Origin: Erythrobacter cryptus DSM 12079
Lineage (GTDB): Bacteria > Pseudomonadota > Alphaproteobacteria > Sphingomonadales > Sphingomonadaceae
Direction: 5' to 3'
DNA: 64,000 nt
NCBI RefSeq assembly: GCF_000422985.1
Contig: NZ_AUHC01000008.1
Coordinates: 62,001-126,000 of the forward strand
The notes below the pieces were generated by a model. That model saw nothing but the letters and a program-made list of their open reading frames with translations, made no database searches and was not told the origin of the DNA. Positions 1 through 64,000 of the stretch are shown here, one piece after another. Each line of letters begins with the position of its first letter. The first letter of the stretch is position 1. Made by a program: the position numbers and the translations under genes.

Positions 1-16
1 AAACTAACCTGCGCGC

Positions 17-784
17 ATGCAGACCATTATCATCCTTGCCTTGCTTGCATGTGCCGGATTGATCTTGATCGGCATCATCAGACTGGTTGATGGAATCACC
101 CGCCAAATTTGGCGGAAAGTCAGACCTTTTCTGGTTGCGCTCGTAGCAGCCCTCGTTGCGTTGATCGGCGGGGCGGTTGTTTTTGGATCATTGCTGGCAG
201 CCGATGACGCTGCGCTGGCGGGTTTGGCCCTTTCCATCGCTGCTTTCATTGCAGCCTACATGATCGCCCGTGGATGGTTCGCACGGAACTGGTCCGGCAA
301 GATTGATCGCGTCACCGAATTGCGATTTCAGGCAGAGCGTCAAGGTGACCTCCCGCCCCCAAAGCCGCCTGCGCCCTTCAAGCGTCTGCCCGTCAGAAAC
401 CCGCGCCCTTGGCGGCGTGGTGACATGCGTGAGCAGGCCCGATTTCTTCATGTTGTGGCCTATCTGCGGTCAGTCTTGCCGGAGCATAGCGAGAGCATCG
501 CTTTTTCAGAGAAGGCGATCCTTGCAATGTGGGGCCGCGCTGCCAATTCGATGGACATGACGTTTCATGATATCGAGACCGACATCACCGTTTGGCTGGG
601 CCATTGCGAGGCATCACTCGAAGAAACGCAAACCCTTAGTCGCATCCAGCATATGGCCCTCTGCGAAAGGCTGGTTCACAGTTTGGAAGCAAAGGCAATC
701 AAGGCACGGCAAGTTTTGTTGCAGCATGGCGATGCGGCAATCGACACTCTGAAGGACCGCACGGATCGGATCGCGAAGCTGTGA
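17..784 (+). CDS. Hypothetical membrane-anchored protein (255 aa)
   Basis: I do not recognise the family. The first 95 residues hold three hydrophobic stretches (about 3-24, 38-62 and 66-86), so the N-terminus is probably membrane embedded. A proline-rich linker (about 113-133) follows, then a soluble, partly helical C-terminal half of about 120 residues. The ATG at 17 is the first usable start, but the upstream region is cut by the window edge. The gene is visibly less GC-rich than its neighbours, with many A/T-ending codons, which could mean recent acquisition. It ends 37 bases before the next gene on the same strand; no functional link is evident. Confidence 0.6.
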   Translation: MQTIIILALLACAGLILIGIIRLVDGITRQIWRKVRPFLVALVAALVALIGGAVVFGSLLAADDAALAGLALSIAAFIAAYMIARGWFARNWSGKIDRVTELRFQAERQGDLPPPKPPAPFKRLPVRNPRPWRRGDMREQARFLHVVAYLRSVLPEHSESIAFSEKAILAMWGRAANSMDMTFHDIETDITVWLGHCEASLEETQTLSRIQHMALCERLVHSLEAKAIKARQVLLQHGDAAIDTLKDRTDRIAKL

Positions 785-821
785 GCTTGCACAGAGACAA
801 TCAAGCCGCCACATCCCGGTC

Positions 822-1493
822 ATGACCGACACCCCCAAGCCCACGCCCCCCATGCGCGCCGCGATTATCCCCGTGACGCCGCTCCAGCAGAACTGCTCGC
901 TGATCTGGTGCACGAACACCATGAAGGGCGCGCTGGTCGATCCGGGCGGGGATTTGGGCAGGCTCAAGGAGGCGGTCGCCAAGGCGGGCGTGACGCTCGA
1001 GAAGCTGCTCGTCACCCACGGGCACCTCGATCATTGCGGGCAGGCAGGGATGCTGGCCGAGGAACTGGGCCTGCCGATCGAAGGCCCGCACGAGGATGAC
1101 CGCTTCTGGATCGAGCGGCTCGATGAGGACGGGGCGCGCTGGGGGATGGTGGCGAAAAGCTTCACCCCGACCCGCTGGCTGAAGCACGGCGACACGGTGA
1201 GGGTGGGCGAACTCACCTTGGACGTGATCCATTGCCCCGGCCACACGCCGGGCCACGTGGTGTTCTTCCACGCGCCCAGCCGCTTTGCCATCGTCGGCGA
1301 CGTGATCTTCCAGGGGAGCATCGGCCGCACCGATTTCCCGCGCGGCAACCACAAGGACCTCATCAATTCGATCACCCAGCGCCTCTGGCCCCTGGGCGAG
1401 GATGTGCTGTTCGTCCCCGGCCACGGCCCCACCAGCACCTTCGGCCAGGAGCGCAAGACCAACGCCTTCGTGAGCGATTACGCGCTCTCCTGA
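822..1493 (+). CDS. MBL-fold metallo-hydrolase (glyoxalase II-like)
   Basis: Zinc-dependent hydrolase of the metallo-beta-lactamase superfamily, 223 aa. The metal motif His66-x-His68-x-Asp70-His71 is intact. Further ligands are likely in CPGHTPGH (about 139-146), GD (about 159-160) and PGHGP near the C-terminus. Length and motifs match the short YcbL/GloB-like group, so thioester (glyoxalase II-type) hydrolysis is likely; the natural substrate is unknown. It has no signal peptide, so it is cytoplasmic. Start is ATG 822. The gene stands alone between an unknown gene and a convergent MAPEG gene. Confidence 0.85.
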   Translation: MTDTPKPTPPMRAAIIPVTPLQQNCSLIWCTNTMKGALVDPGGDLGRLKEAVAKAGVTLEKLLVTHGHLDHCGQAGMLAEELGLPIEGPHEDDRFWIERLDEDGARWGMVAKSFTPTRWLKHGDTVRVGELTLDVIHCPGHTPGHVVFFHAPSRFAIVGDVIFQGSIGRTDFPRGNHKDLINSITQRLWPLGEDVLFVPGHGPTSTFGQERKTNAFVSDYALS

Positions 1494-1575
1494 AGGCCGC
1501 TGCTGCGCCGCGGGCTGGCGCGCCCCTCGCAACGCCCCCCTCTGGCGGGCCGTGCCGCGGGCAAGGGCGGGGGTT

Positions 1576-1971
1576 CTACATCACCCCCATCACCGTCAGC
1601 ACCGCGACCGCCGCAAGGCCAAGCTGCACCAGCATCGTCACCAGCGTGCCGACCATCCGGCCGACCTGCGCCTTGCCCCCGTCCATGCCGAAGCCATGCG
1701 CCACCCGGCCCACAAAATAGGCCGCCGCGACATAGGCGAGCCAGCCCCCGCCGCGCCCGGCCAGCTCGATTCCCGCAATCAGCACCAGCACGAAGGCGGT
1801 GTTCTCGACATAGTTCAATTGCGCGCGCATCCGCCGCTGCAGGCTTTCCTTGCCGCCATCGCCGACGCTGATCTGAAGCGCATTGCGCAGCGCCGCGATG
1901 CGCAGGCCCAGCCAGATGTTGAGCACCGCCGCAGCGGCCGCAGCGGCGAGCGTAACCGGAAGCATGATCAT
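1576..1971 (-). CDS. MAPEG family membrane protein
   Basis: Small integral membrane protein (131 aa) with about four hydrophobic helices, the topology of MAPEG proteins (membrane-associated, eicosanoid and glutathione metabolism). The signature is the polar stretch RRMRAQLNYVENTAF (about 46-60), matching the family RAxxNxxE pattern between helices 1 and 2. Bacterial members are usually uncharacterised, and glutathione-dependent activity here is only inferred. It is transcribed away from rpmF, with about 230 bases between them. Confidence 0.8.
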   Translation of the reverse strand: MIMLPVTLAAAAAAAVLNIWLGLRIAALRNALQISVGDGGKESLQRRMRAQLNYVENTAFVLVLIAGIELAGRGGGWLAYVAAAYFVGRVAHGFGMDGGKAQVGRMVGTLVTMLVQLGLAAVAVLTVMGVM

Positions 1972-2027
1972 TGGTGATGAGACCCCTCTTGTTTAATGCC
2001 TGTGATGCTAGGGCGCGGCGCGCCTGC

Positions 2028-2055
2028 TTGCAACGCGCGATTTTTTCGCTATAGC
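2028..2055 (+). promoter_or_regulatory. Possible promoter of rpmF-plsX-fabH
   Basis: TTGCAA (2028-2033) and TATAGC (2050-2055) are 16 bases apart in the 230-base gap between the divergent MAPEG gene and rpmF. A T-run and the palindrome CGCTATAGCG (2048-2057) overlap the -10 box. This is the best sigma70-like pair in the gap. It would leave a 5' leader of roughly 140 bases, in which I see no recognisable riboswitch. Confidence 0.35.
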
Positions 2056-2200
2056 GCGCGCCTTCCTGCCGCTTCTGGCCAAGGCTTCGCGCGCGCCGGC
2101 TTGACCGCTTGTGCGCGCCGCCGCCTTGCCGTAAGGGCGGCGCACGAATCCCGCGCCGGTGGCGCAGATTGACCTGTTTGTTCGAGGAATTGGTGCCGCC

Positions 2201-2377
2201 ATGGCTGTCCCCAAGAGAAAAGTAACGCCCTCGCGCCGCGGGATGCGGCGTTCGCACGATGCGCTGAAGGTCGAGGCCTTCCACGAATGCCCCAATTGCG
2301 GGGAATTGAAGCGCCCGCACAACATCTGCGGCCATTGCGGCTTTTACAATGGGCGTCAGGTGGTGGCTGTCGGCTAA
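2201..2377 (+). CDS. rpmF: 50S ribosomal protein L32
   Basis: Ribosomal protein bL32, 58 aa, a component of the large subunit. The N-terminal [17 protein letters not shown] is diagnostic and fixes the start at ATG 2201 rather than an in-frame GTG 42 bases upstream. Two CxxC pairs (CPNC and CGHC) show the zinc-binding form. It precedes plsX by 38 bases, the usual bacterial pairing, and is probably cotranscribed with the lipid genes. Confidence 0.97.
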
Positions 2378-2415
2378 GCGCCGCTGACACCGCAATCAGG
2401 CCGGAGAGACGCATC

Positions 2416-3525
2416 ATGACCTTGCCGCGTATCGCCGTTGACGCGATGGGCGGGGACGAAGGCGTGCGCGTGATGGTCGAGGGCGCGGCGCTGGCCCGGC
2501 GCCGCCATTCCGATTTCAAGTTCCTGCTGGTGGGGGACAGTGCGCGGATCGAGGCTGCGCTCGAGCATCACCCCAATCTGCGCGCCGCCTCCGAGATCCT
2601 CCACGCCGATGACGTGGTGGGGGGCGACGAGCTGCCGAGCAAGGCGATCCGCCGGGCCAAGACCACCAGCATGGGCCTCGCAGTCAACGCGGTGAAAACC
2701 GGCGCGGCCGGCGCCGCGGTGAGTGCGGGCAACACCGGCGCGCTGATGGCGATGAGCAAGCTTGCGCTGCGCACCATGCCGGGGATTGATCGCCCCGCGC
2801 TCGCCGCGATCATGCCGACGCTTCAGGCCCATGATGTGGTGATGCTCGATCTGGGCGCCAACACCGAGGCCGATGCCCGCAACCTGGTGCAGTTCGCGGT
2901 GATGGGCGCGGCCTATTCGCGCATCGTCAACGGCTTTGAAAAGCCGGTGGTGCGGCTGCTCAACATCGGCACCGAGGAGATCAAGGGCACCGAGGAGCTG
3001 CGCGAGGCCGCCGCCATCCTCGCCGAAGCCACCCGCGCCGAGGGCCTTGCGCTCACTTTCGACGGCTTTGTCGAGAGCGACAAGATCAACCGCGGCGAGA
3101 CCCACGTGGTCGTCACCGACGGCTTTTCCGGCAATATTGCCTTGAAGGCGATCGAAGGCTCGGCCCGCTTCGTCACCGATCTGTTGCGCCAGGCCTTCAC
3201 ATCCTCGCTGCGTTCGAAGATCGGCTTTCTGGTCTCGCGCCCGGCGACCGAGCTGCTCAAACACCACCTCGATCCCAACAACCACAATGGCGCGGTGTTC
3301 CTTGGCCTTAATGGCGTGGTGGTCAAAAGCCATGGCAGCGCCACCGCCAAGGGCGTGGCCAATGCCGTGGCGGTGGCCGCGCGGCTGCTCGAGAACAAGC
3401 TGACCGAAAGGATCGCGCAGGACCTTGCCCAGCTCGGCGAATCTGCGCTGCGCCGGCCCGCCCGCGCGCCATCAGCGGCGGCGGCGCGCAGCGGCGAGAG
3501 CGGCGCCGGCGGGGGCGCGGCGTGA
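2416..3525 (+). CDS. plsX: Phosphate acyltransferase PlsX
   Basis: Converts acyl-ACP and phosphate into acyl-phosphate, the donor for PlsY in phosphatidic acid synthesis; a peripheral membrane enzyme of 369 aa. The N-terminus [11 protein letters not shown] (from residue 5) and the internal SAGNTGALM motif are typical PlsX. Start ATG 2416 lies just before this conserved N-terminus. The last 30 or so residues are an Ala/Arg-rich tail not expected to be conserved. Its stop overlaps the GTG start of fabH by 4 bases, so the two are translationally coupled. Confidence 0.96.
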
Positions 3526-4499
3526 GCGGATCGCGCCTGCTCGGCACCGGCTCGGCCCTGCCGCGCCGGATCGTCACCAATGCCGAGCTTGCCAGCCGGG
3601 TCGATACCTCGGACGAATGGATCACCGCGCGCACCGGCATCCGCCAGCGCCACATCGCCGGCGAGGGCGAGACCACCTCGACGCTGGCGATCGCCGCGGC
3701 CCGCGCGGCCCTGGCCGATGCCGGGGTGGAGGCTTCGAGCATCGGCCTCATCGTGCTCGCCACCGCCACCCCCGACAACACCTTTCCCGCCACCGCCACC
3801 AAGGTGCAGGCGGCGTTGGGGTGCACCGGCGGCATCGCCTTTGATGTCGCGGCGGTGTGCTCGGGCTTTCTCTATGCGCTTGGCGTTGCCGATTCGCTGC
3901 TCAAGACCGGCATGGCCCGCCGCGCGCTCGTGATCGGCGCGGAGACCTTCAGCCGCATTCTTGACTGGGAGGATCGCACCACCTGCGTGCTTTTTGGCGA
4001 TGGGGCAGGGGCGGTGGTGCTCGAGGCGCCCACGGCCGCGGCGGCGGGCGATCCGCAGGCGCCGGGAATCATCGCCACCCGGCTCCACGCCGATGGCACC
4101 TGCCACGATCTGCTCTATGTCGATGGCGGGCCTTCGACCACGCAGAGTGTCGGCTACGTGCGCATGCGCGGGCAGGAGGTGTTCCGCCACGCGGTTGTCA
4201 ACCTTGCCGATGTGCTCAAGGAAGTGCTTGAGGAAGCCAAGGTTTCGGTCGATGAGATCGATTGGGTGGTGCCGCACCAGGCCAATGCCCGCATCCTCGA
4301 TGCCACCGCCAGGAAGCTTGGCATCGCGCCTGAAAAGGTGGTGATGACGGTGCAGGATCACGCCAACACCTCGGCCGCCTCGGTGCCGCTGGCGCTCGAT
4401 GTCGCGCGCCGCGACGGGCGCATCCGCGCGGGCGATCTCGTCATGCTCGAGGCGATGGGCGGGGGCTTTACCTGGGGGGCAAGCCTCATCCGCATGTAA
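3522..4499 (+). CDS. fabH: 3-oxoacyl-ACP synthase III (KASIII)
   Basis: Initiates type II fatty acid synthesis by condensing acetyl-CoA with malonyl-ACP. The 325 aa carry the full catalytic triad: Cys113 in AAVCSGF, His252 in VPHQAN and Asn282 in DHANTS. The GTG start at 3522 overlaps plsX by 4 bases. Together with rpmF and plsX it forms the classic membrane-lipid operon. FapR- or FadR-type sites are not obvious upstream. Confidence 0.96.
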
Positions 4500-4570
4500 C
4501 GCGGCCGGCCGCTTGTCTCCCGGCGGCTAACAGGCGCCTTGCGCTGTCCCCGCCGTTCTCCGGCATCGCA

Positions 4571-4599
4571 TTGCAAAAGCGGCGAAAAATCTGTAAGAG
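4571..4599 (+). promoter_or_regulatory. Probable ihfA promoter
   Basis: TTGCAA (4571-4576), a 17-base spacer and TAAGAG (4594-4599), in the 140-base gap between fabH and ihfA. It would give a leader of about 35 bases containing the Shine-Dalgarno sequence GGGAGAG before ATG 4640. Confidence 0.5.
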
Positions 4600-4639
4600 C
4601 CAAGCTATCTTTCGGGTCGCGCCGCGAGGGAGAGTTCGC

Positions 4640-4939
4640 ATGATGCGTTCGGTGGGCACCTTGACCCGGGCCGATCTGGCCGAAGTGATCAACCGCAAGA
4701 TGGGTTTCAGCCGGGCGGAGTCGCTCGATCTGGTCGAGGCCATCATCACCAAGATGAGCGATGCCCTGGTTCGGGGTGAGAACGTCAAGATCTCAGGGTT
4801 CGGCAGCTTCGTGCTGCGCGACAAGAACGAGCGCATCGGGCGCAATCCCAAGACCGGCGTGGAAGTGCCGATCACCCCGCGCCGGGTGCTCACCTTCCGC
4901 GCCAGCCAGCTGCTCAAGGAACGGATCGCCAAGGGGTGA
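4640..4939 (+). CDS. ihfA: Integration host factor subunit alpha
   Basis: DNA-bending nucleoid protein of the HU/IHF family, 99 aa, the usual IhfA length. Family landmarks are the N-terminal helices with LTRADLAE, the KISGFGSF turn and the beta-arm segment RIGRNPKTG with the Pro that intercalates DNA. ATG 4640 is preceded by GGGAGAG at suitable distance; a longer in-frame ORF upstream lacks family similarity. A MerR-type gene follows 23 bases later, an arrangement widespread in alphaproteobacteria. Confidence 0.93.
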
Positions 4940-4962
4940 TCGCCAAGGCAAGGTGAGGCACG

Positions 4963-5400
4963 ATGCCCGGGTTTGACGAGCGCAAGGACGAGGGCGCGCT
5001 GCGCACCATCGGCGAGGTGAGCGACAGGCTCGGGATCAAGCCCCATGTGCTGCGTTACTGGGAAGCGCAGTTCCCACTGCTCAGGCCTCTGAAGCGCAGT
5101 GGCGGGCGGCGCTACTATCGGCCCGAGGACGTGGCGCTGATCGCCGAGATCGACCGGCTGGTCAACCGCGAGGGCTATACCTTGAAGGGCGCCGAGGCGG
5201 TGCTGCGCGCCGCCGCGCGTTCGCCGCATGATCGGCGCGCTGCCGAACGGCGCAGCGGTGAGCGCCGTGCCGCCGCACCCGATGCCGATGGCGCGCCCGG
5301 GGTGCGGCTGGTGGTGGACGAAGGGCCTGAAGACCTCGCCGAGACGATCGCTGCGCTCAAGGCCATCCGCGCCCGCCTCGCCGCCGCGCTCGAGGCGTGA
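4963..5400 (+). CDS. MerR family transcriptional regulator
   Basis: Regulator with an N-terminal MerR winged helix-turn-helix (about residues 13-80: TIGEVSDRLGIKPHVLRYWE, then a wing with GGRRYY). The rest, to residue 145, is Arg/Ala-rich with no effector-binding domain or conserved cysteines. It belongs to the short, ligand-unknown MerR group that follows ihfA in alphaproteobacteria. The target genes are unknown. It ends only 3 bases before the convergent smc stop. Confidence 0.85.
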   Translation: MPGFDERKDEGALRTIGEVSDRLGIKPHVLRYWEAQFPLLRPLKRSGGRRYYRPEDVALIAEIDRLVNREGYTLKGAEAVLRAAARSPHDRRAAERRSGERRAAAPDADGAPGVRLVVDEGPEDLAETIAALKAIRARLAAALEA

Positions 5401-5403
5401 GGA

Positions 5404-8826
<3,423 letters not shown>

Positions 8827-8859
8827 CACCTGCGCGCCTGCCCCCCGCTGCCGGCGCCT

Positions 8860-9615
8860 TCAGCGCGCCCCGGCGCGTTGCAGCAGCGGTTCAAGCTGCT
8901 GCCACTGGGTCACGTCGAGCTTGCTGCCGTTGAGCAGGAAGGTCGGGGTGCCGGTGACCTTGTCGCGGGCATTGTTGGCTTCGACCTGTTTGACGAGGGC
9001 GTCGATCCTGGCGCTGTCGGAGAGGCAGACACGCGCCTGATCGGCGCTGATGCCGCGGGCGGAGAAGAACGCGATCAGGCCTGTCGCCTCGGCGATCGCG
9101 AAGAAGCGCTGATCGATCGGCAACTGGCCGGCCGCCTCGACCGCCTGCGGATTGCTCTGCAGACCCTGGAACACGGCTGGCAGGTTCTGCCACACCTGAT
9201 CGGAGAGCGGCTGATATTGTTCCTTGGCCCCGCACCGGGCCAGCAGCGCAATCACGAGATCGAAGCTGTTGAGAAAGGTCTCGCGCTGTTCAAAGCTGAC
9301 CACACCGCTCGCCACATACTTGTCCTTGAGCACCGGCTTGCCGGTCTGGGCAAACTCGGCGCAGTGGGAACAGGTGTGCGAGGCATATTCAACCAGCTTG
9401 AGCGGCGCTTCCGGATTGCCGATGCGATAGCCGCCCTCCTCGGTCACCGCGACGACATCGGCCCATTTGGTGCCCGGCGGCGGGGCGATCGCCGGGATCG
9501 GCTCGCCATTGGCCGCGCCGCTCGCACCGGTGGCATCCGTGGCATCGGAGCAGGCGGCAAGCGCGAGCGGGGCTAGCGCGAGGAGGAGGGGCAGGCGCAG
9601 GCGGGACTTTCGCAT
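8860..9615 (-). CDS. DsbA-like thioredoxin-fold lipoprotein
   Basis: Periplasmic thiol:disulfide oxidoreductase-like protein, 251 aa. It starts with a lipoprotein signal (lipobox LAAC, lipidated Cys22). The thioredoxin-fold active site is Cys82-Ser-His-Cys85, and the cis-proline loop reads GTPTF near residue 226. Start ATG 9615 is chosen because it begins the signal peptide. The preceding gene is a paralogue with a CPHC site, so the pair probably arose by duplication. The CSHC centre differs from classical DsbA (CPHC), so redox potential or substrate may differ. Confidence 0.87.
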   Translation of the reverse strand: MRKSRLRLPLLLALAPLALAACSDATDATGASGAANGEPIPAIAPPPGTKWADVVAVTEEGGYRIGNPEAPLKLVEYASHTCSHCAEFAQTGKPVLKDKYVASGVVSFEQRETFLNSFDLVIALLARCGAKEQYQPLSDQVWQNLPAVFQGLQSNPQAVEAAGQLPIDQRFFAIAEATGLIAFFSARGISADQARVCLSDSARIDALVKQVEANNARDKVTGTPTFLLNGSKLDVTQWQQLEPLLQRAGAR

Positions 9616-9712
9616 CGGCACGGGATCCTTGAGCAAGGGTCTTGGGGTGGGGTGATAGCCGCGCGCGCGCCCGCGCAGCAAGGGGCGCCGGCGCGGCTGT
9701 GAACAGCCGGGA

Positions 9713-10465
9713 TCAGCCCGGAGCTTGCGGGGCAAAGCGGGCCGAGAGCACCGGATAGAGCGCCTTCCAGCTGTGGACATCGGCAAGCAGCTTGCCATCG
9801 AGGGCAAAGCTCGGGGTGCCGGGCACCGCGAACTCGTCATAATCATCCCTGGCATTGCGGATCAGCGCCTTGGCGGCGGCATCATCCATCAGGCAGGCGT
9901 CGATCTCGGCCTGGCTCTGCCCGCGCTTTGCCAGCATCGCCGAAAGCCCCAGCGCGCTCGCCATGTTCATCCGCGCCGCCTTGTCGCCCCGCGCCCAGAT
10001 CTGCTGCTGGCTCTGCGGCGCGTTCTGGGCGCGCGCCAGCCAGTCGCTCTGCGAGAGCATCAGCACCTGGTGCCGGGTCTTGAACCCGGCAGGATCGCCA
10101 CACTGGGCGAGCAGCGAGACGGTAAGATCGATGGCGTTGCGGATCACCGGGCGCACCTCGAGCGCGAGCTTTCCGGGGCCAAGCAGCGCCAGCTCGATCG
10201 CCGGTTCGCCCTCGATCGCAAATTGCGCGCAATGCGGGCAGGTGTAGCTGATGAACTCGATCAGCCGGCCATCCGCCTCGGGGTTGCCGATCAGGTGACC
10301 GCGCGGCGTGCGGGTGATGGTCGCCTGCCAGGCCTTGGCCTTGGGCTTGGGGGCAAGGCTGCCCTGGGGGCTGGCAAGGCTCGGCTGCCCGGCGAGCGGG
10401 GTGGCCGCGGCGAGCGCCAGCGCGCCCGCGGCGGCGGCAGCGGCAAGAAGGAGCGGCTTCATCAT
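9713..10465 (-). CDS. DsbA-like periplasmic thioredoxin-fold protein
   Basis: Secreted DsbA-family protein, 250 aa, with an Ala/Leu-rich signal peptide (about 1-27, cleaved near LAG-QP). The active site is Cys76-Pro-His-Cys79 and the cis-Pro loop is GTPSF. ATG 10465 (or the adjacent ATG 10462) overlaps the stop of the upstream DciA-like gene by 4 bases, showing translational coupling. It is paralogous to the following gene. It probably introduces or shuffles disulfides in envelope proteins. Confidence 0.87.
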   Translation of the reverse strand: MMKPLLLAAAAAAGALALAAATPLAGQPSLASPQGSLAPKPKAKAWQATITRTPRGHLIGNPEADGRLIEFISYTCPHCAQFAIEGEPAIELALLGPGKLALEVRPVIRNAIDLTVSLLAQCGDPAGFKTRHQVLMLSQSDWLARAQNAPQSQQQIWARGDKAARMNMASALGLSAMLAKRGQSQAEIDACLMDDAAAKALIRNARDDYDEFAVPGTPSFALDGKLLADVHSWKALYPVLSARFAPQAPG

Positions 10466-11070
10466 CGGGGGTATTCGTCCTTGGTGGGGAGGCTTGAGGC
10501 CTCGCTCTCGGTGAGGCTGCGCGCCAGCGATTCGAGCACCGCGCGCAGTTCCGGATCGCCAATATCGCGCAGGCTGTCGCCCAGTTCCAGCGGGATCGGC
10601 TTCAATGAGGGCGGAGGCGGGGGCGGGCGGCGTTCGGGCGGGGGGGGCACCCGGCCCTGGCGCAGCTTGATGCGCGCCACCGCGCGATAGCCGAAGAAGC
10701 GGTTGACCCGCGTGATGATCTCCTCGCCAAGCTGCTGGATCAGCGGGGCATGGGCCGGAACCACCACCAGATCGAGGATGCCTTCGGCCTTCTCGCCCGG
10801 GGGAAAGCGGATCGCCTCGGGCCGGCACACCCGGGCGTGCTCGGCCCCGACGATCTCGCTCCAGCGGGTGACGATCGAGCTTTGCACGAAGCCGAAGCGG
10901 CGGAAGGCCGCCCGGCCGATCTCGGGCGTCAGCTCGCCGATCGCGCGCACCCCCTGTCCGCGCGGGCGGACATAGGGCTGGGGCTTGCCGGGGGCCTGGG
11001 GCTTGCCGGGTTTGGCTTGGCCGGGTTTGGCGGGATGGCGCGGGCCGCTTTGCGTCATGGCGCCTGCCAT
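10462..11070 (-). CDS. DUF721 / DciA-like protein
   Basis: Basic protein of about 200 aa with the DUF721 domain in the middle (about residues 40-150). DciA proteins load the DnaB helicase in bacteria lacking DnaC, and alphaproteobacterial DUF721 proteins are placed in this group. A Pro/Lys/Gly-rich N-terminus and a proline-rich segment after about residue 150 look disordered. The start may be ATG 11070 or ATG 11058; neither has a strong Shine-Dalgarno. It diverges from mutY 14 bases away, so its promoter must overlap the mutY promoter. Confidence 0.75.
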   Translation of the reverse strand: MAGAMTQSGPRHPAKPGQAKPGKPQAPGKPQPYVRPRGQGVRAIGELTPEIGRAAFRRFGFVQSSIVTRWSEIVGAEHARVCRPEAIRFPPGEKAEGILDLVVVPAHAPLIQQLGEEIITRVNRFFGYRAVARIKLRQGRVPPPPERRPPPPPPSLKPIPLELGDSLRDIGDPELRAVLESLARSLTESEASSLPTKDEYPR

Positions 11071-11078
11071 GCCATAGG
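11050..11078 (+). promoter_or_regulatory. Probable leaderless promoter of mutY
   Basis: TTGCGT (11050-11055), a 17-base spacer and CATAGG (11073-11078). The -10 box ends 6 bases before the GTG start of mutY (11085), placing the transcription start at or beside the start codon. No Shine-Dalgarno is visible. The promoter lies inside the 5' end of the divergent DciA-like gene. Confidence 0.42.
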
Positions 11079-11084
11079 CGCGGC

Positions 11085-12146
11085 GTGGGTGCCAGCATCT
11101 CCGACAAACTGCTTGCCTGGTATGATCGCCATGCCCGCGATCTGCCCTGGCGCCTGCCCCCCGGGGCGCCGCGGCCCGACGATCCTGATTTTCCCTATCG
11201 CGTGTGGCTGTCCGAGATCATGCTTCAACAGACCACGGTGGCCGCGGCCAAGCCCTATTTTGCCCGCTTCATCGCCACCTGGCCGAGCATCGCGGCGCTG
11301 GCGGAGGCTGACGAGGCCGCGGTGATGGCGGCCTGGGCGGGCCTTGGCTATTATTCGCGCGCGCGCAACCTGTTGCGCTGCGCCCGCGAAGTGGCGGCGC
11401 GCGGCGGCTTTCCCCGCAGCGAGGCCGAGCTGCGCCGGCTCCCGGGGCTTGGGCCCTATACCGCCGCGGCGATCGCCGCGATCGCCTTTGGCGCGCGGGC
11501 GGTGGTGGTCGATGCCAATGTCGAGCGGGTGGTGGCGCGGCTCTTTGCCATCACCGTGCCCTTGCCAGCGGCGCGGCCGCAAATCCGCGCCGCGGCCGAG
11601 ACCATCACCCCCGCGGGGCGCGCCGGGGACTTTGCGCAGGCAATGATGGATCTGGGCAGCCAGGTCTGCACCCCGCGCGCGCCGCGCTGCCCGCTGTGCC
11701 CGCTGGTCGAGGCTTGCGCCGCGCGCGCTGCGGGCGATCCTGAGGCCCTGCCGCAGCGCGCGCCCAAGCGCGCCGTGCCCGAGCGGCGCGGCACCGCCTT
11801 CTGGATCGCCCGCGCCAATCCCGCAGTCGCTGGCGGCGCCGAGGTGTGGCTTGTCACCCGCCCGCCGCGCGGGATGCTGGGCGGGATGCGCGCGCTGCCC
11901 GATGATGGCTGGAGCGCGCGCGCCGATGGCACGGGCCGCGCCCCGATCGCGGGCCCGCGCCGGGCGCTCGGCGCGGTGCGCCACGGCTTTACCCACGCGC
12001 GCCTCACCCTTGCCGTCGAGGCGCTTGAAACCAGCGCCGATCCGCCGGGTGAGGGGGCTTGGTGGCCGGTGGGCACGATCGAGGAGGCCGGGCTTGCCAG
12101 CCTGTTCCTCAAGGCTGCACGGCTGGCGCGCGCGGCGGGCGCCTAG
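11085..12146 (+). CDS. mutY: A/G-specific adenine DNA glycosylase
   Basis: Base excision repair enzyme that removes adenine opposite 8-oxoguanine, 353 aa. The HhH-GPD domain has catalytic Glu44 (SEIMLQQT) and Asp143 (VVDANVER). The 4Fe-4S cluster Cys195-x6-Cys202-x2-Cys205-x5-Cys211 is complete. A C-terminal NUDIX-like lesion-recognition domain spans about 245-345. The GTG at 11085 gives the expected N-terminus. It converges on a small membrane protein gene, overlapping its stop by 4 bases. Confidence 0.95.
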   Translation: MGASISDKLLAWYDRHARDLPWRLPPGAPRPDDPDFPYRVWLSEIMLQQTTVAAAKPYFARFIATWPSIAALAEADEAAVMAAWAGLGYYSRARNLLRCAREVAARGGFPRSEAELRRLPGLGPYTAAAIAAIAFGARAVVVDANVERVVARLFAITVPLPAARPQIRAAAETITPAGRAGDFAQAMMDLGSQVCTPRAPRCPLCPLVEACAARAAGDPEALPQRAPKRAVPERRGTAFWIARANPAVAGGAEVWLVTRPPRGMLGGMRALPDDGWSARADGTGRAPIAGPRRALGAVRHGFTHARLTLAVEALETSADPPGEGAWWPVGTIEEAGLASLFLKAARLARAAGA

Positions 12147-12364
12147 ATCACCCCACCGCCCAGCGTCAGGCGGAGGGCCGCGATCAGCAGCACGATCAGG
12201 CAGAAATTGCGCCCGCCCTCGCGATCCGACAGCGCCCCCAGAACGATCCCGACCACGATCAGCGGCAGGGCCAGCCAATTGGCCCAGCCCAGCAGCGGGA
12301 TCTGCGCCGGGATCACGATCACCAGGCTCACAAGCCCGACGAGGTAGGCAAGCGCGTTGAGCAT
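12143..12364 (-). CDS. Small hydrophobic membrane protein (73 aa)
   Basis: Short protein with two to three predicted membrane helices (about 4-20, 22-38 and 50-66) and a charged turn SDREGGRN. I do not recognise the family. ATG 12364 is chosen because hydrophobicity begins there. There is no Shine-Dalgarno: a near-perfect promoter with a palindrome ends right at the ATG. Being the only gene behind a dedicated palindromic promoter, it is probably specifically regulated. Confidence 0.65.
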   Translation of the reverse strand: MLNALAYLVGLVSLVIVIPAQIPLLGWANWLALPLIVVGIVLGALSDREGGRNFCLIVLLIAALRLTLGGGVI

Positions 12365-12399
12365 GTGTCTTATATAGATAAGACACTGCCCGCGCGCAA
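12365..12399 (-). promoter_or_regulatory. Leaderless promoter with 9-bp inverted-repeat operator
   Basis: Reading the minus strand: TTGCGC (12399-12394), 17-base spacer, TATATA (12376-12371), six bases, then ATG 12364. A perfect inverted repeat GTGTCTTAT-N4-ATAAGACAC occupies 12365-12386 and covers the -10 box and the start point. A bound repressor would block the promoter completely. The binding protein is unknown and no regulator gene lies next to it. Confidence 0.6.
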
Positions 12400-12494
12400 G
12401 CCGCGCGCGGCCCGGCGCTTGCTGTGCGGTGATTGACCAGCCCCGCGCCCTGCCGCAGGAAGGGGCGCGCATCCCAGTCGGAGATTCTTGCCCC

Positions 12495-13817
12495 ATGACG
12501 ATTGACCCCGCTGCCGCCCCCGTGCTCTCCCGCCGCGCGCTGATCCGCACCAGCGTGCTGATGAGCGGCGGGGCGATGCTGTCCACCTTGCCTTTTGGCC
12601 GGGCGGCCCTTGCGCTCCACGATGTCTCGGAAAGCTGGCCCCATGTCGCGGCCCTGGCCGAACGCTATGTCGCCAGCGGCAAGGTTGCCAACATGCTGAT
12701 GACCTTCGGTTGGGGGGACGCGCCCCATGCCCACACGGTGGGCGGCGGCACGCTCGCGCTCGGCAAGGCCGAGCCGGTGGACGAGAATTCGCTCTACCGC
12801 ATCTATTCGATGTCCAAGCCCATCACCGGCATGGCGACGATGATCCTGATCGACGAAGGCAGGCTCGGGCTTGACCAGCCGCTTTATGAGATCCTGCCCG
12901 CCTTTCGCGACATGCAGGTGCTCCTTGATCCCGAAGGCCCGCTCGACAACACCGTGCCGGCGATCCGCCCGATCACCATCCGCCACCTGCTCACCCACAC
13001 CGCCGGGCTTGGCTACCAGATCGTCAGCAAGGGGCCGCTGCGCGATGCCTATAATGCGCAAGGGATCGTCGGCGGGCGGGTCAGCCGTATGCCGCTGCCG
13101 GGCTTTCCGCCTGTCACCCCGGCGCCGGGGCTTGCCGCCTGGGCCGATCGGCTGGCGCAATTGCCGTTGATGTATCAGCCCGGCACGCGCTGGAGCTATT
13201 CCTGCAGCATCGACCTGCTCGGCCGGGTGATCGAGGTGGCCAGCGGGATGCCCTTCGAGGCCTTCCTGCAAAAGCGCATCTTTGAACCCTGCGGCATGAC
13301 CAGTACCTTCATGACCGTGCCGCGCAGCGAGGCGCACCGCCTCACCGACAATTACGGGATCGTCGGCGGCACCCCCTTCCCGATCGATCCGGGGACCAAT
13401 TCGGTCTATCTCGATCCGCCCGAGGTGCCCGCGGGCGGCGGCGGCCTCGTCTCGAGCCCGAAGGACTATGACCGTTTCCTGCGGATGCTGCTTGGCTATG
13501 GCCGCATCGATGGGCGCTTCGTGATGAGCGAGGAAGCGGTGCGGGTGGGCACATCCAACCTGCTGCCCGAAGGGGTCGATCTTTCCGGCACCTGGATTGA
13601 GGGTGAGGGGCACGGCGCGGGCGGGCGCGTGCGCGGGGCGCAATATGGCTGGGGCGGGGCGGCGGGCACGCTCGCCGCGGTCGATTTCGATCTCAAGCTG
13701 CGCAGCGGTCTGTTCACCCAATACATGCCGGCCGAGGCCTATCCGGTGCGAACCGAGTTCCAGGCGGCGATCGAGGCCGATCTTGCCGCGCTGCGGGCAG
13801 AGCGCAAGGCGGCGTGA
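12495..13817 (+). CDS. Tat-exported serine hydrolase, beta-lactamase/EstB-like
   Basis: Class C beta-lactamase-fold serine hydrolase, 440 aa. A twin-arginine signal is visible (SRRALIRTS at 12-20, then a hydrophobic stretch), so it is likely exported folded. The catalytic SxxK motif is Ser105-Met-Ser-Lys108. The second motif (WSYSCSIDLLG) supplies the Tyr. This group mostly contains esterases and peptidases (EstB-like) rather than true beta-lactamases. ATG 12495 fits the Tat signal. Its stop shares one base with the nudC start (TGATG), implying coupling. Confidence 0.85.
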   Translation: MTIDPAAAPVLSRRALIRTSVLMSGGAMLSTLPFGRAALALHDVSESWPHVAALAERYVASGKVANMLMTFGWGDAPHAHTVGGGTLALGKAEPVDENSLYRIYSMSKPITGMATMILIDEGRLGLDQPLYEILPAFRDMQVLLDPEGPLDNTVPAIRPITIRHLLTHTAGLGYQIVSKGPLRDAYNAQGIVGGRVSRMPLPGFPPVTPAPGLAAWADRLAQLPLMYQPGTRWSYSCSIDLLGRVIEVASGMPFEAFLQKRIFEPCGMTSTFMTVPRSEAHRLTDNYGIVGGTPFPIDPGTNSVYLDPPEVPAGGGGLVSSPKDYDRFLRMLLGYGRIDGRFVMSEEAVRVGTSNLLPEGVDLSGTWIEGEGHGAGGRVRGAQYGWGGAAGTLAAVDFDLKLRSGLFTQYMPAEAYPVRTEFQAAIEADLAALRAERKAA

Positions 13818-14719
13818 TGCTGAGCACCCTGCCCGCCGCCGCGCCCAAGCCAATCGCCTTTGCCGGATCGCCGCTCGATCGGGCCGATCACATCCGCATG
13901 GACGATGAGGCGCTTGCCGGACTGATGAACTGGCGCGCGCGGGTGCTGCTGCTCGATGGGCTGCTGCCGGGGGTGGACGATCAGGGCGGGCTTGTCTGGG
14001 GCAGCCTTGCCGATGTCCCGCCCGAGGCCGAGCTGGTGTTCCTCGGCCTCATCGAGGGCAAGGCCCATTTCGCCCCCGTGCCGGCGCAGGGGGCCGAGGG
14101 GCCGGCCTATGCCATGCCGCGCGCCTGGGCGCTGATGACCCAGCTCTCACCGCCCGATCTTGCCATCTATGGCGCCGCGCGCAGCCTGGTTGATTGGCAC
14201 GCGCGCCACCGCTTCTGCGCCCGCTGCGGCGCGCCCACGCGGCTCGCCAAGGGCGGCTGGCAGCGCCACTGCGCGGCCTGCGGGGCCGATCACTTCCCCC
14301 GCACCGATCCGGTGACGATCATGCTGGTCGAGCACGAAGACAAGCTCTTGCTCGGCCGCCAGCCGCGCTTTCCGCCCAAGATGTATTCGGCGCTCGCAGG
14401 CTTTGTCGAACCGGGCGAGACCATCGAGGAAGCCGTGGTGCGCGAGATCCGCGAGGAGGCGGGCGTGGCCGTGCGCGATGTGCGCTACATCGCCAGCCAG
14501 CCCTGGCCCTTTCCCAGCCAACTGATGATCGGCTGCACCAGCGTGGCCGACGATCCCACGCTCGCGATCGACACCACCGAACTCGAAGACGCGCGCTGGT
14601 TCACCCGCGCCGAGCTCGAGGCCGCGCGCGCCGCGGGCGAGGCGGGGACCGAGCTGCTCTATTTCCCGCGCCCCTTTGCGATTGCCCATCATCTCATCTG
14701 CTGGTGGCTCGACCGATGA
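13817..14719 (+). CDS. nudC: NAD(+)/NADH pyrophosphatase
   Basis: NUDIX hydrolase acting on NADH and NAD-capped RNA, 300 aa. A zinc ribbon (Cys134, 137, 152 and 155) precedes the Nudix box (about 195-217, GFVEPGETIEEA then REIREEAGV). The NudC-specific SQPWPFP motif follows at 227-233, so this is a confident NudC rather than a generic NUDIX protein. The start overlaps the upstream hydrolase stop by one base, and the stop overlaps the next gene by 4 bases. Confidence 0.94.
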   Translation: MLSTLPAAAPKPIAFAGSPLDRADHIRMDDEALAGLMNWRARVLLLDGLLPGVDDQGGLVWGSLADVPPEAELVFLGLIEGKAHFAPVPAQGAEGPAYAMPRAWALMTQLSPPDLAIYGAARSLVDWHARHRFCARCGAPTRLAKGGWQRHCAACGADHFPRTDPVTIMLVEHEDKLLLGRQPRFPPKMYSALAGFVEPGETIEEAVVREIREEAGVAVRDVRYIASQPWPFPSQLMIGCTSVADDPTLAIDTTELEDARWFTRAELEAARAAGEAGTELLYFPRPFAIAHHLICWWLDR

Positions 14720-15426
14720 GCAGCGCCGGGCCCGAGCATGTCACCATCGACATCTTCTCCGATGTCATGTGCCCCTGGTGCCTGATCGGCTATGGCCAAT
14801 TGTCGCGCGCGCTTGACCAGTTGCAGGGCGAGATCGCCGCAAGCATCCGCTGGCGCCCGTTTGAACTCAACCCCGACATGCCACCCGAGGGGGAGGAACA
14901 GGAAGCCCACCTCGCGCGCAAATATGGCCGTTCGGCTGCGCAAGGCGCGGCGATCCGCGGCCAGATGCAGGCGCTTGCCGCCGAGGCCGGGGTTTCGCTT
15001 GCCTGGGAAGGCGAAGGCGCGGCGCCGACGGCAATGATGTGGAACACCCGCGCCTGTCACAAGCTTCTGTCCTTCGCGCTCGATGAAGCCGGGCCCGAAG
15101 TGCAGACCGCGCTCAAGCTCGCGCTGTTTCGCGCCCATTTCAACCAGCGCCGCAACATGGCCGATGCGCAAGTGCTGCTCGAGATCGCCGCGCAGGTGGG
15201 GCTGCACCGCCTGGCGGCGCGCGCGGCGCTCGCGGATGCGGCGCTCGATGCGCGCGTGCGCGCCGAACAGCGCGAGGCATGGGACATGAACATTACCGGG
15301 GTTCCGGCGATGATCGTCGAGGGGCGTTTTCTCATCCCCGGGGCGCAGGCGCCCGAGACCTATGTCAATGCCCTGCGCCGGGTGGTGGAGAGGCGCCGCG
15401 CCGCAGCGGGCGAGGCGCTCACATAA
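14716..15426 (+). CDS. FrnE-like DsbA-family oxidoreductase
   Basis: Cytoplasmic thioredoxin-fold protein of the FrnE/2-hydroxychromene isomerase-like group, 236 aa. The N-terminal motif DVMCPWCLIG (about 15-24) holds the CxxC site, and the C-terminal loop MNITGVPAMIV carries the cis-proline. There is no signal peptide. The ATG at 14716 overlaps nudC by 4 bases. The link to NudC suggests a redox or oxidative-stress role, which is inference. Its 3' end overlaps the convergent DUF1489 gene by 8 bases. Confidence 0.88.
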   Translation: MSSAGPEHVTIDIFSDVMCPWCLIGYGQLSRALDQLQGEIAASIRWRPFELNPDMPPEGEEQEAHLARKYGRSAAQGAAIRGQMQALAAEAGVSLAWEGEGAAPTAMMWNTRACHKLLSFALDEAGPEVQTALKLALFRAHFNQRRNMADAQVLLEIAAQVGLHRLAARAALADAALDARVRAEQREAWDMNITGVPAMIVEGRFLIPGAQAPETYVNALRRVVERRRAAAGEALT

Positions 15427-15811
15427 GCCCCAGCTTTTCCAGCTTCATGGCAAGGTGCCCGGGCAGGGCATCGCCCAGCGCCTCGCCCTCGGCCAGATCG
15501 CGCGGGGCATCGGCCGCGGAAAGATAGCGCCAGCCCTGGTGCGCGCGTTTGGGCTGAGGATGGACGCGGATCAGCCGCGGTGCAAGGCAGATGTCCCAGC
15601 GGCCATCGGCGGTCTCGGCAAAGCCGAGGATCGGCGAACGCGCCACCAGCGTGTGGTTGACGATCCAGTAGAGCGAGCCGCCGATGCACTCGGCATGGCG
15701 CGTCGGGCGGTTGCGGGTGGTGAGGCGCACCTCGCGCCGGCTCTGATACCAGCTTGCAAGCTCGGCATAGCTTTTCGCGCCATAGGCGATCTTGGTGAGA
15801 TGGAGAGGCAT
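15419..15811 (-). CDS. DUF1489 family protein
   Basis: Small protein (130 aa) with the alphaproteobacterial DUF1489 pattern: N-terminal MPLHLTKIA(F/Y)GA, a central Tyr/Trp-rich segment (SLYWIVNHTLVARSPI) and a basic C-terminal part with GWRYL. The function is unknown. ATG 15811 begins the conserved N-terminus. It lies 34 bases downstream of the Rieske gene on the same strand and could be at the tail of that transcript, although DUF1489 is normally a lone conserved gene. Confidence 0.8.
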   Translation of the reverse strand: MPLHLTKIAYGAKSYAELASWYQSRREVRLTTRNRPTRHAECIGGSLYWIVNHTLVARSPILGFAETADGRWDICLAPRLIRVHPQPKRAHQGWRYLSAADAPRDLAEGEALGDALPGHLAMKLEKLGLM

Positions 15812-15845
15812 GGGGCAAGGGTTCATGCCCGGCCGCGCGGGCAAG

Positions 15846-17219
15846 TCAACCGGCGAGGTATTGTTCGAGCGTCAGGTGCAGCCGGCGGATGCGCGCTTCC
15901 TGGTAGTTCCCGAGCGTCTGCCCGCCCTTGCGCGAGGCCCGGGCGCCCTCGCGCTGGAGCAGCAGGTTCTCGGTGTCCTGATCGAGGATTTCGGCGAGGG
16001 CAAAGCCGGGGATGGTGGTGTAGCTGTCCTCCACCCCGAGGCGGATCGGGGTGGCCGGGGCAGGGCGCGCGCCGCTTGCGGGCAGGGGCTGGAGCAGCAG
16101 GATCTCGTGCAAGGTCTCCTCCACCCCCAGCGGGCGGAAGCGATAGCACAGGCGGATATTGATGCCGGGGAAGAAGAAGGCGTTGGGAAAGAGGAAATAT
16201 TCGATCGAATCGAGCATTTCCGCGGTCGAGACGCGCGACAGGTCGGTGCCGAAGGCCGCGCCCAGCTCGGCGCGCAGCAGCCGGGCATGTTCGGCCCGGG
16301 CGCTGGTGCCGGGGGACAGCGCTGCCGGATCGCGCCCGAGCCGGGCGAACACCGTCTCCTCGCGCACCGGGCGCGGCAGGTGGGGGCTGGGCACCCCGAT
16401 GGCGTGGATGAAGCGCGAGACATGGGGACCGAAGATGTCATACTGGGCATTGGCATCAGCGGCGGTGTAAAGCGCCTGCGGATGGGTGGCGAGCACGTGC
16501 CAGGCCTCGAGGAAGGCCTCCATCGCCATCTTCCAGTTGGCGGGCAGCACCTTTTCGGTGTGGAGCGCGACATAGCGATCATCCATCGGCCAGTGGCGGA
16601 AATGCTCGGGGATCACCTCGAGCTGATGGGCCAGCGGGGGCGGCGCTGCCCCCATGTGGATGAAGACGAAGCCGCCCCAGGTCTCGCAGGCGATTTCGTC
16701 CAGCCCGAAATCGGCCTCGCGCACATGGGGAAAGTCCCAGCGGCACGGCATTTCGCGCAACGAGCCATCGAGGTTCCAGCTCATCCCGTGGAAGGGGCAG
16801 CGGATCGCCCTGCGCACGCCGCCGCGGCTGCCCTCGCGGGCAAACTTCATCCCCCGGTGCGGGCAGGAATTGATGAAGGCGCGGATGCGGCTGTCCTCGC
16901 CCCGGACCACCAGCACCGAATGGCGCCCGATGTCATAGACATGGCGATCACCCGGCGCCGGGATGTGCTCCTCGCGGCAGGCCCATTGCCAGACATTGGG
17001 CCACAGCCGCTCCATCTCCGCCTCGTAAAAGGCCGGATCGTGGTAGCGGGCAAAGGGAATGTCACCATCGCCGAGGAAGGCATAGCGCTGCTCGCGCAGC
17101 GGCGGCGGCGGATCGTCGCCATCGGCGGCAAGAATGTCCTGATAGGAGGGGCCGGGGCAGCGCGCCGCCCCCGGGGGCAGAGCAGGATCGCGCGGCGGGG
17201 CAGGATCGCGTCTGCTCAC
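15846..17219 (-). CDS. Rieske oxygenase alpha subunit (ring-hydroxylating type)
   Basis: Large subunit of a Rieske non-haem iron oxygenase, 457 aa. The [2Fe-2S] motif is Cys119-Pro-His121 with Cys141-x2-His144. The catalytic-domain motif AWHVLATHPQ gives iron ligands His241 and His246. The substrate is unknown. It overlaps the upstream NTF2-like gene by 4 bases. No ferredoxin or reductase gene is nearby, so electrons must come from partners encoded elsewhere. The residue-240 motif and overall length fit aromatic-ring or quaternary-amine oxygenases equally. Confidence 0.88.
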   Translation of the reverse strand: MSRRDPAPPRDPALPPGAARCPGPSYQDILAADGDDPPPPLREQRYAFLGDGDIPFARYHDPAFYEAEMERLWPNVWQWACREEHIPAPGDRHVYDIGRHSVLVVRGEDSRIRAFINSCPHRGMKFAREGSRGGVRRAIRCPFHGMSWNLDGSLREMPCRWDFPHVREADFGLDEIACETWGGFVFIHMGAAPPPLAHQLEVIPEHFRHWPMDDRYVALHTEKVLPANWKMAMEAFLEAWHVLATHPQALYTAADANAQYDIFGPHVSRFIHAIGVPSPHLPRPVREETVFARLGRDPAALSPGTSARAEHARLLRAELGAAFGTDLSRVSTAEMLDSIEYFLFPNAFFFPGINIRLCYRFRPLGVEETLHEILLLQPLPASGARPAPATPIRLGVEDSYTTIPGFALAEILDQDTENLLLQREGARASRKGGQTLGNYQEARIRRLHLTLEQYLAG

Positions 17220-17722
17220 GCTCGCATCGCCTCGCGCCGGTAGAGAGGGTCATCGGGCTTGCGCGCGCCGATGAGGAAGGGCGCGCGTGCGAGCATGGCA
17301 TCGCTTGCCGGATCGTCGCGCAGCCAATCGACGAGTTCGGCGCGATAGGCGATCTTCCAGATGCCGCCGCGCCGCTCGTAGCGATCGAGATAGCGCCCGG
17401 CGATGAACAGATCGCGCGGCGCGCCTTGCGCATCGAAGCTGCGGTGCCAGGCCTGATAATAGACCTCGCCAAAGGCCTCGTCCGCGCCGGCAAAATCAAC
17501 GAGGTGTTGGCCGATCAGATGATGGTTGCGCGCATGATCCTCGAGCGCGGCCATGCAGAAGGCGGCAAAGTCCGCAGGGCCGCCGGAAAAGATGCCATAT
17601 TCGCAGCGCGCATCGGGCCAGAACTGGGCCGCGAGCAGCGCTTCGTCGAGCCGGTCGAGTGCGCGCATGTAGAGCGCGGCAAGATCGGCAAGGGCAAAGC
17701 GGTCCTCGGCCCTGGCGCTCAT
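17216..17722 (-). CDS. NTF2/SnoaL-fold protein (possible oxygenase beta subunit)
   Basis: NTF2-like cone-fold protein, 168 aa, of the SnoaL type. The family pattern is an N-terminal helix (LADLAALYMRALDRLD), a central HHLIGQHLVDF and C-terminal strands with WKIAYR. Ring-hydroxylating dioxygenase beta subunits share this fold, so it may be the small subunit of the adjacent oxygenase. Alternatively it may be a separate dehydratase or isomerase. It overlaps both neighbours by 4 bases, implying stoichiometric expression. Confidence 0.8.
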   Translation of the reverse strand: MSARAEDRFALADLAALYMRALDRLDEALLAAQFWPDARCEYGIFSGGPADFAAFCMAALEDHARNHHLIGQHLVDFAGADEAFGEVYYQAWHRSFDAQGAPRDLFIAGRYLDRYERRGGIWKIAYRAELVDWLRDDPASDAMLARAPFLIGARKPDDPLYRREAMRA

Positions 17723-18492
17723 GCGATCGACAGGCCCCCATCGACGATGAAGGGCGCACCGGTGGCAAACTTGCTTTCATCGCTCGCAAGATAGACGACG
17801 AGATGGGCAATATCCTCGACCTCGCCCATCCGCCCGATCGGCTGGGCGATGCTGAAGGCCGCGCGGGTCGCTTGCGGGTCGGGCGTGCCGGCAATCACGC
17901 TTTCGACATTGGGGGTGAGGATCGTGCCGGGCTGGATGCAATTGACCCTGATGCCGTTCTTCTCGCGCGCGCAATAGAGCGCGATCGACTTGGTGAGCAT
18001 CGCCACGGCCGCCTTGGCCGAATTGTAGGCGGCCAGATCGGGGGAGGGCTTGTTGCCCGCGGCGGAGGAGAAATTGATGATCGAGCCGCCGGCGCTCCCC
18101 CACTCCTTGTGGCGCGCCATCAGCGGGATCGCTGCCTTGCAGCCCATGAAGATCGAATCGACGTCAACCGTGTAGCAGCGGCGGAAATCTTCCGGCGTTA
18201 TGTCCATCACCGAGCCATAGACGGTGATCGCGGCGTTGTTCACCAGCACGTCGAGCCGCCCGTGGCGCGCTTCGACCGCGCCGATCACCTCCTGCCAGCG
18301 CGGCCAATCGGTCACGTCCTGGTGGAGGAAGTCGCAGCCCAGCGCCGCCGCGCTCGCCGCGCCGACTTGCGCATTGATATCGGTGATGATGACGCGCGCG
18401 CCCTCGGCGATCAGCGCCCTTGCCGCGGCCTCGCCGAGGCCCATCGCCCCGCCGGTCAGCAGCACCACCTTGCCGGCCACGCGCCCTGCCAT
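17719..18492 (-). CDS. Short-chain dehydrogenase/reductase
   Basis: Classical SDR of 257 aa. The NAD(P)-binding motif is Thr13-GGAMGLG20 and NNAA lies at about 85-88. The catalytic set is Ser142/143, Tyr156 and Lys160 (YNSAK). Asp38 (TDIN) after the second strand favours NAD over NADP. As first gene of the oxygenase operon it probably oxidises a diol or alcohol made by the Rieske enzyme; the substrate is not predictable. Start ATG 18492. Confidence 0.93.
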   Translation of the reverse strand: MAGRVAGKVVLLTGGAMGLGEAAARALIAEGARVIITDINAQVGAASAAALGCDFLHQDVTDWPRWQEVIGAVEARHGRLDVLVNNAAITVYGSVMDITPEDFRRCYTVDVDSIFMGCKAAIPLMARHKEWGSAGGSIINFSSAAGNKPSPDLAAYNSAKAAVAMLTKSIALYCAREKNGIRVNCIQPGTILTPNVESVIAGTPDPQATRAAFSIAQPIGRMGEVEDIAHLVVYLASDESKFATGAPFIVDGGLSIA

Positions 18493-18529
18493 CCTGCTCT
18501 CCCCTCGTCTCCTTGGGGAAAGAGGGCTA

Positions 18530-19978
18530 TCAGCCGACCAGCCCGCTGACCACTGCCAAACTGAGGAAGACCAGAAAGCCCATCGAATCGGTCGTCATGG
18601 TGACGAAGATCGAGGAGGCGATCGCCGGGTCGCCCTTGAGCTTCTGGATGGCGAGCGGCACCAGCACCCCGGCAAAGCCGGCGATCATGATGTTGCACAG
18701 CATCGCCGTGCCGATCACCGCGCCGAGCAGCGGGTTGCTGAACAGGAGGGCGACGATGGTGCCGATCACCAGCGCCACGGTGCTGCCGTTGAGCGCGGCG
18801 ATCGACAGCTCGCGCCGGATCGCCCGCCAGGTGTTGGCATCAGTGAGCTGGTTGGTGGCAAGCGCGCGCACCGTCACCGCCAGGGTCTGCGTCCCGGCAT
18901 TGCCGCCAATGCCAGCGACGATCGGCATGAGCGTGGCGAGCGCGACCATGGTGGCGATCACCTCCTCGAATTGGGCGATCACCGAGGATGCGACCGAGGC
19001 GGTGAGCAGGTTGGCAAGCAGCCAGCGCACCCGGGCCTTGTAGCTGTCAGTGATCGGCTCGTTGATGTCGCCATCGCCCGCGCCCGAGAGCAGCAGCGCG
19101 TCCTCGCCGGCTTCCTCGGAGATGATGTGGACGATGTCGTCCACCGTCATCTGCCCCACCAGCCGCCCGCTCTCGTCCACCACCGCGGCCGAGATCAGCG
19201 CATATTTCTGGAACATCAGCGCCACCTCTTCCTGATCCATGGTGACAGGGATCAGGGTCTGGTCGCGCTTCATCACATCGGTGAGGCGGACGTTGCGCGG
19301 GGTGGTGAGGATCCACGAGAGCGCGCAGGTGCCGACCGGGTGGAAGCCCTCGTCCACCACGAAGACCTCGTAGAAATCGTGCTCGATATCGCCCTGTTCG
19401 CGCAGGTAATCGATGAGATCGCCCACGCTCATGTGCTCGGGCACGGCGACGAAGTGGCGGCTCATCAGCCGCCCGGCGGTCTCCTCGGGATAGGCGAGTG
19501 CGCTTGCCACCGCGGCGCGGGTTTCTGGCTCGAGCTCGGCGATCACCGCGGCCTGATCGGCCGCGTCGAGGTCCTCGATCAGCTGCACCGCATCATCGGT
19601 GTCGAGCTGTTCGGCGATGGTGGCGACCGCCTGGGCGGGCAGGGCCTCGATCAGGTCCTCGCGCACGTAATCGTTGAGCTCGGCGATCACCTCGCTGGTC
19701 ATCAGGTCGCTGATCGCTCGGGCAAGCTCGGCCCGTTCGGAGCGCTCGAGCAGTTCGATGAGGTCGGCAATGTCGGCGGCATGGAGCGGCTCGACCAGGT
19801 CATAGACCGCGCCCTTGTCGCCCGCCTCGAGCGCGGCGCGCACGGAAGCGACGTAATCGGCCTTCAGCCGGTTCTCGCTGTCGAGCCGCTCGTCATCGAC
19901 CCGGTCATCCGGGCGCACGGCAACCTCGCCCGGATCGGCGATCCCTGCCGGTTCGTCGATGATGCGCTCCTCGGCCAT
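18530..19978 (-). CDS. mgtE: Magnesium transporter MgtE
   Basis: Mg2+ channel of 482 aa with the standard architecture. The N-terminal superhelical MgtE_N domain (about 45-145) is followed by two CBS domains (about 150-275). Five membrane helices (about 320-480) include the pore motif GGNAGTQT. It gates Mg2+ entry in response to cytosolic Mg2+ and ATP. The likely promoter leaves no 5' leader, so an M-box riboswitch is excluded at this promoter. Confidence 0.95.
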   Translation of the reverse strand: MAEERIIDEPAGIADPGEVAVRPDDRVDDERLDSENRLKADYVASVRAALEAGDKGAVYDLVEPLHAADIADLIELLERSERAELARAISDLMTSEVIAELNDYVREDLIEALPAQAVATIAEQLDTDDAVQLIEDLDAADQAAVIAELEPETRAAVASALAYPEETAGRLMSRHFVAVPEHMSVGDLIDYLREQGDIEHDFYEVFVVDEGFHPVGTCALSWILTTPRNVRLTDVMKRDQTLIPVTMDQEEVALMFQKYALISAAVVDESGRLVGQMTVDDIVHIISEEAGEDALLLSGAGDGDINEPITDSYKARVRWLLANLLTASVASSVIAQFEEVIATMVALATLMPIVAGIGGNAGTQTLAVTVRALATNQLTDANTWRAIRRELSIAALNGSTVALVIGTIVALLFSNPLLGAVIGTAMLCNIMIAGFAGVLVPLAIQKLKGDPAIASSIFVTMTTDSMGFLVFLSLAVVSGLVG

Positions 19979-19985
19979 GGCGCGG

Positions 19986-20013
19986 CGTTTACGGGGGGAG
20001 GCGCGAAAAGCAA
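19986..20013 (-). promoter_or_regulatory. Probable leaderless promoter of mgtE
   Basis: On the minus strand: TTGCTT (20013-20008), 16-base spacer, TAAACG (19991-19986), then 7 bases to ATG 19978. No Shine-Dalgarno can fit in between. Confidence 0.42.
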
Positions 20014-20023
20014 GCGCGGGAGG

Positions 20024-20051
20024 GTGACAGCGCGCGATTGCCTGCTAAAAG
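20024..20051 (+). promoter_or_regulatory. Probable promoter of the cyclophilin gene
   Basis: GTGACA (20024-20029), 16-base spacer and TAAAAG (20046-20051), followed by a leader of about 25 bases with the Shine-Dalgarno ACAGGAG before ATG 20083. It is back to back with the mgtE promoter. Confidence 0.45.
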
Positions 20052-20082
20052 CCGCGCCCAGCACCAACAGGAGACCGCAGCC

Positions 20083-20544
20083 ATGGCCGAAACTCTTACC
20101 TTCACGCTCGATACCGGCGATGGCGTGCCCAAGGAGGTGGTGATCCGCCTGCGCCCTGATCTGGCCCCCGGCCATGTCGCGCGCATCACCGAGCTGGCGC
20201 AGGAAGGCTTTTATGATGGCGTGGTGTTCCACCGCGTGATCGATGGCTTCATGGCGCAAGGGGGCGATCCTACCGGCACCGGCATGGGTGGCAGCGACAA
20301 GCCCGATCTCAGGGCCGAGTTCAGCGATGCCCCGCATGTGCGCGGCACCTGCTCGATGGCGCGCACCAGCTATCCGCACTCGGCCAATTCGCAGTTCTTC
20401 ATCTGCTTTGACGATGCCACCTTTCTTGACGGGCAATATACCGTGTGGGGCGAGGTTGAAAGCGGGATGGAGCATGTCGATGCCCTGCCGCGGGGCGAGC
20501 CGCCGCGCGCGCCGGGGAAGATCGTGAAGGCGACCGTCGCCTGA
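20083..20544 (+). CDS. Peptidyl-prolyl cis-trans isomerase (cyclophilin)
   Basis: Cytoplasmic cyclophilin-type PPIase, 153 aa, with no signal peptide. Signature residues include FHRVIDGFMAQGGDPTGTG (about 53-71) and MARTSYPHSANSQFFI, with the catalytic Arg in FHRV. It accelerates proline isomerisation in protein folding. The domain ends with ALPRGEPPRAPGKI. ATG 20083 follows a good Shine-Dalgarno. Equivalent to PpiB-type enzymes. Confidence 0.93.
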   Translation: MAETLTFTLDTGDGVPKEVVIRLRPDLAPGHVARITELAQEGFYDGVVFHRVIDGFMAQGGDPTGTGMGGSDKPDLRAEFSDAPHVRGTCSMARTSYPHSANSQFFICFDDATFLDGQYTVWGEVESGMEHVDALPRGEPPRAPGKIVKATVA

Positions 20545-20637
20545 GCGGCTGCGCCCTTCCGGGCGAGGGGAAGCCGGCAGGGCCGGGGCGCGGCGCGGTT
20601 GTGCGCGCGTCGCCCTGCGGCTAAGAGCGCGCCGATC

Positions 20638-21981
20638 ATGAAACCCACCCGCGCCCCCCAGACCTACCGGGTCAAGAGCTTCGGCTGCCAGATGAACGTC
20701 TATGACGGCGAGCGCATGGGCGAGCTGCTGGCCGAGCAGGGCATTACGCCCGCGGCGGAGGGTGAGGAGGCCGATCTCGTCATCCTCAACACCTGCCACA
20801 TCCGCGAGAAGGCGGCCGAGAAGGTCTATTCCGATATCGGCCGGCTGGTCGCGGCGGGCAAGGAGAAGGGCAAGGCGCCGCTGATCGCGGTCGCCGGCTG
20901 CGTCGCCCAGGCCGAGGGTGAGGAGATCATGGCGCGCGCCCCGGCGGTCTCGATCGTCGTCGGCCCGCAGGCCTATCACCGCCTGCCCGCGATGATCGCG
21001 GAAGCGACGCGCGGCCGGCGCGCGACCGATACCGACATGCCCGCGATCGCCAAGTTCGACGCGCTTCCGGCGCGGGCGAAGCGCGGGCCCAGCGCCTTCC
21101 TTACCGTGCAGGAGGGCTGCGACAAGTTCTGCACCTATTGCGTGGTGCCCTATACCCGCGGGGCGGAGATCTCGCGGCCCTTCAACGATCTCATCGCCGA
21201 AGCGCACCGGCTGGTGGAGCAGGGCGCCAAGGAGATCACCCTGCTCGGCCAGAACGTCAACGCGTGGAGCGGCGAGGACGACAAGGGCCGCCGCGTGGGG
21301 CTTGGCGGGCTCATCCGCCGGCTGGCCGTGATCGACGGGCTGGAGCGCATCCGCTACACCACCAGCCATCCCAAGGACATGGATGATGACCTCATCGCCG
21401 CGCATGGCGAGGTCGAAAAGCTCATGCCCTATCTCCACCTGCCGGTGCAGAGCGGCAATGACCGCGTGCTCAAGGCAATGAACCGCCAGCACAGCGCCGA
21501 GAGCTATTTGAAGATCATCGAGAAGGTGCGCGCCGCGCGCCCCGATATCGCGCTTTCGGGCGATTTCATCGTCGGCTTTCCGGGCGAGAGCGAGGCCGAA
21601 TTTGCCGACACGCTGAAGCTCGTGGACGAGGTGCGCTATGCCGCCTGCTTCAGCTTCAAGTTCTCGCCCCGGCCCGGCACCCCTGCCGCGACCATGGAGG
21701 GCCAGGTCGCGGCGGACGTGATGGATGATCGGCTCCAGCGGCTTCAGGCCCGCATCGCCGCGCACCAGCTGGCCTTCAACGAAGCCAGCCTCGGCAAGAC
21801 CTGCACGGTGCTGGTCGAACGCCGCGGGCGCCACCCCGGCCAGTGGCTGGGCAAATCGCCCTGGCTGCAATCGGTGCACTTCACGGGCGATCACGCGATC
21901 GGCGATCTCGTCGAAGTGGAACTGGCCGCAGCCGGGCCCAATTCGCTTTCAGGGCGGGTGCGCACCGCGGTTGCCGTGTGA
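20638..21981 (+). CDS. miaB: tRNA-2-methylthio-N6-dimethylallyladenosine synthase
   Basis: Radical SAM methylthiotransferase that converts i6A37 to ms2i6A37 in tRNA, 447 aa. The N-terminal auxiliary cluster cysteines are Cys17, Cys53 and Cys88. The radical SAM motif is Cys161-x3-Cys165-x2-Cys168 in [17 protein letters not shown]-terminal TRAM domain spans about 385-445. ATG 20638 starts just before the conserved KSFGCQMN. It heads the conserved miaB-phoH-ybeY-corC gene series. Confidence 0.96.
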
Positions 21982-22013
21982 TGACTTTCCACCGCCGCGT
22001 GGGCGCGCGGCGC

Positions 22014-22041
22014 TTGCTTTGGCCCGAGGCGCGCCTAGGCT
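22014..22041 (+). promoter_or_regulatory. Possible phoH promoter
   Basis: TTGCTT (22014-22019), 16-base spacer and TAGGCT (22036-22041), in the 108-base gap between miaB and phoH. A separate phoH promoter is plausible but unproven. Confidence 0.3.
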
Positions 22042-22089
22042 TGCGACTCGTGGGCCGGGGATCGCCCCCGGCCTCAGCCGAAGGAACCT

Positions 22090-23130
22090 ATGGGCCGCAG
22101 ACCCTCCCGTGCCGGCAATCCGGCGCTCTCGTCTGATCCGCGCGGAGGCGCCGCAGGCCGGCGGGCGCGGGCCGATCTCACCTTTGAGAACCAGGCGCTG
22201 CTCGGGCCGCTGTTCGGCCAGTTCGATGCCAACCTGGTGCAGGTGGAAAACCGCCTCGGGGTGTTCATCCACGCCCGCGGGCACCAGGTGATGATCGAGG
22301 GCGCCGAGGATGATGTCGCCCGCGCGCGCGATACGCTCAATTCGATGTATGATCGGCTCGCCCGCGGCGAGGCGCTCGATGCCGGGGCGATCGAAGCGCT
22401 GATCGCCATGTCGGCCGAGCCGACGCTCGAGGGGATCATTTCGGGCGAGCACGATGCGCCCGCGGTGATGATCCGCACCCGCAAGAAGACCATCGTGCCG
22501 CGTTCGGCCACCCAGATCGCATACATGCGCGCGCTGGCGCGTGATGATATCATCTTCGCGCTTGGCCCGGCGGGCACGGGCAAGACCTATATCGCGGTGG
22601 CCCAGGCGGTAAGCCAGCTCATCACCGGCTCGGTGCAGCGGCTGATCCTTTCGCGCCCGGCGGTCGAGGCGGGGGAGAAACTGGGCTTCCTGCCCGGCGA
22701 CATGAAGGACAAGGTCGATCCCTATCTGCGCCCGCTCTATGATGCCCTCAATGATTGCATGCCGCCCGAACAGGTGCAGCGCCGGATCGACAGCGGCGAG
22801 ATCGAGATCGCGCCCATTGCCTTCATGCGCGGGCGCACGCTCGCCGACAGCTTCATCATTCTCGATGAGGCGCAGAACACCACGCGCGAGCAGATGAAGA
22901 TGTTCCTCACCCGCTTCGGCCAGAACAGCCGCATGGTGATCTGCGGCGATCCCAAGCAGGTGGACATTCCCGGAGGCCCGGCGATGAGCGGCCTCAATGA
23001 TGCTGTGCGGCGGCTCGAAGGCGTCGAAGGCTTCGGCACCATCCGCTTCACCGCCGCCGACGTGGTGCGCCACCCGATCGTCGGGCGGATCGTTGCGGCC
23101 TACGAGAACGACGGCGAGGACGCAGCCTAA
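22090..23130 (+). CDS. phoH: PhoH family ATPase
   Basis: PhoH-like P-loop ATPase, 346 aa, probably an RNA-associated NTPase/helicase. A KH-like N-terminal region (about 30-90) precedes Walker A GPAGTGKT (159-166) and Walker B SFIILDEAQN (about 253-262). It conventionally works with YbeY in rRNA and phosphate-starvation functions. Here the phoH-ybeY link is broken by a reverse-strand gene. Its stop overlaps the convergent erythromycin-esterase-like stop by 4 bases. Confidence 0.93.
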   Translation: MGRRPSRAGNPALSSDPRGGAAGRRARADLTFENQALLGPLFGQFDANLVQVENRLGVFIHARGHQVMIEGAEDDVARARDTLNSMYDRLARGEALDAGAIEALIAMSAEPTLEGIISGEHDAPAVMIRTRKKTIVPRSATQIAYMRALARDDIIFALGPAGTGKTYIAVAQAVSQLITGSVQRLILSRPAVEAGEKLGFLPGDMKDKVDPYLRPLYDALNDCMPPEQVQRRIDSGEIEIAPIAFMRGRTLADSFIILDEAQNTTREQMKMFLTRFGQNSRMVICGDPKQVDIPGGPAMSGLNDAVRRLEGVEGFGTIRFTAADVVRHPIVGRIVAAYENDGEDAA

Positions 23131-24572
23131 GGCGCGCTAGCGATCGGGGTGATCGGCGGATCGGCAAGCGGCCAAAGGCGGGTGGGGCTGATGGTCTGGA
23201 ACCACACCAGCACATCATGGCCGACCACCGGATCGCCCGGTATCTGGCCCGTGGCCGGATCGCTGATCTGCCAGGCATCGGGCACCACCACCGCACCGGC
23301 CCAGCCGCGCCAATAGGGTCGCGTGGCCCAGCTGGCGATCAGCGGGGTTGCCGGGCGGGTGGCCATGTCGATCCACATCGCCTGCGCTCCGGTGCGGTCG
23401 AACAGGTTGCCGAGTTCCCCGGGGCGGTTGTTGGCAAGGCTCACCACGTCGAGATTGCGCCGCGTCCTGAGGTCGGGCGCGCCGTCCGGGCCGAGCGCGG
23501 TGATGGTCGAACGGAAGCTGCCCTTCGACCAGGTGAAGCCCACCGCGGCATAATCTGCGCCCAGCCTGTCGCCGATGGTGCTGCCGAGCGTCTGGAAACC
23601 CATCGCCCGGACAAAGCCGGGCACGTCCCTCATCACATGCGAATCATGCGCCCACAGCACCGCGCGCTCGCCGGGGGCGAGCATGGCGATGGCGTTCTCG
23701 CCCATGAAGCGGTCGCGCCGCGAGAAATAGGCCGGATCGGCCTTTGACTTGTCGGCATCCTCGCGGTCGAACTCGAAGGCGGCGAGCGCCTGCTGCGCGG
23801 TGATCGCGGCAAAGCGTGCGCGGGCAAAACCGGGCGCGGCGCGCACCGCAGGGGCAGCACTCTCGAACCATTGGACGAGCGCGGCGGTGGTGGCCATCAC
23901 CCGGTCAAATTCGGCGCGGCTCGAGGTATCGACCCAATCGACGAAGCGCCCCCCGGGTTTGAGCCCCCCCATGTCTGCCGCCCATTGCGCGGCTTTTGCC
24001 GGATCGTGCGCGGCGATGAAGTCGAGCGCCACGGCGCTGTCGCGCCCGGCATCCTGACAATCAAGGCCGACGATCCGCACCGGGTTTGCCGCGTTCTGGT
24101 TCCAGGCGCGCAGCCACAGCAGCAAGCCGGCAAATTCGTCGTTGCGCCAGATGCGGAAGAAGGATCCCGTGCGCATCACCGCGGCCGGATCGCCCGTGCC
24201 TTCGCGCACATAGCGATCGAACTGCTCGCCCGCATCGCGGTTGGCTTCGAGCAGCAGCGCCGTCACCTCGCCGCTGCGCACCAGCTGCTTGATCAGCTCG
24301 GCCTTGAAGGCCTGGTCCTGGTGCGAGCCGTGCGTTGCCTCGCCGATCCCGACAATCCGCGCGCGGCCCAGCCTCTGCGCGAGCGGGGCGAGGGTATCGC
24401 CATCATAGGCCGAAGGATCAAAGGCGATGCCCTTGTCCTTGAGCCAGGCGATCGCGGCGGCCTCTTCCTCGACGGTTGCGGGCGCGGGATCGGGCATGGC
24501 CGGCTGGGCAAACGCCCCGCCTGTCCCATGAGCCCACAACAGCGCGGCCATCGCCAGCGTGAAAAAGCGCAT
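23127..24572 (-). CDS. Secreted erythromycin-esterase family protein
   Basis: Member of the EreA/B-like esterase superfamily, 481 aa, with an N-terminal signal peptide (about 1-22, cleaved after AFA). The active-site motif GIGEATHGSH (about 75-84: Glu78, His81) and a downstream LLLEANRDAGEQFDRYV are conserved. Many family members are not macrolide esterases, so the substrate is open. Export is unusual for a resistance enzyme. It sits reversed between phoH and ybeY, interrupting a conserved operon, which suggests later insertion. Confidence 0.85.
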   Translation of the reverse strand: MRFFTLAMAALLWAHGTGGAFAQPAMPDPAPATVEEEAAAIAWLKDKGIAFDPSAYDGDTLAPLAQRLGRARIVGIGEATHGSHQDQAFKAELIKQLVRSGEVTALLLEANRDAGEQFDRYVREGTGDPAAVMRTGSFFRIWRNDEFAGLLLWLRAWNQNAANPVRIVGLDCQDAGRDSAVALDFIAAHDPAKAAQWAADMGGLKPGGRFVDWVDTSSRAEFDRVMATTAALVQWFESAAPAVRAAPGFARARFAAITAQQALAAFEFDREDADKSKADPAYFSRRDRFMGENAIAMLAPGERAVLWAHDSHVMRDVPGFVRAMGFQTLGSTIGDRLGADYAAVGFTWSKGSFRSTITALGPDGAPDLRTRRNLDVVSLANNRPGELGNLFDRTGAQAMWIDMATRPATPLIASWATRPYWRGWAGAVVVPDAWQISDPATGQIPGDPVVGHDVLVWFQTISPTRLWPLADPPITPIASAP

Positions 24573-24706
24573 CGATTGTCCCCCCCGGGAAGTGCACAAG
24601 GCGCTAGCTTAGCCGCAGCCCTGCGCCGAGCGAAGCGGAAAATCACGCCAGGCCAAAATTCTGTCCGGCTGGCCCTGCGCGCCTTGCCCAAGCCGCAAAA
24701 GCAAGG

Positions 24707-24735
24707 TTTCGCGCCGCGTCCGTTGGCACTATCGG
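24707..24735 (+). promoter_or_regulatory. Possible leaderless promoter of ybeY
   Basis: TTTCGC (24707-24712), 17-base spacer and TATCGG (24730-24735), ending 6 bases before ATG 24742. The boxes are weak, but the spacing matches other start-codon-proximal promoters here. A separate promoter would be needed, since ybeY is cut off from phoH. Confidence 0.3.
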
Positions 24736-24741
24736 CACCTC

Positions 24742-25221
24742 ATGCAGCTGGATATCGACATCGTGGACTGGCCCGAGGGCCCGTGGGAGGAACTGGCGCA
24801 GCGCGCCGCGCGGGCCGCGGCCGAGCACGAGCCGCTGCTCGCCAATGCGCGGCTTGCGGCGAGCCTGCTGTTCACCAGCGATGCCGAGGTTCACGCGCTC
24901 AACCGCGAATGGCGCGGGCGCGACAAGCCCACCAACGTGCTTTCCTTCCCGATGCTCGCGCGCGGCGAACTCGCGGCGCTTGCGTCCGATGGCCCGCCGG
25001 TGCTGCTCGGCGATATCGCGCTGGCGCATGAAACCTGCGCGCGCGAGGCGGCGGACAAGGGCATCGCGCTTGCCGATCATGCCACCCATCTGATCGTCCA
25101 TGGCCTGTTGCACCTGGCTGGCCACGACCATGTGGCCTCGGACGAGGAGGCCGAGGCGATGGAGGCGCTCGAGCGGCGGATACTTGCCAAACTGGGCATC
25201 GCTGACCCATATGGCGACTGA
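24742..25221 (+). CDS. ybeY: Endoribonuclease YbeY
   Basis: Zinc metalloribonuclease for 16S rRNA 3'-end maturation and ribosome quality control, 159 aa. The metal motif is His120-x3-His124-x5-His130 (HGLLHLAGHDH). The family motif LNREWRGRDKPTNVLSFP lies at about 53-70. Start ATG 24742. It is followed 26 bases later by corC on the same strand. Confidence 0.95.
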   Translation: MQLDIDIVDWPEGPWEELAQRAARAAAEHEPLLANARLAASLLFTSDAEVHALNREWRGRDKPTNVLSFPMLARGELAALASDGPPVLLGDIALAHETCAREAADKGIALADHATHLIVHGLLHLAGHDHVASDEEAEAMEALERRILAKLGIADPYGD

Positions 25222-25247
25222 GGCAACAGGGAGCACCCCACAAGGCC

Positions 25248-26177
25248 ATGGCCGATTCCCATTCGTCCGCACCCCCGACGGGAGAGGCGGACAGTAGCAG
25301 CGGGCTGATGTCCGCGCTGCGCCGGCTGCTCGGGCTCGACAGTGCCCGTTCGCTGCGCGAACAGCTTGAAGAGGCGATCGACGAGCACGAGGAGGAGGGC
25401 GCCGATCCCGGTGCCGATGCCGCCCGCAGCAGCCGCGGCGATCTGTCGCGGGTCGAGCGGCAGATGCTGCGCAACCTTTTGCACTTTTCCGAGCACGATG
25501 CCGATGACGTGGCGGTGCCGCGCGGCGAGATCATCGCGGTCGATGCCGCGATCAGCTGGGCCGAGCTGGTCGCCGCCTTCGCCGAGCATGGCCATTCGCG
25601 CATGCCGGTCTATCGCGAGACGCTCGACAATGTCATCGGCATGATCCACATCAAGGACGTTTTCCCCTTTCTGGCCAAGGGTTTGCCGCCGCCCGAGGAC
25701 TGGACCACGCTGATGCGCCAGCCGCTCTATGTGCCGCAGACGCGCGGCGCGCTCGACGTGCTCGCTGACATGCGCACCCAGCGGGTGCACCTCGCCATCG
25801 TGCTCGATGAGTTTTCCGGCACCGATGGCCTCATCACCATCGAGGATCTGGTCGAGGAGATCGTCGGCGAGATCGAGGACGAGCACGATGATGCCCCGCG
25901 CCCGCTGATCGTGCCGATCGGCGAGGGCATGTGGGACTGCGATGCCCGCGCCGAGCTTGATGACATCGCCGAGGAGATCGACCCGCGCCTCGCCGAGGTC
26001 GAAGAAGCGGTGGACACCCTGGGCGGGCTTGCCTTCGTGCTGGCCGAGGCGGTGCCGCAGGTCGGCACGGTGCTGGAACATCCGAGCGGCTGGCGCATTG
26101 AGGTGACCGCGGGGGATGAAACCCACGTCACCCGGCTGCGGCTGCACCCCCCGGCAAGCGAGGCAGAGGTGCAGTAA
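25248..26177 (+). CDS. corC: CBS-domain CorC/HlyC-like protein
   Basis: 309 aa. A hydrophilic N-terminus (about 1-80) is followed by two CBS domains (about 85-215: PRGEIIAVDA and HLAIVLDEFSGTDGLITIEDL). The CorC_HlyC transporter-associated domain is at about 225-305. It lacks the DUF21 membrane domain, so it is the soluble type linked to Mg2+/Co2+ efflux and membrane-integrity functions. Its usual neighbour lnt is absent; a LysR gene follows instead. Confidence 0.88.
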   Translation: MADSHSSAPPTGEADSSSGLMSALRRLLGLDSARSLREQLEEAIDEHEEEGADPGADAARSSRGDLSRVERQMLRNLLHFSEHDADDVAVPRGEIIAVDAAISWAELVAAFAEHGHSRMPVYRETLDNVIGMIHIKDVFPFLAKGLPPPEDWTTLMRQPLYVPQTRGALDVLADMRTQRVHLAIVLDEFSGTDGLITIEDLVEEIVGEIEDEHDDAPRPLIVPIGEGMWDCDARAELDDIAEEIDPRLAEVEEAVDTLGGLAFVLAEAVPQVGTVLEHPSGWRIEVTAGDETHVTRLRLHPPASEAEVQ

Positions 26178-26269
26178 GCGCAACGGAGCGCTTGTCCACA
26201 CAAATTTCCTTTCCTTTTTTGCATCCTTTCGGCGTCTCGGGCGTATCTGCGCGCACAAGGAGACCCGTC

Positions 26270-27154
26270 ATGCCCGCCCGTCGCTTGCCTCCCCTGCGCG
26301 CGCTCGAAGCCTTCATGCGCACTGTCCGCCTCGGCTCAGCCCGGGCCGCGGCCGAGGAGATCGGCCTTTCGCCCTCGGCGCTCTCGCGGCGGATCAGCAA
26401 TCTCGAGGAATTCGTCGGCAAGAAGCTCTTCACCCGCGCGCGCCAGTCGATGCAACTCACCGACGAGGGCCAGGCCTTCTACGAGGCGGTCAATCCGCAC
26501 ATGGAAGCGCTCGCCCGCGCGATCGAGAGCCAGTCGGACAATATCTCGCTGCTGCGCCTCAGGCTCGGGGTGCTGCCGATGTTCGGCAGCCAGCGCCTGT
26601 TCCCGCGCCTTGGCGAATTGCGCAAGCGCCACCCGCTGCTCCACATCGACATCGACACCGCCCCCCATCTAGAGGACCGCGTGGGCGACACGCTCGATGC
26701 CGCGATTATCCTATCGCGCGGGCCGGCAAGTGGGCTCCATGCGGTGCGGCTCGATCACAACCTCGTCCATGCGATCTGCTCGAAGGAGGTGGCGCGCGCG
26801 ATCGGGCCCGCAATCACCCCCGAGGTGATGGCCAAGCAGACCTTCCTCATCCACAACGAGCTGCCCGAAAGCTTCATCGCCTGGAAGAAGGCCAATGGTC
26901 TGGAGAACATGGATCCGGTGGCGATCGACCACTATGATTCGGGCGCGCTGATGCTCGAGGCGGCGGCCCAGGGGCTGGGCATTGCGATCATGCATGATGA
27001 TCACCTGCGCCGCGCCAATGACAACCGCCTGACCAACCTGCCCGGCGTGCCCGTGGAAAGCCCCTATTCCTACTGGTTCGTGTGCAAGCCCGTCGCGCTG
27101 GAGAGCCGCCCGGTGCGCATCTTCCACGATTGGCTGGTGCGCGCCGGGCTTTAG
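26270..27154 (+). CDS. LysR family transcriptional regulator
   Basis: LTTR of 294 aa. The N-terminal winged HTH (about 5-65) reads LRALEAFMRTVRLGSARAAA then SPSALSRRISNLE, with the effector domain at about 95-290. It resembles the GcvA-like subgroup by its N-terminus. ATG 26270 has the Shine-Dalgarno AAGGAG. LysR proteins usually regulate a divergent neighbour, but the upstream gene here is codirectional, so no target is obvious. Confidence 0.88.
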   Translation: MPARRLPPLRALEAFMRTVRLGSARAAAEEIGLSPSALSRRISNLEEFVGKKLFTRARQSMQLTDEGQAFYEAVNPHMEALARAIESQSDNISLLRLRLGVLPMFGSQRLFPRLGELRKRHPLLHIDIDTAPHLEDRVGDTLDAAIILSRGPASGLHAVRLDHNLVHAICSKEVARAIGPAITPEVMAKQTFLIHNELPESFIAWKKANGLENMDPVAIDHYDSGALMLEAAAQGLGIAIMHDDHLRRANDNRLTNLPGVPVESPYSYWFVCKPVALESRPVRIFHDWLVRAGL

Positions 27155-27175
27155 GCGCCAGGGCGTGCGGCGGCC

Positions 27176-28072
27176 TCAATCCGCCGGGGGCTCGACCGCC
27201 TCGGGGGCATAGCGCACCGGCGGCACGCTGTGGGCAAAGGGGCGCAGCGGGCGCCCGAGGATCTCCAACAGCCCTTCCTCGATGCGGCGGCGCGATTCCT
27301 GCCCGATCGCCTTGCGGCCCTTGAAGTCCTCGGGGCTGAAGGGTTCGAGAAAATGCACCCGCAGGCGGAAGCTCCCCCGGCGGGCGAGCACGCGCTTGGC
27401 GTTGTTGATCCCGCTTTCATTGCCGATCCAGCCGATCCACTCGGCCACCGGGCCATAGTCAAGGATCACCGGCTGCACCAGCACCCCCGGCGGGGGCGGC
27501 TCGAGCACCGAGAGCATCGAGGTCTTGAACGGCAGCAGCGATTGCCCGTCGGTGGTGGTGCCTTCGGGGAACACCGTCACCGACCAATTGTCGACCAGCG
27601 CTTCCTTGAGGGCATTGATCTGTTCGGCAACGCCCATGCGGTGCTCGCGCTTGACAAAGACGGTGCGGTTGAGCCGCGCGAGCCAGCCGACCAGCGGCGC
27701 CTCGGCCAGTTCGGCCTTGGCGACAAAGGCGGTGCCGCTCGCCCCGGCGAGCGCGAGGATGTCGATCCACGAGACATGGTTGGCGACGAAGAACACGTCG
27801 CGCTTCAGATGGGTGCCGATCACCTCGACCCGGGCGCCACAGACCCGCGCGGCATAGCGCAGGAACAGCATCGGGAAGGGCGAGCCATAGGCAAAGGCCC
27901 GGTAGAGATAGTGCAGCGGCACGAAGATGAGGAGCAGGCCGACAAGCGCGAGCGCGCGCAGGCCGATGCGCAGCCAGCCGAGCGCGGAAACCGGCGTTGC
28001 CTCACCCCTTGCGGCCGCCTCGCGCAGCGCCCGTGCGCGCGCATCCGGCGCCGCGGCGGCGCGCTCAGTCAT
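27176..28072 (-). CDS. plsC: 1-acyl-sn-glycerol-3-phosphate acyltransferase
   Basis: Membrane LPA acyltransferase making phosphatidic acid, 298 aa. A hydrophobic anchor lies at about 36-58. The acyltransferase motif is His99-x4-Asp104 (NHVSWID), and FPEGTTTDG is the acceptor-binding motif. The start at 28072 overlaps the fur stop by 8 bases, so it is probably coupled to fur expression. A family member such as OlsA (ornithine lipid) cannot be excluded. Confidence 0.9.
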   Translation of the reverse strand: MTERAAAAPDARARALREAAARGEATPVSALGWLRIGLRALALVGLLLIFVPLHYLYRAFAYGSPFPMLFLRYAARVCGARVEVIGTHLKRDVFFVANHVSWIDILALAGASGTAFVAKAELAEAPLVGWLARLNRTVFVKREHRMGVAEQINALKEALVDNWSVTVFPEGTTTDGQSLLPFKTSMLSVLEPPPPGVLVQPVILDYGPVAEWIGWIGNESGINNAKRVLARRGSFRLRVHFLEPFSPEDFKGRKAIGQESRRRIEEGLLEILGRPLRPFAHSVPPVRYAPEAVEPPAD

Positions 28073-28487
28073 TGCGCGAGAGGCGCACGCCGTAAAGCTC
28101 CATGCGGTGATCGACCAGGCGATAGCCGAGCCGCTCGGCGATCTGGCGTTGAAGCGCCTCGACCTCGGGATCGACGAATTCGACCACCTTGCCGGTCTCG
28201 ACATCGATCAGGTGATCGTGATGGGCCTCGGGCACGGGTTCATAGCGCGAGCGGCCATCGCCGAAATCGTGGCGATCGAGGATGCCGGCCTCCTCGAACA
28301 GGCGCACGGTGCGATAGACCGTGGCGATCGAGATGCGCGGATCGATCGCCGCGGCGCGGCTGTGCAGCAGCTCGACATCGGGGTGATCGTCGCTCTCCGA
28401 GAGCACCCGGGCGATCACCCGGCGCTGTTCGGTGATGCGCAGGCCCTTTTCGGCACAGAGTTGTTCGAGATCGATTTTCCGGGTCAA
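28065..28487 (-). CDS. fur: Fur family iron-responsive repressor
   Basis: Ferric uptake regulator, 140 aa. The DNA-binding winged helix (about 12-80) contains RITEQRRVIARVL and ISIATVYRTVRLFEEAGI. The metal/dimerisation domain contains HHDHLIDVETGKVVEF. There are no CxxC structural-zinc pairs, as in several alphaproteobacterial Fur/Mur proteins. I choose a TTG start at 28487, with GGAG 7 bases upstream, giving MTRKIDLEQ; the nearest in-frame ATG is far upstream in non-conserved sequence. Mn-responsive (Mur) function is possible. Confidence 0.88.
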   Translation of the reverse strand: MTRKIDLEQLCAEKGLRITEQRRVIARVLSESDDHPDVELLHSRAAAIDPRISIATVYRTVRLFEEAGILDRHDFGDGRSRYEPVPEAHHDHLIDVETGKVVEFVDPEVEALQRQIAERLGYRLVDHRMELYGVRLSRND

Positions 28488-28540
28488 GGAAACGCTCCAT
28501 CGCAAGGAGGCGCCCGCCCCGCCGGCGGGAAGGCGCGCCC

Positions 28541-28581
28541 AAAAGCCAAGCCGCCCCAACCCTACAGGGACGAGGCGGCTT
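28541..28581 (-). terminator. Probable Rho-independent terminator of mucR
   Basis: On the minus strand an 8-bp stem AAGCCGCC/GGCGGCTT (28581-28574 with 28555-28548) encloses an inner CCCT-GT-AGGG hairpin. It is followed by GGCTTTT. It lies about 90 bases after the mucR stop and about 55 bases before the fur start, separating the two units. Confidence 0.5.
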
Positions 28582-28667
28582 GCTCAAGCGGGCCGGGGGC
28601 CCTCTCAACAGCGGCCTTGCGGCCGGTGCCCGCGGCTGCGACCCGGGGCGGCACAGTCAGCGGCCGA

Positions 28668-29114
28668 TCAGGCGGCCTTCTTGGCGCGGCGGCCGCGCGG
28701 CGCGGCGCCGGGCTTGCGCCCCAGCCCGATCTGCTTGGCAAGATCGCGGCGCTTTTCGGCATAATTGGGGGCGACCATCGGATAATCGGCCGGCAGGCCC
28801 CACTTGGCCCGGTATTCCTCGGGGCTCATGTTGTAATTGGTGCGCAGATAGCGCTTGAGCATCTTCAGTTTCTTGCCGTCTTCAAGGCAGACGATGTAAT
28901 CGGGCTTGACCGAATTGCGGATCGCCACCGCGGGCTGCGGCTTGGGTTCTTCCGCCGCCGGGGCCTCGCCCAGCGCCGCCAGCGCAGCATAGACATTGGT
29001 AATGAGCGCGGGCACATCGGCCACGGCCACCTCGTTATTGCTGACATGGGCAGCGACGATATCGCTCGTCAGCGTGATAAGCGTTTCTTTCATTGCGAAT
29101 TCCGGTTCCTGCAT
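28668..29114 (-). CDS. MucR/Ros family regulator with degenerate zinc site
   Basis: 148 aa. The conserved MucR core is at about 70-135 (YIVCLEDGKKLKMLK, MSPEEYRAKWGLPADYPMVAP). Ros binds zinc with a Cys-x2-Cys and two His. Here the second Cys is Asp (CLED) and the His positions are Tyr and Asn/Tyr (KRYLRTNY), so a classical zinc site is absent. A basic Arg/Lys/Ala C-terminal tail follows. MucR proteins are H-NS-like or specific regulators of cell cycle, exopolysaccharide and motility genes. ATG 29114 has the Shine-Dalgarno GAGGA. Confidence 0.88.
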   Translation of the reverse strand: MQEPEFAMKETLITLTSDIVAAHVSNNEVAVADVPALITNVYAALAALGEAPAAEEPKPQPAVAIRNSVKPDYIVCLEDGKKLKMLKRYLRTNYNMSPEEYRAKWGLPADYPMVAPNYAEKRRDLAKQIGLGRKPGAAPRGRRAKKAA

Positions 29115-29228
29115 GAGTTCCTCTTTGGCGTTTTTTGAGGTGCGCCTGATCGCGCCCATGGCGCATTTGCGCAAGCTTTGCAATTGTCCCGAGATCATTT
29201 CGCACGGTTTTGCGGCAAGACCTGCAAA

Positions 29229-29708
29229 TTACAGGCTACGCGCAAAAGTAATCGCGTCGATGCGCGTGCCATTGGCCATGCGGTAATAATTGCGGCGCTC
29301 GCCGATCGGTTCGAAACCGAGCTTGTGATAGAGGTGGATCGCCGGGTTGCCGCGGCGCATCTCGAGGAAGATGCGGTTGACCGCGCGGGTGCGCGCCGCG
29401 GCGAGCAGGTGCCCGATCAGCGCCGTGCCCACCCCGCGCCGCCGCGCTCCGGGCACCACCGCGATGAGCAGCAGTTCCTCCTCGTCGAGCACGTGGCGCG
29501 AGAGCACGAAGCCCGCAGGCGCCGGGGCCGGGCCGGGGCCTGCGTCGATCGGCGCGCCCTCGGCATCGACCACCAGCGCATGGGTGCTGGGCAGCACCAG
29601 CGCCTCGGCCACCTGGCGCCGCGTCCAGGCCTCGCCATAGGCCGGATCGAAGGCCGCCTCCATCACCGCCATGATGCGGTCGAGCTGATGGGGGCAGGGG
29701 CTGGTCAT
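29229..29708 (-). CDS. rimI: GNAT acetyltransferase, RimI-like
   Basis: GNAT N-acetyltransferase of 159 aa. The acetyl-CoA motif is VVPGARRRGVGTALIGHLL (about 88-106), and the C-terminal LYHKLGFEPIGERRNYY is typical RimI. It probably acetylates ribosomal protein S18 or other N-terminal alanines. The start overlaps the tsaB stop by 4 bases, the conserved tsaB-rimI arrangement. An Ala/Pro/Gly-rich insertion lies at about 50-62. Confidence 0.88.
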   Translation of the reverse strand: MTSPCPHQLDRIMAVMEAAFDPAYGEAWTRRQVAEALVLPSTHALVVDAEGAPIDAGPGPAPAPAGFVLSRHVLDEEELLLIAVVPGARRRGVGTALIGHLLAAARTRAVNRIFLEMRRGNPAIHLYHKLGFEPIGERRNYYRMANGTRIDAITFARSL

Positions 29709-30334
29709 CGCGGCGCCCGGGCGGCCATGGGGGTGGCATCGGCGCCGCGGCCATAGATCGGCGCGAGGTGATCGCTGAGCAGCGCCGGGGGGATGAGGGG
29801 GGCGCAGGACGCATCGGGCAGGAGCGCGAGCGCCTCGTGCCCGGCGCCGATGAGGCCGGCAAGTTCGGCGGCGCGGTTGCCCGCGATCAGCGGCGCGGCC
29901 CCGCGCGCGGCCGCGGCCGCGGGGGTGAGCGAGCGCGGAGCGCCCAAGGGCAGGCCCGCCGCATCGAAATCGGCGACGAACCATTCGCCGTGCCCGCCGT
30001 GGACGCACACCGTTACCCTCGCGCCGGGGCGGGCGGCACGCGCCTGCGCGGCGATGAGCGCGAGCGTGGGATAGCCCAGCACCCTTGCGTCCCAGGCCAG
30101 CCCGAGCGCGCGCGCGCTGGCGAGCGCGATCCGCACCCCGGTGAAGCTGCCCGGCCCGAGGCCGACGAGGATGCGGGCGGCATGGCCCTTGTCCGGCAGA
30201 GCGGCGATCATCGGCACCAGCGCCTCGGCATGGCCGCGGCCGATCACCCGGTGATCGCGCGCCAGCAACGCCTCGCCCGCGAACAGGGCGATGCTGCAGG
30301 CTTCCGAAGCGGTCTCGATCACGAGGGTGCGCAT
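29705..30334 (-). CDS. tsaB: tRNA threonylcarbamoyladenosine factor TsaB
   Basis: Non-catalytic partner of TsaD in t6A37 tRNA modification, 209 aa, ASKHA fold. Family motifs are the N-terminal IETASEACSIAL and LGPGSFTGVRI (about 59-69). Start ATG 30334. It is coupled to rimI by a 4-base overlap. The C-terminal third is the variable part. Confidence 0.92.
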   Translation of the reverse strand: MRTLVIETASEACSIALFAGEALLARDHRVIGRGHAEALVPMIAALPDKGHAARILVGLGPGSFTGVRIALASARALGLAWDARVLGYPTLALIAAQARAARPGARVTVCVHGGHGEWFVADFDAAGLPLGAPRSLTPAAAAARGAAPLIAGNRAAELAGLIGAGHEALALLPDASCAPLIPPALLSDHLAPIYGRGADATPMAARAPR

Positions 30335-30385
30335 CGCCGCCGCCCTGCCTCAGCGGCGCGCCGCCCGCAAGCGGGCAATGCGCGC

Positions 30386-30994
30386 TCAAGCGATGCGGGT
30401 GAAGCGCTCGAACTCGGGCCGCGGCGAGCGGGCAAAGATGCTGTCCGGATCGCCATAGCCAAGCGCGCAGATGAAATTGACCCGGTGACGCGGCTCTTCG
30501 GCAAAAAAGGCGGCGTTGACCGCAGCCGGATCGAAGCCCGACATCGGCCCGCAATCCAGCCCCAGCGCGCGCGCGGCGAGCATCAGATAGGCGCCCTGAA
30601 GCGAGGAATTGCGCAGCGCCGCCTCCTCGCGCTGGGCCTCATCGCCCTCGAACCAGCTTTTCGCATCGGTGTGGGGGAAGAGCCAGGGCAGCTCCTCGTG
30701 AAAATCGATGTCATAGCCGATCACCGCGACCACGGGGGCTGAGAGCACCTTGGCCTTGTTGCCCTCCATCACGCATTCGGCAAGGCGCGCCTTGGCCTCG
30801 GGCGATTTGACCCACACGATCCGCACCGGCTGCATGTTGGCCGAGGTCGGCCCCATCTTCATCAGCTCCCAGATCGCGCGCAGCTGCGCGTCGCTCACGG
30901 GCCGATCGCGCCAGCCATTGTAGCTGCGCGCCTCGCGGAACAGCTGGTCGAGCGCCTCGGGGCTCAGCGCCTGATCGTGGAACTGGCGGGTCAT
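30386..30994 (-). CDS. Nitroreductase family protein, RutE/HadB-like
   Basis: FMN-dependent nitroreductase of 202 aa. Motifs ARSYNGWRDRPVSD (about 22-35), MKMGPTSANMQPVRI (about 46-60) and GLDCGPMSGFD match the RutE/malonic-semialdehyde-reductase subgroup. There are no other rut genes around, so a pyrimidine-degradation role is not supported by context. ATG 30994 overlaps the nfu stop by 4 bases. Confidence 0.88.
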   Translation of the reverse strand: MTRQFHDQALSPEALDQLFREARSYNGWRDRPVSDAQLRAIWELMKMGPTSANMQPVRIVWVKSPEAKARLAECVMEGNKAKVLSAPVVAVIGYDIDFHEELPWLFPHTDAKSWFEGDEAQREEAALRNSSLQGAYLMLAARALGLDCGPMSGFDPAAVNAAFFAEEPRHRVNFICALGYGDPDSIFARSPRPEFERFTRIA

Positions 30995-31569
30995 GCGGCG
31001 CGCACCTCGGTCACCTGCGGCACATAGTGTTTGAGCAGGCCCTCGATCCCGTGCTTCAGGGTCGCGGTGCTCGAGGGGCAGCCCGAGCACGAGCCCTGCA
31101 AGGTGAGATAGACCACTCCGTCGCGATAGCCGCGATAGGCGACATCGCCGCCATCGCCCGCCACCGCCGGACGCACCCGGGTTTCGAGCAGTTCGTGGAT
31201 CGCCGCAATCACCTCGGCATCCTCGGGCCGCTCCTCCACCGCCATGTCGGTCTCGGGCGGCACGGCGATGTCGCTGGCGCTCGCCGGGGCAAAGAGCGGG
31301 GCTTCGGAGACGAAGTGATCGAGCAGGATTGCGATCACCTGCGGCTTGAGCGCGCCCCAATCGGCCCCCGGCGCAGCGGTGACGGCGATGAAATCGGTGC
31401 CGAACAGGACATTGACCACCTCGCCCGTGTCGAAGATCGCCTGCGCCAGCGGACTGGCGGCGGCGGCCTCGGGGCTGGCGAACTCGCGGCTGCCCGCCGG
31501 CATCACCGCCCGGCCGGGCAGGAACTTGAGGGCAGCAGGGTTGGGGGTGGTCTCGGTTTCGATGAACAT
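30991..31569 (-). CDS. Nfu-type iron-sulfur carrier (NifU family)
   Basis: Fe-S cluster scaffold/carrier of 192 aa. The N-terminal Nfu domain (about 1-87, starting MFIETETTPNPAALKFLPG) is followed by a linker. The C-terminal NifU domain holds the cluster site Cys161-x2-Cys164 (GSCSGCPSS). This is the alphaproteobacterial/mitochondrial NFU1 architecture. It is first in an operon with the nitroreductase gene. The start ATG 31569 seems to coincide with the transcription start. Confidence 0.94.
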   Translation of the reverse strand: MFIETETTPNPAALKFLPGRAVMPAGSREFASPEAAAASPLAQAIFDTGEVVNVLFGTDFIAVTAAPGADWGALKPQVIAILLDHFVSEAPLFAPASASDIAVPPETDMAVEERPEDAEVIAAIHELLETRVRPAVAGDGGDVAYRGYRDGVVYLTLQGSCSGCPSSTATLKHGIEGLLKHYVPQVTEVRAA

Positions 31570-31575
31570 GGGGGC

Positions 31576-31604
31576 GATTTAAGAGCGATTTTGTCCGATT
31601 TCAA
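31576..31604 (-). promoter_or_regulatory. Probable leaderless promoter of nfu
   Basis: On the minus strand: TTGAAA (31604-31599), 17-base spacer, TAAATC (31581-31576), six bases, then ATG 31569. It is one of the best sigma70-like matches here, and no Shine-Dalgarno can fit. Confidence 0.5.
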
Positions 31605-31667
31605 GCGCGCTGCGCGGCGTGCCTTGCCCCCCTCGTGCATTCACTATCGCTTCACCTTTTGCCGCCC

Positions 31668-31673
31668 TATAAG
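31668..31673 (+). promoter_or_regulatory. Possible -10 box of the M16 peptidase gene
   Basis: TATAAG ends 6 bases before ATG 31680, the same spacing as the other leaderless candidates. I find no convincing -35 box at 16-18 bases upstream, so this is weak. Confidence 0.3.
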
Positions 31674-31679
31674 CCCGCC

Positions 31680-34679
31680 ATGGCCTTGCTTTCCCGCGCC
31701 GCGCGCGCTCTCGCCCTCGTTCTTGCCCCGATCGCGCTGGCCCAGCCGCTGCTCGCCCAGAACAGCCGCCCCAACGCGCCGGCGGCGGTGGCCGATGCGC
31801 TTGCCGAGGTGCCGCCGCCGCGCTGGCTCCAGCAAGCGGGCACGGTGCCGTGGCTCTACCGCGGCAGCGATGTGCCGGTGGATGACCAATGGCTGTTCGG
31901 CGAGCTTCCCAATGGCCTGCGCTATGCCGTGCGACGCAACGGCGTGCCGCCGCAGCAGGTCTCGATCCGGGTGCGGATCGATGCCGGCTCGCTCCACGAG
32001 GAGGAGGGCGAGCAGGGCTTTGCCCATCTTCTCGAACACCTGTTGTTCCGCGAGAGCAAATATTTGCGCCCCGGCGAGGCGATCCCGGCCTGGCAGCGGC
32101 TCGGCGCCACCTTCGGCAGCGACACCAATGCCGAGACCACCCCCACCCACACGGTTTACAAGCTCGACATTCCCAATATCGGTGCGGCCAAGCTGATCGA
32201 GAGCTTCCGCCTGCTTTCGGGCATGGTGCGCGCGCCGGTGCTCAATGATGCCAATGTCGCGGCCGAACGCCCGATCGTGCTGGCCGAGAAGCGCGAGCGC
32301 GGCGGGGCCGGGCAGCGCGCCGCCGATCTTACGCGCACCACCTTCTTTGCCGGCCAGCGCCTGGCCATCCGCAATCCGATCGGCACCGACGCAACGCTCA
32401 AGGCCGCCACGGGCAAGGCGGTGCGGGCCTTCTACGAGCGCTGGTATCGCCCGGAAAACGCGGTGATCGTGGTGGCGGGCGATTATGATCCCATCGTGCT
32501 CGCCGGGCTGGTCGAGCAGTGGTTCGTCGACTGGCAGGGCGCGGGCGCCCCCGCGGCTGCGCCCGATTTCGGCGATCCGGTGCCACCCGCAGATGCCGCC
32601 CCCGCGGCGGGGCTTGCCGCGCCGATCGGCGAAGTGGCGATCGGGGTCGAGCCCGATCTGCCGCGCAGCCTCACCTATGCGGTGCTGCGTCCCTGGCGTC
32701 AGGTCAATGACACCATCGTCTATAACGAGGGCCTGCTGATCGACGGCATCGCCCAAGCGATCATCAACCGCCGGCTCGAGGCGCGGGCGCGCGGCGGGGG
32801 CAGCTTCCTCTATGCGCAGGTGCGCCAGGAGGACGTTTCGCGCTCGGTCGATGGCACCTTCGTCACGCTCGCCCCGCTCAGCGAGGACTGGCAGGCCGCG
32901 CTGGCCGATGTGCGCAGCGTGATCGCCGATGCCCTCGCCAATCCGCCGACCCAGGAGGAGATCGACCGCGAGGCCGCCGAGTTCGAGGTCGCCTATGTCA
33001 ACGCGGTCGAGCAGGCCAGCGTCGAGGCCGGTTCGCAAGTGGCTGACAATCTCGTCAACGCGGTCGATATCCGCGAGACCGTCGCCGCGCCGCAGGTGGT
33101 GCTCGATGTCTTCCGCGGCATGAAGCGGCGGCTCACCCCCGAGGAGGTGCTCGCACGCACCAGGGCGCTGTTTACCGGGGTGGTGACCCGGGCGGTCTAT
33201 ATCACCCCGGCGGCGGGCGAGGCCGATGCGGCGCGTCTGCGCCTTGCCCTTTCGCGCGAGGCCGCCGCCGATGGCACCGCGCGGCTTACCGCGCAGACCA
33301 TCCGCTTCGAGGATCTCCCGGCGATCGGTGCGCCCGGGACCATCACCGAGGAAGCCCCGCTCGGGGTGCTCGAGATCGAGCGGGTTGCATTTGCCAATGG
33401 GGTCAAGGCGCTGCTGTGGTCGAACAATGCCGAACCGGGCCGGGTGACGGTGCGGGTGCGCTTTGGCGCGGGCTGGCGCGCCTTTGATGCGAAGAATGCC
33501 GTCTATGCTGCGCTGGGCGAGGCGGCGCTGGTCGGCTCGGGCCTGGGCGATCTTGGCCAGAACGAGCTTGATCGTCTCGCCACCGGGCGCAAGCTCGGCT
33601 TTGACTTTGCCATCGAGGAGGGGGTGTTCACCTTCACCGCCCAGACCCGTTCGGAGGACGTGAACGACCAGCTCTATCTCTTTGCCGCCAAGCTCGGGAT
33701 GCCGCGCTGGGACAAGGAGCCGGTGCTGCGCGCCCGCGCCGCGGCCGAGCTTGCCTACAACACCTATGCCACCAGCCCCGGCGGGGTGCTCAATCGCGAT
33801 CTCGATTATCTCGTCACCGGCGGGGACCAGCGCTTTGCCACCCCCGATCCGGCCGCGCTCAGGGCTGCCACGCCCGAGGGTTTCCGCGAGGTGTGGGAGC
33901 CGCTGCTTGCGCAGGGGCCGATCGAGGTGCTGGTGTTCGGCGAATTCGATGCGGCCAAGGTCAAGGAGCAATTGCGCCTGACCTTCGGCGCGCTGCCCGA
34001 GCGCGCACCCATCCCGGCCGAGATCGCCGCGCGCCCCGTGCCTTTTGCCGCGCCCACGCCGCGGCCTGCGGTGATCGCCCATCGCGGTGATGCCAACGAG
34101 GCCGCGGCGGTGGTCGCCTGGCCGAGTGGCGGGGGCGTTGCCAGCCTGCGCGAGAGCCGCCAGCTCGAAATCCTCACCCAGCTGTTCAACAACCGCCTGC
34201 TCGATGCCCTGCGCGAGCGCGCCGGGGCGAGCTATTCGCCGCAGGTCTTCTCCAACTGGCCGGTCGATATCGACAGCGGCGGGCGGATCACCGCGATTGC
34301 CCAGCTCGAGCCGGGGTTCGTCCCTGCCTTCTTTGCCGAGGCGGATCGCATCGCCCGCGATCTTGCCGCCAATCCGCCCACGGATGACGAGCTGGCGCGG
34401 GTCACCGGCCCGCTCGGCCAATTGATCCGCCGGGCTTCGACCGGCAACCAGTTCTGGCTCTACAACCTCGAGGGGGCCACGAGCGATCCCATGCGGGTGG
34501 CGCTGCTGCGCACCCTGCTTGCCGATTATTCGCAGACCACGCCCGCGGCGATGCAGGCGCTCGCGGCGCGCTATCTCGCGCCCGAGAAGGCCTATCGCCT
34601 CGCGGTGCTGCCCGAGGGCCAGAGCCTTGCCGCCGAGCCGAAAAGGGCAAAGGCGGGGCGCGCGGCCAAGGGGCGCTGA
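31680..34679 (+). CDS. Secreted M16 zinc metallopeptidase (double domain)
   Basis: Pitrilysin-family peptidase of 999 aa with a signal peptide (about 1-26, cleaved after LLAQ). The inverted zinc motif is His116-x2-Glu119-His120 (HLLEH), with the distal Glu in the AEKRER region about 80 residues on. Two M16 repeats are present: the first catalytic, the second (about 560-980) structural. It probably acts in the periplasm on peptides or misfolded proteins. It diverges from nfu. Confidence 0.9.
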   Translation: MALLSRAARALALVLAPIALAQPLLAQNSRPNAPAAVADALAEVPPPRWLQQAGTVPWLYRGSDVPVDDQWLFGELPNGLRYAVRRNGVPPQQVSIRVRIDAGSLHEEEGEQGFAHLLEHLLFRESKYLRPGEAIPAWQRLGATFGSDTNAETTPTHTVYKLDIPNIGAAKLIESFRLLSGMVRAPVLNDANVAAERPIVLAEKRERGGAGQRAADLTRTTFFAGQRLAIRNPIGTDATLKAATGKAVRAFYERWYRPENAVIVVAGDYDPIVLAGLVEQWFVDWQGAGAPAAAPDFGDPVPPADAAPAAGLAAPIGEVAIGVEPDLPRSLTYAVLRPWRQVNDTIVYNEGLLIDGIAQAIINRRLEARARGGGSFLYAQVRQEDVSRSVDGTFVTLAPLSEDWQAALADVRSVIADALANPPTQEEIDREAAEFEVAYVNAVEQASVEAGSQVADNLVNAVDIRETVAAPQVVLDVFRGMKRRLTPEEVLARTRALFTGVVTRAVYITPAAGEADAARLRLALSREAAADGTARLTAQTIRFEDLPAIGAPGTITEEAPLGVLEIERVAFANGVKALLWSNNAEPGRVTVRVRFGAGWRAFDAKNAVYAALGEAALVGSGLGDLGQNELDRLATGRKLGFDFAIEEGVFTFTAQTRSEDVNDQLYLFAAKLGMPRWDKEPVLRARAAAELAYNTYATSPGGVLNRDLDYLVTGGDQRFATPDPAALRAATPEGFREVWEPLLAQGPIEVLVFGEFDAAKVKEQLRLTFGALPERAPIPAEIAARPVPFAAPTPRPAVIAHRGDANEAAAVVAWPSGGGVASLRESRQLEILTQLFNNRLLDALRERAGASYSPQVFSNWPVDIDSGGRITAIAQLEPGFVPAFFAEADRIARDLAANPPTDDELARVTGPLGQLIRRASTGNQFWLYNLEGATSDPMRVALLRTLLADYSQTTPAAMQALAARYLAPEKAYRLAVLPEGQSLAAEPKRAKAGRAAKGR

Positions 34680-34714
34680 TCGGCCCGCTCGCTTGGGCCA
34701 AGCGGGAAATATCA

Positions 34715-34744
34715 TTGTCGCAAGGCCCATTGCCGCTTTACAAT
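34715..34744 (+). promoter_or_regulatory. Probable promoter of the DAHP synthase gene
   Basis: TTGTCG (34715-34720), 18-base spacer and TACAAT (34739-34744), leaving a leader of about 55 bases. I see no Trp/Phe-rich leader peptide or attenuator hairpin. Confidence 0.42.
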
Positions 34745-34805
34745 TGCTGCCCGCCTCCTGTAGCGCGCGCGCCCGAACCTGCGCGCCCCCTCGAGGCGCT
34801 GGCTG

Positions 34806-36209
34806 ATGGAAAGTGATTGCACCGTGCCCGAGACCTGGACCCCGGAGAGCTGGAAGGCCTTTGAAGCGCGCCACCTGCCGCATTACGAGGATGCCGCGGC
34901 CCTCGCCGAGGTGGAGCGCACGCTTTCGACCTATCCGCCGCTGGTCTTTGCCGGCGAGGCGCGCGCATTGAAGGCCGAGCTTGCCGAGGTCGCGCGCGGG
35001 CGCGGCTTCCTGCTCCAGGGCGGGGACTGCGCCGAGAGCTTTGCCGAGTTCCACCCCAACAATATCCGCGACACCTTCCGCGTCATCCTGCAGATGGCGG
35101 TGGTGATGACCTTTGCCAGCAAGCGCCCGGTGGTGAAGGTCGGGCGCATGGCCGGGCAGTTCGCCAAGCCGCGCTCCTCGCCCACCGAGACCATCGGCGA
35201 TGTCACCCTGCCGAGCTATCTGGGCGACAATATCAACGGCATCGAGTTCGATCCCGAGGCGCGGCGCAACGATCCGCAGCGCATGGTGCGCGCCTATTCG
35301 CAGGCCGCGGCGACGCTCAACCTGCTGCGCGCCTTTGCCGGCGGGGGCTATGCCAATTTGCGCCAGGTGCACCAGTGGACGCTCGATTTCATGGGCCGCA
35401 CGCCGTGGACCGAGAAGTTCAGCGAGATGGCCGACCGCATCGGCGAGGCGCTCGATTTCATGGAGGCCTGCGGGGTCGATCCCGAAACCGTGCCGCAGCT
35501 CAAGGGCACCAGCTTCTACACCAGCCACGAGGCGCTGCTGCTGCCCTACGAACAGGCGATGACGCGGCGCGATTCGCTCACCGGCGCCTGGTATGCCACC
35601 AGCGCCCACATGCTCTGGATCGGCGATCGCACCCGCTTTCCGGGCAGCGCCCATGTCGAGTTCGCCCGCGGGATCGGCAATCCGCTGGGCATGAAATGCG
35701 GCCCCAGCCTCGAGCCCGATGTGCTGCTGCGGCTGCTCGACACGCTCAACCCCGCGCGCGAGCCGGGGCGCATCACCCTCATCAGCCGCTTCGGGCACGA
35801 CAAGGTCGAGGAAGGGCTTTCACGCCTGGTGCGCGCGGTGCAGCGCGAAGGCCACCCGGTGGTGTGGAGCTGCGATCCGATGCACGGCAATGTCGTCAAG
35901 TCCGAAAGCGGCTTCAAAACCCGGCCCTTTGATCGCATCCTCAAGGAGGTGAAGGGCTTCTTCGCCGTCCACCGGGCCGAAGGCTCGCACCCCGGCGGGA
36001 TCCATATCGAGATGACCGGGCAGGATGTGACCGAATGTGTCGGCGGCGCGGTGGCGATCACCGAGGAGCGCCTGGGCGACCGCTATCACACCCATTGCGA
36101 TCCCCGGCTCAACGCCGAACAGTCGCTGGAACTCGCCTTCCTTGTCGCCGAGATGCTCAACGCCGCGGCCGCCGGGCGCGAGAGCGAGCTGAGCGCCGAC
36201 GCGGCCTGA
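34806..36209 (+). CDS. Class II 3-deoxy-7-phosphoheptulonate synthase
   Basis: First shikimate-pathway enzyme (PEP plus erythrose-4-phosphate), 467 aa, the length of the plant-like class II type. Landmarks are [11 protein letters not shown] (about 69-79), [13 protein letters not shown] and the C-terminal [18 protein letters not shown]. The metal ligands (Cys in GDCAE, a His, a Glu and an Asp) appear present. Class I AroF/G/H motifs are absent. ATG 34806 has no strong Shine-Dalgarno. It stands alone, with its own likely promoter. Confidence 0.94.
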
Positions 36210-36269
36210 TCGGCGCCGGGCGCGCGCAGAGCGGCCCCTCGGCGGGCAAAAAGGGTTGATTTTGCGATA

Positions 36270-36296
36270 GCCCGCGGCTTCGTCCGGGCGTCTTTC
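36270..36296 (+). terminator. Weak terminator-like hairpin after DAHP synthase
   Basis: A 5-bp GC stem GCCCG/CGGGC (36270-36274 and 36285-36289) is followed by GTCTTTC. Stem and T-run are short, so termination is uncertain. Confidence 0.25.
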
Positions 36297-36367
36297 CTGT
36301 GTCATCACCTCAGGGCATGACATCGGGGGCGCGCGCGGCGCGCGGCAGAAGGGAGCACGGCGGCGCG

Positions 36368-37615
36368 ATGCAAGGCCAGCACCAGGCGTTCGAGCAGCAG
36401 GGGGACGCGGGCACCGGCCGCGCCGCGCGTTTTGCTGCGGTGCGCGCGCTCAGCGAGGCGCTGGCCGCACCGCTGAGCGAGGCCGATGCCTGCCTCCAGT
36501 CCATGCCCGATGCCTCGCCCGCCAAGTGGCATCTCGCGCACACCACCTGGTTCTGGGAAACCTTCCTCCTGCGCGATCACCTGCCGGGCTATCGCCTGTG
36601 GCGGGATGATTGGCCCTATCTGTTCAATTCCTACTACGAGGCCGAAGGGCCGCGCCTTGCCCGCCACCAGCGCGGGATGCTCTCGCGCCCCAGCATGGCC
36701 GAAGTGCTCGCCTGGCGCGCCCACGTGACCGAGGCGATGGCGCCGCTGCTCGCCGATCCGGCGCTTGGCGATCTGATCGCGCTGGGGATCGCGCACGAGG
36801 AGCAGCATATCGAGCTGCTGCTCACCGACATCAAACACGCCCTGTTCCTCAACCCGCTCGGCCCGGCGATGTGGGAGGGCCTGCCGCCCCCGCCGCCTGC
36901 CGCGCCTGCGCCGCCGCTCGGCTGGACTTTCCACCCGGGCGGGATCGTCGGCATCGGCCATGAGGGGACGGGATTTGCCTTCGACAACGAGGGCCCGCGC
37001 CACCGCGTGCTGATCGCGCCCTTCGCGCTCGCCGACCGGCTGGTGACGAACCGCGAGTGGGAGGCCTTCATTGCCGCGGGCGGCTATGCCGATCCGCGCC
37101 TGTGGCTTGCCGATGGCTGGGCCTGGGTGCAGCGCGAGGGCATCACCGCGCCGCTCTATTGGCGCGATGAGCTGCACTTTACCCATCAGGGCTGGCAGCC
37201 ACGCGACCCGCACGCACCAGTCACCCACATCTCCTATTTCGAGGCCGATGCCTATGCCACCTGGGTGGGGGCGCGCCTGCCGAGCGAGTTCGAATGGGAA
37301 GCGATCGCCGCTGATCACGATCCTGCCGCGGGCAACCAGCTCGGTGGGGCAGGGCCGGTGCTGCCGCGGGGGAGCGCGGGGCTGTTCGGCGATTGCTGGC
37401 AGTTTACCAGCTCGGCCTATCTGCCCTATCCGCGCTTCCGCCCGGCAGCCGGGGCGATCGGCGAATACAACGGCAAGTTCATGAGCGGGCAGGTGGTGCT
37501 GCGCGGCGCCTCCTGCGCCACGGTGCGCGGCCACGCCCGCGCCACCTATCGCAACTTCTTCTACCCCCACCAGCGCTGGCAGTTCACCGGCCTTCGCCTC
37601 GCACGGGATGCCTGA
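36368..37615 (+). CDS. egtB: Ergothioneine synthase EgtB (sulfoxide synthase)
   Basis: Iron-dependent oxygenase joining hercynine to a thiol (gamma-glutamylcysteine or cysteine) in ergothioneine biosynthesis, about 415 aa. The N-terminal DinB_2 domain has KWHLAHTTWFWE (54-64) and HEEQHIEL (143-150), giving the likely three-His iron site. The C-terminal formylglycine-generating-enzyme-like domain contains EFEWEA and the RGASCAT segment. ATG 36368 is my choice; in-frame starts at 36299 (GTG) and 36317 (ATG) would add a low-complexity N-terminus. It is coupled to egtD, 1 base away. Confidence 0.92.
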   Translation: MQGQHQAFEQQGDAGTGRAARFAAVRALSEALAAPLSEADACLQSMPDASPAKWHLAHTTWFWETFLLRDHLPGYRLWRDDWPYLFNSYYEAEGPRLARHQRGMLSRPSMAEVLAWRAHVTEAMAPLLADPALGDLIALGIAHEEQHIELLLTDIKHALFLNPLGPAMWEGLPPPPPAAPAPPLGWTFHPGGIVGIGHEGTGFAFDNEGPRHRVLIAPFALADRLVTNREWEAFIAAGGYADPRLWLADGWAWVQREGITAPLYWRDELHFTHQGWQPRDPHAPVTHISYFEADAYATWVGARLPSEFEWEAIAADHDPAAGNQLGGAGPVLPRGSAGLFGDCWQFTSSAYLPYPRFRPAAGAIGEYNGKFMSGQVVLRGASCATVRGHARATYRNFFYPHQRWQFTGLRLARDA

Positions 37616-37616
37616 G

Positions 37617-38603
37617 ATGACGATGCCAAAGGGCCTCAAGCTGGTGGAGCGCGATGCGGGCGGCGTTGATCCGGCGTTCCGTGCCGATGTGCTCATTGGC
37701 CTTGCGCAGCCGCAAAAGGCGGTGCCGGCGCGCTGGTTTTATGATGATGCCGGTTCCGCCCTGTTCGAGGCGATCACGCGCCTGCCCGAGTATTACCTTA
37801 CCCGCGCCGAGACCGCGATCCTCGAGCGCAGCGCCGGCAAGATGGCGGCGCTGATCGGGCCGGGGCGGGCGGTGGTCGAGTTCGGCTCGGGCTCCTCGCT
37901 CAAGACCCCGCTGCTGCTCGCCTCGATTGCCCCTGCGGCCTATGTCCCGATCGACATTTCCGGGGATTTCCTGCGCGCGTCGGCCGCAGCGCTGGCGGCC
38001 AAGTTCCCGGGCCTGCCGGTGCACCCGGTCGAGGCCGATTTCATGCGCCGGGTCGAATTGCCGGGCGAGGTCGCGGGCCTGCCCAAGCTCGGCTTCTTTC
38101 CCGGATCGACCATCGGCAATTTCGTGCCCGCCACCGCCACCGATCTGCTGCGCACCATGCGCGCCGCGCTGGGCGAGGGGGCGCTGCTGCTGATCGGTGT
38201 TGATCTGGTGAAGGACCGGCGCGCGCTCCTTTGTGCCTATGATGATGCTGAAGGGGTGACCGCGGCCTTTAACCGCAATCTCCTTTCTCGCATCAATCGC
38301 GAGCTTGAGGGCGATATCCCGGTTGATCGCTTTGCCCATCAGGCGCGCTGGAACGATGCCTATGCCCGGATCGAGATGCATCTTGCCGCGCAGGAAGACC
38401 TTGCCTTCAGCGTCAGCGGGAAGCGCTTTGCCATGCGCCGCGGCGAGACCATCCACACCGAGAACAGCCACAAGTTCACCCGCCGCTCGGCAGGCTTGCT
38501 GCTGGCCGCGGGCGGGTGGGAGCCGCGCGCCTGCTGGTACGATCCCGCGCGGCGCTTTGCCGTGCTGCTGGCCGAGGCCTGCCCGCCGCGTTCGGCGCCC
38601 TGA
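37617..38603 (+). CDS. egtD: L-histidine N-alpha-methyltransferase EgtD
   Basis: SAM-dependent methyltransferase making hercynine from histidine, 328 aa. The family pattern is ARWFYDDAGSALFEAITRLP (about 38-57), PEYYLTRAE, the SAM-binding VVEFGSGSS and a C-terminal IHTENSHKFT substrate-binding segment. It may start at ATG 37617 or 37608 (overlapping egtB). egtA, egtC and an adjacent canonical egtE are not in this cluster, as in many proteobacteria with the two-gene form. Confidence 0.93.
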   Translation: MTMPKGLKLVERDAGGVDPAFRADVLIGLAQPQKAVPARWFYDDAGSALFEAITRLPEYYLTRAETAILERSAGKMAALIGPGRAVVEFGSGSSLKTPLLLASIAPAAYVPIDISGDFLRASAAALAAKFPGLPVHPVEADFMRRVELPGEVAGLPKLGFFPGSTIGNFVPATATDLLRTMRAALGEGALLLIGVDLVKDRRALLCAYDDAEGVTAAFNRNLLSRINRELEGDIPVDRFAHQARWNDAYARIEMHLAAQEDLAFSVSGKRFAMRRGETIHTENSHKFTRRSAGLLLAAGGWEPRACWYDPARRFAVLLAEACPPRSAP

Positions 38604-38635
38604 AACCGGGCGCGCTCCCCAAGCGTAGTGGGGCC

Positions 38636-39601
38636 ATGGACAGGAATGCAGACATTCTGGTGATCGGCGGCGGCATGGCCGGGCTTGCCGCGGCGCGCGC
38701 GCTGCACGAGGGCGGGGCGCGGGTGATCGTGATCGACAAGGGCCGCGGGCCCGGCGGGCGCATGGCCACCCGGCGGGTGGAAGTCGCCGGCCATCAAGTG
38801 AGCTTCGATCACGGGGCGCAATATTTCACCGCGCGCGATCCGGCCTTTCGCGCCGTGGTGGCGGGCTGGGAGGCGGCCGGGGTCGCGGCGCGCTGGCCCG
38901 CGGCAGGAGAAGAGGCCTGGGTCGGCACCCCGGGGATGAACGCGTGCCTGCGCGCCATGGCCGCAGGGCTGGAGGTGCGCTGGGGTCTCAGGGCCGAAGG
39001 CGTGGCGCGGGTGGACGCGCGCTGGCAGGTGACGGCGGGCGGGGAGAGCTTCGCGGCCCCGACCCTGATCGTGGCGATCCCGGCAGAGCAGGCGGCGGTG
39101 CTCCTGGCCGAGCCTGCCCCCGCACTTGCCGCGCGCGCGGCCAGCGTCACCTCGGCCCCGTGCTGGGCGGTGATGGCGCTGTTCGCCGCGCCGCTGCCGC
39201 TGGGCGATACCTTCCGTGCCGAACAAGGCCCGATCGCCTGGGCGGCGCGCAACGGGACCAAGCCCGGGCGCGAGGGGGCCGAGACCTGGGTGATCCACGC
39301 CAGCCCGGCGCGCACCCGCGCATTGCTCGACCTGCCCAAGGATGAGGTGGCAAAGGCCCTGCTTTCCGATTTCTTCGCCGTCACCGGCACCGACCCAGTC
39401 GTGCCCCTGCATTGCGATGCACACCGCTGGCTCTATGCCCTGCCCGAGCCGCTGGCGGGCGAGGGCGCGGTTTTCGATGCGGCGCTCAGGATCGGGATCG
39501 CGGGCGACTGGCTGCACAGCCCGAGGGTTGAAGGGGCGTGGCTTTCGGGCCGACGCCTTGCCGCGCTGGCAGGGGACGAGGCACGCGCGCTTCCCGCCTG
39601 A
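38636..39601 (+). CDS. FAD-dependent oxidoreductase, renalase/amine-oxidase-like
   Basis: 321 aa. The Rossmann FAD-binding motif ILVIGGGMAGLAAA (about 7-20) is followed by the second motif RGPGGRMATRR. A segment SFDHGAQYFTARDPAFR matches the renalase-like NAD(P)-binding amine oxidase group. The C-terminal GDWLHSPRVEGAWLSG closes the FAD site. The substrate is unknown. It follows egtD by 32 bases on the same strand, so it may be cotranscribed with the ergothioneine genes, but a functional link is unproven. Confidence 0.85.
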   Translation: MDRNADILVIGGGMAGLAAARALHEGGARVIVIDKGRGPGGRMATRRVEVAGHQVSFDHGAQYFTARDPAFRAVVAGWEAAGVAARWPAAGEEAWVGTPGMNACLRAMAAGLEVRWGLRAEGVARVDARWQVTAGGESFAAPTLIVAIPAEQAAVLLAEPAPALAARAASVTSAPCWAVMALFAAPLPLGDTFRAEQGPIAWAARNGTKPGREGAETWVIHASPARTRALLDLPKDEVAKALLSDFFAVTGTDPVVPLHCDAHRWLYALPEPLAGEGAVFDAALRIGIAGDWLHSPRVEGAWLSGRRLAALAGDEARALPA

Positions 39602-39616
39602 GCCCGCCGCCCCCCG

Positions 39617-41110
39617 TCAGCCCGCGGCGCGGCACTCCCGGATCGCGGCGATGATGCGCGCCATGTCGCTCTCGAGCCGGGCGGCGAGCGCGGCATCGTC
39701 GAGCCGGTCGAAGGCGCTGACCTGCGGCATCGCGATCCCAACCCGCAAGGTCGCACCCCAGCGCCCGTCGGGCAGCTTCACGCATTTGACCGGCTGGCCG
39801 AGCCGCACCCCGCGCCCGACGAGCGCGCGGTGCAGCGCCACCGCGGCATCGAGATCGGGGGCGCCGGGCTGCGGCGTCAAATCAATGGTTGAGAGCGTGC
39901 GCATCTCCACCGGGTGGGCATCGCCCTCGGCCCGCGCCCCCGGCTCGTAGGGCGCCAGCCGCCGCCCGCCGAGCGTCTCGACAAAGGCGGCGCGCACTGC
40001 GGCGTGGAAGGCCAGCACCACCCGCTCGACCCGCGGCAGGGCCAACGCCTGGAAGCGCTCGAGCTCGAAGATGCTCGCTTCGAGCCGCAGCAGCAGGCCG
40101 AGATTGGCCTCCTCGGGCAATTGCGCGGTGCCCGGCCACTCTGCGGGCCATTCGGCGCGGCGGAAGATCGCGGCAAAGCCGCTCGGCAGTTCGGCGGCTT
40201 CGGCGATCACCGCTTCGGGCACCAGGGCAAACCCGCTGAAGGGCGGGCCGCCCATGAACTTCGATCCGGTCAGCATGACGATGCAGCCGCGCGCCAGATA
40301 GGCGCGGATCGCCGCGCTGGTGATGCGCGCCTGGCAGGCATCGACGATGAAGCTGATCGCGCCGCCGTGGCGCGCCCGGAGCGCGTCGATATGGTCAAGA
40401 TGCGGCACCACCAGCCCGGTCTTGCTGCCGTGGAGCACGTGGACGAGGCTGTGCAGCCCCTGCGACCGGGCCTCGCTCACCGCTGCCTCGATCCCCGCGG
40501 CGATCTCGGCGGCACTGTAGGCGCGCCCGGCATCGTCGCGCACCGGCAGGTTGTGGAGCGCCACCCGGGCGGGCAGCGCGCCGCCGATCGGCGCGCCCTT
40601 GGTCACCGGCACCCCGCGCGCGGTCTCGCTCGCAAAGAACTGCCCGCGCGCCGAATAGATGCAGCCCGAGCCGACCTCGTCCGCCCCGATCAGGATGTTG
40701 CGGATGCCGCCCGCCGCGCGCCCCTTGGCCTCGGCAAGGCCGATATATTCCAGATCGGTGCCCGAGGCGGCAAACACCACCCCGATCGTGCGATCAAGGC
40801 CATAGGCCGCGCGGATGCGCGCGCGCAGCGCCTCGAGCGCCGCGGCATAGGCTTCCGGCGTGAGCGCATCGCCCGGGGCGAGCGCTTCGAGCCGGCCGAG
40901 GCAATGGGCAAAGGCATCGGCGGAAATGTCATTGGCGGTGGACGAGGCATAGGCGAGCGTCTCGACCGGCCAGGGCGAACTCATGTACTGGTTGCGCCGG
41001 GTGGCCGGATCGATGGCGATGCGCGCATCGCCGCCGCTGCTCAGCAGGCGGCCGAGCCGCTCATGCGGGGTCTCGCCGCCCGCGGCAGCGCGTGGGTGGG
41101 GCAGGGTCAT
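39617..41110 (-). CDS. Fold-type I PLP enzyme, class V aminotransferase-like
   Basis: PLP-dependent enzyme of 497 aa. The class V pattern is visible: phosphate-binding ASGTD (115-119), Asp257-x2-Gln260 (VDACQA) for the pyridine ring, and Lys284 in TGSKFMGGPPFSG as the Schiff-base lysine. It is longer than cysteine desulfurases or EgtE (about 370-400 aa), with extra N- and C-terminal segments. I cannot assign a reaction. It diverges from an ATP-grasp/nucleotidyltransferase operon and converges on the ergothioneine/FAD genes. Confidence 0.75.
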   Translation of the reverse strand: MTLPHPRAAAGGETPHERLGRLLSSGGDARIAIDPATRRNQYMSSPWPVETLAYASSTANDISADAFAHCLGRLEALAPGDALTPEAYAAALEALRARIRAAYGLDRTIGVVFAASGTDLEYIGLAEAKGRAAGGIRNILIGADEVGSGCIYSARGQFFASETARGVPVTKGAPIGGALPARVALHNLPVRDDAGRAYSAAEIAAGIEAAVSEARSQGLHSLVHVLHGSKTGLVVPHLDHIDALRARHGGAISFIVDACQARITSAAIRAYLARGCIVMLTGSKFMGGPPFSGFALVPEAVIAEAAELPSGFAAIFRRAEWPAEWPGTAQLPEEANLGLLLRLEASIFELERFQALALPRVERVVLAFHAAVRAAFVETLGGRRLAPYEPGARAEGDAHPVEMRTLSTIDLTPQPGAPDLDAAVALHRALVGRGVRLGQPVKCVKLPDGRWGATLRVGIAMPQVSAFDRLDDAALAARLESDMARIIAAIRECRAAG

Positions 41111-41217
41111 AGAAGCGCCCTTAGCCAAGCGCGCGCGCCAAGGGTAGCGGTTGATTGTCGCGCGCCCATCCTTTAGAGCGCGCCGCCTTCCTTGCCGCAA
41201 GAGACCCGGAAAACAAC

Positions 41218-42234
41218 ATGGCGAGCCCGACCATCCGCCCCACCTTGATCCCTGACGAGGCCAAGGCGCGCCTCACCGTGCTGTTCATCGCCAAGCACGC
41301 ACTGGGCGATGGCTCGCTCCACCCCGAGGACGGCAACCACGCGATCTATCACCACGAGGTGCGCACCATCCTTGAAGGGATTGGCATCGGCTTGAAGGTT
41401 GCCAACAGCTACAACGCCCTGTTCGAGCGGCCCGAGGGGGTGGATTTCGTCTTCCCGCTGCTCAACCGCGGGGGCTTTCTCAATTCGGAGATGCTGCTGC
41501 CGCTGCTGTGCACCCGGCTGGGCCTGCCCTATCTTGGCGCTACCCCGATCCTGCGCGGGCTTTCGGACGACAAGCACCTCTCCAAGCTCGAGGCGCGCGC
41601 GCGCGAGGTGCCGACCGCGCCTTGGGCGATCTTCCGCCGCGGCGCCCCGGTCGATGTCAGCCGCTGCCCGCCGGCCGAGCGCTGGGTGATCAAGCCCAAT
41701 GCCTCCTCGGCAAGCTGGGGGGTGCAGGATGCCTTCGACGCCGAAGGGCTGGAGCGCGCGATCGCCTCGGTCCATGCCGATGGGCACGATGCGATCGTCG
41801 AGCCGTTCCTCGTTGGCAGTGATGTCGAGGTGCCGGTGATCACCGTCAATGGCCGGCCGACGATCATGCCGATGATGCAGTTCCTGCAGGCCGATCCGGC
41901 GCATCTGCGCACCTATTACGAGAAGCGCGATCTGGTTGACCGTTCGAGCAAGTATAGCCTCGTGCCCTATGAGCGGCCCGAGATGGTGGCGCGCATCACC
42001 GCGATGACCGAGGCGCTGATCGGGATCTTCGAGCCGTTCGATTATGGCCGCTTCGAGTTCCGGGTCGATGATGCCAGCGGGCGGATCGATTTTCTCGAGG
42101 TCAATCTCAACTGCAACCTGTGGTCGCAGAAGGTGTTCGGCCGCTCGGCCCTGCTGGCGGGGATGAGCCAGGAGCAGCTGATCGAGACCATCCTTGCCGA
42201 AAGCATGGCGCGACAGGGCCTGTTTGCGCGATGA
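41218..42234 (+). CDS. ATP-grasp ligase, D-Ala-D-Ala ligase-like
   Basis: ATP-grasp enzyme of 338 aa. It has a D-Ala-D-Ala-ligase-type N-lobe (FPLLNRGGFLNSEMLLPLLC), WVIKPNASSASWGV for ATP binding and the metal motif EVNLNCN near the C-terminus. The glycine-rich loop of true Ddl (KPxxxGSSxG) reads KPNASSASWG. Together with the absence of mur genes this argues against cell-wall ddl. It probably links two amino or carboxylic acids. Its stop overlaps the next gene by 4 bases. Confidence 0.82.
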   Translation: MASPTIRPTLIPDEAKARLTVLFIAKHALGDGSLHPEDGNHAIYHHEVRTILEGIGIGLKVANSYNALFERPEGVDFVFPLLNRGGFLNSEMLLPLLCTRLGLPYLGATPILRGLSDDKHLSKLEARAREVPTAPWAIFRRGAPVDVSRCPPAERWVIKPNASSASWGVQDAFDAEGLERAIASVHADGHDAIVEPFLVGSDVEVPVITVNGRPTIMPMMQFLQADPAHLRTYYEKRDLVDRSSKYSLVPYERPEMVARITAMTEALIGIFEPFDYGRFEFRVDDASGRIDFLEVNLNCNLWSQKVFGRSALLAGMSQEQLIETILAESMARQGLFAR

Positions 42235-43034
42235 GCCGGGCCTCGGCGATCGTGCTCGCTGGGCGGCGCGACGGCGCGCTCGATCCGCTCGCCGCCGCGC
42301 ACGGCGTGGCCGACAAGTGCCTGGTGCCAGTGCTGGGCACGCCCTGCATCGAGCATGTGCTCGCTGCGCTCGCCGCGGCGCCCGAGATCGGCCAGATCGT
42401 GGTCTCGATCAACGATCCGGCGATCCTTGCCGGCCTGCCCATGGCCGAGCGGCTGATGGGCGAGGGGCGGTTGATCGCGATCAGGGCCGCAGCCAATCTT
42501 GCCGACAGCGTGATCGAGGCAGCCGGACGGGCGCCCTTTCCGCTGCTGGTGACCACCGCGGACAATGTGCTCATCACGCCCGAATCGATCGCGGCGCTGA
42601 TCGCCGGGGCGGGCGATGCCGATGCCGCAGCGGCCTTTGCCCGCAAGGCCGATATCCTTGCCGCCCACCCCGAAGGCCAGCGGCGCTTCTATGAATTTGC
42701 CGATGATGGCTATTCCAACTGCAACACCTACTGGATCGCGCGCAGCGATGTTCTCAGGGTGGCGGAGATCTTCCGCGAGGGCGGGCAATTTGCCAAGCAG
42801 CCGCGTCGGGTGATCGGCGCCTTCGGCCTCATCAACACGCTGATGTTCCGCTGGGGGTGGCTCAGCCTCGAGGCGGCGATGCGGCGGGTGTCGCGGCGGA
42901 TGGGCCTAACCCTCGTGCCGGTGGTGCTCGCGGATGGGAGCTATGCCATCGATGTCGACAATGCGCGCACCCACGCCTGCGCCAGCGAGATCATGGCCCG
43001 GCGCCGTCAGGCCGCGAGCGCCGCGGGGCAATAG
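42231..43034 (+). CDS. MobA-like nucleotidyltransferase
   Basis: NTP-transferase domain protein of 267 aa. The N-terminal IVLAGRRDG (variant of the LAGGxxxR loop) and ADKCLVPVLGTPCIEHVL supply the nucleotide-binding residues. TTADNVL (about 104-110) carries the metal-binding Asp. The C-terminal part (about 170-250) is not typical of MobA, so molybdopterin use is unlikely. It is coupled to the ATP-grasp gene by a 4-base overlap, and its 3' end overlaps the convergent halogenase by 28 bases. Its product may be an NDP-activated small molecule. Confidence 0.78.
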   Translation: MSRASAIVLAGRRDGALDPLAAAHGVADKCLVPVLGTPCIEHVLAALAAAPEIGQIVVSINDPAILAGLPMAERLMGEGRLIAIRAAANLADSVIEAAGRAPFPLLVTTADNVLITPESIAALIAGAGDADAAAAFARKADILAAHPEGQRRFYEFADDGYSNCNTYWIARSDVLRVAEIFREGGQFAKQPRRVIGAFGLINTLMFRWGWLSLEAAMRRVSRRMGLTLVPVVLADGSYAIDVDNARTHACASEIMARRRQAASAAGQ

Positions 43035-44518
43035 CGCGCCAGATATTCGCCATGCCCCGGCATGGCGCCCACGAGATAGCGGATCGAGCGCTCCATCTCG
43101 TTGACCTCATGCGCGGTCGTGGCCGGATCGAGCGCATCGGCCATGGCATTGTGGCTGCCCATCTCGATCCCCTGGCCCATCATCACCGCCGCCCAGCTGG
43201 TCTCGGTGAACAGCTCGTCCTCCTCGCGGAAGATCTGCCCGTTGGCCTTGAACAGCTCGACCTTCTCGGTGAGCGTCTCGGGCACCTCCATGGTGCGGAC
43301 ATGGTTCCAGAAGTCCGAATCATCGCGGCTCGTGGCGTTGTAGTGGAGGATCAGGAAATCCCGGATGCGGGCATATTCGCGCCCCGTCAGCCTGTTGAAG
43401 GTATCCTCCTGCACCTTGGTGATGCCCTCGAGCGAGAGGAGCGAGATCAGCTTGTCGATCCCGGTGTTGATGAGGTGGATCGAGGTGGATTCGAGCGGCT
43501 CCATGAAGCCCGCGGCAAGGCCGAGGGCGACGACGTTCTTGTTCCAGAACTTCTTGCGCCGCCCGGTGACAAAGCGCAGCCAGTTGGGCTCGGCCTGGGG
43601 TTTGCCGGCGATGTTGCCAACAAGGATGTCGAGCGCTTCGTCATCTTCCATGAAGGCGCTGCAATAGACATGGCCATTGCCGTTGCGGTGCTGGAGCGGC
43701 ACCTGCCATTGCCAGCCGGCGCGGTGCGCGGTCGCGCGGGTGAAGGGCGGGGGCGGGCTGCCATCCTCGCGCAGGCAGGGAAGGGCCACCGCACGGTTGC
43801 AGGGCAGCCAGTGACTCCAGTCCTCATAACCGGTCTTTAGTGCCTGTTCGATCAAGAGGCCGCGAAAGCCCGAGCAATCGATGAACAGGTCGCCCGCAAA
43901 GCTGCGCCCGTCCTCGAGCCGCACGCTGGTGACAAAGCCGCTCTGGCCATCGAGCGCGACATCGACAACCTTGCCCTCCTCGCGCACCACCCCGCGCGCC
44001 TCGGCAACGCGGCGCAGATAGGCAGCATAGCGGCCCGCATCGAGGTGATAGGCATAGTTGACCGGGGGCAGATCGTCGCGGCGATAATCCTGCGTGCGGG
44101 CGAACTTGCCGAAACAGGCGGCCATGGTCTCGAGGTTGAACACCTGAATCGGGCGCGGATCGCCGGCCTTGGCCATGCGGTGCCAGACATGGTGGAAGCT
44201 GATCCCCCCCATCGAATAGCCATAGGCGCCGAAGGGGTGGATATAGCTGTCGCCGATCCGGCCCCAGTTTTCAAACTGGATGCCGAGCTTGAAGGTGCCG
44301 CCGACCGCGCTCAGCATGTCTGCCTCGTTGATGCCGAGCAATTCGTTGAAGCCAACGAAGGGTGGAATCGTCGCTTCGCCCACGCCCACGGTGCCGATCG
44401 CCTCGGATTCGATCAGCACGATTTCGAGCGGCCGCCCGGCCTTGATGCGCGAGAGCGCGGCGGCCGCCATCCACCCGGCGGTGCCGCCCCCGACGATGAC
44501 AATCCGTTCAATCGCCAT
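43007..44518 (-). CDS. Flavin-dependent tryptophan halogenase family protein
   Basis: 503 aa. The motifs are complete for the PrnA/RebH family: FAD site GGGTAGW (10-16), GEATIP (48-52 region), catalytic-type Lys77 (GTFKLGI), the halogenase motif Trp269-x-Trp271-x-Val-Pro274, and Glu343 in the EPLESTSI loop. A separate flavin reductase is expected elsewhere. Family members beside TonB receptors in sphingomonads and Caulobacter have no known product. It diverges from the TonB receptor and shares a LacI-type operator, so it should be induced with the glucan genes. Confidence 0.9.
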   Translation of the reverse strand: MAIERIVIVGGGTAGWMAAAALSRIKAGRPLEIVLIESEAIGTVGVGEATIPPFVGFNELLGINEADMLSAVGGTFKLGIQFENWGRIGDSYIHPFGAYGYSMGGISFHHVWHRMAKAGDPRPIQVFNLETMAACFGKFARTQDYRRDDLPPVNYAYHLDAGRYAAYLRRVAEARGVVREEGKVVDVALDGQSGFVTSVRLEDGRSFAGDLFIDCSGFRGLLIEQALKTGYEDWSHWLPCNRAVALPCLREDGSPPPPFTRATAHRAGWQWQVPLQHRNGNGHVYCSAFMEDDEALDILVGNIAGKPQAEPNWLRFVTGRRKKFWNKNVVALGLAAGFMEPLESTSIHLINTGIDKLISLLSLEGITKVQEDTFNRLTGREYARIRDFLILHYNATSRDDSDFWNHVRTMEVPETLTEKVELFKANGQIFREEDELFTETSWAAVMMGQGIEMGSHNAMADALDPATTAHEVNEMERSIRYLVGAMPGHGEYLARYCPAALAA

Positions 44519-44609
44519 GCCTTTTTCCTCTCCCGCGCGGCCACGCACCGGCTCTGGTGTGGGCCTTGGGCTTCCTTCCCGACTGTTGCCAAGATGCAAT
44601 ATGAACGGC

Positions 44610-44650
44610 GGATTACAAGTCTTGAGAACGCTCTCAAAATGCGCTAAGCC
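44610..44650. promoter_or_regulatory. Divergent promoters sharing one LacI-type operator
   Basis: The palindrome TGAGAACGCTCTCA (44623-44636; TTGAGA...TCTCAA including outer bases) has the central CG typical of LacI-family operators. Plus strand: TTGAGA (44622-44627), 17-base spacer, TAAGCC (44645-44650) for the TonB receptor. Minus strand: TTGAGA (44637-44632), 16-base spacer, TAATCC (44615-44610) for the halogenase. Each operator arm is thus a -35 box, so a bound repressor would silence both genes. Confidence 0.65.
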
Positions 44651-44712
44651 AGCGCTTGCAACCGCGGTGCCGGCATAGAACCGGCGCGCGGCAAGGGGAG
44701 GCTTGAAGCATC

Positions 44713-47700
44713 ATGCATTGTGCAACCGTGGCGCCGCGTCGCCGCTTTTTCGCTCTTGGCACTGTCTCGGCGCTGGCGATTGCCGCGGCCTGCCCCGCGC
44801 CCGTGCTGGCGCAGGACAGCGAGGCCGAGCCTGCCACCGAGGACGAGGTCGCCGACGAGGTTTCGGCGCGCGAGATCATCGTCTCGGGCTTCCGGGGCGC
44901 GCTCCAGAACGCCCAGACGATCAAGCGCAACGCCGATACCTTCGTCGATGTCATCACCGCCGAGGATATCGGTGCGCTGCCCGACCGCTCGGTTGCAGAA
45001 GCGCTCCAGCGCGTGCCCGGCGTCAATATCGGCCGCTTTGAGAAGCCCTCCGATCCCGATCGCTTCTCGGTCGAAGGCACCGGCGTGATCGTACGCGGCC
45101 TGCCCTTCGTGCGCTCCGAACTCAATGGCCGCGACATCTTCTCCGCCACTGGCGGGGTGGTGCTGAGCTTCAACGATGTCTCGCCCGAGCTGCTCGGCCG
45201 GGTCGAGGTGTTCAAGAACCTCACCGCCGACATGATCGAAGGCGGGATCGCCGGCACGGTCAATCTCGTCACCAGAAAGCCGCTTGATCGGCGCGGCACC
45301 CATATCGCCGGCACGATCGAGACCAATTACGGCGATTTTGCCAAGGAATGGTCGCCGGGCTTTTCGGTCACCGGCTCGACCACCTGGGAGAGCGAGGCCG
45401 GCACGCTCGGCTTCCAGCTCGGCTATGCCCGTTCGGAGCTTATCAGCCGCACCGATGCCTCGCAGATCACCGATCCGTGCTACCGCGCCGCCAGCCTCAA
45501 TGCGGGGTGCATCCGGGTGCGCCCGGTAGGCAGCGGCGGCTTCCTGCCCGGGCCGGTGCTCGGGCCCGACAATTTCCCGCCCGCCGGCGCGCTGGTGGTG
45601 CCCAAGGGGGCGGGTGTGCGCACCACCGATCTCGAGCGTGACCGCGAGGCCATCTCCGCGGTGGTGCAGTATGAAAGCCCCAACCGCGATGTGCTGATCA
45701 CCTTCGAGTGGCTGCGTTCGGAAACCAGCTTCTTCACCAAGGAATTCGCCGCGCTGGCGCAGGTCAATGACGATGCCCTGTTCCCGGTGCCGGCGGCGGG
45801 CAGCACCTGGGAGTTTGACAGCAACGGCATCTTCCGGCGCGGGGTGCTGAGCCAGCGCATCGGCGATGCCTATGCCAACCCCTTCGGCCGCGGTGGCATT
45901 CCTTTCGAGACCTTGCGCTTCGAGCGCAACACCGATGCGACCACCGAGGACTTTTCGCTCGATATCGACTGGAGCGTGACCGATCGCTTCCGCGTCAACT
46001 TCGAGGCGCAGCGGATCTCCTCCGACCTGCGTCAGGACGCGATCATCGGCGCGATGAACTCCTGGGCCAACATCGCCATCGATGCCTCGGGCAAGGTGCC
46101 CAAGGTCGAGTTCCTTGCCCCTCCGGGCGCGCCGAGCGACTATTTCTCGAGCGGGCGCAACACCTATTACTGGTTCCTGCTCGACAGCATCGCCCGCAAC
46201 GAGGGCGAGCTTGATAGCCTGCGCTTCGATGCCGAATATGACATCAGCGACGAAGGCTTCTTCAAGCGGGCGCGCTTCGGGGCGCGCTGGTCGGACCGTG
46301 ACCGGGTGACGCGCGACACCAACTTCACCGCCTGGGGCAACCTTTCGGCGCCTTGGGCCGGGCGGGCGGGCTGCGCGCCGTGGAACGCCGGGCCGGGCTG
46401 CGCGGCGACCGGCGGGTTCCAGCCGGGCCGCTTCTTCACCGGCCTTCCGGGGCAGGAATTCGCGATCGGCGGCGGGGCCTATGTCGATGACTTCCCCACC
46501 TATGCCACCTCCTTTGCCCCCTTTGCCCGCAACTTCCAGCGCGGCAAGGCTCCCTCGCCGGTGCCGAGCAGCTCGTTCTTCTTCGGCGGCGACAACCTGC
46601 TGCAGGAATACCTCTCGGGGCTTTCAGCGCGGCAGGCGCGCGAGATCAACGTCTTCTCGCAGACCCCCAATCCCTTCTTCGGGGTCCGCGGGCGCGAGTT
46701 CTTCAACCCCGTCAATGGCGAGGTGACGCAGTGCGATCCGTTCTGCCCGCCCGAGATCAACGATGTCGCCGAGGAGACGAGGGCGGCCTATGTGCGGGTC
46801 GATTACGGCACCGAATTTGCCAATGGCTGGAAGCTGTCGGGCAATATCGGCCTGCGCTATGTCGAGACCGAAGTGGTCGCGGCCGGGCTCATCGGCTTTC
46901 CCAATCCGCAGCAATTCGACAGCCCGCTTGCCGGGGGCAATGGCGATGGGGTGGTGCAGGTGGCCGAGATCAACGCCGCCTGCGCCCAGGCGGCCAATCT
47001 TCCGGCCGACCAGCGCCCGGCCTATTGCAGCCTTTCAGCCGGGCGCCTGGCTGAGTTTGCGGCGGCCCATACCGGCGAGATCCTGATCGATGACCGCGCG
47101 GTGGTGTTCGACAACTGGTTGCCGAGCTTCAACGCGCTGCTCGATACGGGCAACGGTCTGTTGTTCCGCTTTGCCGTGTCCAAGGGCATCACCCGGCCCG
47201 ACCTTGGCGATTTCCGCTCGGGCGGGACGATTGGCGACAACACCGGCGTCCTGCGGAACGAGGGCACGCTTGAGACTGGGCCGCTCTTTGCGCTGGCCAC
47301 CGGCAACCGCAACCTGCGCCCGATCAGCTCGTGGAACTATGACCTTTCGGTCGAATGGTATTTCGACCGGGTTGGCTCGCTCACCCTCAGCGGCTTCATC
47401 AAGGACTTGAAGGGGATCGTCGGGCCAGGGATCGACGTGGTCAATTTCGAAAGCCCCAAGGTGCCCGCGCTCGATGTGCAGGTGTTCGGGCCCGTCAACT
47501 TCCAGGACGGCACGCTCAAGGGCGTCGAACTTGCCTATCAGCAGACCTATGACTTCCTGCCAGGGGTGTTGAGCGGGCTGGGCACGCAGCTGACCTATAC
47601 CTATGTCGATGGCGGTGATTTCACCAATATCGACCGCGGGGGCACGCAGGGGCCCTTTGCCGCCGGGCAGCCGCTGGCCGGGATCTCCAAGCACACCGTC

Positions 47701-48012
47701 AACGCGACGCTGTTCTACGAGAAGGACTGGCTGTCGATGCGCGCCGCCTACAACTGGCGCTCGGCCTTCCTCATCACCCCGCGCGATGACATCTTCCCCT
47801 TCTCCCCGATCTGGGGCGAGGAGACCGGCCAGCTCGATGCCTCGCTGTTCGTCACGCTCAAGAACGGGATCAAGCTCGGGGTGCAGGGGGTGAACCTGCT
47901 CGATGAGGTGTTCCGCACCAGCCAGGTGATCGATTTCGACGGCACCCGCATCGCGCGCTCGGCCTTCCGCAACGACCGACGCTACACCTTCCTGGCCCGC
48001 TTCGACTTCTAG
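44713..48012 (+). CDS. TonB-dependent receptor (glucan oligosaccharide uptake)
   Basis: Outer-membrane active transporter of 1099 aa. A signal peptide (about 1-33, ending VLAQ) precedes a TonB-box-like EIIVSGF (about 54-60). The plug domain (about 65-190) contains ALPDRSVAEALQRVPGV, and a long beta-barrel ends in the canonical aromatic RFDF. Size and plug type match the large sphingomonad/Caulobacter receptors used for oligosaccharides. It is followed 12 bases later by a GH16 gene, which supports beta-glucan fragments as cargo. Probably LacI-repressed. Confidence 0.93.
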   Translation: MHCATVAPRRRFFALGTVSALAIAAACPAPVLAQDSEAEPATEDEVADEVSAREIIVSGFRGALQNAQTIKRNADTFVDVITAEDIGALPDRSVAEALQRVPGVNIGRFEKPSDPDRFSVEGTGVIVRGLPFVRSELNGRDIFSATGGVVLSFNDVSPELLGRVEVFKNLTADMIEGGIAGTVNLVTRKPLDRRGTHIAGTIETNYGDFAKEWSPGFSVTGSTTWESEAGTLGFQLGYARSELISRTDASQITDPCYRAASLNAGCIRVRPVGSGGFLPGPVLGPDNFPPAGALVVPKGAGVRTTDLERDREAISAVVQYESPNRDVLITFEWLRSETSFFTKEFAALAQVNDDALFPVPAAGSTWEFDSNGIFRRGVLSQRIGDAYANPFGRGGIPFETLRFERNTDATTEDFSLDIDWSVTDRFRVNFEAQRISSDLRQDAIIGAMNSWANIAIDASGKVPKVEFLAPPGAPSDYFSSGRNTYYWFLLDSIARNEGELDSLRFDAEYDISDEGFFKRARFGARWSDRDRVTRDTNFTAWGNLSAPWAGRAGCAPWNAGPGCAATGGFQPGRFFTGLPGQEFAIGGGAYVDDFPTYATSFAPFARNFQRGKAPSPVPSSSFFFGGDNLLQEYLSGLSARQAREINVFSQTPNPFFGVRGREFFNPVNGEVTQCDPFCPPEINDVAEETRAAYVRVDYGTEFANGWKLSGNIGLRYVETEVVAAGLIGFPNPQQFDSPLAGGNGDGVVQVAEINAACAQAANLPADQRPAYCSLSAGRLAEFAAAHTGEILIDDRAVVFDNWLPSFNALLDTGNGLLFRFAVSKGITRPDLGDFRSGGTIGDNTGVLRNEGTLETGPLFALATGNRNLRPISSWNYDLSVEWYFDRVGSLTLSGFIKDLKGIVGPGIDVVNFESPKVPALDVQVFGPVNFQDGTLKGVELAYQQTYDFLPGVLSGLGTQLTYTYVDGGDFTNIDRGGTQGPFAAGQPLAGISKHTVNATLFYEKDWLSMRAAYNWRSAFLITPRDDIFPFSPIWGEETGQLDASLFVTLKNGIKLGVQGVNLLDEVFRTSQVIDFDGTRIARSAFRNDRRYTFLARFDF

Positions 48013-48024
48013 CCGGGGCGGGGC

Positions 48025-49005
48025 ATGAGGCGGGCCGGGTTGGCACGCATTGCGGCAGGGCTTGGCGCCCTGCTGCTGGGCGGGGGCGCCGCTGCGCCCC
48101 CGCCTTCGGGTGCCCCAGCCGATCCGCTCGCCGCGGCCGGCTGGGAGCTGGTGTGGGCCGACGAGTTCGAGGGCGATGCGCTCGATCGCAGCAAGTGGAC
48201 GCCCGAGGTCTCGTGCTGGGGCGGGGGCAATGGCGAGCGGCAGTGCTATACCGACCGGCCCGAGAACATCGCGGTCGAAGGCGGCCTCCTGCTCCTCAAG
48301 GCGCGCAAGGAGCGCTTTGCCGGCCCGGCGCGCCCGCCCGAGATCGCGGGCCGCGACAATCCCACGCTGGTGCAGTCGCACACTTCGGGCAAGGTGCGCA
48401 CCATCGGCCTGCACGCCTGGCGCTATGGCCGGATCGAGGCGCGCGCCAGGGTGCCCGCCGGGCAGGGCACCTGGCCGGCGATCTGGATGATGCCCGACAA
48501 CCCCGCCTATGGCCCCTGGCCGCGATCGGGCGAGATCGACATTCTCGAGGCGGTCAATATCGGCGCGAGGTGCAAGCAATGCGCGGGCGGGCGCGAGAAC
48601 CGCACCATCAGCGCGCTTCATTTCGGCGATTTTCCGCCCGCCAACCGCTTTATCGACAGCCGCACGGCGCTTCCCGATGGCGCCCTGCCTTCGGCGGATT
48701 TCCACGTCTATGCGGTGGAATGGGGCGCCGGGCTGATCCGCTTCCTCGTCGATGGCCGGGTGCATCTCACCGTCACCGCCGACCAGTGGAGCACCGCCTC
48801 GCCGCGCGCGCGGGGGCGGCCCCATGCCCCCTTTGACCAGCCCTTCTATCTCATGGCCAACCTTGCCGTGGGCGGGCGGCTGGCCGAGGAGAACAATGCA
48901 AAGGGGCTTGCAGCGGCGAGCTTTCCCGCGCAATTCGCGATCGACTGGATCAGGGTCTATCGCTGCGCCCGCGACCCGGTGACGGGCCGGGCCTGCATGG
49001 GCTAG
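48025..49005 (+). CDS. Secreted GH16 beta-glucanase (laminarinase-type)
   Basis: Glycoside hydrolase family 16 endo-enzyme of 326 aa with an N-terminal signal (about 1-25). The catalytic motif SGEIDILEAVN gives nucleophile Glu170, Asp172 and acid/base Glu175. An N-terminal WADEFEGDALDRSKW and WPAIWMMPDNP match laminarinase-like members. It probably cleaves beta-1,3(-1,4)-glucan outside the outer membrane. The bulged E-I-D-I-L-E form is typical of the laminarinase/lichenase branch rather than kappa-carrageenase. It is cotranscribed with the receptor. Confidence 0.92.
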   Translation: MRRAGLARIAAGLGALLLGGGAAAPPPSGAPADPLAAAGWELVWADEFEGDALDRSKWTPEVSCWGGGNGERQCYTDRPENIAVEGGLLLLKARKERFAGPARPPEIAGRDNPTLVQSHTSGKVRTIGLHAWRYGRIEARARVPAGQGTWPAIWMMPDNPAYGPWPRSGEIDILEAVNIGARCKQCAGGRENRTISALHFGDFPPANRFIDSRTALPDGALPSADFHVYAVEWGAGLIRFLVDGRVHLTVTADQWSTASPRARGRPHAPFDQPFYLMANLAVGGRLAEENNAKGLAAASFPAQFAIDWIRVYRCARDPVTGRACMG

Positions 49006-49040
49006 CCGGGCTGAGGGCAGGCACAGGGGCAGACATCGGG

Positions 49041-50102
49041 ATGGCGCGCAGGCGCAAGAATGTCACCATCAGGGACGTGGCCGAGGATGCCGGGGTCTCG
49101 TTGCAGACGGTGAGCCGGGTCATCAACGACGGGCCCAATGTCCGCCCGCATCTGCGCGAGCGGGTGCGCGCCTCGATCAAGAAGATGGGCTATGTGCCGA
49201 GCCTTGCCGCCCAGCGGATGAGCGGCTCGCGTTCCTATATCCTCCTTGCGATCAACGACCGCGAGCGCACACTCGCCGACTGGCGCGAGCGGCGCGGCAC
49301 CGACTGGGTCGATCAGATGCTGCTCGGCGGGGTGCTCACCGGCGCGCCGCATGGCTACAGGATGATGGTGGAGCTGATCGACACCCGCTCCGAGCATGTC
49401 GAGCGCGAGCTGGGCGCGGCGATCTCGGCGCTCCAGCCCGATGGGGTGATCCTCACCCCGCCGCACTCGGAAAATCCGCTGATCACCGCGCTGCTCGAGG
49501 ATCGCGGTATCCGTTTTGCCCGGATCGGTTCGAAGGCCCGAGGGCCGGGGATCGCGCTGACCATGGGGGACGAGGGCGCCGCCGCGCTGGCGACCCGCCA
49601 TCTCATCGAACTTGGCCATCGCCGCATCGCCATGATCGCCGGGCCGGAGCAATATAGCCTCAGCGGCTGGCGCATCACCGGCTGGCGCGCTGCGCTGGCC
49701 GAGGCGGGGCTGCGCGATGAGGGCCTGCTGGCGCGCGGCGATTTCGGCTTCGAGAGCGGGCTTGCCGCCGCCCGCGCGCTCATCGCCCGCGCGCCGCGCC
49801 CCAGCGCGATCATCGCTTCTTCCGACCAGATGGCGCTCGCCACGCTCGAGGCGGCGCGCGAGGCTGGCCTTGCGGTGCCCGATGATCTCTCGCTCATCTC
49901 CTTCGACAACACCCCGATCGTGCGCTTCACCCAGCCGCCGCTCACCGCGATCGACCAGCCGATCGCCGAGACCGTGAGCCGCGCGGTCGAACTGTTGATC
50001 GCGCGGGATGAGGAGGCAGGCGCGCAGGGCGTGATCGAGGTTCCCGCGGCGCTCGTCCCCCGTTCCTCGACCGCGGCGCCGCGCGCGGTGGACAGGGCTT
50101 GA
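49041..50102 (+). CDS. LacI family transcriptional regulator
   Basis: 353 aa. The N-terminal LacI HTH (about 8-60) reads VTIRDVAEDAGVSLQTVSRVIN with the hinge-helix region AAQRMSG. The periplasmic-binding-protein-like sugar domain covers about 65-335. It most likely represses the operators at 44623-44636 and 51387-51400. A glucan-derived oligosaccharide or glucose is the inferred inducer. Its stop overlaps a TTG start of the MFS gene, so regulator and transporter are coupled. Confidence 0.92.
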   Translation: MARRRKNVTIRDVAEDAGVSLQTVSRVINDGPNVRPHLRERVRASIKKMGYVPSLAAQRMSGSRSYILLAINDRERTLADWRERRGTDWVDQMLLGGVLTGAPHGYRMMVELIDTRSEHVERELGAAISALQPDGVILTPPHSENPLITALLEDRGIRFARIGSKARGPGIALTMGDEGAAALATRHLIELGHRRIAMIAGPEQYSLSGWRITGWRAALAEAGLRDEGLLARGDFGFESGLAAARALIARAPRPSAIIASSDQMALATLEAAREAGLAVPDDLSLISFDNTPIVRFTQPPLTAIDQPIAETVSRAVELLIARDEEAGAQGVIEVPAALVPRSSTAAPRAVDRA

Positions 50103-51310
50103 GCGCAAGCGCGTCTGCCAGTCCGGCGCCCCAGCCGCGCTGGTTCCTGGCGCTGTTCGCGCTCGCCTTTGCCGGGGGGGCGGTCGCCTATGTCCCGCTG
50201 CTTACCGTGCTGCTGCCGCAGCGCCTTGCCGAATTGCAGGGCGGCGAGGATGTCGCCGCGCTCGCCCAGGTGACCTTTCTTGGCGCGCTGGCGGCGAGCC
50301 TTGCCAATATCGCCGCCGGGACGCTGAGCGACGTGAGCGGCACGCGGCGCCCATGGATCCTTGCCGGCCTCGTGATCTCGGGCCTCTTGCTGGTGGCGCT
50401 AGAGGACGCGCGCAGCCTCGATGAGGTCGTGCTCCTGATCATGGCCTGGCAGGTGGGCCTCAACCTGATGCTCGGCCCGCTTCTGGCCTGGGCCGGCGAT
50501 TGCTTTCCCGACAGCCAGAAGGGCGAGCTTGGCGGGGCGCTGGCGCTGGCCCCGGCGCTGGGGGCGCTGGCGGGATCGCTGGTGACCTATGGCGGGCTGG
50601 TTGCGCCCGCGGCGCGGCTCGAGCTGGTGGCGCTGCTGGTGGCGGCGCTGGTGCTCCCGGCGGTGCTGCTGGGCGGCGGGCGCGCGCGGGCCGAGCTGAT
50701 GGCGCCGCGCCCGGCCGTGGCCGCGCCCGAAGACGCGGCGTCGCCACTGCCCTGGCGCGGGGTGGTCGCAAGGATGTGGGCGGCGCGGCTGCTGGTGCAG
50801 GTTGCCGAAGGGGGGATGTTTGCCTTCCTGCTCTATTGGCTGCGCGCACTCGCCCCCGGCTATCCCGAGCACGGCGCGGCCAATATCTTCAGCCTGGTGC
50901 TGCTCTCGGCGGTACCGCTGTCGCTGCTGGTCGGGCGCTGGTCGGATCGCCATGGCCGCCCGGTGCTCCCGCTGGTGCTCGCCGCGCTCGCCTGTGCCGC
51001 TGGGCTTGCGGTGATGGCGGCGGCCTCGGGCCTCGCCATGGCAATCACGGGTTATGTGCTCTTTGCGCTGTCGGCGGCGGTGTTCCTCGCGCTTCATGCG
51101 GGGCACACCCTGCGGGTGCTGCCCGCGCCGCAGCACCGCGGGCGCGACCTTGGCCTGTTCAACCTCACCAACACCGTGCCGGGCATGGTGATGCCGGGGC
51201 TGACGGTGCTGTTGGTGCCGCATTTCGGCTATTCCGGGCTGTTCGTGCTGTTCGCGGCGCTGGCGCTGGCAAGCGCAGCGCTGCTCGCCGGGACGCGCCG
51301 CCCCGCCTGA
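50099..51310 (+). CDS. MFS transporter (sugar uptake candidate)
   Basis: Major facilitator protein of 403 aa with about 12 membrane helices. The loop ASLANIAAGTLSDVSGTRRPW (about 62-81) matches the MFS A-motif position, and LVGRWSDRHGRP repeats it in the second half. It starts at TTG 50099, overlapping the lacI-type gene by 4 bases; no ATG is available near the first helix. By context it moves mono- or oligosaccharide released by the glucanases across the inner membrane, which is inferred. Confidence 0.87.
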   Translation: MSASASASPAPQPRWFLALFALAFAGGAVAYVPLLTVLLPQRLAELQGGEDVAALAQVTFLGALAASLANIAAGTLSDVSGTRRPWILAGLVISGLLLVALEDARSLDEVVLLIMAWQVGLNLMLGPLLAWAGDCFPDSQKGELGGALALAPALGALAGSLVTYGGLVAPAARLELVALLVAALVLPAVLLGGGRARAELMAPRPAVAAPEDAASPLPWRGVVARMWAARLLVQVAEGGMFAFLLYWLRALAPGYPEHGAANIFSLVLLSAVPLSLLVGRWSDRHGRPVLPLVLAALACAAGLAVMAAASGLAMAITGYVLFALSAAVFLALHAGHTLRVLPAPQHRGRDLGLFNLTNTVPGMVMPGLTVLLVPHFGYSGLFVLFAALALASAALLAGTRRPA

Positions 51311-51386
51311 GCGTGGCCCCATCCGCGCACAAGCCCGGGCCGCGGCGATCCGGGCCTTGCCAAAGGCAGCGCGCCCCGGCATATCC

Positions 51387-51400
51387 TGATAACGTTCTCA
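51387..51400. promoter_or_regulatory. Second LacI-type operator, upstream of GH3 gene
   Basis: TGATAACGTTCTCA differs from the site at 44623-44636 at two positions and from a perfect palindrome at one. It sits 37-50 bases before the GH3 start. A possible promoter TTGCCA (51357-51362) with TATCCT (51382-51387) directly precedes it, so binding would repress the gene. Confidence 0.62.
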
Positions 51401-51436
51401 ATAATTCGCGACACGGTCTTGGGAGGGACTGGCCCG

Positions 51437-53842
51437 ATGCAGCGCAAATGGCTCGGCATGCTAGCCGCGACGGTGGCTCTTGCACCCCTGCTCGCAGGCT
51501 GCGCCGCAGCACCCGGAGGCACGGCGGCGGCGCCATCGGCTGGCAGCGCTGCGCCGCTCGCCCCGGCGATGCACACCAGCCCCGAGGCCCTGCTCGCGCG
51601 CATGAGCCTCGAGCGCAAGGTCGCCCAGCTGATCATGCCCGATATCAGCGCGATCACGCCCGAGGACGTGCGCACCTATCGCTTCGGCGCGATCCTCAAC
51701 GGCGGCAATTCCGGCCCCTATGGCAATGACAAGGCCCCGGCGCGCGATTGGCTCACGCTGGCCGATGCCTTCTGGGAGGCCTCGCGCGCGCCCCTGCCCG
51801 GGGGCGAACCGGCGATTCCGACGCTGTGGGCGACCGATGCGGTCCACGGCCATGCCAATGTGCCGGGGGCGACGGTGTTTCCGCACAACATCGCGCTTGG
51901 CGCTACCGCTGATGCCGATCTGGTGCGCCGCATCGGCGCTGCCACCGCGCGCGAGATCGCGGTGACCGGGCTCGACTGGACCTTTGCTCCCACGGTGGCG
52001 GTGGCGCAGGATCTGCGCTGGGGCCGCACCTATGAGAGCTTCTCCTCCGATCCGGCGCTGGTCACCCGCCTCGGCGTGGCGATGATCGAGGGGCTGCAGG
52101 GCCGCCTGGGCGATCCCGACTTCCTCGGCCCCGGCAAGGTTGCCGCCACGGCCAAGCATTTCTTCGGCGATGGCGGCACCGAGCAGGGGGTCGATCAGGG
52201 CGATGTCAACGGCGATCTTGCCGAGCTGATGGCGGTGCACGCCGCGCCATACCCTGCTGCGATCAAGGCCGGGGTGCTGAGCGTAATGGCCAGCTTCAAT
52301 TCGATCAACGGCACCAAGATGCACGGCAACAGGGCGCTGCTCACCGATGTGCTGCGCGGCGAGCTGGGTTTTGCCGGAGTGGTGGTGGGCGACTGGAACG
52401 GCCACGGCCAGATCCCCGGATGCAGCAATGCCGATTGCCCCGCCGCGCTGCTCGCCGGGCTTGATGTCTATATGGTGCCCGAGGACTGGAAGGGGTTGCA
52501 CGCCGCGCTGGTGCGGCAGGTGCGGGAGGGCACCATCCCGCTGGCCCGGCTCGACGAGGCGGTGCTGCGGGTGCTGCGGCTGAAGCAGGCGCTCGGCCGC
52601 CTCGAGGGCGCCGCCATGCCCTCGGCGCGGCCGCTTGCCGGGCGCTGGGAGCTGCTCGGCGCGCCCGAACACCGCGCCCTCGCGCGCGAGGCGGTGGCCA
52701 AATCCCTGGTGATCCTCAAGAACACGGGCGTGCTGCCGATCCGCCCGGGCGCGCGCATCGCGGTGGCCGGGCGCGCGGCCGACAACATCCCGCAGCAGGC
52801 CGGGGGCTGGTCGGTCACCTGGCAGGGCGGCGGCGATTTGACGGCGGCCGATTTTCCCGGCGCGACCTCGATCTGGCAGGGGATCGCCGCGGCCGCGCGC
52901 GCGGCAGGTGGCGAGGCGGTGCTGGTGCCATCCGCGGACGCCGCGGCAGCGGACGGCGCGGCACCTGATGTTGCCATCGTGGTGTTCGGCGAGGAGCCCT
53001 ATGCCGAGTTCGTCGGTGATCGCAAGGATCTCGCCCTGCGCGACGAGGAGGGTCTCTCGCTGCTGCGCGCCTTCCGCGCCCGCTCCGTGCCGACCGTGGC
53101 GGTGTTCCTCTCGGGCCGGCCGCTGTGGATGAACCGCGAAATCAATGCCGCCGATGCCTTCGTCGCCGCGTGGCTGCCGGGGAGCGAGGGGGCAGGGGTG
53201 GCCGACGTGCTGTTCGGCACCGCCGCGCCCAGCGGGCGGCTGCCCTTCGCCTGGCCAGCAAGCTGCGATGCAGCCGAGGTGCGCGCCGGGCGGGCGACGC
53301 TCTATGCGCGCGGCTTCGGGCAGGGCTATGCCGCCGGGGTGCCCGCCGCACCGCTCGATGAGACCTGCGCCCAGCTTCAGGCAGAGGGCGGGGCGGTGTG
53401 GTTCGGCGCCGGGCGGTTGGGGCCGCGGGTGCAGGCGCTGGCGGGCAACGCCGTGCTTCCTGACCTGCGCGGGCGCGGCAACGGGATCGTGGCGAGCGGG
53501 ATCGACCGGCGCGCGCAGGAAGATGCGCGGCGCATCGCCTTCGGCCCTGGCTCGCAGCTCAGCCTCGTCGGCCCGCCGAGCGGCGGGGCCTTCCGCATCA
53601 CCTATCAGGTCAGCACCCGCCCGGCCGGGCCGGTCACCATCACTTCCGGCGCGCAGGCGCTCGACATTGCGCGGCAGCTGGCGCTCGCCGAGGGCAAGGG
53701 CTGGCGCGAGATGGTGCTCACCCGCGCCTGCCTCGGCGAGACCGGGGAGCGGCTGACGATCGCCTCCGAGGCGCCCTTTGCTCTCGAGATCAGCACCATC
53801 ACCCGCGACGAGGCCGCCGCGCCGCGTGAGTGCTCGTTCTAG
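51437..53842 (+). CDS. GH3 beta-glucosidase lipoprotein
   Basis: Glycoside hydrolase family 3 exo-enzyme of 801 aa. The lipobox LAGC (Cys22) anchors it to the envelope. The first (TIM-barrel) domain has KHFFGDGGTEQG and nucleophile Asp319 (VVGDWNGHG). The second domain follows (about 410-630), then a C-terminal extension of about 170 aa. Motifs exclude NagZ and favour glucan beta-1,3/1,4-glucosidases. It probably trims oligosaccharides to glucose in the periplasm. ATG 51437. Its stop overlaps the convergent DUF1501 stop by 4 bases. Confidence 0.93.
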   Translation: MQRKWLGMLAATVALAPLLAGCAAAPGGTAAAPSAGSAAPLAPAMHTSPEALLARMSLERKVAQLIMPDISAITPEDVRTYRFGAILNGGNSGPYGNDKAPARDWLTLADAFWEASRAPLPGGEPAIPTLWATDAVHGHANVPGATVFPHNIALGATADADLVRRIGAATAREIAVTGLDWTFAPTVAVAQDLRWGRTYESFSSDPALVTRLGVAMIEGLQGRLGDPDFLGPGKVAATAKHFFGDGGTEQGVDQGDVNGDLAELMAVHAAPYPAAIKAGVLSVMASFNSINGTKMHGNRALLTDVLRGELGFAGVVVGDWNGHGQIPGCSNADCPAALLAGLDVYMVPEDWKGLHAALVRQVREGTIPLARLDEAVLRVLRLKQALGRLEGAAMPSARPLAGRWELLGAPEHRALAREAVAKSLVILKNTGVLPIRPGARIAVAGRAADNIPQQAGGWSVTWQGGGDLTAADFPGATSIWQGIAAAARAAGGEAVLVPSADAAAADGAAPDVAIVVFGEEPYAEFVGDRKDLALRDEEGLSLLRAFRARSVPTVAVFLSGRPLWMNREINAADAFVAAWLPGSEGAGVADVLFGTAAPSGRLPFAWPASCDAAEVRAGRATLYARGFGQGYAAGVPAAPLDETCAQLQAEGGAVWFGAGRLGPRVQALAGNAVLPDLRGRGNGIVASGIDRRAQEDARRIAFGPGSQLSLVGPPSGGAFRITYQVSTRPAGPVTITSGAQALDIARQLALAEGKGWREMVLTRACLGETGERLTIASEAPFALEISTITRDEAAAPRECSF

Positions 53843-55008
53843 GCCCTGATGAGCCCGCCGAGCGGAGGGGTGCTGCGGCCGGGAAAGAGCCGTGCCATCA
53901 CCAGCGCAGGATCGAGGCGGAAGTGCCCGGCCACCGCGCCCGCGAGCACGCTTTCGAGCGCGGTCGTGGGGGCAAGGTCGCGGTTCTGGTAGAGCTGGCC
54001 CGGCCCCAGCCCCGGCCAGTCGGCGATCACTCGCCCGCCGCGCACGCCGCCGCCGAGGAGCAGCGCTGCCGTGGCGGTGCCATGATCGGTGCCGCGCGTG
54101 CCGTTGAGCCGGGCGGTGCGGCCGAACTCGGTCGCCACCACCACCAGCGTCTCGGCCCAGGCCGGGCCCATGCCCGTGCGATAGGCCGCCAGCAGCGCAT
54201 CGAGCCGCTGGGCTGAACGGGCAAAGCCGATGCGCTGGTTGGCGTGGGTGTCCCAGCCGCCCAGCTCGATCATCGCGATCCGCGCGCCATCGGCCCCGCG
54301 CATCAGCCGTGCCGTGAGGTTGCCGGTGGCAGAGGCATCGCGCAGGCTGGTGGCATCGGTGTTGCCCGCCATCGCCCGCGTCTCGAGCGCGCGCGCCCAT
54401 TGCGGGCCAAGCTCGCTGTCGGCAGCATAGAGCTGGCTGACCCGCTCGAGCAGCGTCTCGCTCGCCTCGGGCAGGGCCGAGGGCGCATAGTTCGACACCG
54501 GCGCCTCGCCGCGTAAGGCCAGCGGCACGCTTGGGGCGATCGCCAGCGCCCGCGTGGCCTGCGGCGCTTGCCGGTTGAGCAATGCCGCCAGCCGGTTGAG
54601 CCAGCCATCCTTGGCGGCAAAGGGCGCCGTCCCGCCGCTTTCGAGCAGGTTCTGCCCGTCAAAATGCGAGCGCTCGCGATAGGCGGTGGCCGCGGCATGG
54701 ACGAACAGCGCCTCGCCTCTGGCCGCCAGCGCCGCGACCTCGCCGAGCGCGGGGTGGAGCGCGAAGAAGCCATCGATCCGCGGCGCGGACGCATAATCGG
54801 CGAGCAGCGCGCCGCGCAGGGCTTCAAGCCCCGGATCGCCCACCGGCGCGAGCATCGCCATCCCGTCAGCCGCCCCGCGCAGCAGCACGAACAGCAGGTT
54901 GCGCTCGCCCGGTGCCTGGGCAAGGGCGATGCGCGGCAAGGCAAGGCTGCCGGCGCCGAGCGCCAGCGATCCGGCAAGCAGCGAGCGGCGATCAAGTTCA
55001 TGGCGCAT
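53839..55008 (-). CDS. DUF1501 family protein, Tat-exported
   Basis: 389 aa with a twin-arginine signal (DRRSLLAGSLALG, about 6-18). The DUF1501 core has LLFVLLRGAADGM (about 37-49), SHFDGQNLLESG (about 113-124), AMIELGGWDTHANQ and TEFGRTARLNGTRGTDHG, an alkaline-phosphatase/sulfatase-like metal fold. The activity is unknown. It follows a DUF1800 gene by 5 bases, a pairing found across many bacteria. Confidence 0.88.
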   Translation of the reverse strand: MRHELDRRSLLAGSLALGAGSLALPRIALAQAPGERNLLFVLLRGAADGMAMLAPVGDPGLEALRGALLADYASAPRIDGFFALHPALGEVAALAARGEALFVHAAATAYRERSHFDGQNLLESGGTAPFAAKDGWLNRLAALLNRQAPQATRALAIAPSVPLALRGEAPVSNYAPSALPEASETLLERVSQLYAADSELGPQWARALETRAMAGNTDATSLRDASATGNLTARLMRGADGARIAMIELGGWDTHANQRIGFARSAQRLDALLAAYRTGMGPAWAETLVVVATEFGRTARLNGTRGTDHGTATAALLLGGGVRGGRVIADWPGLGPGQLYQNRDLAPTTALESVLAGAVAGHFRLDPALVMARLFPGRSTPPLGGLIRA

Positions 55009-55013
55009 GGGGC

Positions 55014-56519
55014 TTACCTCCGCAGCATTTCGGGCGAGACCAGCAACAGCGCGAGCGCCTCGCTGCTGCTTTCGGCGCCGGCGATCTGGGCGCGCGTCGC
55101 TGCGCCGAGCACATCGCCAAGGGTTGCCTCGGCGCGCATGACAAGGTCGTCCGTGGCGACCGCCTGGGCGAGGCGCGCGGCAAATTCGACCCGGCGCATC
55201 AGCATGTCGGGCCCGCTCCAGCTTGCGGCGATGTCGTCATAACCCGCCGGCGAGGGCGCGCGCCAGGGCAGGTGGCCGAGCTGGTTGAGCGCGCCGACGA
55301 CGCGCTGAGGGGGCCAATCGTGACTGCCGGTGAGGCGCAGCGCGGCGATAAGCCATTCGAACGGGGTGCGCAGCTTGAGCGGCCCTTTGGCCCAGGTCTC
55401 GGGCGCAGCGATCAGCGTTTCGGCAAGGCTGGCCAGATCGCCCCCGGTGCGCAGGAAATCGGCCTCGAGCCGCGCCACCAGCGTGGCGGGCGGCACGTCG
55501 CCGGCAAAATGGCGCGCGAGCTTGGTGGCGATGTGGCGCGCGGTTGACGGATGGACCGCAAGGTCATCGAGGATCGCGAGCGCCTGGCGCGCTCCGGCCT
55601 CGCCATAGGTGCGGCCCAGCACGCGGCGCGCACCCGGCTCGTGCACCAGCGCCACGAAGGCGGCGCCACTCGTCTGGGCCTCGGCAAGGCGGCCCACCCG
55701 GCCGATGCCGGGCACGGTCCAGCCGGTGAGCGCCCGGGCAAGCTCGGTCACATCCTCCTGGCTGTAGCCGCCATTGACCCCGAGCGTGTGTAGCTCGAGG
55801 ATCTCGCGCGCGAGATTCTCATTGAGCCCGCGCCGGCCCTCAAGCTGTTGCTGGCGCTGCGCCGCTTGCGCCCCGGCGCGGCGGGGCGCGGCAAAGGGCG
55901 CGTTGGGGCCGATCGACTGGAACTGGTCGAGATAGATCAGCATCGCCGGGTGCAGCACCGCGGCCTTGAGCAGATCAGCAAAGCGCCCCAGCACATGCGG
56001 GCGGATCGCTGCAAATTCGTGCGCGCCGACTTCGAACTGGGTGCCCGGCTTGCCGACCGAGACGCTGAAATGGTTCGACCAGAAATGCACCAGCCGCTCG
56101 ACCAGCGGCGTCTCGCTGGTCACGGCGCAGGTGAGGCGGGCGGCGATGTCGGTGGCAAGCTGCCGCTGGCCTTCGGCAATCCGCGCGCGCAGATCGCTTG
56201 GTAGCGCGGCGAGCGCGGCGGCGCGCGCCTCCTTCCCGGCCATGGGGCGGTCGATGGCCCCGGTCATCCCGGGCATTTGCCCGGCCGCTGCTTCCCCGGC
56301 CTCTCCGCCGCGCCGGCGGGTCTCCTGGCGCAGACGCCGCAGCTCGCCCAAGAGTTCTGCTGCACCCGGGCGCCTTTCGAGCCGCGCGGCGATCACCGGC
56401 GGGGCGGGATCGAAGCGGGTGAGCTGGCGCCGCAGCGTGCCGCGCGGGTCATCCGGCGGGGCGGCGCCGAGCGCGGGGCCATAGCCAAAGCGGCTGGCAG
56501 CGATCATGGCCGCGGTCAT
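55014..56519 (-). CDS. DUF1800 family protein
   Basis: 501 aa. Typical DUF1800 features are the N-terminal AASRFGYGP, a central LVHFWSNHFSVS (about 138-149), GLNENLAREILELHTLGV (about 226-243) and YSQEDVTELARALTGW. The function is unknown. It is translated just before the DUF1501 gene, so the two probably form an exported complex. The start could be ATG 56519 or the internal ATG four codons later. No clear signal peptide is seen, though partner export via Tat could carry it. Confidence 0.87.
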   Translation of the reverse strand: MTAAMIAASRFGYGPALGAAPPDDPRGTLRRQLTRFDPAPPVIAARLERRPGAAELLGELRRLRQETRRRGGEAGEAAAGQMPGMTGAIDRPMAGKEARAAALAALPSDLRARIAEGQRQLATDIAARLTCAVTSETPLVERLVHFWSNHFSVSVGKPGTQFEVGAHEFAAIRPHVLGRFADLLKAAVLHPAMLIYLDQFQSIGPNAPFAAPRRAGAQAAQRQQQLEGRRGLNENLAREILELHTLGVNGGYSQEDVTELARALTGWTVPGIGRVGRLAEAQTSGAAFVALVHEPGARRVLGRTYGEAGARQALAILDDLAVHPSTARHIATKLARHFAGDVPPATLVARLEADFLRTGGDLASLAETLIAAPETWAKGPLKLRTPFEWLIAALRLTGSHDWPPQRVVGALNQLGHLPWRAPSPAGYDDIAASWSGPDMLMRRVEFAARLAQAVATDDLVMRAEATLGDVLGAATRAQIAGAESSSEALALLLVSPEMLRR

Positions 56520-56649
56520 GGGTGGGCCTCGGGAGGATCGATCACGCGCATGGCAAAGCTGTCCTGACCTTGGTGCGCCGCCTATCGCAGCGCGCGGCAC
56601 CTGACCAACGCCTGAACGGGCCTAATCCTTCGCCCGGATGGCGCATCGA

Positions 56650-58623
56650 TCAGGGCAGCACGATGTCAAAGCCCTGGGGCATGGGATCGAGCGCGTCGAT
56701 GAGATGCTGGAGCGCGGCGGCATCGCCCTCGACCACAAGCCCGGCCCCCGCCAGCGCGTTCACTGGCTGCTTGAGGAACAGCAGCGCCAGCAGCAGCGCG
56801 CGCGGGCCACGGATGGTGACATCGGGGGATGGCGGCAGGCTGCCCACCCGCCCGATCAGCACCCGGTCATTGGCCTCGATGAGCGCTTCCTCCTCGCGGT
56901 CGGTGAGCACGATGGCGACCGACAGGCGCCGCCCGGTGCCGAAGCGTTCGGGGGCAAAGCGGGTGGCGGCAGCATCGAGCAATTCGCCCGTGCCCAGTGC
57001 GGCGATGAGATCGCTGCTCTGCGCAGCCGCGCCGCCGGCGCGCCCTCGGCGCAGATCCCCCGCGGCGGCGAGGAACTGGTTGCGCCAGATCGCGCTTTCG
57101 GCGTGATAGCCCTGCTGGGCATAGCTTTCGGCGAGCAGCGCGCGCGCTGCGGCATCATCGGGCGCGGCAAATACAAGGTTCTGCAACAGCTCGCTGGCCC
57201 AGCGATAGTCGCCCTCGGCCATCGCCGCGCGGGCGAGCGCGCGGGTGCGCTCTGCCCCGCCGAGCGCGTCGATGAGCCGCCGGGCGCGCGCCACCGGCGG
57301 GTGGGCATGGAGATTGGCGGGCACGCTGTCATACCAGCCGAGATAGAACTGGTAGATCGCCTTGGCGTTGTGACTGATGGTGCCATAATAGCCGCGCGTT
57401 GCCCATTCTCCGGCCAGGCCCGCGGGCAGGGCGGCGGCGAGCGCTTCGGCGATCTCGGCCATGGTCTCGCCGCGGTTCATGCGCCGCACCGTCTGATCGT
57501 GCAGCCAGCGGTAATTGTCGCGCTGGGCGGCAAGCCAGGCCATACCCGCCGCGCGCCCGAAGATCGGCCAGCAATGGCTCGAGATCACCACCTCGCTCTG
57601 CGGGGCATAGCGGGTGGCGGCCTCATCGAGGAAATGCGCCCAGGCGCGCGCATCGCGCACCTTGGCCCCGCGCGGGGTGAGGATGTTGTGCAGCGTGCAG
57701 GTGGCGATTTCGGCGGCGAGGAAGGTCTTCTCGGGCAGGATCATGACATTCAGTTCCGCCGGGGCCTCGCTGCCCGAGACGATCTGGAAGCCAAGCTCCA
57801 CCCCGTCCACCACCCGCCTCTCGCCGGTGGCGGCGATGGTGTCGGTGGGCGCGATCAGCGAGAGGGTGCCGCCCGCCACCGCCATGCCGATGCCGCTGCC
57901 CATCTGCCCTTGGGGCCCGGGCGCAATCCCGGCGCCGAACTGATAGGCGGCGCGGCGCGTCATGGCGGCGCCGGCCATGACATTTTCCGAAACCGCTTCT
58001 TCCAGAAAGCCCTTGGGCGCGATCACCGCCACCCGGCCCGCGGCGACCTCGACCGGATCGATCACCCCGCGCACCCCGCCGAAGTGGTCGGCATGGGAAT
58101 GGGTGTAGATCACCGCGCTCACCGGGCGCGGGCCGAGCGTCGCATTGACGAGATCGAGCGCGGCGCGTGCGGTCTCGATGCTGGTGAGCGGGTCGATCAC
58201 GATCCAGCCGGTGTGGCCGCGGATGATCGTCATATTGGCAAGATCAAAGCCGCGCACCTGCCAGAGATTGTCGGTGACGCGGAACAGGCCGTGGTGCTTG
58301 AGGTGGCGCATGTGCCGCCACAGGCTGGGGTGGACGCTGTCGGGCGCCGGCCCCTCGACAAAGGCATAGGCGGCAAGGTTCCACACTGGCTGGCCATTGG
58401 CGGCGCGGATCAGCGGATCGGCGCGGGTGGCAAGAAAGCCCCGCCGCACGAATTCATCGTCGCGCCCGTCCTCGCTTGGCAGCGCCGCGGCGGCGGCCTC
58501 CTGCGCGGCGCGGGTGGCGGGGCTTGCCGGGCTTTCAGGAGCGGTATCCTCGCCTGCAGCCTGGGCGATGCTCGCAAGCGATGCGCACAGGGCCGCCGCG
58601 GCGAGGCAGATGCGGATGGTCAT
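56650..58623 (-). CDS. Alkylsulfatase-like MBL-fold hydrolase
   Basis: Secreted metallo-beta-lactamase-fold enzyme of 657 aa, SdsA1-type linear primary alkylsulfatase family. A signal peptide (about 1-22) is present. The binuclear zinc motif is His175-x-His177-x-Asp179-His180 (THSHADHFGG). The middle helical dimerisation domain (about 370-520) contains YQFYLGWYDSVPANLH, and the C-terminal SCP2-like domain spans about 535-655. It could hydrolyse alkyl sulfates such as detergents. ATG 58623. It diverges from the gene at 58808 across an AT-rich control region. Confidence 0.9.
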   Translation of the reverse strand: MTIRICLAAAALCASLASIAQAAGEDTAPESPASPATRAAQEAAAAALPSEDGRDDEFVRRGFLATRADPLIRAANGQPVWNLAAYAFVEGPAPDSVHPSLWRHMRHLKHHGLFRVTDNLWQVRGFDLANMTIIRGHTGWIVIDPLTSIETARAALDLVNATLGPRPVSAVIYTHSHADHFGGVRGVIDPVEVAAGRVAVIAPKGFLEEAVSENVMAGAAMTRRAAYQFGAGIAPGPQGQMGSGIGMAVAGGTLSLIAPTDTIAATGERRVVDGVELGFQIVSGSEAPAELNVMILPEKTFLAAEIATCTLHNILTPRGAKVRDARAWAHFLDEAATRYAPQSEVVISSHCWPIFGRAAGMAWLAAQRDNYRWLHDQTVRRMNRGETMAEIAEALAAALPAGLAGEWATRGYYGTISHNAKAIYQFYLGWYDSVPANLHAHPPVARARRLIDALGGAERTRALARAAMAEGDYRWASELLQNLVFAAPDDAAARALLAESYAQQGYHAESAIWRNQFLAAAGDLRRGRAGGAAAQSSDLIAALGTGELLDAAATRFAPERFGTGRRLSVAIVLTDREEEALIEANDRVLIGRVGSLPPSPDVTIRGPRALLLALLFLKQPVNALAGAGLVVEGDAAALQHLIDALDPMPQGFDIVLP

Positions 58624-58696
58624 GGCTCTTTCCCCTCTCAAGGCGCGGTGATGCCCGCCCGGGGCGCGGCTGGCAAGGCGGGGCCGGCGGGGGATT

Positions 58697-58712
58697 TTCA
58701 GATATTCAGATA
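58697..58712. promoter_or_regulatory. TTCAGATA direct repeat in divergent control region
   Basis: Two tandem TTCAGATA copies (58697-58704 and 58705-58712) form TTCAGATATTCA. This matches the motif TGCAGATATGCA at 63084-63095 at 10 of 12 positions. It lies in the strikingly AT-rich stretch 58693-58755 between the alkylsulfatase and the 385-aa gene, and is a candidate ArsR-type operator. Confidence 0.42.
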
Positions 58713-58807
58713 ATAGAACATTTCGGAAGAAAGATTGAATTTTTCCTATTTTGCCCCCGCGGCTAGAGCACCGCGGCTTGTTCGCAACAGGATGAAGGAG
58801 CCGCAGG

Positions 58808-59965
58808 ATGGACAGGGGCAGCCAGCTGATCGATCGCTCGGCCACGAACCGCAGCGCGCCCTCGAGCCGCAGCGACCTGCGCCCCGCGCGACCGCAGCTC
58901 GCGCTGGTGAGTCCGCAGCTCAGACTCGGCCTGCCGCAGGAGGCTGCGCCTGTCGATTGGTATGAGGGCCTTGCGCGGCTGGTCGCCTGGCTTGGCATCA
59001 CGGTCGAATTTGTTCCGTCCGCACCCGAGGGGCGGCTGGCGCGCATGGCCGAGTGGGTGCGTCCTGGCGCCGCAATTGTGGAGTTTGCGCCCTGGCTCGG
59101 CTGGGCGCCGAGCGCCTTCCAGCACGGTGGCCTGCCGATCCTGCCGCAGGCACACTGGGTGGCAAGCTATCTGCACGAACAGGGTCGCGGGGTCATGGCG
59201 GCTCCGGGCGCCGTTGATCTGGCACTGCTCTCGCCCCATCCTGCCGGTTGCAGTGCCGATGAGGCTGGCATGCCGCCGCTGCCACGCCCGGCGGTGCTGC
59301 GGGCGATGATCGAGTCGCTGCGCGCCGAGGGCCGTCAGAAACTGGCGATCATTGTTCACGCACGCCAGCGCAACGCGATGACGCTTCAGCTGCACGCGCA
59401 GCGATCAGGCCTTGCCGGCGCAGGGCTGGCGATCAGCGTGCTTGCCATTGAGGAAGCGCTCGCGTCGCTCAGCGACGGCGGAACCTGCTGGGACGCGCTC
59501 ATCGCCGTGCCTGATCTGCGCAGCATCGTCTTTACCCTGCTTGCCCGCGCGCACGGGATTGCCGGGCCCTGGCCAATGCTCTGGCATGGCGGGCCGCGCG
59601 GTTGCGGCCTGCTGCGCATCACCACCGAGGGCTCGGGCGAGGGCAGGCTGCACCCCGCGCTCGATGCGCCAGCCTTGATCCAGGCGCTCGCCCTCGCGCT
59701 CGATCGCAGCGGCGCCCCCGGCGCCGCGCGGCGCCTGCACGAGGCCTGGGCCCGGGCCCGCGCCCATGGCCTTGCCACGCCGACGCGGGCGGTCGAGGCG
59801 CCCTATGTCAACACTATAGAGGATGCCCGCCTTGTCGCCATGCTGACCGAGACCTTGCCGACCAGCCAGCGTTCGGTGCAGCCCTGGCGCGCGCTCGCTG
59901 CCGAGCCTTCGGCACCCGTCGGGAGCCGTTCGGTCGATCTGCGCCTTGTTCAATCACAGCCCTGA
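58808..59965 (+). CDS. Unknown protein, degenerate isopropylmalate-dehydrogenase-like
   Basis: 385 aa with no signal peptide. ATG 58808 has AAGGAG 8 bases upstream. The C-terminal half follows the course of isopropylmalate/isocitrate dehydrogenases: KLAIIVHARQRNAMT, then CWDALIAVPDLRSIVFTLLA, and an alanine-rich helix with LHPALDAPALIQALALAL. The catalytic Asp cluster and the N-terminal PGDGIG motif are missing, so it would be catalytically inactive. This is a by-eye resemblance, not proof. It is followed 30 bases later by an ArsR regulator, suggesting a sensor or accessory role. Confidence 0.4.
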   Translation: MDRGSQLIDRSATNRSAPSSRSDLRPARPQLALVSPQLRLGLPQEAAPVDWYEGLARLVAWLGITVEFVPSAPEGRLARMAEWVRPGAAIVEFAPWLGWAPSAFQHGGLPILPQAHWVASYLHEQGRGVMAAPGAVDLALLSPHPAGCSADEAGMPPLPRPAVLRAMIESLRAEGRQKLAIIVHARQRNAMTLQLHAQRSGLAGAGLAISVLAIEEALASLSDGGTCWDALIAVPDLRSIVFTLLARAHGIAGPWPMLWHGGPRGCGLLRITTEGSGEGRLHPALDAPALIQALALALDRSGAPGAARRLHEAWARARAHGLATPTRAVEAPYVNTIEDARLVAMLTETLPTSQRSVQPWRALAAEPSAPVGSRSVDLRLVQSQP

Positions 59966-59995
59966 CCCTCAACCCTGCCAGCCAAGGATTGCCCC

Positions 59996-60361
59996 ATGCC
60001 CAGCCGCAAGATTGTCGCCACTGAACTCGCGCATGTGCTTCGCCAGATCTCACACCCCGATCGCATCCGCCTGCTGCTCAAGCTCCAGGGGGGCGATCAG
60101 ACCGTGAACGAACTCGCCGACCAGCTCGAGATCACTCCCACCCGGGTGTCGCAGCATCTGGGCGTGCTGCGCGCGATCGCGCTGGTCGAGACCGAGGCAC
60201 TCGGGCAGCGGCGCGTTTATCGCCTGGCCCAGCCCGAACTGGCGCTGTGGCTGATCGAGGGGATCGATTTCGTCGCCCATCGCCTCAGCCGCGCCAGCGC
60301 CAGCGACATCGAGCAGGCCAAGCGGCTGTGGCGCGAGGAGGCGGCCGCAACCGTCACCTGA
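59996..60361 (+). CDS. ArsR-type winged-helix regulator 1
   Basis: 121 aa. The ArsR HTH is at about 15-80 (HPDRIRLLLKLQGG, then TVNELADQLEITPTRVSQHLGVLR). There is no CxC metal motif, so it is not a classical metal sensor. It is paralogous to the regulator at 62689-63057: both begin MPSR and share the C-terminal LALWLIEGIDFV/LATWILDALPFV pattern. The two regulators flank the anhydrase-transporter genes and may recognise the same motif. Confidence 0.87.
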   Translation: MPSRKIVATELAHVLRQISHPDRIRLLLKLQGGDQTVNELADQLEITPTRVSQHLGVLRAIALVETEALGQRRVYRLAQPELALWLIEGIDFVAHRLSRASASDIEQAKRLWREEAAATVT

Positions 60362-60397
60362 CGGCTGCAAACGCGGTCCGTGTGCGGTTGGGGGCGC

Positions 60398-61966
60398 TTA
60401 TGCCGCGGATCTGTGCGTGAGGCTGGGGATGGCAACCTTGCTGGGATCCCCGGCACGGCGTCCATAGCGTTCGACCAGCTCGCTCCATTCGACGATCAGT
60501 GTGCCGCCGGTCGACTGGTGCAGCTTCTCCCAGGAGGAGAGCATTTCAAGGCAGGCATGGTCGATATAGTCGAGCTTCTCGACATGGATGTGCACTTCCG
60601 AGCCGAAGGGCGCATTTTCGAGCACCTGGGAGAGCTGCGGGATCGAGAAGAAGGTTGCTGAACCGGTCAGCCACAGATCGATGCGGTTGGTCGCTTCCTC
60701 GCGCGTGGTCCTGATCTCGAGGTGCGAGAAGGTATAGACCAGCTTGAGCGTCGCCAGCACGAAACCGAGGATCACCCCGGTCAGCAGATCGATGGCAACC
60801 ACGCCGATGAGCGTGACAAAATAGATCGCCAGTTCCTGCCGTCCGAACTCGGCGATCTTGCGGATCTGCGCGATGTTGATGAGCTTGTAGCCGGTGTAAA
60901 CAAGGATCGCTGCCAGCACCGACGTCGGGATGGCGTTGAGCACGAAGGGGAAGGCAACCACCGCAAGCAGCAGCCAGGCGCCGTGCAGGATCGCCGAGAG
61001 ACGCGTGGTTGCCCCAGCCTCGACATTGGCGGCCGAGCGCACGATCACCCCGGTGAGCGGGAGGGCGCCGAGCGCGCCGCAGAGGAGGTTGCCGATGCCT
61101 TGTGCGCGCAGTTCCTTGTCGTAATCGGTGCGCGCGCCGATGTGCATCTTGTCCACGGCGGTGGCGCACAGCAGGGTCTCTGCACTGGCGACGAAGGCGA
61201 ACACCAGGCCCAGCGTGAGGATCGCCGGATCGGCGATGCCGGCCAGGGCCTCGGGCGTGGGAATGTTCAGCCCGCTCGCCAGGGTTTCCGGCAGCGCGAC
61301 CTGCGCGATCGGCAGGGCAAAGGCGAGCGCGAAAAGCGTCCCCGCGATCACCCCGATCAGTGGCCCGGGGATGAGCGCCATCCGCTTGGGCCGGAAGCGG
61401 TTCCACAGCACGATGCTGGCGATCGTCACCAGACCCGCCATGGCGGCAAGGTGATGCACCGAACCGTCCATCGGGAAGACCTTGATCACCGCCTCCGGGA
61501 TCGCCGCGAGGTTGCGCAGGCCGCTGGCGCGCGGGGCATCATCGAGCATGACATGGATTTGCGAGGCGAGGATCAGCACCCCGATGCCGGCCAGCATCCC
61601 GTGGATCACCGAGGGCGAAATCGCCCGGAACCATTGGCCGAGGCGCAGCACCCCGGCGAGCACCTGGAGTGCCCCGGCGAGCAGCCCCACCACGCCAAGC
61701 ATGACGAGGCCATGTTCCTGCACCAGCTGATAGACCAGCACCGCCATGCCCGCCGCCGGGCCGCTTACCTGCAGCGGCGATCCGGCGAGTGAACCGACCA
61801 CCAGCCCGCCGATGATTCCCGTCACCAGGCCGAGCGCAGGCGGGGCGCCGGAGGCAATGGCAATGCCCATGCACAGCGGCAGGGCAACCAGAAACACCAC
61901 GATCGAGGCCAGCACATCGCGCCCCAGCGCGGCGGGCGTCGGGGTGGCAGAGGCTTGCTGGGTCAT
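60398..61966 (-). CDS. SulP family anion transporter with STAS domain
   Basis: 522 aa, about 12-14 membrane helices (about 15-400), then a C-terminal STAS domain (about 415-510, with VEKLDYIDHACLEMLS). The N-terminal SVIVFLVALPLCMGIA-like helix and SGPAAGMAVLVYQLV are typical SulP. It lies 45 bases after a beta-carbonic anhydrase, a pairing known for bicarbonate transporters (BicA-like), so HCO3- is a likely substrate; sulfate remains possible. Confidence 0.9.
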   Translation of the reverse strand: MTQQASATPTPAALGRDVLASIVVFLVALPLCMGIAIASGAPPALGLVTGIIGGLVVGSLAGSPLQVSGPAAGMAVLVYQLVQEHGLVMLGVVGLLAGALQVLAGVLRLGQWFRAISPSVIHGMLAGIGVLILASQIHVMLDDAPRASGLRNLAAIPEAVIKVFPMDGSVHHLAAMAGLVTIASIVLWNRFRPKRMALIPGPLIGVIAGTLFALAFALPIAQVALPETLASGLNIPTPEALAGIADPAILTLGLVFAFVASAETLLCATAVDKMHIGARTDYDKELRAQGIGNLLCGALGALPLTGVIVRSAANVEAGATTRLSAILHGAWLLLAVVAFPFVLNAIPTSVLAAILVYTGYKLINIAQIRKIAEFGRQELAIYFVTLIGVVAIDLLTGVILGFVLATLKLVYTFSHLEIRTTREEATNRIDLWLTGSATFFSIPQLSQVLENAPFGSEVHIHVEKLDYIDHACLEMLSSWEKLHQSTGGTLIVEWSELVERYGRRAGDPSKVAIPSLTHRSAA

Positions 61967-62011
61967 GATCGCGGCTCCGGGGGTGAAAGGGCAGGCCCAG
62001 GGGGCAGAAAA

Positions 62012-62677
62012 TCAGCAGGCGTGGCGGTGCAGCACAGTGGCAGCGAGATCGGATGCATAGCGCTCCTCAACCGGCAGCCAGCGACCGGCGGTCTCGTCAT
62101 AGGCAGAGACCGCGCCGGTCTTGATGTCATAGACCCAGCCGTGAAGCTGAAGCGCCTTCTGCGCCAGCGCCACCGCCACGGTAGGGTGGGTCTTGAGGTG
62201 CTGGAGCTGCAGGATCACGTTCTGCTCGAGCAGCATGCGCATCTTGGCCTCGGGATCGAGCCCGGCGCCGAGCGCCTCGACGATGTCGACCGCGCCCTGG
62301 GCATAGCCGAGCCATTCGCGCACATGCGGCAGGTTGGTGAGCGCGGCGCGGTTCATCGCCCCCTTCATCGCCCCGCATTCGGTGTGGCCGCAGATGACGA
62401 TATGCGGGATTTGCAGCGCGCCGATGGCAAATTCGATCGAGGCCGTCATCCCCCCGGTCTGGTTGGTGTGCGGGGGCACGATGTTGCCGGCATTGCGGCA
62501 GATGAACAGCTCGCCGGGATCGGTTTGCGTGAGCATCGCGGTCTCGATCCGGCTGTCGGAGCAGGTGATGAACAGCGCCTCGGGGCTCTGGCCGATTGCG
62601 AGGCGCTCGAACAGCTCAGCCTTCTCGGGGAAGACCTCACGCTGGAACTTGACCACGCCTTGGGCAAAATTGGGCAT
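62012..62677 (-). CDS. Beta-class carbonic anhydrase
   Basis: Zinc enzyme interconverting CO2 and bicarbonate, 221 aa. Zinc ligands are Cys39 (CSDSR, with Asp41-Arg43 dyad), His98 and Cys101 (CGHTECGAM). There is no signal peptide, so it is cytoplasmic. ATG 62677 lies 11 bases after the ArsR gene stop. It probably supplies or consumes bicarbonate moved by the SulP protein encoded directly downstream. Confidence 0.95.
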   Translation of the reverse strand: MPNFAQGVVKFQREVFPEKAELFERLAIGQSPEALFITCSDSRIETAMLTQTDPGELFICRNAGNIVPPHTNQTGGMTASIEFAIGALQIPHIVICGHTECGAMKGAMNRAALTNLPHVREWLGYAQGAVDIVEALGAGLDPEAKMRMLLEQNVILQLQHLKTHPTVAVALAQKALQLHGWVYDIKTGAVSAYDETAGRWLPVEERYASDLAATVLHRHAC

Positions 62678-62688
62678 CGCAGATCCTT

Positions 62689-63057
62689 TCACTCGACATT
62701 GTGGTGGGGAGGCTGGGCGCTCCACAGGGCGCGGACGCGCTCGATATGTTCGGCTTCGCCCAGGCGGTTGCGGATATCGACGAAGGGAAGGGCGTCGAGG
62801 ATCCAGGTGGCAAGCTGGGGATGGGTGAGGTGGTAGAAATGGCTGCGCCCGTTGCGTCGCTCCGCGACCAGCCGGTGTGCCCGCAGCAGCGCCAGATGCT
62901 GCGAGATCCGGGTGGATGGCAGTGCCAGCGCAGCGGCAAGCTCGCTGACGGTCTTCTCTCCTTGGCCCAGTTCCTCGATCAGGCGCAGGCGATCGGCATG
63001 GGCGAGCAGCCGCATCAAATCGGCAAGGTCGCGCGAGACGATCACCCGGCTGGGCAT
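62689..63057 (-). CDS. ArsR-type winged-helix regulator 2
   Basis: 122 aa. ArsR HTH at about 15-80 (HADRLRLIEELGQG, then TVSELAAALALPSTRISQHLALLR). It contains no cysteines, so it does not sense metals by thiolates. ATG 63057 has GGGAGGG 3 bases upstream. It heads an operon with the carbonic anhydrase and SulP genes and probably autoregulates through the TGCAGATATGCA site 27 bases upstream of its start. Paralogue of the regulator at 59996. Confidence 0.88.
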   Translation of the reverse strand: MPSRVIVSRDLADLMRLLAHADRLRLIEELGQGEKTVSELAAALALPSTRISQHLALLRAHRLVAERRNGRSHFYHLTHPQLATWILDALPFVDIRNRLGEAEHIERVRALWSAQPPHHNVE

Positions 63058-63083
63058 GAACCCTCCCCATAGATGCATAATTT

Positions 63084-63095
63084 TGCAGATATGCA
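63084..63095. promoter_or_regulatory. Candidate ArsR operator upstream of arsR2-anhydrase-SulP
   Basis: TGCAGATATGCA is a near-palindrome (TGCA-x-AT-x-TGCA) 27-38 bases before the regulator start, in an AT-rich stretch (63069-63117). A second ATGCAT occurs at 63073-63078. It matches the 58697-58708 element at 10 of 12 positions, and ATTTT precedes both. Confidence 0.45.
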
Positions 63096-63234
63096 TTCAT
63101 GAGGCTATGTGATAATGATGGGGCGGTCAACCCGCGATGGGCGAGGCGAGCCCCGGCCCGGTTCTCCGGCCCGTGGCGGGAGGTTCCGCAGCTGCCCATT
63201 GCGCCCGCGCCCGCGCCCGGCCAAAGCAGCGGGC

Positions 63235-63825
63235 ATGGCGTTTCGCCCCGATCTCGTCCTGTTCGTGCGCTATCCCGTGCCCGGGCAATGCAAGACCCGG
63301 CTGATCCCGGCGCTGGGGGCCGAGGGCGCCGCCGCGCTCCACAGGCGCCTGGCCGAGCGCAGCGCCGCGGTGCTGCGCGCCGCCGGCGGGCCGGTGGTGA
63401 TCGCCTATACCGGGGCGGACGAGGCCGCCTTTCGCGCCTGGCTGGGCCCGGATCACGCCTATGTCGCTCAGGCCGAGGGCGATCTTTCGGCCCGCCTCAT
63501 TCCCTTTGCCGCACGCGCCCCGGTGATCTTTTTCGGCGCCGATACCCCCGATCTGGCGCCCGCCCATGTCACCGCGGCGGTGGCGGCGCTCGCCACGCAC
63601 CCGGTGGCGGTCGGCCCGGCCGAGGATGGCGGCTATTATTGCCTTGCCTTGCGCGAACCCCGGACAGACCTGCTCACCGATATGCCCTGGAGCACCAGCG
63701 CGGTGCTGGGCGAAACCCTGCGCCGGCTCGCGGCGACCGGCACTCCCGTTGCGCTGCTCGAGACCCTCGCCGATTGCGACCGGCCCGAGGACCTTGCCCG
63801 CTGGCCGGGCCTCGCACCATGCTGA
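63235..63825 (+). CDS. TIGR04282-type glycosyltransferase (DUF2064)
   Basis: 196 aa GT-A-fold protein. Motifs VLFVRYPVPGQCKTRLIPALG (about 7-27), FFGADTPDL (about 101-109) and GPAEDGGYYCLAL match the TIGR04282 family, once called rSAM/selenodomain-associated transferase 1 and linked to arsenosugar synthesis in some bacteria. ATG 63235 begins the conserved domain. Its stop overlaps the next gene by 7 bases, its usual partner. Confidence 0.87.
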   Translation: MAFRPDLVLFVRYPVPGQCKTRLIPALGAEGAAALHRRLAERSAAVLRAAGGPVVIAYTGADEAAFRAWLGPDHAYVAQAEGDLSARLIPFAARAPVIFFGADTPDLAPAHVTAAVAALATHPVAVGPAEDGGYYCLALREPRTDLLTDMPWSTSAVLGETLRRLAATGTPVALLETLADCDRPEDLARWPGLAPC

Positions 63826-64000
63826 GCCTCACCATCCTCATCCCCACCTACAACGAGGAAGCGGCGCTCCCCGCCACGCTCGCGGCGCTCGACGCGCTCG
63901 ATCCGGCGCCCGATGAGGTGCTTGTGGTCGATGGCGGCAGCAGCGATGCCACCTGCGCCATCGCCCGCGCGGCGGGCGTCATCTGCATAGTCGCGCCGCG
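63819..64000 (+). CDS. Family 2 glycosyltransferase, TIGR04283-like (3' end cut)
   Basis: Only about 60 residues are visible. They begin MLSLTILIPTYNEEAALPAT and contain VLVVDGGSSDAT, the nucleotide-sugar-binding start of GT2 enzymes. Position right after a TIGR04282 gene suggests the paired TIGR04283 transferase. The window ends before the catalytic region, so completeness cannot be judged. Confidence 0.8.
   Translation, partial: MLSLTILIPTYNEEAALPATLAALDALDPAPDEVLVVDGGSSDATCAIARAAGVICIVAP

Follow-up and report, generated by a model that had tools for sequence, protein, structure and literature searches.

The flavin-dependent tryptophan halogenases PrnA, RebH, PyrH, and Thal act in natural-product pathways. 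For two other flavin-dependent halogenases (FDHs), the indole-type enzymes BrvH and Xcc4156, the native substrates are reported to be unknown, and finding one is described as hard when no halogenated product is known (passages in PMC7336383 and PMC5945002). BrvH halogenates indole with a preference for bromide, its Lys-to-Ala mutant is dead, in vitro halogenation is very slow (2.5 mU/mg), and its host is stated to have no known halogenated product (PMC5945002). The active site of both BrvH and Xcc4156 has been described as open and solvent-accessible (PMC7336383). The term TonB is absent from the main texts of the BrvH and Xcc4156 papers. In CUT loci, a TonB-dependent receptor (TBDR), glycoside hydrolases, an inner-membrane transporter, and a sugar regulator adjoin one another (Blanvillain et al., 2007; PMC1790865). 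Titles and abstract openings in the open-licence literature (subscription journals lie outside this scope) contain no apparent description of a pairing between halogenases and TBDRs, nor do passages of PMC11337851.

The window analyzed here, a stretch of 64,000 nucleotides from Erythrobacter cryptus DSM 12079, contains a locus with the gene content of a CUT locus: a TBDR, degradative enzymes, an inner-membrane transporter, and a sugar regulator. On the forward strand are genes for a TBDR of the TonB-Xanth-Caul subfamily TIGR01782 (44713–48012; PF07715/PF00593; 576.1 bits with a cut-off of 310), a laminarinase-like GH16 family glucanase (48025–49005; PF00722, E 4e-14), a LacI-family regulator presumed to be a repressor (49041–50102; PF00356/PF13377), an MFS inner-membrane transporter (50099–51310; PF07690), and a GH3 beta-glucosidase with an uncertain start codon (51419–53842; PF00933/PF01915). 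The GH16, LacI, MFS, and GH3 neighbors are borne out by these profile matches. A preliminary description of this DNA had seen no natural-product genes nearby, which agrees with the lack of any PKS or NRPS gene among the neighbors scanned. The best NCBIfam match of the GH3 protein is an exo-beta-1,3/1,6-glucosidase, far under the cut-off (267 vs. 1330 bits). Unlike the CUT loci of Blanvillain et al. (2007; PMC1790865), where the words halogenase and tryptophan are absent from the main text, this locus includes an FDH gene. The set FDH–TBDR–LacI–MFS–GH3 is retained in 15 of 15 same-genus loci, with the LacI gene syntenic in all of them and the GH16 gene recognizable in 10. Among the proteins encoded here, the FDH is the most highly conserved (median identity 84.9% vs. 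63.0–78.1% for the others) and has the lowest pN/pS (0.205 vs. 0.315–0.407).

The open reading frame at 43007–44599 on the reverse strand opens with TTG. Because the likely start is the ATG at 44518, we place the FDH gene at 43007–44518, encoding 503 aa with the N-terminus MAIERIVIVGGG; upstream of that start is GAGAGGAAAAAGG. The PF04820 profile spans residues 5–464 of the 503 (E 1.6e-188; 627.7 bits vs. a cut-off of 21), and the motif GxGxxG is present as GGGTAG. Numbered from ATG 44518, the catalytic set is intact, with Lys77, W269-Q-W-Q-V-P274, and Glu343 (in EPLEST) at the positions that the preliminary description had given them. Lys77, both Trp, and Glu343 are retained in 40 of 40 high-scoring FDH copies and in 138 of 168 homologues within named loci. 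No signal peptide was obvious on inspection of the FDH by eye.

The PDB chains closest to the FDH are 9luq (Pseudoalteromonas), 6frl (BrvH), and 6y1w (Xcc4156), which match it over their full length with E-values from 1e-153 to 9e-141 (BrvH 3e-147, Xcc4156 9e-141) and are also its top structural matches (VIA Z of 51.0 for 6y1w, 49.5 for 9luq, and 48.2 for 6frl; next 46.4 and below). PrnA, RebH, PyrH, and Thal have the fold and the catalytic Lys/Glu/WxWxIP in common with the FDH but are clearly farther from it (E 2e-81, for PyrH, and weaker). The FDH is thus nearer to BrvH and Xcc4156 than to the free-tryptophan halogenases by a large gap in E-value and a small gap in Z (48.2 vs. 46.4). The YYHGF segment of PyrH, which would be the part holding free tryptophan, is not conserved in the FDH alignment. 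The catalytic residues are identical to those of BrvH and Xcc4156, but the FDH is a distinct, uncharacterized sequence with 46–48% identity to the three chains in structural alignment. The Lys/Glu/WxWxVP set and the published activity of BrvH speak for halogenation by the FDH, and its intact catalytic residues and active close homologues suggest that it is a working enzyme of the BrvH/Xcc4156 type.

Between the divergent FDH and TBDR genes, and common to both, is a perfect palindrome predicted to be a LacI-type operator (TTGAGAACGCTCTCAA; 44622–44637), in which TTGAGA and TCTCAA flank ACGC. A second predicted operator, CTGATAACGTTCTCAA, lies upstream of the GH3 gene (51386–51401). Both are present in 15 of 15 same-genus loci; 12 of 12 further orthologs also have the one between the FDH and TBDR genes. 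In the homologous locus of genome G028, where the two genes are arranged in tandem, no such operator occurs between them. Within the window, the single zero-mismatch match to TTGAGAN4TCTCAA is at 44622–44637. Allowing up to three mismatches gives 11 matches compared with a shuffled mean of 7.84, and 17 of 100 shuffles reach 11; this is at the level of chance, so the tolerant search by itself proves nothing. Across the genome (2.95 Mb), TGAGAACGYTCTCA is found with at most one mismatch only at 44623–44636 and 51387–51400, both within this locus, and with at most two mismatches in 17 rows (8 forward, 9 reverse) compared with 2 for a reversed control pattern. The operator pattern has 12 matches across 1.20 Mb of non-orthologous loci compared with 2 in 3.86 Mb of shuffled sequence; the pattern used for operator scoring was devised after the sites had been seen.

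TTGAGA can be read on both strands of the palindrome. The predicted receptor promoter (44622–44650, forward strand) consists of TTGAGA at 44622–44627 and TAAGCC at 44645–44650 with 17 bp between them, and the predicted FDH promoter (44610–44637, reverse strand) of TTGAGA at 44637–44632 and TAATCC at 44615–44610 with 16 bp between them. We compared 28 of 29 orthologous loci, leaving out the unanchored L113. Beyond the 16-mer, over 45 bp on one side and 60 bp on the other, the only invariant bases are TA; on the receptor strand, all 28 loci have it at a distance of 17 bp from TTGnnA. In the window, TTGNNA is followed by TA at that spacing in 2 of 93 cases on the forward strand and 2 of 109 on the reverse strand. 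The invariant TA is good support for the palindrome serving as the receptor –35 box. On the FDH strand, the A at –11 (16-bp spacing) is retained in 93% of the 28 loci and the other –10 positions are variable and poor. The idea that one palindrome supplies the –35 box of both genes is therefore well supported for the receptor and less so for the FDH. The wider claim that the FDH is part of a glucan locus bearing a LacI gene, with an operator-like site common to the receptor, is supported, and this comparative footprinting bears out both the site and the receptor promoter geometry. As in LacI-family local regulons, the regulator gene is inside the locus and two conserved 16-bp palindromes precede target genes; the difference here is that one site lies between the receptor and FDH genes with a –35-like TTGAGA on both strands. 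Judged from site position and conservation, the LacI protein of the locus probably binds 44622–44637.

The halogenase had at first been viewed as an oddity of one carbohydrate locus. This view is not upheld, because pairing with TonB-Xanth-Caul receptors is general. We surveyed the best 80 of at least 591 confirmed stretches, and a TBDR adjoins 75 of these FDH relatives from alpha-, beta-, and gammaproteobacteria (63 of 68 without the orthologs of the window's own FDH), with a median gap of 183 bp in the 75 loci. The TBDR profile for this survey was made from FDH-adjoining receptors and therefore misses other receptor types. By eye, L073 has two receptor-like ORFs that this profile did not catch. 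A count in ten genomes with the independent TIGR01782 model placed 34 of 37 FDH clusters at most 8 kb from a TIGR01782 TBDR, where about 1.6 were expected; in the window's genome, clusters and receptors pair 3 of 3 in both directions. This count used 65 FDHs (from 74 PF04820 rows, with 7 that were weak or short left out and two split genes joined), TIGR01782 matches above the cut-off only (66, two joined from pieces), and Cupin_8 rows with 5 weak ones of 18 left out; in G185 and G266, scoring covered 39 of 95 and 39 of 61 candidates, making their receptor counts lower bounds. Because 29 of these 66 TIGR01782 receptors lack an FDH within 8 kb, receptors of this kind do not all need one. Near weaker PF04820 matches (~335–470 bits), no TBDR was seen in 18 regions (a set that leaves out G111, G228, G142, and G174), but TBDRs may be scarce in those genomes, and this set therefore carries no weight as a control.

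Gene order varies among the 75 loci, with 37 having the receptor then the FDH on the same strand, 28 divergent, 8 convergent, and 2 having the FDH then the receptor. As to how often such pairs rely on a common operator, the 37 same-strand cases indicate that one is not required and rule it out as the general reason for the pairing. Within the window's genome, the palindrome of the L019 pair is a different one, ATGATAGCGCTAACAT, and the two intervals that flank the L018 receptor yielded no comparable site.

The explanation that we favor, with confidence about evenly balanced, is a beta-glucan CUT locus in which a LacI repressor on two operators co-induces the receptor and a working, receptor-associated FDH that brominates an uptake partner. 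The presence of GH16 and GH3 enzymes suggests a laminarin-type beta-glucan as the substrate of the locus. The repressor would occupy the –35 region between the receptor and FDH genes and the site ahead of the GH3 gene, and the position and conservation of the operator suggest that an inducing sugar acting on the repressor would turn on the receptor and FDH together. The FDH would most likely act in the cytoplasm, where it would halogenate, preferably with bromine, a group resembling indole or phenol; the group would be carried by an uptake partner that is small or peptidic and is probably made, or enters the cell, upon receptor induction. In this explanation, the FDH would be a regular companion of TonB-Xanth-Caul receptors rather than a strayed natural-product enzyme. 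An FDH family that adjoins a defined sugar-receptor class, here under one predicted operator with it, is a new lead on natural targets and narrows an open-ended substrate search to a comparison on the inducing glycan. Carbohydrate uptake in sphingomonads, caulobacters, and marine gammaproteobacteria would also gain a chemical step.

The FDH might instead modify side chains of the receptor or an envelope protein encoded by the locus, in the cytoplasm before export, as JmjC (Cupin_8) and DUF6445 oxygenases might; we regard this as somewhat unlikely. It fits with the open active site described in PMC7336383 and with a linkage that tracks the receptor family irrespective of the glycoside hydrolases nearby (GH16/GH3, GH10, GH13, GH30). 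2OG oxygenases of both types recur beside related FDH-linked receptors, and in DUF6445 an HxD..H..R set is invariant and the fold is that of a 2OG oxygenase, with protein prolyl hydroxylases (Tpa1, OGFOD1) alongside small-molecule enzymes among its structural matches. However, comparison of 92 linked receptors (the window's own not among them) with 20 TIGR01782 receptors out of the 29 unlinked ones revealed no aromatic, His, or Cys column conserved in the former and absent from the latter. Five columns have such a residue in at least 80% of linked receptors and none is linked-specific, the nearest being a Phe (0.80 vs. 0.45). In a mirror comparison, FDH and TBDR distances were correlated overall (Mantel r 0.63; permuted maximum 0.08) and at r 0.26 for non-orthologous pairs, but tight co-divergence was not seen among paralogous loci within genomes (r 0.28, p 0.25, 19 pairs). 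Together, these two tests give no support to the receptor polypeptide as the FDH substrate. The earlier suggestion of a receptor-related substrate thus agrees with the linkage and lacks a matching residue specific to linked receptors.

The accessory genes are only partly linked to FDHs. Within 5 kb of an FDH in the ten genomes are 7 of 15 SapC, 9 of 13 Cupin_8, and 4 of 7 DUF6445 genes, which rules them out as obligate parts, and the window has none of the three. In the loci of the best 80 relatives, single-sequence searches, which miss distant members, found Cupin_8 in 18, DUF6445 in 9, and SapC in 1. Arrays of at least three FDHs have exactly one degenerate copy in 26 of 28 cases, and a second halogenase gene upstream of BrvH (PMC5945002) resembles the arrays of this survey. 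We tentatively raise the possibility that BrvH/Xcc4156-type halogenases are dedicated TonB-Xanth-Caul partners, not natural-product enzymes, and belong to a tailoring module linked to the receptor. This module would combine halogenases with 2OG oxygenases (JmjC/Cupin_8 and DUF6445) and at times SapC, and in larger loci it would form a hetero-oligomer with a single catalytically degenerate halogenase at its center. In that case, many proteobacteria would halogenate as a routine step in feeding on polysaccharides.

It is unlikely that the FDH serves in detoxification or signaling by halogenating an aromatic compound brought along with plant or algal glycans, as the indole-type activity of BrvH (PMC5945002) and the uptake of plant and algal material by TBDRs (PMC1790865) would allow. 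However, FDHs also adjoin receptors with alpha-amylase genes (L018). Aromatic decoration is not expected on the glycan targets of alpha-amylases. We consider it quite improbable that the FDH is non-halogenating in vivo and oxidizes or hydroxylates, or releases hypohalite or peroxide, in sugar-induced metabolism; degenerate copies do persist in arrays, and BrvH is slow with a host of no known halogenated product (PMC5945002), but the catalytic residues are retained in the high-scoring copies and most homologues given above. That the FDH is a chance neighbor beside a fortuitous palindrome has negligible probability, despite the chance-level count at three mismatches, given the two-site genome count, the general FDH–TBDR linkage, and another 27 loci in which both site and synteny are conserved. 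In 12 of the 28 orthologous regions, a second, half-overlapping AAATGAACGTTCACAT-like site lies ~21–24 bp further on.

The open reading frame that the preliminary description placed at 43007-44599 is real, with the likely start shifted to ATG 44518. The resulting halogenase (43007-44518, minus strand) has 503 aa and matched PF04820 over its full length in a profile search. As had been claimed, the catalytic motifs are intact, with Lys77, WQWQVP (269-274) and Glu343 all present. On the opposite strand, profile matches identified a TonB-dependent receptor (44713-48012), a GH16 (48025-49005), a LacI-family regulator (49041-50102), an MFS transporter (50099-51310) and a GH3 (51419-53842). Given the GH16 and GH3, the substrate of this locus is probably a laminarin-type beta-glucan. 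The stretch at 34806-38603 encodes a class II DAHP synthase and then EgtB and EgtD, an ergothioneine-type pair, all above curated cut-offs. A 527-aa protein (39617-41200, minus strand) appears PLP-enzyme-like by eye and had no match in Pfam or NCBIfam; adjoining it on the plus strand are a D-Ala-D-Ala-ligase-like ATP-grasp protein (41155-42234) and a MobA-like NTP transferase (42210-43034).

The halogenase belongs to the glucan locus. The receptor, LacI, MFS and GH3 genes were retained beside it in all 15 same-genus loci and the GH16 in 10 of these; in one (L063) a Cupin_8/JmjC gene replaces GH16 between receptor and LacI. Median identity to the window was highest for the halogenase (84.9% versus 63.0-78.1% for the other locus proteins) and its pN/pS was lowest (0.205 versus 0.315-0.407), where the ratios are meaningful as a ranking only because synonymous change was high. 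In G028 (L064), from another genus of the same order, the two genes are in tandem, the halogenase coming immediately after the receptor, and the operator is absent from the interval between them.

The interval between halogenase and receptor holds a perfect palindrome, TTGAGAACGCTCTCAA (44622-44637), whose arms flank a 4-bp centre. Because sites with up to three mismatches did not fall below the chance number in the window (11 versus 7.84 expected), rarity requires a strict mismatch limit. With at most one mismatch, the entire genome had two sites, this one and one before the GH3. Both were present in each of the other 15 readable loci of the genus, and the shared halogenase-receptor site in 12 of 12 further orthologs. 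No near-copies were found among the operator-bearing loci at 97% identity, either between or within sets; the loci from named genomes were set against the remaining ones and against one another. Counted across 1.20 Mb of non-orthologous loci, the operator pattern, which was defined only after the sites had been seen, had 12 matches, versus 2 in shuffled sequence totalling 3.86 Mb. The LacI protein of the locus probably represses through this putative operator, with a glucan breakdown product as the likely inducer. Of 28 orthologous intergenic regions (L107-L118 and L050-L065), 12 carry an additional AAATGAACGTTCACAT-like operator beyond the main one, towards the halogenase. The arms of the main operator vary by subgroup, being GAGA/TCTC in some and of GTGA or GTTA/TCAC type in others; they may have coevolved with the LacI reading head.

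The palindrome had also been predicted to supply the -35 box of both genes. We aligned 28 of 29 orthologous loci (L113 was left out) by anchoring on the operator. The sole invariant flank bases were a TA exactly 17 bp from TTGnnA on the receptor strand, where the opening two bases of a -10 box would be expected; across the window, a TA at that spacing follows about 2% of TTGNNA motifs. On the halogenase strand an A at -11, with 16-bp spacing, was kept in 93% of regions and the remainder was variable. Flank conservation thus supports the receptor -35 well and makes the halogenase -35 plausible.

The partnership with a receptor extends beyond the window. The E. cryptus genome has seven PF04820 genes in three clusters, each adjoining one of its three TIGR01782 (TonB-Xanth-Caul) receptors. 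Among the best 80 of 591 relatives, taken from named genomes of hosts including Caulobacter, Brevundimonas, Sphingomonas, Pelomonas, Pseudoxanthomonas, Gilvimarinus, Microbulbifer and Aliiglaciecola, 75 had a receptor in the sequence fetched around them; leaving out orthologs of the window's halogenase, the figure is 63 of 68. Two of the five receptor-less relatives sit on contigs no longer than 10 kb. When TIGR01782 was applied as an independent receptor model to ten genomes, such a receptor lay within 8 kb of 34 of 37 halogenase clusters (about 1.6 expected) and of 62 of 65 halogenase genes. Conversely, 37 of 66 TIGR01782 receptors had a halogenase beside them, receptor counts being lower bounds in two genomes (G185 and G266). 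The receptor comparison took 92 linked receptors (the window's own excluded) and 20 of 29 unlinked TIGR01782 receptors. Linked and unlinked receptors tended to separate in the receptor tree, with 4 label changes versus a mean of 18.7 and a minimum of 13 in 500 shuffles. Before another halogenase-linked receptor of this genome, ATGATAGCGCTAACAT (L019:13571-13586) is a different LacI-like operator, and the pairs therefore seem to answer to different repressors. At a third locus, a perfect 20-bp palindrome, AATGTTTCACGTGAAACATT (L018:12965-12984), lies between receptor and halogenase gene; we take it to contain the sequence of the ParB site parS. In the open-licence literature, judged by titles and abstract starts and with subscription journals outside the search, we found no paper describing this pairing. 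Enzymes of this sort and carbohydrate-utilisation (CUT) loci both have precedents; the regular attachment of a halogenase to one receptor subfamily seems to be a new variation.

By sequence, the nearest solved structures were 9luq, BrvH (6frl) and Xcc4156 (6y1w), whereas PyrH and other tryptophan halogenases were far behind. The same three led the matches to the structural model (mean pLDDT 87.1; Z 51.0 to 48.2). BrvH is reported to halogenate indole but not tryptophan, slowly and with a preference for bromide; replacing its Lys abolishes activity, and the authors question whether indole is what it acts on in nature (PMC5945002). The Xcc4156 paper states that native substrates for enzymes of this type are not known (PMC7336383). 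Sequence comparison establishes operator, synteny, conservation, receptor partnership and enzyme type, and the window halogenase probably has halogenating activity. Neither residue conservation nor a comparison of halogenase and receptor distances supported the receptor polypeptide as its target. Our best guess for the target is an aromatic moiety carried by some partner of the uptake system, either a small molecule or a peptide. We give about even chances to the whole reading, a LacI-regulated locus with a halogenase acting on such a partner, and hold its regulatory half to be much more likely than its chemical half. A colony-morphology mutant screen in a freshwater Sphingomonas reports one hit in a "tryptophan halogenase" gene, RS06730, a possible phenotype for the family (PMC11340318).

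Three or more halogenase homologues occurred in 28 of the 80 loci (L107-L186; best 80 of 591). Exactly one copy was degenerate, without at least one of Lys77, the two Trp and Glu343, in 26 of these arrays, compared with 0 of 52 loci with one or two halogenases. It was mostly second in the row (A-d-A-A in 13, A-d-A in 9). One exceptional array had two flagged copies, one at a contig end; the other had none flagged and a cut copy. Degeneration ranged from Lys changed to Ser, Arg and others to loss of WxWxIP or Glu; paralogues with motif loss lie at L019:8803-10272, L067:8193, L068:8208, L072:7994, L074:9074, L075:5742 and L088:10341. Because its position is conserved while its sequence is loose, the degenerate copy may be a structural or regulatory partner.

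Cupin_8, DUF6445 and SapC genes turn up repeatedly, if not in every case, close to these halogenases. Aligned with 12 relatives, the DUF6445 protein (PF20043) at L018:8949-9638 had invariant HxD, H and R. The first structural matches to its model (pLDDT 94.3) were 2OG-Fe(II) oxygenases (best E 8e-5), which is the fold predicted for it.
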